Assembly: GCA_040753135.1 (NCBI GenBank)
Contig: JBFMGR010000002.1
Location: forward strand, 41,233 to 75,541
Direction of reading: 5' to 3'
From: Patescibacteria group bacterium
GTDB taxonomy: Bacteria > Patescibacteriota > Minisyncoccia > UBA6257 > Brennerbacteraceae
Length of the DNA: 34,309 nucleotides
The notes under the pieces: model-generated
Told to the model about the DNA's origin: nothing
What the model saw: only the letters and a program-made list of their open reading frames with translations
The model's database searches: none
Position numbers and translations under genes: made by a program
Shown here: piece after piece, positions 1-34,309 of the stretch
Layout of the letters: each line of letters begins with the position of its first letter
How positions within the stretch are numbered: position 1 is the stretch's first letter

Positions 1-1
1 T

Positions 2-125
2 TCGCGAGTAATCGCGACTAACTTAATTTCTAATTACCAATATCTAATTCCTAATGAAATTCTAAATTCTTAATTTTTTAGCATCAGGCATTTCATTGGA
101 AATTAGGAATTAGAAATTGGAAATT
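2..125. repeat. AT-rich inverted repeat upstream of pilC
   Basis: TCGCGA at 2-7 and again at 12-17 can form a 6-bp hairpin with loop GTAA. Bases about 23-60 (words such as TTTCTAATT, CTAATTCC, TAATGAAAT) are largely reverse-complementary to about 89-125 (TTTCATTGG, GGAATTAGAAATTGG), giving a long imperfect hairpin around a loop of roughly 30 bases. No coding sequence is seen in 1-184. The words belong to the repeat family found at many gene borders in this window. Confidence 0.7.
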
Positions 126-178
126 TTATAAAGAATAGGAGATGAATTGGAAATTAGAAATTAGAAATTGGAAATTTT
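120..178 (+). repeat. 59-bp pilus-gene repeat, copy 1
   Basis: This 59-bp stretch is identical to 2685-2743 and differs from 1577-1635 at three positions. It contains TATAAA, then AGGAG directly abutting ATG, then TTGGAAATTAGAAATT words. The ATG at 142 is out of frame with pilC, so here the element acts as a leader, not as coding sequence. Confidence 0.85.
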
Positions 179-184
179 TAAGGT

Positions 185-1408
185 ATGTTGTTTCACTACA
201 CCGCCGCTGATTCTCACGGCAAAGTTTACCAAGCCGATGTCGAAGCCAGCTCTTTAGACGAGGTTTTGGGTTTGATTGCCAAGCAAGATTTAAAGCCGAT
301 TAGTGTTAAACCCTTGAAAGAAGTGGTTGTGGTTAAAGATAAATTTGCCGGCTTAATAGGCGGGGGGAAGATTACCCTTCAGGACAAGATTTTTTTAATG
401 AAGTACTTATCTTTGATGCTTCGGGTTGGCACAGATTTATTTAAAGCGATTGATATCTTGATTCAGGATTTTACCAAGCCGGCAATCAGGAATTTTTTGC
501 TGGAAGTTAGGGGCAACTTGGAAAAAGGCAATCCTTTTTACACTTCTTTCCAAAACCACCCGGAAATATTTTCCGGTATTGTGGTTAATTTGATAAAAGC
601 CGCAGAAACTTCTGGCAATCTGGAGCAGACTTTAATGGAAATCTCTGATTCTTATGCCAAAGAAGCTGATTTAAAGGGCAAAGTCAGAAGCGCCTTAATC
701 TATCCGGTTCTGCTTTTAACTGTTTCTTTTGCGATTGTTGTTTTGTTGGTTACTTTTGTTTTGCCGCGAATTTCGGTTGTTTTTGAAGGCAGCGGAGCCG
801 AGATGCCTTTTTACACTCGAATAATAGTTTCATTTGGTAAATTTGTTAACCAGCATTCTTTGCTTGTTTTGCCGTTGCTTTTTGGTTCGCTGATTGGTTT
901 AGGAGTTTTTCTTTTCAAGACTGGACGGGGCAAGCAGATCTCTAATAATCTTTTAAGAAAAACGCCTTTAGTTAAAGACATTTTTATGAAATTAGCAATC
1001 CAAAGGTTTTCTGCCACTTTGGGGAGTTTATTAAAAGCCGGGATTCTTTTTGTTACTGCCTTAGAGATTACCGCCGAGGCAGTTGGAGAGGAAAATATGA
1101 GGCGGGCGCTGTTAAGAATTGCCAAAGAAGAAATTAGCCGAGGGGTGCCGATTGGCGAGGCTTTTAAAAAGGAACAGATTTTTCCCCAGGTGGTGATTAA
1201 CTTGATCGCGATTGGCGAAAAATCAGGACACGTTGAAGAAATTTTGGGGACTTTGGCTGAGTTTTATGAGAAAGAGATTGACGAATCCTTAAAAACCTTT
1301 GTTTCTTTTTTGGAACCGGCCCTGCTTATCTTCATCGGCGGGATTGTTGCCCTGATTGCTTTTTCTGTAATTATTCCAATTTACCAATTGGTCAGTCAAT
1401 ATTCATAA
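185..1408 (+). CDS. pilC: Type IV pilus / type II secretion inner-membrane platform protein (GspF/PilC family)
   Basis: This is the polytopic platform protein that links the assembly ATPase to growing pilin or pseudopilin fibres in the inner membrane. The 407-residue length is normal for the family. The first 45 residues (FHYTAADSHGKVYQADVEA) match the family's N-terminal domain. Two GspF domains follow, at about 70-195 and 270-395, each with the cytoplasmic helical pattern and a G-NL or G-VEE turn (SGNLEQTL, SGHVEEIL). Hydrophobic segments lie near 177-207, 228-247 and 376-404. The ATG at 185 follows the 59-bp repeat and has AAGG just upstream. Prepilin genes follow on the same strand, as expected for a pilus operon. 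Assembly ATPases and the prepilin peptidase are not in the window. Confidence 0.93.
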   Translation: MLFHYTAADSHGKVYQADVEASSLDEVLGLIAKQDLKPISVKPLKEVVVVKDKFAGLIGGGKITLQDKIFLMKYLSLMLRVGTDLFKAIDILIQDFTKPAIRNFLLEVRGNLEKGNPFYTSFQNHPEIFSGIVVNLIKAAETSGNLEQTLMEISDSYAKEADLKGKVRSALIYPVLLLTVSFAIVVLLVTFVLPRISVVFEGSGAEMPFYTRIIVSFGKFVNQHSLLVLPLLFGSLIGLGVFLFKTGRGKQISNNLLRKTPLVKDIFMKLAIQRFSATLGSLLKAGILFVTALEITAEAVGEENMRRALLRIAKEEISRGVPIGEAFKKEQIFPQVVINLIAIGEKSGHVEEILGTLAEFYEKEIDESLKTFVSFLEPALLIFIGGIVALIAFSVIIPIYQLVSQYS

Positions 1409-1640
1409 ATTTGAATTATGAATTATGGAATTTTATTATTGAATAACAACCCCAAAATCTCCAATCTCCAATTTTCAAAAAATTTAAATTTTGAAGTCTT
1501 TTTGAATTTTAATCTTTCATTTTGACTTTTGACTTTTGAATTTCGTTGGGTTTTAAGAATTAGAAATTAGAAATTGGAAATTCTATAAAGAATAGGAGAT
1601 GAATTGGAAATTGGAAATTAGAAATTGGAAATTCTAATTC
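1409..1640. repeat. Non-coding repeat region containing 59-bp element copy 2 (1577-1635)
   Basis: There is no credible gene in these 232 bases. About 1459-1550 holds words such as CCAATCTCCAATTTTC and TTTTGACTTTTGACTTTTG. From 1556 come AGAAATTAGAAATTGG words and then copy 2 of the 59-bp element. The ATGATTCATTATTCATTATTC words at the end form the start of the next gene. No clear intrinsic terminator is visible after pilC. Confidence 0.7.
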
Positions 1641-2123
1641 ATGATTCATTATTCATTATTCCGCGGCAAAGCCGCCTTTATGCTGATTGAGCTGATTGTT
1701 ACCTTGCTAGTTTTGTCTGTTTTGGCGACAATTGGCGTTGCTACATATTCAAATTCTTACCGCCAAAGCGTTTTAAAGAATAGCTTTGAAGAGATTATCT
1801 TTTTAATCCGCTTAGCTCAACAAGAATCAGTTTCTCAAAAAGAAGGCAATGCTTGGGGAGTTAGGCTTGATAATACTAATACCTCCTCTCCTTTTGTTGC
1901 TGTTTTCTCCAGCACTTATGCGCCGGCTAATGTCAAAGAGTATTATTCTCTGCCGAATCAAGTTAAGTTCCAGACTCCTTCGGCTGGCAATTATGATGAA
2001 GTCCTTTTCCAGAAGCTAACCGGTTTGCCGGACGCCAGTTCTACCATTGAGCTGGTTTTATCCGGCTCTTCACAGGTAAAAACGATTGTGATTAACTCTG
2101 CCGGCGGGATCTCGGAAGAGTGA
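1641..2123 (+). CDS. Prepilin-like protein (type IV pilin / pseudopilin, GspH-like)
   Basis: This is a secreted pilus or pseudopilus subunit processed by prepilin peptidase. The leader ends AA|FMLIELIVTLLVLSVLA: cleavage after Ala12 would leave Phe at +1 and the conserved Glu at +5 (Glu17). Ala at -1 replaces the usual Gly, which some prepilins tolerate. A single hydrophobic helix spans about 13-35. The rest (36-160) is Ser/Thr/Asn-rich and resembles the beta-sheet head of GspH/FimT-type minor pseudopilins. The first codons arise from the ATTCATTATTCATT repeat words, so the leader is repeat-derived. It follows pilC and a 59-bp element copy. The exact pilin class is uncertain. Confidence 0.85.
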   Translation: MIHYSLFRGKAAFMLIELIVTLLVLSVLATIGVATYSNSYRQSVLKNSFEEIIFLIRLAQQESVSQKEGNAWGVRLDNTNTSSPFVAVFSSTYAPANVKEYYSLPNQVKFQTPSAGNYDEVLFQKLTGLPDASSTIELVLSGSSQVKTIVINSAGGISEE

Positions 2124-2179
2124 AGCTCATTAATTTCTAATTTCTAATTCCTAATTTCCAATTTTAAGATTTAAATTAG
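2124..2179. repeat. Repeat words between prepilin and four-helix-bundle gene
   Basis: TAATTTCTAATTTCTAATTC and CTAATTTCCAATTTT words lie here in the opposite orientation to the 59-bp elements on either side. No other signal is seen. Confidence 0.6.
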
Positions 2180-2557
2180 ATGGAAGACGGTCAATCTAAA
2201 AGGGTTTATAATTTAGAAGAGAGAAGCGCTGAATTTGGCGAAGCGATTATTGATTTTTGTAAGGAAATCCCTAAAAATTATATAACTTTGCCAATTATAA
2301 ATCAGTTGATTCGTTGCGGCACCAGTATTGGCGCTAATTATTGTGAAGCGGACTGCGCTGAATCTAAAAGAGATTTTGAACATAAATTGGGAATCTGTAA
2401 AAAAGAAGCCAAAGAAGCTAAATATTGGTTAAGAATGGTTTCTCGGGCCGCTCCCGGATTAGCTGGCCGGGCAGAAGAATTATCTCAAGAGGCAAATGAA
2501 CTCCAATTGATTTTCATTGCTATTATTAAAAAATCAAGGAATAATAAAAGCAGTTGA
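2180..2557 (+). CDS. Four-helix bundle protein (23S rRNA intervening-sequence protein family)
   Basis: The 125 residues match the small S23/IVP four-helix-bundle family: RSAEFGEAIIDFCKEIPKN, then the signature IINQLIRCGTSIGANYCEA, then SKRDFEHKLGICKKEAKEAK and a final helical stretch. Family members are named after 23S rRNA insertions but are also often free-standing genes of unknown function, and some serve as accessory proteins (Avd) of diversity-generating retroelements. No reverse transcriptase or template repeat is nearby, so that role is not supported. It sits inside a pilin cluster and is bordered by repeats, so it may be a passenger rather than a pilus component. The start ATG has no strong Shine-Dalgarno sequence. 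Confidence 0.88.
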   Translation: MEDGQSKRVYNLEERSAEFGEAIIDFCKEIPKNYITLPIINQLIRCGTSIGANYCEADCAESKRDFEHKLGICKKEAKEAKYWLRMVSRAAPGLAGRAEELSQEANELQLIFIAIIKKSRNNKSS

Positions 2558-2706
2558 GAAAAGAATTTGAAATTTTCTAAATAGTAATTATGAATTGGGA
2601 ATTAGGAATCCGAAATTTTCTGGACAATGTCTAAATTTTGGAAATTAGAAATTGTCCGCCGAAGGCGGATCCGCCTTTGGCGGAGAAATTTTATAAAGAA
2701 TAGGAG
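2558..2706. repeat. Repeat region with 30-bp near-palindrome (2655-2684) and start of 59-bp element copy 3
   Basis: There is no gene here. At 2655-2684 the words TCCGCCGAAGGCGGA and TCCGCCTTTGGCGGA abut around one shared A/T pair and form a GC-rich near-perfect palindrome set within AT-rich TTGGAAATTAG words. Copy 3 of the 59-bp element runs 2685-2743, so its second half is the start of the next gene. Confidence 0.75.
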
Positions 2707-4338
2707 ATGAATTGGAAATTAGAAATTAGAAATTGGAAATTTTATAGAGGTCAATCTCTGATAGAGCTTTTAGTTGGTATTGGCGTGATTGCGGTTATCT
2801 CAACCTCTGTTGTTGGTTTGATCTATGCTTCTTTGAAAAGCGCCAAGGTCTCTCGGGAGCGATCTCTGGCCCAATCTTTAATTAATGACATGGCCTCTTC
2901 TGTAGAAAGTTTGATTAATGATGACTGGCATTCGCTTTGGTCAGCCAGTGGCGGAATAGTTTACTTATCTTTGGATGAAGGCGCAGACAGCGCTAATAAT
3001 AACAGTCTTGCTTTAGACGAAATCTTTGGCTTTAATGCCGCGATTAATCTCGGTTCCTCGGGCAATACCTCTTTGGCTTCAGCTTGGCAAACAAGCGATA
3101 ACTGCCAAGCGGGCCAATGCTTGAGCTTTGACAACGTTGATGACTATCTTCAGGTTAGCGACACCACTGCCACCTCCAGCCCGATTGATTTAACTACCGC
3201 AATGACTTTTTCTGTTTGGGTTTACCCGACAGATCTTGCTGCTTACGATCCCATCTTGGCTAAAGTTTCTACTTCAACTGTCACTGGTTATGAACTGGCT
3301 AATTCTTCTGGCAGTTTGAGATTAATTCTGAAAACTCCTTCTACTACTTGTGATTATTCTGCCGGAACTTTAGCCCAGAATGTTTGGCAGCATGTTGTGG
3401 CAGCTTATGATGGTTCAAATATCAACCTTTATCTTAATGGCCAACCGGTTGGCAGTCCGTCTGCTTGCTCAACCGGAGCCGCGGTTAATGATGAGAACCT
3501 TTTAATCGGCGGTCGGGCGACTGATTCGGCTAAGTTTTCCGGCCGGATTGATGAAGTCAGAATTTATAACCGGGCCTTAGATTCTCAAGAAATTAGCGGC
3601 CTTTATTCTGGAATTAACAAATTTTATCCATTTAATAGCGCCGGCATCTGGCAGTTAAAGCACGGTAAAGAAACAACCGCTGTGGCAAATATTGAGTTCA
3701 CCCGGTCTTTTTATTTAGAAAGAGTTTTAAGAGACAGCAGTAATAATATCGTTGCTTCTGGCGGAGACAATGATCCGGGAACAAAAAAAGTTATTTACAC
3801 GGTTAGTTGGGGCAACGGTTTTCTCGCTTCACAAGAAGAATATATTACCAGGACTAATTTGAACAATGTTTTTTATCAAACCGATTGGTCCGGAGGAAGC
3901 GGTTCTCAAGAGGCAGTTTTTTTTTCTCCAACCGAGTTTGATACTGCCAGTTCGGCGATAATTTTTTCTGGGGGCAGTTTGGAGTTGAATCTTGCTTCCA
4001 GCACTTCAGGAGATTTGAGTTCAGTTGTTTTTGACAGCCAGCAAGAAAAAGGCGTTATTTTACTGTCTTTGCTTTGGCAGGGGACTTTAGGCAGCGGCAA
4101 TTCTGTCAAATTTCAGTTAGCAAGCGCGGATTCTTCTTCTGGCCCCTGGACTTTTGTTGGTTATGACAATACTTCATCCAGTTATTATCCGTCTTCTGGC
4201 TCAGCTCAATCCAATACGGCAGTGCCGATTATCTCTAAAAATCATTTTAATCATCGTTATCTTAGATATAAAATATTTTTGACCGGCACCTCAACCTCGC
4301 CTTTGATTCAAGACATTTCAATATTGTGGAATCGGTGA
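2707..4338 (+). CDS. Prepilin-like protein with LamG (concanavalin A-like) exodomain
   Basis: This is a pseudopilin-type surface protein. The leader ends RG|QSLIELLVGIGVIAV, with Gly15 at -1 and Glu20 at +5, followed by one hydrophobic helix to about 43. A LamG/LamGL jelly-roll spans about 85-300, with CLSFDNVDDYLQV, MTFSVWVYPT, WQHVVAAYDGSNINLYLNG and FSGRIDEVRIYNRALDSQEI. Such folds bind glycans or proteins. The region 300-543 is beta-rich, with no family I recognise. The first 12 residues (MNWKLEIRNWKF) are the translation of the 59-bp repeat; AGGAG abuts the ATG with no spacer, so true initiation efficiency is unclear. At 543 residues it is far larger than an ordinary pilin, so it is more likely a minor tip or adhesin subunit. 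Confidence 0.85.
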   Translation: MNWKLEIRNWKFYRGQSLIELLVGIGVIAVISTSVVGLIYASLKSAKVSRERSLAQSLINDMASSVESLINDDWHSLWSASGGIVYLSLDEGADSANNNSLALDEIFGFNAAINLGSSGNTSLASAWQTSDNCQAGQCLSFDNVDDYLQVSDTTATSSPIDLTTAMTFSVWVYPTDLAAYDPILAKVSTSTVTGYELANSSGSLRLILKTPSTTCDYSAGTLAQNVWQHVVAAYDGSNINLYLNGQPVGSPSACSTGAAVNDENLLIGGRATDSAKFSGRIDEVRIYNRALDSQEISGLYSGINKFYPFNSAGIWQLKHGKETTAVANIEFTRSFYLERVLRDSSNNIVASGGDNDPGTKKVIYTVSWGNGFLASQEEYITRTNLNNVFYQTDWSGGSGSQEAVFFSPTEFDTASSAIIFSGGSLELNLASSTSGDLSSVVFDSQQEKGVILLSLLWQGTLGSGNSVKFQLASADSSSGPWTFVGYDNTSSSYYPSSGSAQSNTAVPIISKNHFNHRYLRYKIFLTGTSTSPLIQDISILWNR

Positions 4339-4412
4339 ATTTCATTGTCTTATTGCTTCATTGTCAAATTGCTAAATTGTTAAGTTATTAAGTTGTTGCT
4401 AAAATCTATATA
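4339..4412. repeat. TTTCATTG / AAATTGTTAAG word repeats
   Basis: Words such as TTTCATTGTC, GCTTCATTGTC and AAATTGTTAAGTTATTAAG fill the gap. The opposite-strand versions (AATGAAACAGTGAAAC) form the first codons of the next gene. Similar words recur at 26742-26780. TATAAT occurs right at the next start codon (4407-4412), too close to serve as its -10. Confidence 0.6.
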
Positions 4413-5699
4413 ATGGTTCAGCGGCCCAACAATGAAACAGTGAAACAATTTAACAACAGGCCTTCTTTTGGAAAGCCGGGATTCACCTTGACAGAATTAA
4501 TCATTTATGTGGCAATCTTAGGCGCCGTTAGTTTGGTTTTAGTTGGATTTTTAGGCGAAATTTACCGCTATTATTATGATGTCCAGTTTAAGGGTCAGGT
4601 TTCTTCCAATCTAAGGTTTGTTTCTCAAGTAATAGAACAGTCAATCAGGAGCGCTCAAAAAATTAATGGCGCCTCTTCAACTTTATCTTTAGCAATGAAC
4701 GACAGTTCAAAAAATCCGACTGTTTTTGGTTTAGAGAGCGGCCGGATTTATAAACAAGAGGGGACCGGGGGTAAACTTTATCTTAGTGCAAAAAATGTTG
4801 AGGTAACTGATTTAGATTTTTCTTATTTAAACGCGGCTTTGTCAGAAGCTTTGCCGCCGAATCAATGGGCTTGGTCTGGCGGGGCTTCATCTCAAGACCT
4901 CAATGAGGGGGTTGGCTGGATTGATTTTAAGCCGTCTAATTCAGAAGTTAGGATCCCTTTAGGCCAAGGCGACTTTCTGGGAATGGCTTATTCGCCCTGG
5001 GTTAACAATTACTTAAGTTTGAATTGTCTATCCACCAATTCTTGCGATACGGTTGACTATAAGGTTTATTCAGATTCAGATTGGATTCTGCATGGCTGGG
5101 CTTGGTCTGATTTATTTGGCTGGTTAAGTTTTAATTCGCAAGACACGAGTTCTACGGTCAGCTATCAGGTTTCTATTTCTAGCTCTACTGGCGAGTTTTC
5201 TGGCTGGGCTTGGTCAGAAAATATTGGCTGGGTCAGTTTCAATTGCGCCAATGCTGAAGTTAATTCCTGCGCTACGGTTGATTACAAAGTCCAGGTTAAT
5301 CGCCAGCAGGGTCGGTCAATTAACACGGTTTATGTCCAGATAACCGCAAGGTCAAAGACAATTATTCCCAAATTCGTTTTTACTGATTCTTATAGTTTTT
5401 CTGTTCCGGTAATGCCGGTTTCTAATGTGGTTATCTCTAATGTTTCACCTTCTTCAGCTACCAGCACGGTTAGCTTTAATATTACGGGCGAAAATTTCCA
5501 GTCTGGTGCTAAAACTAAGTTGTCTCGGCCGGGTTTTGCTGATATTTTTCCAGCCACAGAATGCACTTTCGTTGGTCCAACCAGTTTGCAATCCTGCGAG
5601 TTTGATTTAACTGGAAAACAAACCGGTTTTTGGAATCTGGTTGTTATTAATCCTGATGCCCAGACGGGTATTTTGCCCCAAGGGTTTGAGATTCAGTAA
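4413..5699 (+). CDS. Prepilin-like protein with GWxWS-type repeats and C-terminal IPT/TIG domain
   Basis: This has a classic class III prepilin leader, KPG|FTLTELIIYVAILGAV, with Gly23 at -1 and Glu28 at +5, then one hydrophobic helix. About 50-150 resembles a GspJ/PulJ-type pseudopilin head. The middle has repeats built on GWAWSDLFGWLSFN and GWAWSENIGWVSFNC, plus a decayed earlier copy (MAYSPWVNNYLSLNC), separated by S-CxTVDYKV segments. The C-terminal 95 residues (VVISNVSPSSATSTVSFNIT onward) form an IPT/TIG Ig-like domain. This suggests a minor pilin displaying a binding module. The leader codons before the cleavage site derive partly from AATGAAACAGTGAAAC repeat words. It is the last gene of the pilin block. 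Confidence 0.85.
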   Translation: MVQRPNNETVKQFNNRPSFGKPGFTLTELIIYVAILGAVSLVLVGFLGEIYRYYYDVQFKGQVSSNLRFVSQVIEQSIRSAQKINGASSTLSLAMNDSSKNPTVFGLESGRIYKQEGTGGKLYLSAKNVEVTDLDFSYLNAALSEALPPNQWAWSGGASSQDLNEGVGWIDFKPSNSEVRIPLGQGDFLGMAYSPWVNNYLSLNCLSTNSCDTVDYKVYSDSDWILHGWAWSDLFGWLSFNSQDTSSTVSYQVSISSSTGEFSGWAWSENIGWVSFNCANAEVNSCATVDYKVQVNRQQGRSINTVYVQITARSKTIIPKFVFTDSYSFSVPVMPVSNVVISNVSPSSATSTVSFNITGENFQSGAKTKLSRPGFADIFPATECTFVGPTSLQSCEFDLTGKQTGFWNLVVINPDAQTGILPQGFEIQ

Positions 5700-5765
5700 T
5701 CCTTGCCAGGTTTTTTAAAAAGAGTTATAGTTTAAATAAGGGATTAATTAAAAATATTTATAAAC

Positions 5766-6545
5766 ATGACCTTAATATCCAAACCAATTTTACTTGTTCT
5801 TTTGGGATTATTTCTTGTCTCTGGGTCTTTTTATCTGGGTTTGAATTTTGACGAGTTAAAAACCAATTTTCTCTCCAAAAACAAAGCTTGCACTCTTGAG
5901 ATGATGGCTTGTCCAGATGGGACAATGGTCGGTCGGGTTGGGCCAAACTGCGAGTTTGCCCCGTGCCCAGGTCCTAAAAGCTTGCCCCCCGGTTCTCTTG
6001 GGCAGAATTTTACCGGAGTAATTACAAATATCACTTATGATTGTCATTTTGACGGGATTTGCTCGGTGCAAGTTGACAATAGTAAAGAAGTGATTGTGGG
6101 AAGGGGCGAAGGGCCGCTGCCCGAAGAACAAGGGCGATTAATTGATTTTGTTTTAGATGAAAGGAAAGAAAAGTCTTATTGGGGTAAGCCGGTTGAAGTT
6201 TTTGCCCAAAAAATAAGCGAGGGGAATTATACGCTTTATGGGTCAACAAATTATTATCTTAAACTGCTATCGGTTTCCCAGGCAGAAAACTGTTATTCGG
6301 AATTGGTGAAATCTTTTGTTCCCGGTGTGCTTCTGCCCAATCTTTCCGGTAAATTTTGCCAATGTATGGACGGGCAAGTGATTAACGGAGATTCTTGCCA
6401 AACAGAAGAGGGGACTTATTCTCTTTGGGAATATTTTGATTTAAAAAATCCTTTTGATAATCTTTTTTCCCAAACTCCTGTGGGCGAAGAAAAAAGATCT
6501 GAGTTCTGTCAGCTTAATCCCAAAAGCATTTATTGCCGCAAATGA
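5766..6545 (+). CDS. Membrane-anchored cysteine-motif protein of unknown function
   Basis: The product has 259 residues. One N-terminal hydrophobic segment (about 8-27, ILLVLLGLFLVSGSFYLGL) is a signal anchor or signal peptide. Near 42-68 comes a cysteine motif, CTLEMMACPDG then GRVGPNCEFAPCP, seen in many CPR surface proteins. The remainder is extracytoplasmic-looking, with paired cysteines (CHFDGIC, CQCMDGQVINGDSC, FCQLNPKSIYC). I recognise no enzyme motif. Its stop overlaps the ATG of the decayed gene at 6543. Its place between pilins and secreted hydrolases fits an envelope role, but the function is unknown. Confidence 0.75.
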   Translation: MTLISKPILLVLLGLFLVSGSFYLGLNFDELKTNFLSKNKACTLEMMACPDGTMVGRVGPNCEFAPCPGPKSLPPGSLGQNFTGVITNITYDCHFDGICSVQVDNSKEVIVGRGEGPLPEEQGRLIDFVLDERKEKSYWGKPVEVFAQKISEGNYTLYGSTNYYLKLLSVSQAENCYSELVKSFVPGVLLPNLSGKFCQCMDGQVINGDSCQTEEGTYSLWEYFDLKNPFDNLFSQTPVGEEKRSEFCQLNPKSIYCRK

Positions 6546-6674
6546 AGGAGTTTTTGTTTTTTGTTATTTCGTTTTTTCTCTTTAAAGCAACTGTTTCTGC
6601 AGTAAATTTTTCCTGCTCACTTAAGGGTGGATATTTTTGATTATAATAAATTAGTGGGGAATTTTGAAAGATGA
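6543..6674 (+). pseudogene. Remnant of a dockerin-bearing secreted enzyme (internal deletion)
   Basis: An ATG at 6543 opens a signal-peptide-like reading (MKEFLFFVISFFLFKATVSA) followed by VNFSCSL, which resembles ANFSCSI just after the signal peptide of the next gene. After this the frame changes. Bases from about 6628 read, in another frame, VDIFDYNKLVGNFER and stop at 6674, which is the last 15 codons of the dockerin tails at 7951, 9546, 11060 and 12694. The next gene's ATG overlaps this stop (ATGA), just as between 8/9 and 9/10 of the dockerin genes. The simplest reading is that a paralogue lost its whole catalytic part. Confidence 0.75.
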
Positions 6675-7951
6675 GAAAATTATTAATTTTTTTGGGGGCT
6701 TCTTTGTTTTTTATTTTTTCTTCTCAAGGCGTGACTCTAGGGGCCAATTTTTCTTGTTCGATTAATAATTATCAGCCCAATTGGCTTAATCATTCTTTCT
6801 TTGGCATTGCCGCTAATCAGGGTGCGACACCGGCGAAATTTACGCAGATTGCAGAAGCCCTTGGACAAACTCGGGTCGGCATGGTCAGAGAAAGCATTAA
6901 ATGGAGCCAAGTGGAAGAAACCAGAGGAAATTTTAGTTGGCAAGAGGTTGATACCAAATTTGAGGCTTTGGCCCGGGAAAGTATCCGCCCCCTGGCAATA
7001 ATTGTCAGAACTCCTGCTTGGGCTTCAAGCCGGCCAAACAGTCCTGATGCGGATATTTACCCTCCTGAAAATCTATATACCTGGAAGAGCTTTATCAGAC
7101 AGTTAGTCAGGCGCTACGGCAAACCGGGCAGAAACATCATCAAAGACTGGGAAATCTGGAACGAGCCGGATGTCGCCAAATTTTTTAAGGGTACGCCGGA
7201 TGATTATATTAAACTTTTAAATGCCGCCTACGATGTTATTAAAGAAGAAGATCCCCAAGCGCGTGTCTGGGGGCCGGCGACTTTTGCGATTTATCCTAGT
7301 CAGGAAAAATTTATTTTCACTCAAAAAGCGGTTGAAACAGGCAAAATGGATGTGTTTTCCGTCCATGTTTATGCTCGGACCGTTTCCGAGATTTACAATA
7401 AAACCAGATCTATCCGTCAATATCTTGATCAACATGGGAAAAGTAATCTTCCTCTGGCTTTAACCGAAACCAATCTTTCTGGACCGGACATTTCTGGTCA
7501 ATGTCCTTATTTGGGTTCAGCTTCTGACCAAACCCAGCCCCAGACCTTGACTGATATTTATCTTTGCAATGCCAGCGCCGGAGCTAAATTTGTTTTCTGG
7601 TTTAAAGCCAATGACACGCCAACCAATATCTGTACCAATGACGACATGAACCGCAACGGAGTTTTACGCTACGACTTAAGCAAAAAGCCGTCCTTCAACC
7701 GACTGCAAAATCTGATCGCCCAGTTTGTTTCTCTGCCAAGCCCCTCACCTTCACCGCCCGCTTCAATCCCCGGCGATATTATCGATGAAGGGGATACCCC
7801 GACTGACCAGGTCAATATCTATGACTACAACCTCCTTGTTGCTGATTTTGGCAAAACCGGCTCCCCTGGCTTTATCCCGGCGGATATTATTAAAGATGGC
7901 AGGGTGGATATTTTTGATTATAATACAGTCGTAGGTAATTTCGGGCAGTAA
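6671..7951 (+). CDS. Secreted clan GH-A glycoside hydrolase (GH39-like) with C-terminal dockerin
   Basis: This is a likely extracellular glycosidase. A signal peptide covers residues 1-24 (LIFLGASLFFIFSSQGVTLG). A (beta/alpha)8 barrel spans about 40-355: IKWSQVEETRGNFSWQEVD and the acid/base Glu165 in WEIWNEPD, then DVFSVHVYAR and the nucleophile Glu266 in LALTETNLSG. The spacing between the two Glu residues fits clan GH-A. A Pro/Ser linker (SPSPSPPASIP) leads to a dockerin module with two EF-hand-like repeats, VNIYDYNLLVADFG and KDGRVDIFDYNTVVGNFG. The first loop is unusual (DEGDTPTDQVN), as in the gene at 9543. The start overlaps the stop of the ghost gene. Substrate is not predictable; the GH39/GH5-like call is tentative. 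Confidence 0.87.
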   Translation: MRKLLIFLGASLFFIFSSQGVTLGANFSCSINNYQPNWLNHSFFGIAANQGATPAKFTQIAEALGQTRVGMVRESIKWSQVEETRGNFSWQEVDTKFEALARESIRPLAIIVRTPAWASSRPNSPDADIYPPENLYTWKSFIRQLVRRYGKPGRNIIKDWEIWNEPDVAKFFKGTPDDYIKLLNAAYDVIKEEDPQARVWGPATFAIYPSQEKFIFTQKAVETGKMDVFSVHVYARTVSEIYNKTRSIRQYLDQHGKSNLPLALTETNLSGPDISGQCPYLGSASDQTQPQTLTDIYLCNASAGAKFVFWFKANDTPTNICTNDDMNRNGVLRYDLSKKPSFNRLQNLIAQFVSLPSPSPSPPASIPGDIIDEGDTPTDQVNIYDYNLLVADFGKTGSPGFIPADIIKDGRVDIFDYNTVVGNFGQ

Positions 7952-8037
7952 CTGATTGCCCCTTCTCTCCATTGAGGATCTTAAATCAAACCCGTATGAT
8001 GGATATAAGGATCAGGATTATCAGTTGTAAATTTAAC

Positions 8038-9546
8038 ATGCGGAAAAAATATGCTCATGCACTTTTCTTTCTTATTCTTCTCTTTCTATGTTTGAACATA
8101 GCTACCCCCGTCTATGCTGCTGTCACGTATTACATTGCAAACAACGGTTCTGACGTCAATGACGGCACCAGCGAATTCAGTCCTTGGCAATCGCTCTCCA
8201 GGGCCAAAAGTGTCAATCTTCAGCCTGGTGACAAACTGCTATTTCAGCGCGGAAGTACTTGGACAGGGGAATTGACTATCACCCGTTCTGGACAGGCAAA
8301 CAATCCGATTACCATTGGGGCGTACGGTTCAGCAATTGCCAAACCGACTTTTCAAAATCCAGGAGGTACCTGGAATCACGCGATCGAGCTCTGGGGCGAT
8401 TACATTCTTGTTGAGGATGTTCTGGTTAAAGACACAAAAGAAGCCGGTATATCCATTGAGGTGGGCGCAGATTACAACACCATTAGAAATATTGAAGCTG
8501 TCTCAACAGGTCAAGCCATACTTGTTCGCGGAACTCACAATCTCATCACGAACAATTACATTCACGATGGCATCATGGTGGTTAATACCCAGGGCGGTGA
8601 CGATGACTTTGGTGCAAACGGTATAGTGATACGGAGTGCAAATAATGAAGTATCGTATAATCAGATTATCAACTGTCGTGCTCCAAGCTACGATTACGGC
8701 TATGACGGCGGGGCTTTTGAGTTTTACTCTACCTCTTCGACCCCAGGAAATATGGATAACAACTATATCCATCACAATTTTGTTCAAGGATGCAATGGTT
8801 TCATGGAGGTGGGGGGCAAGAACCCCAAGAGCATGAGAAACAATATCATCGCCTACAATATTTCATACAACAATTATAGTTTTGCAAGTATCCACAATGG
8901 CACTGGCGGAGGATTTCAAGTTGACGTACAAAACTTGAGGATTGAAAACAATACAATTGTAGAAACCACGGGCGCGGGTAAGCACATCTTTTGGATCTGG
9001 CAGCCAGCCTCTGCGGGTACTGTTAACTTCCGAAACAACATTGTGTACTCAGATACGAAATATGGCGCTTCCAACCAGGTTAACTTTTCCCACTCAAACA
9101 ATGTATTTTATTTTATCTCTGGGGCCTCTTTCCCTTCCAGTTACGCCAACAGTAGTGATATGGTTGACCAAAACCCTCAATTTGTTAATCTCTCAAATGG
9201 AGATCTCCACCTTTTGTCTCATAGTCCGGCAATTGATAAAGGTGTTCACTTGGGTTACAGTCAAGACTTTGACGGACGGTCTATAGCCGGCGTTCCGGAT
9301 ATAGGCGCGTTTGAGTACAGTACTGGCGGACTCCCGCCTACGCCTACTGTTACCCCCACTCCAGATACCACCCTCATTTTAGGGGATTTAGACCGAGACG
9401 CGGATGTTGATATCCGTGACTACAATCTTTTAGTTGCTGACTTTGGCAAAACCGGTTCCCCGGGTTTTATTGCCGCTGATATTATTAAAGACGGCCAGGT
9501 GGATATTTTTGATTATAATATCCTGGTAACAAATTTTGGCAGATGA
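8038..9546 (+). CDS. Secreted right-handed parallel beta-helix protein with C-terminal dockerin
   Basis: This is a probable polysaccharide-binding or -cleaving beta-helix protein (pectate-lyase-like fold). I chose the ATG at 8038 because it gives a clean signal peptide (KKYAHALFFLILLFLCLN, cleavage near PVYA|AV). Upstream in-frame starts (TTG 7972, ATG 7996 and 7999) would add 13-22 polar residues. The mature protein begins YYIANNGSDVNDGTSEFSPW, a common opening for this superfamily. Repeating N-I/N-Y coils (NTIRNIEAV, NLITNNYIHD, NEVSYNQIINC, NYIHHNFVQGC) follow, ending at PDIGAFEY. A Pro/Thr linker leads to the dockerin: GDLDRDADVDIRDYN is a full Ca-binding loop, and KDGQVDIFDYN is the second. 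Catalytic residues cannot be assigned. Base use in the N-terminal part is richer in C/G third positions than in the dockerin part. Confidence 0.85.
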   Translation: MRKKYAHALFFLILLFLCLNIATPVYAAVTYYIANNGSDVNDGTSEFSPWQSLSRAKSVNLQPGDKLLFQRGSTWTGELTITRSGQANNPITIGAYGSAIAKPTFQNPGGTWNHAIELWGDYILVEDVLVKDTKEAGISIEVGADYNTIRNIEAVSTGQAILVRGTHNLITNNYIHDGIMVVNTQGGDDDFGANGIVIRSANNEVSYNQIINCRAPSYDYGYDGGAFEFYSTSSTPGNMDNNYIHHNFVQGCNGFMEVGGKNPKSMRNNIIAYNISYNNYSFASIHNGTGGGFQVDVQNLRIENNTIVETTGAGKHIFWIWQPASAGTVNFRNNIVYSDTKYGASNQVNFSHSNNVFYFISGASFPSSYANSSDMVDQNPQFVNLSNGDLHLLSHSPAIDKGVHLGYSQDFDGRSIAGVPDIGAFEYSTGGLPPTPTVTPTPDTTLILGDLDRDADVDIRDYNLLVADFGKTGSPGFIAADIIKDGQVDIFDYNILVTNFGR

Positions 9547-11060
9547 AAAAAATATTGCTATTTTTCACTCTTTTCCTTTTTTCCGGCTTGACACTTATAG
9601 GAGTTCGCCCCGTATCCGCGGCCGAATCGCCGTATCTCAAAATGCACGGCAAGATTTTCGAAAACATTTCCCGCCCCCGATTTCTTGATAATCTTACCGC
9701 TGAAAATCCCCTCTATCTCTTTAGTAATCCTTTTGTGGATACAAGCATCCTTACCTCCGGAAAAATCCAGGAAATCCACTCCCGTCTCCCCCAAATTAAA
9801 GTTATCCTCCATCTACTCTGCTGCACCCTGTTTGATAACAAAGAGGTTGATAGTATCCCGCCAGGGAAAATCCACGCCGATCTTCAAAATTCCCAAGGAC
9901 AATTTGATAACTTCTGGACAAATCACCGTGATGCTTTTATGAAAAACAGTGGTGGTGGATATGTTTATTACAAAATTGAAAAAACGGGTAACTATTGGTT
10001 TTATGAGGGTGACGGGCACCTCATGGATCCGGCGAACTCCTTTTATCAGAATTTCCTATATGGCAAAATTAAACACTACATTGATGCTGGTTATGACGGC
10101 GTCTACCTTGACCTTATGTATCCTAACTTCATGCAAAAGTTTTATTACTCCAAACCTTTCATAAACGGCCACGCCATCACGCGGGACGAGTGGAACAGCA
10201 AACTCATCAGCTTAAGCCGCTCCCTCCAAGACCGCAAAAACAACGACCCGGACCCAACAATGAAAAAGGCGCTTATTATCACCAACAGCGTCGGCGGCGG
10301 ACCCGGGGACGGGAGCGACCCTGTCGACCGCATCCAGTTTAACCGGGATCTCCAGACGCAGGGAGTACAGATTGAAAACCCGTTTGCCGATTATCGCACC
10401 ATGACAACCGGTGACTGGCTGGGGACCGTCAATCGCATCCGGGATATCACGGCGCTCCGAAATAATCAGCTCCGCGGCTGGTTGAACTTTCATGCCAGCG
10501 AGCAGTTCCCCAACCAGGAAGAGTGCGACCGCCACGGACTGTTCACCTATGCGTCCTACCTGCTCGGCAACCAGTCACCGCTGTTTGCCTTTCAGTTCGA
10601 GTGCGCCATGGGTCCCGGCATCCACACGGAACCGACGCAGAACCTAACCCGTATCCGCTTGGGGAATCCCGTAGGTCCCTACCGGCAAACGTCCTTCCTC
10701 TACCGCAGGGATTATGACAACGGCCTGGTCCTTGTCAATCCCACGGATACCCAGCGCACGTATCAGCCGGCAGTACCGCTCTTTAACCCCTACACCTCTG
10801 CCGTCTATCCTGCCAATAGCACAATCCATGTTGCAACCCGAAGCGGGTTAGTACTTCTCAAAAACCCAGCCCGCAACCCCGCTGACCTGACCGACGAAGG
10901 AGATACTCCGGGAAACCAGGTGAATATTTACGACTACAATCTTTTAGTTGCTGACTTTGGCAAAACCGGCTCCCCGGGTTTTATTGCCGCTGATATTATT
11001 AAAGACGGCAGGGTGGATATTTTTGATTATAATATATTAGTAGAGAATTTTGAGAGATGA
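9543..11060 (+). CDS. Secreted putative glycoside hydrolase (GHL15-like barrel) with C-terminal dockerin
   Basis: The signal peptide covers residues 1-27 (LLFFTLFLFSGLTLIGVRP, cleavage near VSA|AE). The body resembles the hypothetical glycosyl hydrolase-like families such as GHL15: a barrel strand AGYDGVYLDLMYPNF with acidic residues, WLNFHASEQFP, and a C-terminal beta part YDNGLVLVNPTDTQRTY...RSGLVLLKNP. The exact family and substrate are uncertain. The dockerin follows from about 450: DEGDTPGNQVNIYDYN and KDGRVDIFDYNILVENFER. Codon use from about 10140 to 10900 is clearly more GC-rich than in the neighbours, while the dockerin returns to the local AT-rich style, suggesting the catalytic part was acquired from elsewhere. 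It overlaps its neighbours by ATGA at both ends. Confidence 0.75.
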   Translation: MKKILLFFTLFLFSGLTLIGVRPVSAAESPYLKMHGKIFENISRPRFLDNLTAENPLYLFSNPFVDTSILTSGKIQEIHSRLPQIKVILHLLCCTLFDNKEVDSIPPGKIHADLQNSQGQFDNFWTNHRDAFMKNSGGGYVYYKIEKTGNYWFYEGDGHLMDPANSFYQNFLYGKIKHYIDAGYDGVYLDLMYPNFMQKFYYSKPFINGHAITRDEWNSKLISLSRSLQDRKNNDPDPTMKKALIITNSVGGGPGDGSDPVDRIQFNRDLQTQGVQIENPFADYRTMTTGDWLGTVNRIRDITALRNNQLRGWLNFHASEQFPNQEECDRHGLFTYASYLLGNQSPLFAFQFECAMGPGIHTEPTQNLTRIRLGNPVGPYRQTSFLYRRDYDNGLVLVNPTDTQRTYQPAVPLFNPYTSAVYPANSTIHVATRSGLVLLKNPARNPADLTDEGDTPGNQVNIYDYNLLVADFGKTGSPGFIAADIIKDGRVDIFDYNILVENFER

Positions 11061-12694
11061 AATATATTCTTACACTTTTTATCCTAGTTATCTTTCCCCT
11101 TGTCTTTCTACCCTCGTCTACTTACGCCGCCAATGTATCTTTTAACCTGGATGATTCCCACTTTATTCCCAAGCTTGTTAACAGTTTTAATGAATCCTGG
11201 ATCGGCATCACCCCGATTTCCTTTAGCTACAACAAAATGGCTTTTGACAAAACCGGAACTAATCTTATCCGCTTTCCCGGAGGCACGGTCGGCAATTTCT
11301 ACGACTGGGAAACTTTTGCTCCAAACTGGCAAGTCGCAGAAGAAATCTTAGGGGCGCACAACAAAGATTATCAGTTTCAAAAAAAATCATTTGAGACCTT
11401 AGTTAGAAATCTTAATCCGATTGATTTTATTAATAAAGCCCATGAGTACGGACAAGAAGTTATTGTTCAACTTAATCTTTATATCAACACTCCGGCGCAA
11501 ACAGCAGCGGCTTTAAGAAAAATCAAAAATGCCGGGATTGATATCAAATATTTTGAACTGGGCAATGAGATGTATGCTTATATGTCTTTAAACGAATATC
11601 TGCAAAAAGCCCAGGCCGCTGCCGTTAAAATTAAAGAGTATTATCCCAATGCCCAGATTGGTATTGTCGCTAACCAGCGTGTTTTATGGAGTGGCGGGGA
11701 TAGTCGGTGGGGGAATGAAGCACCTCCCAATGCCGACTGGTTTGATGCAATTATTGTTCACCCCTATCTTAATTCTCAACCCGAGCCTAACATGTCCACC
11801 AGTCTTACCAACCCGGAACACCAAGAATATATCTTCTCCTCGGTAAATGAGAAGCTAGCAAGATTGGTTGATCTGGTTAAAGCCCAGTATCCTAACAAAA
11901 AAATCTGGACTACTGAATGGAATACCCTGTCCGGCCCGGAACAAGAAAATCCTTTTATGACTAATACCTATTCTTCTTCGGTTTACACTTACTACTTTTT
12001 GCTCAATCTTCTTAAGTACCCGCAAATTACCATTGCCAACCGTCACTTTTTGTGGGGAAAAAGTGAATCGCCGATTAATGCGCTCCTTCAGGTTAAGAAC
12101 AATATTTATGAAACTTACTACAGTCAGGATCGAAATCCGCCGGACAATGCTTTTTCCTTTGAGCAATTTTTTGTCAAAACGCCCCCATATTGGCCTTTTG
12201 CCTGGATTGGAGAGGCTTTTTCCCGACATTCTAAGTTTGCGGTAATTGACAATCCGGGCTATGCTGCCGCTTACTTTTTTAAACCCAGCCAAGCTCAAAC
12301 CGGATCAATCGCGATTATTAATAAAAAGCCTGTTAGCCAGAGTTTTTATTTTGAAAATATTGACCCGAATACCCCTTACTCAGCCATTGTTTTAGCCGAG
12401 GATTGGCTCGCCCCAAACAGCGAAGAAAACCAAATGCAACCCCAAACCAGACCTCTTGAGAATAAAACCCTTAGAATTGGCCCTTTTGCCATTGCCTATA
12501 TTACACCAACCGAGGTCGCGCCGCTCTTAGCTGATCTTAACCAAGATAATAAAGTAGACATCTATGACTACAACCTTCTTGTTACCGACTTTGGCAAAGC
12601 CGGTTCCCCGGGCTTTATTCCGGCAGATATTATTAAAGATGGCAAAGTGGATATTTTTGATTATAATATATTAGTGGGGAATTTTGGGCGATAA
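11057..12694 (+). CDS. Secreted clan GH-A glycoside hydrolase (GH51/GH79-like) with C-terminal dockerin
   Basis: The signal peptide covers residues 1-24 (ILTLFILVIFPLVFLPS, cleavage at TYA|AN). The barrel includes NLIRFPGGTVGNFYDWE, close to the RFPGG...YDW signature of alpha-L-arabinofuranosidase/glucuronidase-type enzymes. The acid/base Glu171 lies in FELGNEMY, then come WFDAIIVHPYLNS and the nucleophile Glu287 in WTTEWNTLSG. A C-terminal beta-sandwich spans about 380-480. The dockerin is the most canonical of the set: ADLNQDNKVDIYDYNLLV and KDGKVDIFDYNILVGNFG. The start overlaps the preceding stop by ATGA, implying translational coupling. It is the last enzyme before the cohesin genes. Arabinofuranoside or uronide substrates are a guess from motif similarity. 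Confidence 0.85.
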   Translation: MKYILTLFILVIFPLVFLPSSTYAANVSFNLDDSHFIPKLVNSFNESWIGITPISFSYNKMAFDKTGTNLIRFPGGTVGNFYDWETFAPNWQVAEEILGAHNKDYQFQKKSFETLVRNLNPIDFINKAHEYGQEVIVQLNLYINTPAQTAAALRKIKNAGIDIKYFELGNEMYAYMSLNEYLQKAQAAAVKIKEYYPNAQIGIVANQRVLWSGGDSRWGNEAPPNADWFDAIIVHPYLNSQPEPNMSTSLTNPEHQEYIFSSVNEKLARLVDLVKAQYPNKKIWTTEWNTLSGPEQENPFMTNTYSSSVYTYYFLLNLLKYPQITIANRHFLWGKSESPINALLQVKNNIYETYYSQDRNPPDNAFSFEQFFVKTPPYWPFAWIGEAFSRHSKFAVIDNPGYAAAYFFKPSQAQTGSIAIINKKPVSQSFYFENIDPNTPYSAIVLAEDWLAPNSEENQMQPQTRPLENKTLRIGPFAIAYITPTEVAPLLADLNQDNKVDIYDYNLLVTDFGKAGSPGFIPADIIKDGKVDIFDYNILVGNFGR

Positions 12695-12715
12695 TTAATT
12701 AAATTAAAAACAAAA

Positions 12716-13249
12716 ATGACAAATAAAAAATACTTAGGTTTAATTGTTTTAATTTTGCTCGGTGCGGTTGCTGTTGGTAGTTGGTTTTATTTGAACAAAA
12801 TAACAGTCAAACCAACTCCTCAATCTATTAGCGGAGTGAAACTTTATTTTCTGCCTGAAAGCTTTTCTGTTAAATCAGGCGATAATTTCACAGTTGCTTT
12901 ACGAATAGACCCGGTTGGCAAAAAAATCACTGCTCAAGAGCTTTATTTTTCTTTTAATTCGGAGCTGGTTAACTTGAACAGAATTACCACCTCAACCGCC
13001 TTTTCAGTGGCTTTAATGCCGGCAGAGATTAATAATCAAACAGGCCAAGCTTCAATTACTCTTGGCGCTCCTCCGACTGCTCCGGTTGGCGAGGAATCTG
13101 ATGTGCTTTATCTTAATTTTACTGCCGAAGATCAGGTGGGCAGGGGCGTGGTTAAAGTTGAAAACAACTCTCAAGTTGCGGCAATCGGAATGACCGCCAA
13201 TGTTTTAGAGGGGTTTGGCGCCCTGCAATTAAGAATTAATAGGAAGTAA
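12716..13249 (+). CDS. Membrane-anchored cohesin-domain protein
   Basis: The product has 177 residues. One N-terminal hydrophobic segment (6-26, LGLIVLILLGAVAVGSWFYL) has no obvious cleavage site, so it probably stays as an anchor with the cohesin outside. Residues about 40-175 show the cohesin pattern: LYFLPESFSVKSGDNFTVAL, then AQELYFSFNSELVNL, then GQASITLGAPPTAPVGEESD and LYLNFTAEDQVGRGVVKV. Cohesins bind dockerins, and four dockerin-bearing enzymes lie directly upstream. The gene starts 21 bases after the last enzyme and 21 bases before the next cohesin, so the genes are likely co-transcribed. Confidence 0.8.
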   Translation: MTNKKYLGLIVLILLGAVAVGSWFYLNKITVKPTPQSISGVKLYFLPESFSVKSGDNFTVALRIDPVGKKITAQELYFSFNSELVNLNRITTSTAFSVALMPAEINNQTGQASITLGAPPTAPVGEESDVLYLNFTAEDQVGRGVVKVENNSQVAAIGMTANVLEGFGALQLRINRK

Positions 13250-13270
13250 TTAGGAAGAAAGATTAAAAAA

Positions 13271-13975
13271 ATGAAAAAATTTTTTGTTGTGCTTTTTTCG
13301 AGCTTAATTGTTATTATTCAAACTGGAGTTGTCTTAGCAGCTCCGGATACTCGGCTTTATTTTGAACCACAGAACAGCTCTGTTAATCCAGATAATAGTT
13401 TTTCCCTGAAGGTTAAGATTAATCCTGGAACCAATCGGGTTAGCGCAATTGAGCTTTATCTTTCTTTTGATAAAACCAGACTGCGGCTAGATAGTATAGG
13501 TGTTTCCAGCGCCTTTTCTACTGTTTTAAAATCAGCGGCAATTAACAATACTGCTGGCACTGCTTCAATTACAGTTGGCAGTCCTCCGGCCTCGCCAGTC
13601 AGCGCCGTTTCTGATCTGGTTACTCTTAATTTTAAAGCCAAAACAGGAGCAGCGGCTGGCAATGCTTCTGTGGCTGTGGTTAACACCACCAAAGCCGCGG
13701 CACTGGGCGAAACCGGCAATGTGATTATTAGTTCTGGCTATGGCTCAGCAGTTGTTTCTGTTGTGATTCCTTCTCCCAGTCCAAGCCCGATTTACAATGA
13801 TGCGGATTTGGATTTAGACGGCGAAGTTTGGCTTAGCGACTATAATGCTTTGCTGACTGTTTTTGGTCAAACTAATTCAACTCCAGGTTGGATTAGGGCT
13901 GATATTCTTAGAAATGGCAGAATAGACATTTATGACTACAATGCTTTAGTTGTGAATTTTGGCTTTGGGCATTAA
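13271..13975 (+). CDS. Cohesin-dockerin adaptor protein, secreted
   Basis: The signal peptide covers residues 1-23 (FFVVLFSSLIVIIQTGVVLA|AP). The cohesin spans about 25-165 (LYFEPQNSSVNPDNSFSLKV, AIELYLSFDKTRLRLDSI, TASITVGSPPASPVSAVSD, VTLNFKAKTGAAAGNASV). A SPSPSP linker leads to a dockerin (about 175-232) with DADLDLDGEVWLSDYNALL as a canonical Ca loop and RNGRIDIYDYNALVVNFG. One protein carrying both partners can bridge an enzyme to another cohesin, as cellulosome adaptors do. The cohesin is very similar to that of the following gene (NPGTNRVSAIELYL shared), indicating tandem duplication. The GAAPDTR start of the mature protein is soluble, with no further anchor. Confidence 0.85.
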   Translation: MKKFFVVLFSSLIVIIQTGVVLAAPDTRLYFEPQNSSVNPDNSFSLKVKINPGTNRVSAIELYLSFDKTRLRLDSIGVSSAFSTVLKSAAINNTAGTASITVGSPPASPVSAVSDLVTLNFKAKTGAAAGNASVAVVNTTKAAALGETGNVIISSGYGSAVVSVVIPSPSPSPIYNDADLDLDGEVWLSDYNALLTVFGQTNSTPGWIRADILRNGRIDIYDYNALVVNFGFGH

Positions 13976-13987
13976 AATCAGCATCAA

Positions 13988-14773
13988 ATGATTTTGAGTA
14001 ATAAAATTAAAGTCTTTTTTTGTTCAATTTTGGCTTTTTTGCTCTTGCCAATAGCCGTTTGGGCTGCTCCAGCAAGCTCGCTTTATTTTGAACCAAAAAC
14101 AATCCAGAGCTCTGTTAATAAGAACTTTTCCTTAAAGCTGAAAATCAATCCCGGAACCAACCGAGTTAGCGCAATTGAGCTTTATTTAGAGTTTGACGCT
14201 AACAGATTAAGGCTTAATAGCATCACACCTTCTTCTGCTTTTGGGATAGTTCTTCAGCCTGCGAATATAGATAATAATCAAGGCAAAGCCTCTGTTGTTC
14301 TTGGCGCGCCGCCGACTGCGCCAGTAAGCAGCATTTCTGATTTGGTTAATTTAAGCTTCACCACAAAAACAGCCGGACAAACTAATATCAGCATTCCCCA
14401 GCAAACTGAAGTCGTAGCAATCAATGAGACCGGCAATGTGATTGTTTCTTATGGCCAGCCAGCTCTAATAACTATTTCTGGTTCTTCTTTGCCAGTTACG
14501 CCAACACCAGCTGTTTCCTTTACTCCTTGGCCATCTCTGCGCCCCAGTTCTAACCCGAGCTTTAGTCCAGTTGTTTCCGTTTTGCCAAAACCGTCTCCAA
14601 AATCTGAAGAGACCGAAACCGGTTTGTTTCCTAATTTAAAACGTTATGTTCAGAGTTATCAAAAAAGAGAAACTACAGAGCCAGAGAAAGACCGCAGCGC
14701 TTTGCCTATTTTTGAGTTTATCAAAGGAATTTTCAGCGCTTTGGGAAATTTCTTTAAGAACTTGTTTAAATGA
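13988..14773 (+). CDS. Secreted cohesin protein with long linker and C-terminal amphipathic/hydrophobic helix
   Basis: The signal peptide covers residues 1-26 (FFCSILAFLLLPIAVWA|AP). The cohesin spans about 28-165 (LYFEPKTIQSSVNKNFSLKL, AIELYLEFDANRLRL, ASVVLGAPPTAPVSSISD, VNLSFTTKTAGQTNISI). A Pro/Ser/Thr-rich linker (about 170-215), a charged stretch, and a C-terminal helix follow (FEFIKGIFSALGNFFKNLFK), which is amphipathic and rich in Phe/Lys and could associate with the membrane or a partner. It has no dockerin. Being the third consecutive cohesin, it may be the cell-surface docking point, but that is inference. A candidate promoter for the next gene follows its stop. Confidence 0.78.
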   Translation: MILSNKIKVFFCSILAFLLLPIAVWAAPASSLYFEPKTIQSSVNKNFSLKLKINPGTNRVSAIELYLEFDANRLRLNSITPSSAFGIVLQPANIDNNQGKASVVLGAPPTAPVSSISDLVNLSFTTKTAGQTNISIPQQTEVVAINETGNVIVSYGQPALITISGSSLPVTPTPAVSFTPWPSLRPSSNPSFSPVVSVLPKPSPKSEETETGLFPNLKRYVQSYQKRETTEPEKDRSALPIFEFIKGIFSALGNFFKNLFK

Positions 14774-14808
14774 TAAAAGATAATGTTATAATAAGATAGA
14801 GTTATAAT
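14762..14808 (+). promoter_or_regulatory. Candidate promoter region before the GIGT-repeat surface protein
   Basis: Two TATAAT hexamers occur at 14787-14792 and 14803-14808. Only weak -35 resemblance (TTGTTT at 14762-14767, spacer 19) precedes the first. The second is too close to the start codon to leave a normal leader. Support is weak. Confidence 0.25.
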
Positions 14809-14820
14809 TGTCCGGTAAAG

Positions 14821-17406
14821 ATGAAAAATATTTTTCAGACTAAATTTAAAAAAATAAATGGTTTTGGCAAAGCTATTTTTGCTCTGATTGCGGTCGGTTT
14901 TTTAAGTTTTGCGATGATTGTTTTTGCTTGGCAGAATCCGACTCAATCTCCGCCCGGCGGAAACTTATCTCTGCCCTGGACCCGGAGCGGCACCAATGTT
15001 TATCTAACTAATACCGGAGATAAGGTTGGAATTGGCACTATCTCGCCCTCTGCGCCTTTACATGTCTTGAGCAGTGTTTCAAGCGGTGAAACCCTCATCG
15101 CCGAGAACTCAAATGCCAATCCAAAACTAGAGTTTCGCAGTTCAACTGGCGCCGTGAGAGCTTATTTACAAAGTGTTTATAACTCCGGTTTTTATATCGC
15201 CCAAACTCAACAAGCTTACCCTCTAATATTGCAAACCAGTAGTACGGAAGCGATGAGAATCGACTCAAGCCAGCGTGTCGGTATCGGCACGACGAGCCCC
15301 TCTCAAAAACTGACTGTTCAACAAGACAACGTGGCCGACATTTTGGGCCTTTATGATGGGGCCAATAATACCAGTCTCCTTTTGGCTGATGCGGGAGTGC
15401 TGACCTTAAAGCCTACGGCCTTTGATACGGTTTATAACTTTGACGGAGGTGTAGCCTACACCGACAATACTACCGAAGCCAAAACTTCTGGCGGCACGGC
15501 CTTTACTTTGCTTGCTCTTGAGGCCAGCTCTGACGATGAACTTTACCTTGGTTTAGACCATAAATTTGCGACAGTTTATTTTGATATTGCCACAGCTGGG
15601 GCTGGTGTCACCCTCTCGGCCCAATACTGGAATGGTGCCTGGAGCGCTTTAACCATTACTGACGGTACCACCAATTTAACTGTCGACGGTACGGTTACTT
15701 TTACGGCTCCTTCTGACTGGGCTACCACCTCTGTTAATGGCGTCACCAAATACTGGATTAGACTGCGCTCCCCGACTACCAACATTACCACCGCCCCGAC
15801 TGCCTATTCGGTTTCACCCACCACCGGCAATCGCTTTTACGCCTATGCCCAAGCCGGCGACACCAACCCGGCGCTCTATATCAATGACAAAGGCAACGTC
15901 GGCATCGGGACGACGGCGCCCAAAGATAACGCTAACCTCGAAATTGTTAGCAGTCAGGCAAGACTGCAGGTTACCTCAAGCGGCGCCAATGATCCGCTAT
16001 TTGTCCTTCGGCCTGACAGCGGCTGGTCAAACCAATGGACAATGCTGGTTGATGACGATAACAATAACTATTTGGGTTTTACCTACGGGTCGGTAACCAA
16101 TACTCCTAAAGTGACTTTTGACACCTCCGGCAACATCTATCTTTCCACTGGAGCCAGCCGAACTATTAAGGTTGCCGATAGCACCAGTGGTGCCGGAAAT
16201 AATCTAACCGTTAAAGCCGGATCAGTTGTTTCTCCCGGTAATGCGGCCGGCGGCCATTTATATCTTCTGGGCGGCGACAGTATGTTAAATAATGGCGCCG
16301 GCGGTGTTTATATTTCCGGCGGCCCGGACACCGGCGGCGGTGAGGGCAATGTCATCCTCGCCCACAACGGCTCCAGCGCCATCGGCTCGGTCGGCATCGG
16401 TAAAACTTCGCCGAGCGGCACCCTGGATGTGGAAGGCGATCTTTATATGGGTACTGGCACTGGTGCAGGTAAATGGAGAATGTTTTCTGTAACCGCCCTC
16501 ACCGGGTGTGACGGTACAGCGGGTTCCGTCAACGCGCTTTGTTGGGATGATCAGGGAGACTCCGGTACTTCCGAAATGAGATTGCAAGCAGGTGGTAATC
16601 TTGTAACAGCCGGTACGCAAACACCCAGCGGTGATCCGGACTATGCTGAGATGATAGAAGTAATAGACCAGAGCATTGAACCCGGAGACATTATTTCAGT
16701 TGTCAGTCCATTAGATTCCAGTTTCGGCAAAGATCTTAACAGTGCTCGGGCAGACAAAAGCAAACAAGCTTATGACTCTGGAGTTATCGGGATTATCTCT
16801 AAAGACCCAGGGGTGTTGATTGCTTCTGGCGGTCGAAGTATGAGAATAGATGATCAAACCCGGTGGAAAGATGAGACCAGAAGAGCTTTGTCTGTGGCCG
16901 GCCGCGTCATGACAAAAGTCTCCGCCATCAACGGTGCCATTAAAGTCGGCGATCCGATTGCTTCAAGCAATATTACTGGTGTGGGCATGAAAGCTACCCG
17001 GGCCGGCCGAATTGTCGGTTATGCAATGGAAAAATATGACAACTCTGATCCTGAAAAGATCGGTCAGATTGTTGTTTTTATTAACCCTTCCTGGTATGAT
17101 CCTGATGTTTATTTGACCGATGGAGATAGTTTTAAGATAGAACTAGGGGATAATCAGCCCAATGGCAAATATCAAATTTTAGATTTCTTTAATAAAATAA
17201 TTGATAGAATCGGGGCTTTTAACCAGATAATCGCGGCCAATATTAAAGCTGGTTTAATTGAGGCCAAGGAATTAACCAGCAGGAGAATTACCGCAGAAAA
17301 GATTACGGCTAAAAACCTTGAGTTGATTGATCAGATTACCGGTGAGGTTTACTGCATTGGTATTAAAGCAGGTGATTTATTCAGCCAAAAAGGCGAGTGT
17401 CAATAA
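14821..17406 (+). CDS. Large GIGT-repeat surface protein (tail-fibre-like)
   Basis: The product has 861 residues. The N-terminal hydrophobic segment (about 18-40, AIFALIAVGFLSFAMIVFAW) is a signal or anchor. Several copies of the VGIGTxxPxxxL motif (RVGIGTTSPSQKLTV, NVGIGTTAPKDNANLEI, VGIGKTSPSGTLDVEG) follow; these are typical of phage tail-fibre and S74-chaperone-type proteins and of CPR surface proteins. A beta-rich insert lies at about 195-350 (FDIATAGAGVTLSAQYWNG). The C-terminal part (about 605-861: YAEMIEVIDQSIEPGDIISV, ALSVAGRVMTKVSAINGAIK, GYAMEKYD) resembles conserved tail segments in this group. A helical end (IIAANIKAGLIEAKELTSRR) could trimerise. I see no cohesin or dockerin. The middle third has a higher GC style than the two ends, suggesting module exchange. 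Its role may be adhesin or scaffold, but it is unproven. Confidence 0.72.
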   Translation: MKNIFQTKFKKINGFGKAIFALIAVGFLSFAMIVFAWQNPTQSPPGGNLSLPWTRSGTNVYLTNTGDKVGIGTISPSAPLHVLSSVSSGETLIAENSNANPKLEFRSSTGAVRAYLQSVYNSGFYIAQTQQAYPLILQTSSTEAMRIDSSQRVGIGTTSPSQKLTVQQDNVADILGLYDGANNTSLLLADAGVLTLKPTAFDTVYNFDGGVAYTDNTTEAKTSGGTAFTLLALEASSDDELYLGLDHKFATVYFDIATAGAGVTLSAQYWNGAWSALTITDGTTNLTVDGTVTFTAPSDWATTSVNGVTKYWIRLRSPTTNITTAPTAYSVSPTTGNRFYAYAQAGDTNPALYINDKGNVGIGTTAPKDNANLEIVSSQARLQVTSSGANDPLFVLRPDSGWSNQWTMLVDDDNNNYLGFTYGSVTNTPKVTFDTSGNIYLSTGASRTIKVADSTSGAGNNLTVKAGSVVSPGNAAGGHLYLLGGDSMLNNGAGGVYISGGPDTGGGEGNVILAHNGSSAIGSVGIGKTSPSGTLDVEGDLYMGTGTGAGKWRMFSVTALTGCDGTAGSVNALCWDDQGDSGTSEMRLQAGGNLVTAGTQTPSGDPDYAEMIEVIDQSIEPGDIISVVSPLDSSFGKDLNSARADKSKQAYDSGVIGIISKDPGVLIASGGRSMRIDDQTRWKDETRRALSVAGRVMTKVSAINGAIKVGDPIASSNITGVGMKATRAGRIVGYAMEKYDNSDPEKIGQIVVFINPSWYDPDVYLTDGDSFKIELGDNQPNGKYQILDFFNKIIDRIGAFNQIIAANIKAGLIEAKELTSRRITAEKITAKNLELIDQITGEVYCIGIKAGDLFSQKGECQ

Positions 17407-17425
17407 AATAGTAAAAGTAAGGTAA

Positions 17426-17848
17426 ATGCAAATTTTTAAGAATAATTGGGCGAGATTTGGTTTAATTCTTTTGGCAGTTTTGCTTGTTTCGGGGTTAATT
17501 GCTTATTTATTGGTTAGGCTCAATGTTTTTAGTCAAGAGCCAGTCTATTCAATTGTTTATTTAAGAACCGGCGATATTTATGTTGGTCAGTTTAAGCTCT
17601 TTCCTTTCCCTCGCTTATCTGATGATAGTTGGATTCTACAGCAAGATAGTCAAGGCAGGATTGTCTTTAACCCGATTTCTGCGGCAGTTTGGCAGCCAAA
17701 AGGATCAGTCAGGATTAATCCCTTTCAAATTGTTTTTTGGGCAAAGATTTCTTCAGAGAGCCAGTTGGTCAAACTGATTAAAAATCAGCCGAATCGACAA
17801 GATCAGCCCCAAGGCTTAAATCTCTTTTCTCCCTCTCCCTCTCCTTAA
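17426..17848 (+). CDS. Small single-pass membrane protein of unknown function
   Basis: The product has 140 residues with one hydrophobic helix (about 10-32, RFGLILLAVLLVSGLIAYLL), then an extracytoplasmic domain with PVYSIVYLRTGDIYVGQF and a Ser/Pro tail (SPSPSP). I recognise no family. It follows the GIGT-repeat protein by 19 bases, so it is probably the last gene of that transcript. Similar small anchors often accompany surface proteins in these genomes, but partner and function are unknown. Confidence 0.65.
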   Translation: MQIFKNNWARFGLILLAVLLVSGLIAYLLVRLNVFSQEPVYSIVYLRTGDIYVGQFKLFPFPRLSDDSWILQQDSQGRIVFNPISAAVWQPKGSVRINPFQIVFWAKISSESQLVKLIKNQPNRQDQPQGLNLFSPSPSP

Positions 17849-17850
17849 AT

Positions 17851-17871
17851 TTACGACTTGCGATGTCGTAA
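17851..17871. repeat. REP-like hairpin 1
   Basis: The stem TTACGAC / GTCGTAA (7 bp) closes the loop TTGCGAT. The loop is identical to the hairpin at 18404-18424 and to the complement of that at 18627-18647, while the stem differs by paired (compensatory) changes. It lies just downstream of the transposase stop. Confidence 0.85.
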
Positions 17872-17892
17872 GAGAGCGATGTTATAAGAAGA

Positions 17893-18576
17893 TTAAGGTT
17901 TTTCTAATAATAGATCTTTTAGATTTTCTGTTTCTAAATTTTTAAGCCAATCATAAATTGATTTTCGGTATTCTTTTTCTCCATTGAAGATTTCTAAAAG
18001 GAAATCCCGATTTGTCACAGAGGGGAAATTGTGTTTTCCGCAGTAATCTAAATGGCTACTCCAACGATAATTCTCTAAAAATTCTTTTGCTTTGTTATAG
18101 TTGTCTAATTTGTTTTTTCGCCATTCTGGCGCGATTAAATCCAAGGGGTTGCAATGAATGTAATAGGGAAGATGGAGAAAGTGCGATTCTTGAGTAATTG
18201 GGGCAGATTTATACCTTCCTTCAAATAGCGCTCCGGTTCTTTTGTATTTTTCATTGAAATATTTAGCATAACCCATATTTAGTTTTTTCATAAATAGCGA
18301 AATCGCTTTATCTTGTCTTGGGCTAAGAAGTAGGTGATAGTGGTTTGGCATCAAGCAAAAAGCATGAATGTCAACCAACAATTTCCTTGCCTTCTTTTTC
18401 ATATAAGGACTTGCGATGTCCTTAGATTTTTGGCGGAAAAAGTAGGTTACGTTATTCACCCAATCTTGGTCATTAAATTCATACAGGTCATGAACAAAGC
18501 GGAAGTAATCTTGTTCATCCATAAATATTTTTCGTTTATCTACGCCCCTATTTAAAGTATGTACGAGTTGTACCAT
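17893..18576 (-). CDS. REP-associated tyrosine transposase (RAYT, Y1/IS200-like family)
   Basis: This is a single-strand DNA transposase of the HUH type that acts on REP hairpins. Visible motifs are LVHTLNRGVDKRKIF near the N-terminus, the metal-binding HUH motif in FCLMPNHYHLLLSP, and the tyrosine region YAKYFNEKYKRTGALFEGRY. HLPYYIHCNPL and YRWSSHLDY then follow, as in family members. I prefer the ATG at 18576 (227 residues) because conserved sequence begins there; the upstream ATG at 18609 adds only 11 Asn/Tyr-rich residues. Three REP-like hairpins border or lie in the gene, one within its own coding sequence. It runs divergently from the cysteine desulfurase gene. Confidence 0.9.
   Translation of the reverse strand: MVQLVHTLNRGVDKRKIFMDEQDYFRFVHDLYEFNDQDWVNNVTYFFRQKSKDIASPYMKKKARKLLVDIHAFCLMPNHYHLLLSPRQDKAISLFMKKLNMGYAKYFNEKYKRTGALFEGRYKSAPITQESHFLHLPYYIHCNPLDLIAPEWRKNKLDNYNKAKEFLENYRWSSHLDYCGKHNFPSVTNRDFLLEIFNGEKEYRKSIYDWLKNLETENLKDLLLEKP
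18404..18424. repeat. REP-like hairpin 2, inside the transposase gene
   Basis: The stem TAAGGAC / GTCCTTA (7 bp) closes the loop TTGCGAT. On the coding strand it reads as codons for SKDIASPY, so the element is tolerated within the transposase. It is an exact reverse complement of 18627-18647. Confidence 0.85.
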
Positions 18577-18626
18577 AGAAATTTTATTATTATAATTGTT
18601 ATATATCATTTATTATAATTTTTATC

Positions 18627-18647
18627 TAAGGACATCGCAAGTCCTTA
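18627..18647. repeat. REP-like hairpin 3, upstream of the transposase
   Basis: The stem TAAGGAC / GTCCTTA closes the loop ATCGCAA, the complement of TTGCGAT in the other two copies. It lies between the divergent transposase and cysteine desulfurase genes and ends nine bases before the desulfurase ATG at 18656. Confidence 0.85.
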
Positions 18648-18655
18648 TATTTAAT

Positions 18656-19873
18656 ATGAAAGCTTATTTGGATTGCGCGGCGTCAACGCCAGTTGATGAC
18701 AAGGTGTTAAGGGCAATGAAGCCGTATTTCTCCGAAAAATACGGGAACCCCGGTTCGCTTCATTCTTTAGGACAGGAAGCGCAAGCCGGAGTGGATATGG
18801 CGAGAAAATCCATTGCCGATTATTTTGGCGTTGATTTTACTGACGTGATTTTTACTGCTTCAGCCACCGAAGCAAATAACTTAGCAATTCAGGGTACAGT
18901 TAGAAATTGGGAACTGGAAATTGGGAATTCTGGGGATATTCCTCATATCATTACTTCAAAAATAGAGCACGCTTCAGTATTAGAGCCCTGCCGGGTTTTA
19001 GAAAAGCAGGGCCTAGCCCAGATTACTTATTTAGATGTTGATAAAAACGGGGCAGTTGATTTGGACCATTTGAAAAAATCTCTGAAAAAAGAAACGGTTT
19101 TAGTTTCAATTATGCAGGTGAACAATGAGACCGGCGCGATCCAGCCGATCCAAGAGATTGCCGAGATTATTAAGCAGTTTAAACAAGACAAACTCAAGCC
19201 GGAAAATCAAAGAAAATATCAGTTAAATGAATTGATTTATCCATTTTTCCACACTGACGCAGCCCAGGGTTTGGGGCATTTAAAGCAGATTAAGCTGGCC
19301 GAACTCGGAGTTGATTTGATGACTGTTTCCGGCCATAAAATCTATGGACCCAAGGGGGTGGGGGTCTTAATTTCCAATTTCCAATTTCCAATTTCCAATT
19401 CAATTCAACCAATGTTTTTCGGGGGGATGCAAGAGTTTGGTTTGCGCGGGAGCACGGAAAATGTGCCGGCAATTATTGGTTTTGCCAAGGCAATTGAGCT
19501 GGCAGATAAATTTCTTAATCAGAACTCAAATCAGATTCTTGACATTAAAAACGTTTTGATTAAAAATGTTAAAAAAGTTTATCCTCGGGCAGTTGTTAAT
19601 TCACCGGAAAGTTCAATTGCCGAGATTTTAAATATCAGCCTTCCCGATTTTAAAAGCGAAGAGCTGATTTATCAGTTTGACCGGTTTGGGATTGCGGTTT
19701 CCGGCGGCGCGGCTTGCGAAGCTAAGGCGTTAAAATCATCCCACGTTTTAAAAGCAATGGGGTTGTCTGAAAATTTGTTAAATTCAGCGATAAGATTTTC
19801 TTTTGGCCGGAAAACTAACCAAGAAGAGATAAATTATTTTTTGTCTTGCTTGCCCAAGATTTTTTCTAAATAA
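18656..19873 (+). CDS. Cysteine desulfurase (IscS/NifS family)
   Basis: This is a PLP enzyme releasing sulfur from cysteine for Fe-S clusters or tRNA thiolation. The ATG at 18656 gives the standard start MKAYLDCAASTPVD; upstream in-frame codons have no family match. Visible features are ATEANNLAIQG, the PLP Lys228 in TVSGHKIYGPKGVG, and the sulfur-carrying Cys354 in SGGAACEAKALKSSHVL. The product has 405 residues, slightly longer than usual because of two insertions. Residues about 83-92 (RNWELEIGNS) and 240-251 (SNFQFPISNSIQ) are translations of the local AATTGGGAACTGG / AATTTCC repeat words, lying where the family has short loops. No scaffold (iscU) gene is adjacent. Confidence 0.95.
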   Translation: MKAYLDCAASTPVDDKVLRAMKPYFSEKYGNPGSLHSLGQEAQAGVDMARKSIADYFGVDFTDVIFTASATEANNLAIQGTVRNWELEIGNSGDIPHIITSKIEHASVLEPCRVLEKQGLAQITYLDVDKNGAVDLDHLKKSLKKETVLVSIMQVNNETGAIQPIQEIAEIIKQFKQDKLKPENQRKYQLNELIYPFFHTDAAQGLGHLKQIKLAELGVDLMTVSGHKIYGPKGVGVLISNFQFPISNSIQPMFFGGMQEFGLRGSTENVPAIIGFAKAIELADKFLNQNSNQILDIKNVLIKNVKKVYPRAVVNSPESSIAEILNISLPDFKSEELIYQFDRFGIAVSGGAACEAKALKSSHVLKAMGLSENLLNSAIRFSFGRKTNQEEINYFLSCLPKIFSK

Positions 19874-19877
19874 TCAA

Positions 19878-21200
19878 ATGATTTTTAAGGTATTTAAAAA
19901 CAAAGATTTTAAAATAGCGGTCGCGGCAATTTTGGTTGTTTTAGCCGCTGTTTTGATTCGTTCTGATTTTGCTTTGGGCTATCTCAAAACAATAAGCGCG
20001 CAATACAATCCGTTAGCAAACGTTTGGGCGGGGATTCAGAACCTGCGGAATGAGATTAAGTTGTTTCTGGATAAGCTTGACTTAATCAATGGGAGCTCGT
20101 CTTCGGATTCAGAAAAAACAATAATAGAAATAGAGAATCAAGCTTCGCCACTGCCTTTATCCCAGCCGGTAGCTGATTATGAAGCTCAGGTTGTTAAGGT
20201 GGTTGAGAAAAGCAATCCTTCTGTAGTGAGTGTTATTGTTTCCAAAGATCTGCCGGTTTTTGAACAGTATTATGTTAATCCGTTTGAAGATTTTGGCATT
20301 GAGGTTCCGCCCGGATTTGGCGTTCCTCAATACCGCCAGAAAGGCACGGAAAAAAAAGAGATTGGCAGCGGTTCGGGGTTTATTGTTTCGGCTAATGGTT
20401 TGATTGCCACTAACAAGCACGTGGTGGCTGATCCGGCGGCTGACTACACCGTTATTTTCAATAATGGCGATCAAATTCCCGCAGAGGTGATTGCCCGGGA
20501 CCCTGATTTTGATTTAGCGATTTTGGAAGTTAAAAAAAATGACTTAACTCCTTTGCCTTTGGGCGATTCTGATAAGCTGAAACTCGGCCAGACAGTGGTG
20601 GCGATTGGCAATGCTTTGGGCGAGTTCAAAAATACGGTTTCTGTTGGAGTTGTTTCCGGCCTGGATCGAAATCTTATGGTTGAAGGCCAGAATTTTAAAG
20701 ACCTGATTCAGACCGATGCGGCAATTAACCGGGGAAATTCCGGCGGGCCATTGCTTAACCTTCGCAGTCAGGTAATTGGCATTAACACCGCCATGGCTTT
20801 GAGCGCGGAAAATATCGGTTTTGCCATTCCAATCAATCAAATCAAGAAAATTATTGAACAGGTAGAAAGAACCGGCTCTTTAGAAATTGCTTATTTGGGC
20901 GTTTATTATCAGATAATCACGCCGGAGATTCAAAAGGCAAAAAATTTGCCGGTGAATTATGGCGCTTTGATTGTTTCGGATAACAATGGCAATGCCGGAG
21001 TAATTCCCGACTCTCCGGCAGAAGCAGCCGGACTCAAACAAGGCGATATCATTTTGGAAATAAATAGAGAAAAAATTAATCCCGATCAGACTTTGGCTGA
21101 TCTTTTGAGAAAATACAGTCCGGGAGATAAGGTCAATCTGACAACTTTAAGAAAGGACAAAGAAATAATCGCTGAAGTGGTTTTAGGAGAAAGAGAGTAG
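19878..21200 (+). CDS. HtrA/DegP-like membrane-anchored serine protease with PDZ domain
   Basis: This is an envelope quality-control protease. An N-terminal hydrophobic helix (about 14-34, AVAAILVVLAAVLIRSDFAL) anchors it, and a Ser/acidic linker follows. The trypsin-like domain carries the full triad: His181 in ATNKHVVAD, Asp212 in PDFDLAILEV and Ser288 in NRGNSGGPLL. A single PDZ domain spans about 335-438 (YLGVYYQIITPEIQ, PAEAAGLKQGDIILEINR). The 440-residue length fits the one-PDZ DegS/HhoA-like layout. The gene begins four bases after the desulfurase stop, so co-transcription is likely. The exact orthologue name (degP, degS, htrA) cannot be set from sequence alone. Confidence 0.93.
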   Translation: MIFKVFKNKDFKIAVAAILVVLAAVLIRSDFALGYLKTISAQYNPLANVWAGIQNLRNEIKLFLDKLDLINGSSSSDSEKTIIEIENQASPLPLSQPVADYEAQVVKVVEKSNPSVVSVIVSKDLPVFEQYYVNPFEDFGIEVPPGFGVPQYRQKGTEKKEIGSGSGFIVSANGLIATNKHVVADPAADYTVIFNNGDQIPAEVIARDPDFDLAILEVKKNDLTPLPLGDSDKLKLGQTVVAIGNALGEFKNTVSVGVVSGLDRNLMVEGQNFKDLIQTDAAINRGNSGGPLLNLRSQVIGINTAMALSAENIGFAIPINQIKKIIEQVERTGSLEIAYLGVYYQIITPEIQKAKNLPVNYGALIVSDNNGNAGVIPDSPAEAAGLKQGDIILEINREKINPDQTLADLLRKYSPGDKVNLTTLRKDKEIIAEVVLGERE

Positions 21201-21313
21201 GGGAATTCCCAATTCCCAATTTCTAATTTCCAAGTTTTTTTTGACTTTTTTAGTTTAAATTTTTATAATAACTTAGTTTTAGTCATTAGGAATTAGACAT
21301 TAGAAATTCTTAA
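21201..21313. repeat. AATTCCC / AATTTCTAATTTCC word repeats
   Basis: This gap holds AATTCCCAATTTCTAATTTC words and, in the opposite orientation, ATTAGGAATTAGACATTAG. TTTTTTTGACTTTTTTAG in the middle recalls the 1520-1545 words. No gene is seen. The opposed arms could form a weak hairpin that ends the htrA transcript. Confidence 0.55.
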
Positions 21314-21439
21314 ATGAATCCCGTTAGAAGCCGCGATTGCTTCTCGGGGCATAAAGTGAGATTCGACTTAGATAATTAAGGTTAATATTATTAAATATAA
21401 TGCAGATTGCGTTAGATCGCGATTTGCTTCTAACGGGAT
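21314..21439. repeat. BIME-like inverted repeat ending in the clpB start codon
   Basis: The 13-bp arms ATCCCGTTAGAAG (21318-21330) and CTTCTAACGGGAT (21427-21439) are perfect complements. Within the left half, GAAGC/GCTTC closes a CGCGATT loop flanked by CCG/CGG. Within the right half, GTTAGA/TCTAAC closes a loop containing CGCGATTTG. The two hairpins in opposite orientation resemble a REP/BIME unit. The right arm overlaps the first two bases of the clpB ATG. The region also reads MNPVRSRDCFSG, which I take to be repeat, not a gene. Confidence 0.8.
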
Positions 21440-24059
21440 GAATCCTTTTAATCGTTTTACCAACAAAGCTCAAGAAGCTTTGCAAAGAGCGCAAGAAATT
21501 GCCGCGGAGAAAAACCATCCGGAGATTACCAGTCTTCACTTGTTTTTAGCTTTGCTTTGGCAGGAAGACGGCATTGTCCCGGCAGTATTTGAGAAGTTTG
21601 AATTTGATTTAGAAGAGCTGTCAGAAAGAGCGGAAAAAAAATTAGAGGCAATGCCCAAGATTTTTTCTTTGGGCCAACCGTCCCCATTCGGCCCATTTTA
21701 TCTTTCTCAGGAATTGGTTAAGGCCCTGCAAGGTTCTGGCGAGTTATTGGTTAAATTTAAGGATCAGTATATTGCTCCGGAGCATCTGTTTCTGTCTTTG
21801 GTCCAGTCCAAAACCAAGGCCGGTGAGTTCATCAAGGGGTTGGGGCTTGATCTGGCTGAATTGGAAAAAGCTGTTTTAGAGTTAAGGGGCGGAGAGAAAA
21901 TTACTGACTCGTCTGGTTCCGGTCGGTTCAAGCTGTTGGAAAAGTACACGGTTAATCTAACCGAGCTGGCCCAAGAGAAGAAATTAGATCCGGTTATCGG
22001 CCGAGAAAGGGAATTAAGGCGGCTGATGGAGGTTTTGTCCCGCAGGACCAAAAATAATCCGATTCTGATTGGCGAACCTGGGGTCGGCAAAACCGCGATT
22101 GTTGAAGGACTGGCTCAGATGATTGTTGCTAAGGAAGTGCCTGAACCGTTAAAAAACAAAGAGCTTTTATCCTTAGATATTGGCTCTTTGATTGCCGGGA
22201 CAAAGTTTCGGGGCGAGTTTGAAGAAAGGTTAAAAGCTGTTCTTAAAGAGATAAAATCTTCAGAAGGCAGGTATATCATCTTTGTTGACGAGGTCCATAT
22301 CTTAGTTGGCGCGGGCGCGGCTGAAGGCTCAATTGACGCTTCTAATATGCTTAAACCGGCTTTGGCCCGGGGCGAGCTTCATGCGATTGGCGCCACTACT
22401 CTAAAGGAATTTAAACGTTATATTGAGCGCGATCCGGCTTTTGAGCGCCGGTTTCAACCAATCTTTGTTGATGAACCAAACCGCGAAGACGCAATTGCGA
22501 TTTTAAGGGGTCTAAAAGAAAAATATGAAGTTCACCACGGGGTAAAGATTACTGATGCCGCGATTGTCGCCGCAGTGGATTTGTCAACCCGTTATATTAC
22601 GGAAAGGTTTTTGCCTGACAAAGCCATTGATTTAATGGATGAAGCGGCTGCGTCTTTGCGTTTGGAAATGGAAAGCGTCCCTCAAGAAATTGATGAGCTG
22701 AGGCGCCGAATCAGGAGGCTGGAAGTTGAAAAAGAAGCTTTGAAAAAAGAAACCGACGCTTCATCAAAAAGGCGGCTGAAAAAAATAGAAAAAGAACTTG
22801 AGTCTTTGGTTGAAGAAAGCGGCAAATTGACCAAAGGATGGGAAAAAGAGAAAAAAGAGGTCAATAGAGTCCATGATTTAAGATTGCAGATAGAAAAACT
22901 TCGGTTTGAAGCAGAGCAAGCTGAATGGAGCGGCGACCTTTCTAAAACTGCGGAGATTGTTTATGGCCAGATCCCGGAGTTGGAAAAGCGGCTTAAGAAT
23001 GCTGAAAAGACAAAACTTCATTCCCGGAAAAATACCAAGTTTATTAAAGAAGCGGTTAAAGAAGAAGAGATTGGCAAAGTTGTTTCTCGGTGGACCGGAG
23101 TGCCGGTAGATAAGGTTTTAGAGTCAGAAGCAGAAAAACTTAAAAATCTTGAAAAAATCCTATCTTCAAGAGTCATCGGCCAAGAAGAGGCAATCTCTGC
23201 GGTGGCTCGGGCGCTAAGGCGGTCTCGGGCCGGTTTAAGCGAGGCAGATCAGCCGATTGGTTCATTTATGTTTCTTGGCCCGACCGGAGTAGGCAAGACT
23301 GAATTAGCCAGGGTTTTGGCTGAAGTTGTTTTTGGCGACCAGAAAAGCTTAATTCGTTTAGATATGTCTGAATATATGGAGCGGCATGCGGTGGCTCGGT
23401 TGATTGGTTCGCCGCCGGGTTATGTTGGTCATGAAGAAGGCGGCCAGTTGACAGAGATAATCAAGCACCGGCCCTACAGCTTAATTCTTTTTGACGAAAT
23501 TGAAAAAGCCCATGCCGAAGTTTTTAACATTTTGCTCCAGATACTGGATAACGGCCGGCTGACTGACGGGAAGGGCAGAACCGTTAATTTTAAAAACGTG
23601 ATCATTATTATGACCTCAAATGTCGGAAGCCAGTACATTAAAAAAATGTCTCATCTTGGTTTTCGGACTTCAGAAAAATCAGAATCAAAAAATCTTAAAG
23701 AAAAGATTATGGAAAGCCTGCGGTCTCATTTCCGGCCGGAATTCTTGAACCGAATTGACGAACTGGTGGTTTTTAATTCTTTGACCGAAGAAGACATTTT
23801 GAAGATTGTTGATCTTCAGTTGGAGCGGATTAATCTCCGGCTTAAGCCCAAAGGAATTAAACTTGATGTTTTAAAATCCGCTAAAAAAGCTTTGGGCAAT
23901 CAAGGTTATGACCCGAATTTTGGCGCTCGGCCGCTAAGACGCTTGATCCAGCGCTTGATCATTGATCCTCTGGCAGAAAAAACTCTTGAGGGTAAGCTTA
24001 AGCAGGGAAGCAAGGTAACGGTTTCCGCTAAAAAAGGCAAGGTTGAGGTTAAAGTTTAG
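21438..24059 (+). CDS. clpB: ClpB-type AAA+ disaggregase (Hsp100)
   Basis: This is an ATP-driven hexamer that rescues aggregated protein. The N-terminal Clp repeat domain spans 1-145 ([20 protein letters not shown]). NBD1 has Walker [15 protein letters not shown] and Walker [10 protein letters not shown] full coiled-coil middle domain lies at about 405-530 ([19 protein letters not shown] onward), long enough for ClpB rather than ClpA or ClpC. NBD2 has [25 protein letters not shown] and the sensor region [15 protein letters not shown], ending in the C-terminal domain. The 873-residue length is typical. The start codon is formed inside the BIME-like element and there is no clear Shine-Dalgarno sequence, so initiation could depend on that hairpin. 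No CIRCE-like operator is seen. Confidence 0.95.
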
Positions 24060-24062
24060 TTA

Positions 24063-24719
24063 ATGGTTAAAACAAAGCATCTTTTTATCAGCTTTTTTGT
24101 TCTGGCAATTTTCCTATTTGGTGAAATTTTCAGGTTGTCTTTTTGGTGGTTCAGCCTGTTAACTTTGGCGGCTTTAATTGAACTAATCAGCTTTTCTCAG
24201 CCAATCAAGGTTCGGATTTTAAAACTGATTATTTTTTTGGCTGGCGGTCTAAGCATTTTTTTGTTTAGCGGGTTTTTCGCTTATTTTTTTATCAGCCTGC
24301 TTGCTTTGGCTTATTTTTTTGTTTTTGAACCAATTAAGACTAAAGCCAAAGAAGAGTGGCTGGTTTATAGTTTAAGTTTTTTAGTTTTTTTTGAGCTTTT
24401 CTACCTGGCTTCAAGCCTGAAATTCGCTTTTATTTTTACCTGGCTTTTGTTCTTGGTTTTTTCTTATTCAGTTATTTGGCTGTCTTTTCCTGAACTGAAA
24501 AAAATTCTGGCCGGGATTTTCTCCTTTGTTTTATCCCAGTTTTTTTTAATCTTTTATTTTTTGCCGTTTGGCTATTTTACCGGCGCGGCTTTAACTTTAC
24601 TGTTTTTAATTTTTGGCTTGCGCTTTATTCTTGGCCGGTTGAGCTCTAACCAAATAGTTGGATTTGTCTTTGCCCTTCTTGCTTTATTGATTTCTTCGGG
24701 AATTAAGCCCAGAGTTTAA
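24063..24719 (+). CDS. Polytopic membrane protein of unknown function
   Basis: The 218 residues are almost wholly hydrophobic, with roughly eight membrane segments (for example LIIFLAGGLSIFLFSGFF, LVYSLSFLVFFELFYL, AALTLLFLIFGLRFILG). It is rich in Phe, Leu and Ile, with few charged residues in loops. I recognise no family motif. It begins three bases after the clpB stop, so it is probably co-transcribed with it, but this gives no functional clue. Confidence 0.7.
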   Translation: MVKTKHLFISFFVLAIFLFGEIFRLSFWWFSLLTLAALIELISFSQPIKVRILKLIIFLAGGLSIFLFSGFFAYFFISLLALAYFFVFEPIKTKAKEEWLVYSLSFLVFFELFYLASSLKFAFIFTWLLFLVFSYSVIWLSFPELKKILAGIFSFVLSQFFLIFYFLPFGYFTGAALTLLFLIFGLRFILGRLSSNQIVGFVFALLALLISSGIKPRV

Positions 24720-24762
24720 TTCGGGCGCTGTTATGTTCTATAACGATATTTAGTTTTATTCA

Positions 24763-25410
24763 CTATTCCGTAGAAATTAGATTGAATTTCCCGAGCATCA
24801 GTTTGTCTTTTTCGTTACCCGCCACAAAATGTATATTGTAGATTTTAATTTCTGTCATAGAGATTAATTCACGTAGTCTTTTTCTTATTTTGTCCAATTT
24901 ATCCTCTTGATTTTTGACATGGCCGATTGTAATGTGCGGTTGGAATTGATCCAGCACAAAAGGATTGCCATATCGCATCAGCATTTCTTTTTGTCTTGCG
25001 GTATATTTTCTGTGTGGGGTTAAATAATCTGCGTCAATACAACCACTTTTCAGTTTTGCCACTTCTTCCACAATTTTTTCATGCAGTTTTACCAAAGCGT
25101 CGCTTTTCTCAATTTTCAGAAAAATCAATCCAAAATGGAAATAATTTATGTCTTCGATCTTTACGGTAAAGCTTTTTTGCGTTTTTGAGATGCCCTTTAA
25201 TTTTTCTGCTATTAATCTAATATTTTCATTCGGCACACTTAAATCGTAAAGATTTAAATGTGGATGCTTGCTTCCTGAAAAACCTTTCTTTGCTCTATAT
25301 TTATCAACAAGTAAATTATTTGCTTTAATAATTTCACGACAAATTTGTGATCCCATCGGCACTTCAATTCCTATACCCACCCATATACAATTTTGGTTTT
25401 GTTTGACCAT
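24763..25410 (-). CDS. 2H phosphoesterase-like protein (2'-5' RNA ligase / cyclic phosphodiesterase superfamily)
   Basis: Two His motifs typical of the 2H fold are present: HPHLNLYDL near residue 48 and QPHITIGHV near 155 (counted from the chosen start). The first has Asn instead of the usual Thr/Ser after the His-x position, so activity is uncertain. Related proteins open cyclic phosphates or join RNA 2'-5' ends. I chose the ATG at 25410 (215 residues, MVKQNQNCIWVGIGIEV). A TTG at 25452 would extend it by 14 polar residues and overlap pth by 11 bases. It lies downstream of pth on the same strand and may share its transcript. Confidence 0.72.
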   Translation of the reverse strand: MVKQNQNCIWVGIGIEVPMGSQICREIIKANNLLVDKYRAKKGFSGSKHPHLNLYDLSVPNENIRLIAEKLKGISKTQKSFTVKIEDINYFHFGLIFLKIEKSDALVKLHEKIVEEVAKLKSGCIDADYLTPHRKYTARQKEMLMRYGNPFVLDQFQPHITIGHVKNQEDKLDKIRKRLRELISMTEIKIYNIHFVAGNEKDKLMLGKFNLISTE

Positions 25411-25441
25411 GTTTTCAATTTTTCGCTTCTCATGACAACAT

Positions 25442-25975
25442 TTAGCTTTCAAGCCATTGATTGGTTAAATCAAGAGCTTTAGGGAAAGATACTTGTTCAA
25501 TAATTTGTTCTTCCTTTTTGGTGATCTTCCTTAAAACTAAAGCTTCCGCTTTTTGTTCTGAATTTTCCGGCCTAACTCCAATTCTGATTCGGGCGAATTG
25601 GTTTGAACCTATGGCCCGGATAATTGATTCAATTCCATGATGCCCGGCGGCTAAACTTTGGTGAGTAAACTTAACTTTGCCAAAAATCAAATCTGTGTCA
25701 TCATGAATAACCAAGATTCTTTCCGGAAGCAGTTTGTAGTAGTTCAAAAGCTGTTTTATTGCCGGGCCTGATTGGTTCATATAAGCTGAAAGCTTAACTA
25801 AGCCAAGTTTGTTTTTGGTTTTTATCTCCGCCGGGAGCTTCGAGATTTTTTTCCAATTGCCTTGTTGGTTTAACGAGTTGTTTGATAAAAAATCTAAAAA
25901 TTCCTTGCCAATGTTGTGTTTAGTCTTGGCGTATTTTTCTTCCGGATTTCCTAAGCCAATAATTAACTTGTCCAT
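25442..25975 (-). CDS. pth: Peptidyl-tRNA hydrolase
   Basis: This enzyme frees tRNA from stalled peptidyl-tRNA in the cytoplasm. The family signatures are all visible: IIGLGNPEEKYAKTKHNIG with the catalytic His in HNIG, LSAYMNQSG, LVIHDDTDLIFGK with the Asp, and AAGHHGIESIIRAIG with FARIRIGV. The 177-residue length is normal for bacterial Pth. It is transcribed opposite to the flanking blocks and is first in a two-gene minus-strand unit. Confidence 0.95.
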   Translation of the reverse strand: MDKLIIGLGNPEEKYAKTKHNIGKEFLDFLSNNSLNQQGNWKKISKLPAEIKTKNKLGLVKLSAYMNQSGPAIKQLLNYYKLLPERILVIHDDTDLIFGKVKFTHQSLAAGHHGIESIIRAIGSNQFARIRIGVRPENSEQKAEALVLRKITKKEEQIIEQVSFPKALDLTNQWLES

Positions 25976-26141
25976 AGGTCAGATTTTAGATTATAGATTT
26001 TAGAATAATTTTCAATTTTCAATGAATTTTCAATGAATCAATTTCCAATAGAACCCTACTAATTTACGAATTATTACTAATAGCTACCAATCAATCTTAT
26101 AGTATTATTGGTGCTGATTAGTAAATTGGCAAGAGACAGCA
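25976..26141. repeat. Divergent intergenic region with repeat words
   Basis: Divergent promoters for pth and the signal peptidase gene are expected here, but none stands out. The region holds AGATTTTAGATTATAGATTT, TTTTCAATTTTCAATG and TACTAATTTACGAATTATTAC words, the last partly complementary to GATTAGTAAATTGG at about 26115-26128. No gene is seen. Confidence 0.5.
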
Positions 26142-26738
26142 ATGAAGCCAAGGAGTTGTCATCTTGCTGATTTTTTGATAAGATTGCTTAAAATGAGTTT
26201 CCGTAAGTTTAAAATCTTTTCCCTTGAGCTTTTAGAATCTATTTTGCTTTCTCTGATTATTATTTTACCAATCAGATTTTTTATTATCCAGCCCTTTTTT
26301 GTTAAGGGCCAGTCAATGGAGCCGAATTTCCATGAAAATGATTATTTGATAGTTGATGAACTTTCTTTCCGTCTCCGCCAGCCGGGTCGAGGCGAAGTGA
26401 TTGTTTTGCGTTCGCCAATTCAGGAAAATTATTTTTTCATCAAAAGAATCGTTGGCCTGCCCGGAGAGACCATAGAGATAAAAAACAGCCAAATTACTGT
26501 TTATTCAGAAGAATATCCCCAGGGGTTAGTTTTGTCTGAGCCTTATTTAGCTAAGGAAATTACAACCGAAGGCAATTTTCGAATCGAGGTTGGCGACAAC
26601 CAATATTTTGTTTTGGGAGACAATCGGTCTGCCTCTTATGATTCCAGGCGCTGGGGTTTGCTGGGAGGAGAAGATATTATTGGCCGGGTTTGGTTAAGGC
26701 TTTGGCCGATTAAAGCGGCAACAGTGTTTGCCCAGTAG
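26142..26738 (+). CDS. lepB: Signal peptidase I
   Basis: This is a membrane-bound Ser/Lys-dyad protease that removes signal peptides. It has one N-terminal membrane helix (about 30-50, LLESILLSLIIILPIRFF), the catalytic Ser in VKGQSMEPNF, the catalytic Lys in FFIKRIVGLPGE, and the LGDNRSASYDSRRWG box near the end. The 198-residue length fits the short Gram-positive-like form. Two starts are possible: ATG 26142 or ATG 26193 (MSFRKFKIFS); neither has a strong Shine-Dalgarno sequence. It would process the many secreted dockerin and cohesin proteins encoded in this window. Confidence 0.94.
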   Translation: MKPRSCHLADFLIRLLKMSFRKFKIFSLELLESILLSLIIILPIRFFIIQPFFVKGQSMEPNFHENDYLIVDELSFRLRQPGRGEVIVLRSPIQENYFFIKRIVGLPGETIEIKNSQITVYSEEYPQGLVLSEPYLAKEITTEGNFRIEVGDNQYFVLGDNRSASYDSRRWGLLGGEDIIGRVWLRLWPIKAATVFAQ

Positions 26739-26962
26739 TGAATTTCATTGCAACACTGCTTCATTGTTTCATTGTTGAAAACCCATCCATACAGCAGAAT
26801 GGGGTTACATTGTCAAAATTGGAATCAGGAATAATGAATTATGAATAATGAATTAAGAGAAAAGTTATATCCTAAAATCTAAAATCTTATTTTGTCTCGC
26901 TTCGTCTCGTTATGTCTCGCTACGACGAGATTTAACGCAGCCAGAAAAATTAGGAAAAGAGA
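26739..26962. repeat. Repeat-filled gap before hisS, with three 10-bp tandem units (26894-26923)
   Basis: TTTCATTGCAACACTGCTTC and GTTTCATTGTTG words come first, then AATGAATTATGAATAATGAATT, then CTAAAATCTAAAATCTT. GTCTCGCTTC, GTCTCGTTAT and GTCTCGCTAC follow in tandem at 26894, 26904 and 26914, ending in ACGAGAT, which can pair with part of a unit. No credible gene lies here; the reading frame through the tandem units has no family match. Confidence 0.65.
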
Positions 26963-28312
26963 ATGTCCAAAAAGCCACAAAAAGCAATCCCATCAGTTGG
27001 GCGGGAAAAAACTAAACGGTTATTGTCAGCTCCAAGGGGCATTCAGGACATCTTGCCGCCAGAAGTTTTTTATTTTGAAAAACTGGAAAATATCATTTCT
27101 GATTTAGCTGCTTTTTATAATTACGAGAGGATTGAGCTGTCCTTATTGGAAAGCAAGGCTTTATTTGAACGAAGCCTTGGTTTAGAAGGGGGGACTGCGA
27201 ATAAACAACTTTATGTTTGCCAAACCAAAAGCAGAGATAAATTAGTTCTCCGTCCCGAGGCGACCACTGGATCGGCCCGAGCTTATATTCAAAATAGTAT
27301 GTTTAATTGGCCCCAGCCGGTGAAACTTTGGTATTGGGGGCCAATGTTCTATCAGGGGGATTTTTCTACTGGCAAACATCAGCAGTTTTGGCAAGCCGGA
27401 TTTGAATATTTTGGCTCTGACAACCCGATTGTTGAAGCAGAATTAATTCAGTTGGGTTTAAAAATTAGTAAAAAATTCGGCCTTAAAAACAGTTATGTAG
27501 AGATTAACAGCATTGGTTGTTCTGGTTGCCGCCGAATTTATCGTCGGGCTTTGAAACAACATTATCGCTATAAGCTGAAAAGAGTTTGTTCGGATTGCCG
27601 GAATCGATATAAAAAAAATGCGCTTCAGCTCCTGAATTGTGAAAATAAGCTTTGTTTTGAATCTAAAACCCAAGCGCCGGAAAGCTTAGATTATCTTTGT
27701 AAGTCCTGCAACCTTCATTTCAAAAAAGTTTTAGACCATTTAGACAGTTTAGCTATCCCTTATCTGCTCAACCCTCGCCTTGTTCGGGGCTTGGACTATT
27801 ATAATCGGACAGTTTTTGAATTCAGGGCTGATAGCCAAGAGTTGGGGGCGAAGACTGTTTTTGAGGACAAGAGGGATTCAATTGCTTTTGCCGGCGGCGG
27901 CCGGTATGATTATCTGGTTAAACAATTCGGCGGTCCGGACACGCCCGGTTGCGGCTTTGCCCTTGAGGTGGAAAAAATAATCAGTTTAATAAATAAGGAC
28001 CCCAATGATGGTTTTGTAGATGTTTATCTGGTTCAGATTGGCAATTTGGCCAAGATAAAACTGCTCCAGCTTTTTGAAGATTTTAAAAAAGCCAAAATTA
28101 AAATCGGTTTTGATCTGGGGTCTGACAATTTAAAACCGCAGCTTAAATCAGCAGCCCGGCTCGGATCTCGCTTTGCTTTAATTTTAGGTCAAGAAGAAGC
28201 GCTTCATGGCGAGATTATTATTCGCGATATGAAAACCGGGGCACAGGAAACCGTGAGTTTGGGGAAAGTCATTAATTTAGTTAAGAAACGGCTTAAGAAA
28301 AAATCATTGTAA
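26963..28312 (+). CDS. hisS: Histidyl-tRNA synthetase
   Basis: This class II aminoacyl-tRNA synthetase charges tRNA-His. It has RGIQDILPPE at the start, motif 1 (YNYERIELSLLESKALFERS), VLRPEATTGSARAYI, the histidine motif LVRGLDYYNRTVFEF with the catalytic Arg, FAGGGRYDYLVKQFGG, and motif 3 GCGFALEVEKII. A Cys-pair insertion (CSGC, CSDC, CENKLC, CKSC) lies at about 190-265, as in one HisRS subgroup, and could bind zinc. Oddly, motif 2 reads GPMFYQGDFSTGKHQQFWQ. The usual Arg after GPMF is Tyr130, and the usual ERPQxGRYR is replaced. The C-terminal anticodon domain is present. The 449-residue length is normal. Confidence 0.93.
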   Translation: MSKKPQKAIPSVGREKTKRLLSAPRGIQDILPPEVFYFEKLENIISDLAAFYNYERIELSLLESKALFERSLGLEGGTANKQLYVCQTKSRDKLVLRPEATTGSARAYIQNSMFNWPQPVKLWYWGPMFYQGDFSTGKHQQFWQAGFEYFGSDNPIVEAELIQLGLKISKKFGLKNSYVEINSIGCSGCRRIYRRALKQHYRYKLKRVCSDCRNRYKKNALQLLNCENKLCFESKTQAPESLDYLCKSCNLHFKKVLDHLDSLAIPYLLNPRLVRGLDYYNRTVFEFRADSQELGAKTVFEDKRDSIAFAGGGRYDYLVKQFGGPDTPGCGFALEVEKIISLINKDPNDGFVDVYLVQIGNLAKIKLLQLFEDFKKAKIKIGFDLGSDNLKPQLKSAARLGSRFALILGQEEALHGEIIIRDMKTGAQETVSLGKVINLVKKRLKKKSL

Positions 28313-28356
28313 AAACAGCATTTTTATAGTAAAATTAGGTTAATTATATTAAAGCA

Positions 28357-28626
28357 ATGGCAATTGTAGTTAAAAGAAAAGAAGGCGAAACAGAGTCAAG
28401 TTTTCTTTATCGGGCTTCTAAAAGAATTCAGAAATCAGGCATTTTGTTAGAGGCAAGAAGGAACAGGTTTCACCATAAAACACTTTCCAAAAACAAAGTT
28501 AAGGCTAAAGCCAAACACAGTTTAGCTATGGGAAAGCTGATTAGAAAACAGCTGAAATTTGGTTATTCTCCGGAAGAAGCAGTGGCAATGGCTAAAAGAA
28601 TTCTGAAGGGGATTACCAGAAAATAG
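28357..28626 (+). CDS. rpsU: Small basic protein, probable ribosomal protein bS21
   Basis: The 89 very basic residues include a segment like bS21: SFLYRASKRIQKSGILLEAR followed by RNRFHHKTLSKNKVKAKAK. A C-terminal extension (SPEEAVAMAKRILKGITRK) makes it longer than the usual 55-75 residues. bS21 helps the 30S subunit bind the mRNA start region. It lies 44 bases after hisS and before a yqeY-like gene, and rpsU-yqeY is a common bacterial gene order, which supports the call. Confidence 0.7.
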   Translation: MAIVVKRKEGETESSFLYRASKRIQKSGILLEARRNRFHHKTLSKNKVKAKAKHSLAMGKLIRKQLKFGYSPEEAVAMAKRILKGITRK

Positions 28627-28762
28627 CAGTCATTTTAATTTCCAATTGCCAATTCGCAATTTACAATAAATATCGCGGTTTTCAATTTTCAAACATTCAA
28701 ACTGGGGTGTTGGTCATTGAAAATTGAATGAAAATTGAAAATTGAGAACTGAATTTTCCCAA
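28627..28762. repeat. Inverted repeat of TTTTCAATTTTCA words
   Basis: TTTTCAATTTTCA (28679-28691) and TGAAAATTGAAAA (28729-28741) are perfect complements around a 37-base loop. AATTTCCAATTGCCAATTC words lie upstream. The hairpin could end the hisS-rpsU transcript, though there is no GC-rich stem with a T-run. Confidence 0.65.
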
Positions 28763-29239
28763 ATGACTCTTTTAGAAACTATTAAATCCGATACTATAAA
28801 CGCTCTTAAATCAGGCGATAAGTTTAAATATGAAGCTCTAAAGCTTTTACTTGCTTCTTTACAGAATAAAGAAATTGATAAACAGGGCAAAGCGGGATTA
28901 GAAGCGGTTTTAACAGACAAAGAAGTCCAGGAAGTGGTTTTATCAGAGATAAAAAAACGCCGCGAAGCTATTGAGGTTTATGAAAAAGCCGGGCGCCAAG
29001 ATCTGGCTGAACAGGAGAAGAAAGAACTGGAGATAATTTCTGTTTACGCGCCAAAACAGCTTTCAGAAACAGAGATTAAAAAAGAACTCGAGGAACTGAT
29101 TGCCCCTCTTGGGTCTGCGCCAAACGCAGCCGGCGCAGTTGAGATGGGCGTTTTAATGAAAGAGTGCGCCCAGAAATTTAAGGGCCGGGCCGATATGGGT
29201 TTGGTTTCAAAAATAGCCAAGGAATTGCTGGGCAGTTAA
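28763..29239 (+). CDS. GatB/YqeY domain protein
   Basis: This is a small helical protein with the tail domain shared with GatB of the tRNA-dependent amidotransferase. The start ATG 28763 gives the usual opening MTLLETIKSDTINALKSGDK. EALKLLLASLQNKEID, EVVLSEIKKRREAIEVYEKA, EISVYAPKQLS-type and VLMKECAQKFKGRADMGLVS segments match the family over its full length (158 residues). It probably aids tRNA recognition, but its role outside GatB is not well defined. A TTG seven codons upstream is less likely because that sequence belongs to the repeat. Confidence 0.9.
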   Translation: MTLLETIKSDTINALKSGDKFKYEALKLLLASLQNKEIDKQGKAGLEAVLTDKEVQEVVLSEIKKRREAIEVYEKAGRQDLAEQEKKELEIISVYAPKQLSETEIKKELEELIAPLGSAPNAAGAVEMGVLMKECAQKFKGRADMGLVSKIAKELLGS

Positions 29240-29327
29240 AGATATTAATATACTAATAGCCCGAAAGATGCTAATTCTTTTATTATCTTTGTATTATTAG
29301 CACAATTAGTATATTAGTATCGTTTTC
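29240..29327. repeat. ATTAGTATATTAGTA inverted repeat
   Basis: TAATATACTAAT near 29246 and ATTAGTATATTA near 29305 are complementary (12 bp). GCTAAT and ATTAGC lie further in. This could be a weak hairpin between yqeY-like and ybeY genes. Related words lie at 26060-26125. Confidence 0.6.
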
Positions 29328-29732
29328 ATGATAGTTCTGGAAAATTTCAGTCATTATAAGGTAAAAAAAACCGAATTGCTAAAGACCATTAAGTCTGTTT
29401 TAAAACATCTGGAAGTTTGGCCCAGCTGGTGGCTTGAGGTTTATCTGGTTGATTATTCGCAGATGGAAGAACTTCATCGGCAACTGTTAAAAAAATCCGG
29501 TCCGACTACTGTTATCAGTTTGGGTTTACCGGATAATTTTTTTTTAGCTGGTCTTTCCGGCGGCGGGGAGGTTTATCTTTGTCCGGAAGAAATAAAAAAA
29601 TCCGGTTTGTCTTTAGAATATTTCCTTATTCACGGTATTTTACACCTGGCCGGCTTTAACCATCAAACTCAAAAACAGGAAAAATTGATGCTTGCCAAAG
29701 AAGCAGAAATTTGTGCTAAAATAGGTTTATGA
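29328..29732 (+). CDS. ybeY: Endoribonuclease YbeY (16S rRNA maturation)
   Basis: This zinc-dependent rRNA maturation factor is recognised by LIHGILHLAGFNHQTQ, matching HGxLHLxGxDH with the three metal-binding His. The Asp before the last His is Asn here (GFNH). EVYLCPEEIKKSG upstream corresponds to the family's GDI/EIxIxxE strand. The 134-residue length is slightly short. The stop overlaps the next ATG (TTATGA), suggesting coupling with ftsA. Confidence 0.87.
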   Translation: MIVLENFSHYKVKKTELLKTIKSVLKHLEVWPSWWLEVYLVDYSQMEELHRQLLKKSGPTTVISLGLPDNFFLAGLSGGGEVYLCPEEIKKSGLSLEYFLIHGILHLAGFNHQTQKQEKLMLAKEAEICAKIGL

Positions 29733-30955
29733 ATTCTAACTTATTTTTTGTTTTAGATCTGGGCAGCCATTCGGTCAAAGGGGTTTTGGCTGATATTGAT
29801 TTAAAGTCCAGAGTAGTTGAGATTATTGCCCGAGCTGAAGCAAAATCCTCTGGTATTAGACGGGGGATTATTTTTGATCCCGGCGATGCGGCCCAGTCAA
29901 TTAGCGAGGTTTTGCGCCAGATAGAAGAAGTTAGCAAAAAAGAGATTAGCGAAGCAAATATTTTGCTTGGCGGGCCATGTTTAGAAACAAGATTTGCCAA
30001 GGGCAGTATTGTTGTTTCCCGGCCGGACGAAGAGATTGGCCCTGAAGACCAGCGAAGGATTTTAGAAACAGTTGAGGCGCTGCCATCGCCGCAAAACCGA
30101 ACCGTGCTTCATGTGATTCCTCAATATTATATTATTGATGATATTGACAAAATCCGGGAAGTTATTGGGATGCAGGGCAGCCGTTTAACGCTTGAAGCAA
30201 CAGTTATTGATATTTTTAGCCAAGCAATGATTGGCTTAAACAAGTCTTTGGGCATTGTTGGCTTAAAACCCAATCTTTTGATTGCCAATCCGTTAGCTTC
30301 TGCCAAGGCCTTAATCCCCAAGCGAGATAGGGAAGAGGGGGTTTGTGCGATTGATTTTGGCGCCGAAACCACTTCTTTGACGGTTTTTGAAGAAGATAAT
30401 TTGGTTTATTTAGCGGTTATTCCTTTGGGCTCGCAAAACATTACCAATGATATTGCCAACGCTTTGCAGATTCATTTTGACAGCGCCGAAAGGATTAAGA
30501 CCGGTTTTGGCCAGGCCCTGGCCTCAAAAGCAAGCAAAAAAGAAGAGATTGAGCTGTCCCGTTTTGTTGAAGGCGAAGAAGCAGTGGTGACGAAAAAGCA
30601 TTTAGCCGAGATTATTGAAGCTCGGCTTTCCGAGATTCTTGGTTTTGTTAATGATGAACTGAAAAAATTAGGCAAAGCCGGGAAACTGCCAGCCGGAGCG
30701 GTCATCTATGGCGCCGGCGCGGAAATGCCTTATCTTAGCCAGCTGGTCAAAAAAGAACTAAAGTTATCAGTTAGAAAGGGCGGTTTGGACCATCATCGGA
30801 ATTATTTCCCAGACGAAGTCCCGCCCCAGTATCTTAATGCTTATAGTTTAATTCTTTGGCAGCTAGAATCCTTTTTTGGCAGTCATCAAAGCTCTTATTT
30901 TGGTCGGGGCTTGTTTGGGTTTTTTAAAAAACTTTGGGAAAGTTTTATTCCTTAA
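29729..30955 (+). CDS. ftsA: Cell division protein FtsA-like actin-fold ATPase
   Basis: This membrane tether for FtsZ has phosphate-1 VLDLGSHSVKGVL, the 1C-type insert (about 80-165), phosphate-2 VCAIDFGAETTSLTVF and adenosine motif AVIYGAGAEMPYL. The last residues (FGFFKKLWESFIP) form an amphipathic helix like the FtsA membrane-targeting sequence. The 408-residue length is normal. It lies directly upstream of ftsZ (16 bases), the classic order, and overlaps ybeY. Confidence 0.92.
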   Translation: MNSNLFFVLDLGSHSVKGVLADIDLKSRVVEIIARAEAKSSGIRRGIIFDPGDAAQSISEVLRQIEEVSKKEISEANILLGGPCLETRFAKGSIVVSRPDEEIGPEDQRRILETVEALPSPQNRTVLHVIPQYYIIDDIDKIREVIGMQGSRLTLEATVIDIFSQAMIGLNKSLGIVGLKPNLLIANPLASAKALIPKRDREEGVCAIDFGAETTSLTVFEEDNLVYLAVIPLGSQNITNDIANALQIHFDSAERIKTGFGQALASKASKKEEIELSRFVEGEEAVVTKKHLAEIIEARLSEILGFVNDELKKLGKAGKLPAGAVIYGAGAEMPYLSQLVKKELKLSVRKGGLDHHRNYFPDEVPPQYLNAYSLILWQLESFFGSHQSSYFGRGLFGFFKKLWESFIP

Positions 30956-30970
30956 TTTTTTATTATTTTT

Positions 30971-32200
30971 ATGCCTAAAAAATCAAAGATAAAAAAACAG
31001 AAAAAACCAAAAGCCAAACGGGTCATAAAGAAAAAGCCGGCCGAAGCAAAATCAACAGTTAAAGATAAAGTTAAAACCAGTTTTAAAGTTCTGCCGGCTT
31101 CAAGAAAAGATTTTTCTATGCCTAAAATGAAGTTGGTTGGCATTGGCGGCGCAGGCGGCAATGCCTTGACTCGGATTCAGGGAATAGTCAGGGGATTGGA
31201 AACAATCGCTCTAAACACAGATGCTCAAGATCTCCAAAACACTAAAGCGAGTAAAAAAATTCAGATTGGCAGACAGATAACTCGTGGACGGGGTTCTGGC
31301 ATGAATCCGGAGATTGGCCAAAAAGCAGTTGAAGAAAGCAAAGAGCAGATCGCTAAAGCTTTAGAAGGAGCGGAGTTGGTTTTTATTACCTGCGGCCTTG
31401 GCGGCGGTACTGGTTCCGGCGGCTCGCCTATTGTTGCTGAAATTGCCCAATCTCTTGGCATTGTCACCATTGGCGTGGTGACTTTGCCTTTTTCGTTTGA
31501 AGGCAAAGAAAGGCAAGAGGTTGCCCAAGCAAGCCACTTGCTTTTAAAAGAAAGAGTTGACGCTTTGGTCACGGTTCCCAATGACAGAATTTTCAACATT
31601 ATTGATGTTAATACCTCTTTGAAAAAAGCTTTTTGGGAGATTGACGAAATTTTGCGCGAAGGCATTCAGGCAATCTATGATTTAATTATGAAGCCGGGAT
31701 TGATTAATGTTGACTTCGCTGATTTGAAAACAATCATTAAAAATTCCGGAGAATCGCTTTTGGGCATCGGGGTTGCTTCGGGCAAGGATCGGGCGGAAAA
31801 AGCTGCCGCTCAAGCAATCCAATCTCCTTTATTAGATATTACCATTGATGACGCTAAAGGCGTTTTGTTTAATATCTCTGCCCGGGGCAGTTTGAATATG
31901 GTTGAGGTTCAGCAAGCGGCTAAAACTATCACTAATTCAATTTCTGAAAACGCCCGGGTTATTTTTGGCGCCAACTTTGACCATCGTCTGCCGAAAAATA
32001 AATTAAAGATTGTTGTTGTTGCCACCGGCTTTAACCGGTTTCAAGAAGCTTCAACTCTGCCCTTTGACCGTGAATCGGCAGAATCAACCGCAGAAGAAGA
32101 AACCAGTTTGTTGACCCGCGATGTTTTAAAAGAAAAAATTGAGCCGTTTGAATCTTTGGAAGAAGAGCCGGCCTTTTTAAGAAGATTGAAAAAATCTTAA
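30971..32200 (+). CDS. ftsZ: Cell division protein FtsZ with lysine-rich N-terminal extension
   Basis: This is the tubulin-like GTPase that forms the division ring. It has VGIGGAGGNALTRI (about 56-69), the tubulin signature GGGTGSGG, the T7 loop NVDFADLKTII with catalytic Asp, and a C-terminal peptide EEPAFLRRLKKS like the FtsA-binding tail. About 40 extra residues rich in Lys precede the core (KKSKIKKQKKPKAKRV). They are in frame and of coherent composition, so I keep the start at 30971. An alternative ATG at 31118 would give the usual length. Neither start has a strong Shine-Dalgarno sequence. Confidence 0.95.
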   Translation: MPKKSKIKKQKKPKAKRVIKKKPAEAKSTVKDKVKTSFKVLPASRKDFSMPKMKLVGIGGAGGNALTRIQGIVRGLETIALNTDAQDLQNTKASKKIQIGRQITRGRGSGMNPEIGQKAVEESKEQIAKALEGAELVFITCGLGGGTGSGGSPIVAEIAQSLGIVTIGVVTLPFSFEGKERQEVAQASHLLLKERVDALVTVPNDRIFNIIDVNTSLKKAFWEIDEILREGIQAIYDLIMKPGLINVDFADLKTIIKNSGESLLGIGVASGKDRAEKAAAQAIQSPLLDITIDDAKGVLFNISARGSLNMVEVQQAAKTITNSISENARVIFGANFDHRLPKNKLKIVVVATGFNRFQEASTLPFDRESAESTAEEETSLLTRDVLKEKIEPFESLEEEPAFLRRLKKS

Positions 32201-32219
32201 ACCCCAATCTCAAGCTGTC

Positions 32220-32243
32220 TCACCGGCGGTACCGCCGGAGTGA
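32220..32243. promoter_or_regulatory. GC-rich palindrome (possible operator or ftsZ terminator)
   Basis: CCGGCGGTACCGCCGG at 32223-32238 is a perfect 16-base palindrome, flanked by TCA and GTGA that can extend it. It sits 20 bases after the ftsZ stop and 25 bases before a TTGACA box. It lacks a T-run. It may be an operator for the downstream promoter or a weak terminator. Confidence 0.5.
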
Positions 32244-32262
32244 ACTTGATTTACTGACTTTC

Positions 32263-32292
32263 TTGACAAACAGAGATTCTCTGCGATACTAA
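32263..32292 (+). promoter_or_regulatory. Promoter P1, sigma70-like
   Basis: A perfect -35 TTGACA (32263-32268) is followed after 18 bases by TACTAA (32287-32292), or after 16 by GATACT. The same pair recurs at 32470-32498. Transcription would start near 32299 and meet a terminator at 32338-32370. Confidence 0.65.
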
Positions 32293-32293
32293 C

Positions 32294-32370
32294 AATGTCT
32301 TCAGGCGAAAGGCTTTGGCCCAGAACCCGAAGACACTGGAGAACTCCGCTTTTGCGGAGTTTTCCATTTT
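32294..32370 (+). ncRNA. Candidate small structured RNA
   Basis: Between P1 and a strong terminator lie about 70 bases. TGTCTTC (32296-32302) pairs with GAAGACA (32329-32335), and GGC-TTTG-GCC (32311-32320) can form an inner hairpin. The 8-mer GAAGACAC (32329-32336) is complementary to GTGTCTTC (32531-32538), between the Shine-Dalgarno and start codon of the small peptide gene. I recognise no known riboswitch class. An overlapping reading frame (MSSGERLWPRTR) has no ribosome-binding site. Confidence 0.45.
32338..32370 (+). terminator. Intrinsic terminator T1
   Basis: The 12-bp stem GGAGAACTCCGC / GCGGAGTTTTCC has one G-T pair and a TTTT loop, and is followed by ATTTTT. Confidence 0.8.
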
Positions 32371-32423
32371 TATGCTTAAACCAGACATCGGATGTCCTAG
32401 AGATATAGGATAAAAACCTAACC

Positions 32424-32461
32424 AAACTCTCGGTTTAAACAACCGAGAGTTTTTGTTTATT
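32424..32461 (+). terminator. Intrinsic terminator T2
   Basis: The perfect 12-bp stem AAACTCTCGGTT / AACCGAGAGTTT closes a TAAAC loop and is followed by TTGTTTATT. It insulates the downstream promoter from T1 readthrough. Confidence 0.85.
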
Positions 32462-32469
32462 CCCAACCC

Positions 32470-32498
32470 TTGACAAAACCCAGAGAGAGAGATACTAA
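32470..32498 (+). promoter_or_regulatory. Promoter P2 for the small peptide gene, sigma70-like
   Basis: A perfect -35 TTGACA (32470-32475), a 17-base spacer rich in GA, and TACTAA (32493-32498). The expected start near 32505 leaves a leader of about 35 bases that includes AAAGGAGGT. Confidence 0.7.
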
Positions 32499-32539
32499 GA
32501 GCAGTTCTTAAAAATTTCAAAAGAAAGGAGGTGTCTTCT

Positions 32540-32647
32540 ATGAGAGCAATTGGTCGTAAGGTTTTCGCTAAATATGTTGCCACACGCGTCTATTCCGGTA
32601 AATGGAACAAGGGTCGCGGCGGGCCGTATCCTTGGCGTAAAGCCTGA
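32540..32647 (+). CDS. Small cationic peptide, candidate RiPP precursor
   Basis: The product has 35 residues, preceded by a near-perfect Shine-Dalgarno AAAGGAGGT (32524-32532) eight bases before the ATG. That is by far the strongest ribosome-binding site in the window. The peptide has about ten Arg/Lys and no Asp or Glu. The N-terminal half is MRAIGRKVFAKYVATRV; the C-terminal half is YSGKWNKGRGGPYPWRKA, with Gly, two Trp and two Tyr. Its own promoter and a terminator 20 bases after the stop mark it as a strongly expressed unit. A radical SAM gene follows. It matches no family I know. A modified antimicrobial or signalling peptide is plausible; an unmodified toxin or RNA-binding peptide is also possible. 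Confidence 0.7.
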   Translation: MRAIGRKVFAKYVATRVYSGKWNKGRGGPYPWRKA

Positions 32648-32666
32648 TCTCGGTGGATGATCAAAA

Positions 32667-32696
32667 GAGGCTGGCTGATTGCCAGCCTCCTATTTT
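32667..32696 (+). terminator. Intrinsic terminator / attenuator between peptide and radical SAM genes
   Basis: The perfect 9-bp stem GAGGCTGGC / GCCAGCCTC closes a TGATT loop and is followed by CTATTTT. The modest T-run would let some transcripts read into the radical SAM gene, the usual way to make much precursor and little enzyme. Confidence 0.8.
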
Positions 32697-32741
32697 AACC
32701 GCACTTTCAAAACCAACTCAATCTGTAGAAAGGATAATGAT

Positions 32742-33896
32742 ATGCAAGCGCTGCAACCGATTATCAAGCCCGTTTCTCTCAGCTGTAATCTCGGATGCGA
32801 TTACTGTTACTATGGTCCGCCACGCAAAGAAGACTTTCGTGTTATTCTTGGCGATTCTGTTGACAAATTCAATGTTATGTCCGAAGAAACGCTTGGGGCA
32901 TTGATTGCAGCCTTCGCCGGAACGCGACGACCAGTGAACTTTATGTGGCATGGCGGCGAGCCATTGATTGCTGGATTGAAATTTTTCCAGAGAGCAGTAG
33001 AAATTCAGCGTCAGGTTTTCAAGAGACGTCGTCAGTCAGCAAACACTGTTCAAACTAATGGACTATTGGTCGACGAAAACTGGGCTAGATTCTTTATGGA
33101 AAACCACTTCCATGTCGGCACCAGTTTAGATGGTACGGCAGCTATGCACGATGTCTTTCGCGTGGATCGTAGCGGCCGCGGATCAGCAGATAAAGTCATC
33201 AAAGCGATCAAACTAATGGTTGAGTATGGAATTGATGTGAATGTTATTTCAACCATCACCAAGGCGAATGTCGGTCACGCGGCTGAAGTCTACGTCTTCC
33301 TGAGATCGCTCGGCGTGACCAAAATGAAGTTTTCTCACCTTCATGAGCGCGAACGCCTCGGCGATAGATCTGAGATAGCGGCTACGCCTGAAGAGCATGC
33401 TACTTTTATGATCGCTCTGCTGGATGCTTGGCTGGAAGAAGACAATCCTGAAGTCGAGATCTCTGATCTCGTAAGCATTATTCAGGTTCTGTCTGGAGGT
33501 AAAGATGTCGACTGTATTTTCGCTGGGGTCTGCGAAAGATTCTTGACGATTGAATATGATGGTTCGGTCATGTGGTGCGACACCATTGGCAAACCATCAG
33601 AAATTAGAATCTTCGGCAATGTCAGAGATGGGCTTGATTCTATCGTGGTCTCGCGAGGCTATCGAAAGTTTCAAGACCAGTTCCAGCGCCTTCATCGTAA
33701 AACTTCAAAACAGCCATGGTATCCGTTCATAACCCTTGGTTGTCTCGGGGATTATCCAGAAATGCCGTTCGGAGCGAAAAATCCTCAAAATACTTACGCT
33801 GAATCCTGGATGAGTATAATCAGCGCCGTCGCCGATAGATTGGAGGCTAACAATTTTCGGATTATTAATGATCCAAGAAAAATCAGCTCCCGCTAA
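32742..33896 (+). CDS. Radical SAM protein with reduced SPASM domain (peptide-modifying / anSME-like)
   Basis: The product has 384 residues. I chose the ATG at 32742 because it has AAAGGA eight bases upstream; in-frame codons from 32679 overlap the attenuator. The radical SAM CX3CX2C cluster is Cys15, Cys19 and Cys22 (SCNLGCDYCYYGPPRK). NFMWHGGEPLIAG, NTVQTNGLLVDENWARFF and VGTSLDGTAAMHDVFR follow, as in anaerobic sulfatase-maturase-like enzymes. The SPASM start is present (Cys264-x9-Gly274-x4-Cys279, CERFLTIEYDGSVMWC), with Cys258 before it. The later CX2CX5CX3C block is missing; only Cys334 follows. So it probably holds one auxiliary Fe-S cluster at most. Codon use is unlike that of the ftsZ block, suggesting transfer. 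The likely target is the peptide at 32540, which is inferred from position. Confidence 0.88.
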   Translation: MQALQPIIKPVSLSCNLGCDYCYYGPPRKEDFRVILGDSVDKFNVMSEETLGALIAAFAGTRRPVNFMWHGGEPLIAGLKFFQRAVEIQRQVFKRRRQSANTVQTNGLLVDENWARFFMENHFHVGTSLDGTAAMHDVFRVDRSGRGSADKVIKAIKLMVEYGIDVNVISTITKANVGHAAEVYVFLRSLGVTKMKFSHLHERERLGDRSEIAATPEEHATFMIALLDAWLEEDNPEVEISDLVSIIQVLSGGKDVDCIFAGVCERFLTIEYDGSVMWCDTIGKPSEIRIFGNVRDGLDSIVVSRGYRKFQDQFQRLHRKTSKQPWYPFITLGCLGDYPEMPFGAKNPQNTYAESWMSIISAVADRLEANNFRIINDPRKISSR

Positions 33897-33908
33897 ACGG
33901 GAGCTGAT
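33882..33908. terminator. Bidirectional terminator between convergent genes
   Basis: The perfect 11-bp stem ATCAGCTCCCG / CGGGAGCTGAT closes a CTAAA loop that contains the radical SAM stop codon. Read on the minus strand it is followed by TTTTTCTT, so it serves the right-hand gene best. Confidence 0.85.
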
Positions 33909-34309
33909 CTATTTGTCTAAAGATTTGACTGCCCGTTTAAGTTTAGAGAGATAGTCCCCGATTGTAATTTTATTTTGATGTCTTTCTACAACATACGGTT
34001 TCATAATCTCTGCCACTCTTTTTCTGGATTCTTCCAAAACATCAGCTTTACGACTTGTAATCCATGGCTTCAGTTTTGGGAAAAGCAGATTAGAGAGTTC
34101 TCCTTCTGGGATTAAAGAAGAAACAAGCATTTCTTCGGCAATTACTTCCTTTGGTAAACCGGTTTTCCAAGAGATTTTATTGAAAAATTTAGGATACGGT
34201 CTTGATGTTGCCCGGATTATCTTTCTTAATCTTTGGTTATCAAATAAAACAATATGAATATATTCATGAATGAGGGTTTTAACAATATTATCCCAGGAAT
34301 TTTTTATTG
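33909..34309 (-). CDS. Partial protein with HExxH zinc-protease motif (5' end outside window)
   Basis: The frame ending at 33909 is open to the right edge: 132 codons without a stop, so the ATG at 34130 is internal. The visible part begins IKNSWDNIVKTLIHEYIHIV. HEYIH is a zincin-type HExxH motif set in a hydrophobic helix, and EEMLVSSLIPEG about 40 residues later could supply a third ligand. The C-terminal half is Lys/Arg-rich and helical (KADVLEESRKRVAEIMKPYV). I cannot name the family. It is convergent with the radical SAM gene and shares its terminator. A peptidase beside a peptide-modifying enzyme suggests leader removal or export, but that is speculation. Confidence 0.7.
   Translation of the reverse strand, partial: IKNSWDNIVKTLIHEYIHIVLFDNQRLRKIIRATSRPYPKFFNKISWKTGLPKEVIAEEMLVSSLIPEGELSNLLFPKLKPWITSRKADVLEESRKRVAEIMKPYVVERHQNKITIGDYLSKLKRAVKSLDK

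Follow-up and report, generated by a model that had tools for sequence, protein, structure and literature searches.

Seven genes in a Patescibacteria genome probably encode a small enzyme complex at the cell surface that resembles a cellulosome and is built from parts carrying one cohesin each. The genes are located at positions 6671–14773 of the window, the whole stretch of 34,309 nucleotides that was analysed. The seven open reading frames lie on the same strand and were read as one operon. As the first-pass annotation had described, and as our analysis confirmed, four secreted proteins with dockerin tails are followed by three cohesin proteins (Table 1). The observed basis of our reading comprises the domains, one modelled fold, the operon, the co-inheritance of the pair types and a matching operon in a distant lineage; from these we infer binding and the assembly of a complex, as well as its anchoring, its substrate and its purpose.

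Table 1. Features of the cohesin-dockerin operon (positions in the window)
Feature	Position	Strand	Description
Putative relic of deleted dockerin gene	6542..6674	+	profile match E 2.5e-5
Enzyme 1	6671..7951	+	secreted GH39-like hydrolase, C-terminal dockerin
Dockerin of enzyme 1	7790..7942	+	first calcium loop interrupted by insertion
Enzyme 2	7972..9546	+	secreted beta-helix-like protein, C-terminal dockerin; probable true start ATG near 8038
Dockerin of enzyme 2	9382..9537	+	C-terminal in enzyme 2
Enzyme 3	9543..11060	+	secreted GHL15-family protein (PF14885), C-terminal dockerin
Dockerin of enzyme 3	10908..11051	+	same insertion as in dockerin of enzyme 1
Enzyme 4	11057..12694	+	secreted, clan GH-A-like motifs, C-terminal dockerin
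Dockerin of enzyme 4	12530..12685	+	PF00404 sub-threshold; weak match to PDB 2y3n_B
Cohesin 1	12716..13249	+	uncleaved-looking N-terminal membrane anchor, one cohesin (12836-13210)
Adaptor (middle cohesin protein)	13271..13975	+	signal peptide, cohesin (13349-13729), Pro/Ser linker, dockerin (13802-13960)
Cohesin 3	13988..14773	+	signal peptide, cohesin (14072-14449), Pro/Ser linker, strongly amphipathic C-terminal helix

The intergenic gaps are, in order, 20, -4, -4, 21, 21 and 12 nt. The gene of enzyme 2 is annotated from a TTG, and the internal ATG begins its signal peptide; with this start the first gap would be about 86 nt. The GC content of most operon genes equals that of the window (0.40–0.45), with 0.49 for the GHL15 gene. 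The genome comprises 622,592 bases in 18 contigs and is rated 100% complete. In an FtsZ scan the closest records were from Paceibacterota/Patescibacteria (52–53% identity), which shows that the earlier assignment to the CPR was right; the genome size of 622 kb is in line with it. Contamination was rejected as an explanation, since the locus lies on a single contig between T2SS/pilin genes and clp, hisS, ftsA and ftsZ.

All three cohesin proteins score above the Pfam cut-off for PF00963 of 24.1 bits (33.6, 42.7 and 36.7 bits in gene order), as had been expected of them, and with three consecutive cohesins exceeding the cut-off we rejected chance domain matches. The middle protein also ends in a dockerin, a feature absent from the first-pass annotation. 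Because it carries one cohesin and a terminal dockerin on the same chain, we suspect that it acts as an adaptor. An AlphaFold2 model of the single adaptor chain (mean pLDDT 87.9) shows the β-sandwich of a cohesin together with the paired helices of a dockerin. In a Foldseek comparison of this model with the PDB the 37 best matches were all cohesins, the top ones solved in complex with dockerins. The closest structures are cohesins from Clostridium acetobutylicum, Acetivibrio cellulolyticus and Clostridium cellulolyticum (E 2.8e-10 to 1e-8); the top match is 6kgf (E 2.8e-10), and 5nrm gave a TM-score of 0.80 by target. By PF00963 in three proteins and by cellulosomal cohesins as top structural matches, the domains are classified as type I-like. 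In the PDB, cohesins were recovered by the fold comparison alone: searching by sequence with the adaptor turned up none, and a profile of the three cohesins gave no match. A contig scan of the genomes with the adaptor as query returned no relative.

The hydrophobic N-terminal segment of cohesin 1 has no clear cleavage site in its sequence. The amphipathic tail of cohesin 3 has a moment of 0.72, a value reached by 1 in 10,000 shuffles. Elsewhere in this genome PF00963 detected only one further cohesin-like gene, for a sensor-like protein on contig 3, and the profiles built in this analysis recovered two cohesin genes in a cassette on contig 1. Every cohesin protein found with PF00963 and our own profiles carries a single cohesin, and no multi-cohesin scaffoldin was found in the genome by these searches.

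None of the five window dockerins reaches the Pfam gathering score. Against PF00404 (gathering cut-off 22.9 bits) the dockerins of enzymes 2 and 4 scored 16.0 and 18.1 bits, and there was no listed match for the remaining three, in enzyme 1, enzyme 3 and the adaptor; other evidence supports the identity of the five as dockerins. All five consist of two repeats around a DYN motif. The weak Pfam scores result from degenerate calcium loops: position 3 of the second loop is occupied by I or L instead of the usual Asn/Asp in all five, and enzymes 1 and 3 also have an interruption in the first loop. A genome search with PF00404 alone (E 0.001) detected only one of the window dockerins. Since PF00404 undercounts dockerins in this way, we used our own profiles instead. 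The five-dockerin profile finds all five in the genome with E 1e-33 to 3e-36, as expected for a profile built from the same five. In the PDB it matched mostly pentatricopeptide repeat proteins, which we attribute to chance via a short YN.L...GK.G stretch, as well as 2y3n, whose dockerin chain is also matched weakly by the dockerin of enzyme 4 (E 0.03). The four enzyme dockerins are mutually 67–88% identical, and that of the adaptor has diverged (48–56% identity to the others). The DNA of the dockerin ends is strikingly alike in the four enzyme genes, and enzymes 1 and 3 have the same insertion in common.

A remnant that the first-pass annotation does not contain precedes enzyme 1. In it the signal peptide MKEFLFFVISFFLFKATVSAVNFSCSLKG runs, with a change of reading frame, into the 15 C-terminal residues of a dockerin, VDIFDYNKLVGNFER. 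Its stop codon overlaps the start of enzyme 1 by 4 nt, as is the case for intact dockerin genes of the operon. Most likely another dockerin gene once stood upstream of enzyme 1 and has since been mostly deleted.

Among the dockerin-tailed proteins, enzymes 1 and 3 are assigned to catalytic families above the Pfam cut-offs, and the other two enzyme-like proteins are less certain. Enzyme 1 is a GH39 protein (59.2 bits, cut-off 26). It keeps the NEP and TE motifs of this family, its segments WEIWNEP and TETN align with GH39 enzymes in the PDB, and its nearest PDB sequences are PslG and β-xylosidases. GH5, GH10 and GH44 gave only weak matches that overlap the GH39 domain. Enzyme 3, previously described as a GHL-like hydrolase, indeed belongs to GHL15 (38.1 bits, cut-off 27). 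Enzyme 2, previously described as a β-helix protein, does look like one, and the best match of its N-terminus is the GH136 lacto-N-biosidase 6kqs (E 6e-11). Two clan GH-A hydrolases had been predicted; for enzyme 4 this is not confirmed by any profile, the dockerin being its only match. Enzyme 4 shares the motifs YFELGNE (GNE) and TE.NT with two distant relatives, the only ones among 287 genomes of the phylum, and a tblastn search against plasmids found nothing. Its AlphaFold2 model, calculated from a three-row alignment, reached a pLDDT of 37 and was discarded. Since this model was too poor, the assignment to clan GH-A stays unproven. No cellulase family exceeds the Pfam cut-off in the operon, and Pfam detected no carbohydrate-binding module (CBM) there.

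The locus had been regarded as unusual for the CPR, a view that our surveys do not support: both domains are common in the order and the phylum, the same genome contains a second system, and cellulosomes have been named in the CPR before. Among 150 genomes of the order, 56 contain PF00404 and 37 contain PF00963. Both occur in 28, compared with 13.8 expected for independent domains (Fisher p 8.7e-8), and in 25 of these 28 a cohesin and a dockerin lie within 3.5 kb on one strand. In 380 genomes of the phylum, PF00404 occurs in 149 and PF00963 in 112. When 20 loci were chosen on dockerin matches regardless of cohesins, 13 had an adjoining cohesin. We define a cassette as a dockerin gene directly beside a cohesin gene of the same strand, an arrangement that the window contains. 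In the usual cassette of the order the gene of a dockerin-tailed protein, often of the Ig/Fn3 type, precedes those of one or two cohesin proteins, which have a membrane segment at the C-terminus. The second system of the genome (contig 1, 41055–44734, L145) has this form, and its dockerin is of a different type with LVDFS in place of DYN. Proteins combining cohesin and dockerin recur in G011, G061, G308, G567 and other genomes. Judging by the common cassettes, the phylum may use the pairing of cohesins and dockerins primarily to fix exported proteins to the cell, and enzyme complexes would be a special case of this.

The search of CPR genomes for the same gene order, proposed along with the original description, identified a matching gene set in G439, a single-contig genome of another family in a distant lineage. 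Its operon (L218) encodes a GH39-dockerin protein, an N-anchored cohesin, a C-anchored cohesin with an Ig domain and a C-terminal membrane segment, and a cohesin-dockerin adaptor whose dockerin belongs to the enzyme type. The GH39 protein matches enzyme 1 over its full length (31% identity, 8e-64) and keeps the NEP and TE motifs. In G377, also a single-contig genome of another family, three dispersed secreted proteins carry a dockerin of almost the window type, and the genome also encodes one N-terminally anchored cohesin. The genome G312 and its relative G339 hold a different and more classical form, with five dockerin proteins, among them an apiosidase-like enzyme that carries CBM6. In G312 the dockerin genes are followed by a protein of 939 residues with two cohesins and a dockerin. 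This protein is a true small scaffoldin.

We compared the distance matrices of cohesins and dockerins for 56 loci and obtained a Mantel r of 0.57, with none of 5000 permutations as high. These permutations ignore species relatedness, and genomes with two systems served as the control. In these genomes the cohesin and the dockerin of a locus agreed on the outside loci with which they side. They did so in 114 of 124 comparisons by the nearest cohesin and in 151 of 173 by the farthest, single comparisons not being mutually independent. This agreement argues against species history alone behind the correlation. Many of the loci were fetched because a cohesin match and a dockerin match lay near each other, which biases for adjacency and not for type matching. 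For the dockerins and cohesins of the window alike the nearest relatives are in G377 and G439, both of which hold the partner domain. In unrooted domain trees of 52–125 columns with Patescibacteria rows only, the window dockerins and the complete G377 dockerins, which pass Pfam at 32–33 bits, form one supported clade (99). The window cohesins group with G377 at 96 in a first tree and with G377 and G439 at 87 in a second one; support for the wider group dropped from 96 to 87 once more rows were added. Cohesins and dockerins of the window look like partners of each other.

Based on these results the operon most likely displays glycan hydrolases on the cell surface, and we propose the following arrangement. 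Four exported proteins, of which profiles identify at least two as glycoside hydrolases, would dock via their very similar dockerins onto three separate cohesins. The N-terminal anchor of cohesin 1 would tether the complex to the membrane, on which cohesin 3 may lie by its amphipathic tail. The adaptor would form the link between a docked enzyme and an anchored cohesin, and it could also lengthen the chain. The enzymes would probably cut a glycan near the cell, such as the exopolysaccharide of a neighbour, a glycan of a host surface or detritus. The products could then be available to a sugar ABC transporter; the genome encodes its sugar-binding protein (PF01547), and uptake is therefore possible. 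A more tentative extension, which we regard as possible rather than probable, is a distributed scaffold in Patescibacteria, in which adaptors with a single cohesin and a single dockerin of one type are arranged head to tail, carry enzymes and are held by short membrane cohesins. Since the adaptor dockerin of G439 is of the enzyme type, adaptors could in principle bind one another.

The same proteins might instead serve adhesion or a surface structure, with dockerin proteins that are displayed mainly to bind matrix or a host cell, and with GH-like domains that work as lectin-like binders instead of degrading anything. Most dockerin partners in the common cassettes of the order are indeed Ig/Fn3-type proteins with no enzyme domain. 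Furthermore, the epibiont Southlakia epibionticum has an essential dockerin protein, for which the authors of that study suggest adhesion or degradation (PMC10633639), and dockerin repeats in a giant Omnitrophota protein were proposed as adhesins (PMC10066038). We nevertheless consider this role unlikely, since GH39 and GHL15 exceed their Pfam cut-offs in the window, both GH39 motifs are kept, and the G439 operon retains a GH39 protein with the same motifs. That a classical, plant-wall-degrading cellulosome was acquired from a cellulolytic bacterium is highly improbable. The cohesin fold and the dockerin do resemble cellulosomal ones, but in the operon no cellulase family exceeds the Pfam cut-off and no CBM was found, a multi-cohesin scaffoldin is missing, the nearest relatives in our trees of Patescibacteria rows are found in this phylum, and most operon genes have the GC content of the window. 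Equally improbable is a decaying remnant that is losing duplicated dockerin genes and forms no working complex, as the relic upstream and the partly degenerate calcium loops might indicate, because all seven genes are intact and tightly spaced, a distant lineage (G439) retains the matching gene set, and the loss of one member is equally expected from a changing enzyme set.

A surface-displayed enzyme complex would bear on the largely open question of how the reduced Patescibacteria attack other cells or feed on them. If such cohesin-dockerin complexes exist, they provide a concrete, testable answer with named genes for part of the phylum. In addition, the paired types represent a natural set of small, separate specificities that could be useful for studies of pair divergence and for designed enzyme assemblies.

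A cellulosome has reportedly been named in Roizmanbacterium (by Geesink in 2020, according to a citing paper). In Shapirobacterales a cellulosome was named and cohesin and dockerin proteins were found to be expressed (PMC9123182), and a "two-subunit cellulosome" was described for the saccharibacterium T. rhizospherense (PMC6031116). Like our analysis, these reports read cohesin and dockerin genes of a CPR genome as a polysaccharide-degrading complex; in the passages considered they are annotation-level statements, without gene order, adaptor, pair types or distribution. The name is thus already known in the CPR. In our literature search, which left most subscription journals outside its scope and is hence no proof of novelty, we found no description of these gene clusters or their distribution, nor of the gene-level anatomy of such an operon. 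A study from 2009 is said to have found cohesin and dockerin modules outside cellulolytic bacteria with no large scaffoldin. In the window the two kinds of module are genetically paired, within one operon that also encodes several enzyme-like partners. Other systems contain adaptor scaffoldins that, like our adaptor, combine one cohesin with one dockerin in a chain, e.g. ScaH of Ruminococcus flavefaciens (compare PDB 8ajy). Such proteins serve a large scaffoldin, whereas no multi-cohesin protein was found in this genome. With clostridial cellulosomes (type I, CipA/ScaA scaffoldins) the operon has in common the cohesin fold, the duplicated layout of the dockerin, exported enzymes with a C-terminal dockerin and cohesin genes in the same cluster. 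It differs from them in that each cohesin resides on its own protein, the calcium loops of the dockerins are partly degenerate, and CBM3, an SLH module and a recognised cellulase were not found. Of the cellulosome-like complex originally proposed, the cohesin-dockerin operon stands, its self-contained nature is plausible, and the strict sense of the term does not apply to proteins with single cohesins and no recognised cellulase. Without a multi-cohesin scaffoldin or such a cellulase the operon is not a classical cellulosome, yet it probably works like one.

Besides the operon of the window, the same genome (G000) carries a further cohesin-dockerin system on contig 1 (the contig 1 cassette, covered by locus L145), whose dockerin is of the LVDFS type as opposed to the DYN type of the window.

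Positions of the features in and around the cohesin-dockerin loci
Location	Feature	Details
G000 contig 1: 41055-44734 (L145:7056-10735)	Dockerin protein	309 residues
within the same interval	Cohesin-like protein	306 residues
within the same interval	Cohesin protein	609 residues; C-terminal membrane segment and charged tail
L145:2237-2941	Protein similar-looking to the window Y1 transposase	Close to the contig 1 cassette
Window 185-5699	Type II secretion/type IV pilus-like genes	T2SSF, prepilin-like proteins; upstream of operon
Window 2707-4338	Prepilin-like protein	Laminin-G/concanavalin-type lectin domain
Window 14821-17406	861-residue protein	47 nt 3' of operon
Window 17893-18609	Y1 (IS200-like) transposase	
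Window 18404	Short hairpin	TAAGGACTTGCGATGTCCTTA
Window 18627	Short hairpin	TAAGGACATCGCAAGTCCTTA
G000 contig 3: 51134-51403 (L004/L143)	Cohesin-like domain	
G312:C27:2500-20000 (L176)	Multi-enzyme locus	

The protein directly downstream of the operon resembles phage tail-fibre proteins (PHROGs). The Y1 transposase is accompanied by two nearly identical hairpins, an arrangement resembling a REP-associated transposase.

Cohesin-like domains and dockerins were also observed without a neighboring partner. The cohesin-like domain on contig 3 lies in the extracellular portion of a membrane protein of ~700 residues, as does that of L138 from the same family. Both proteins look like sensors, and no dockerin gene adjoins either of them. 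Dockerin proteins of a different type, part of them in tandem, occur at L148, L149, L158 and L163 (genomes G196, G225 and G204) with no adjoining cohesin.

A separate kind of multi-enzyme locus was found in other Patescibacteria, namely L176 together with L177-L179 of the related genome G339. It comprises five dockerin proteins, including one apiosidase-like protein with a CBM6 and one beta-helix protein, and, in G312, a scaffoldin of 939 residues that carries two cohesins and one dockerin; this kind of locus is closer to the classical form.
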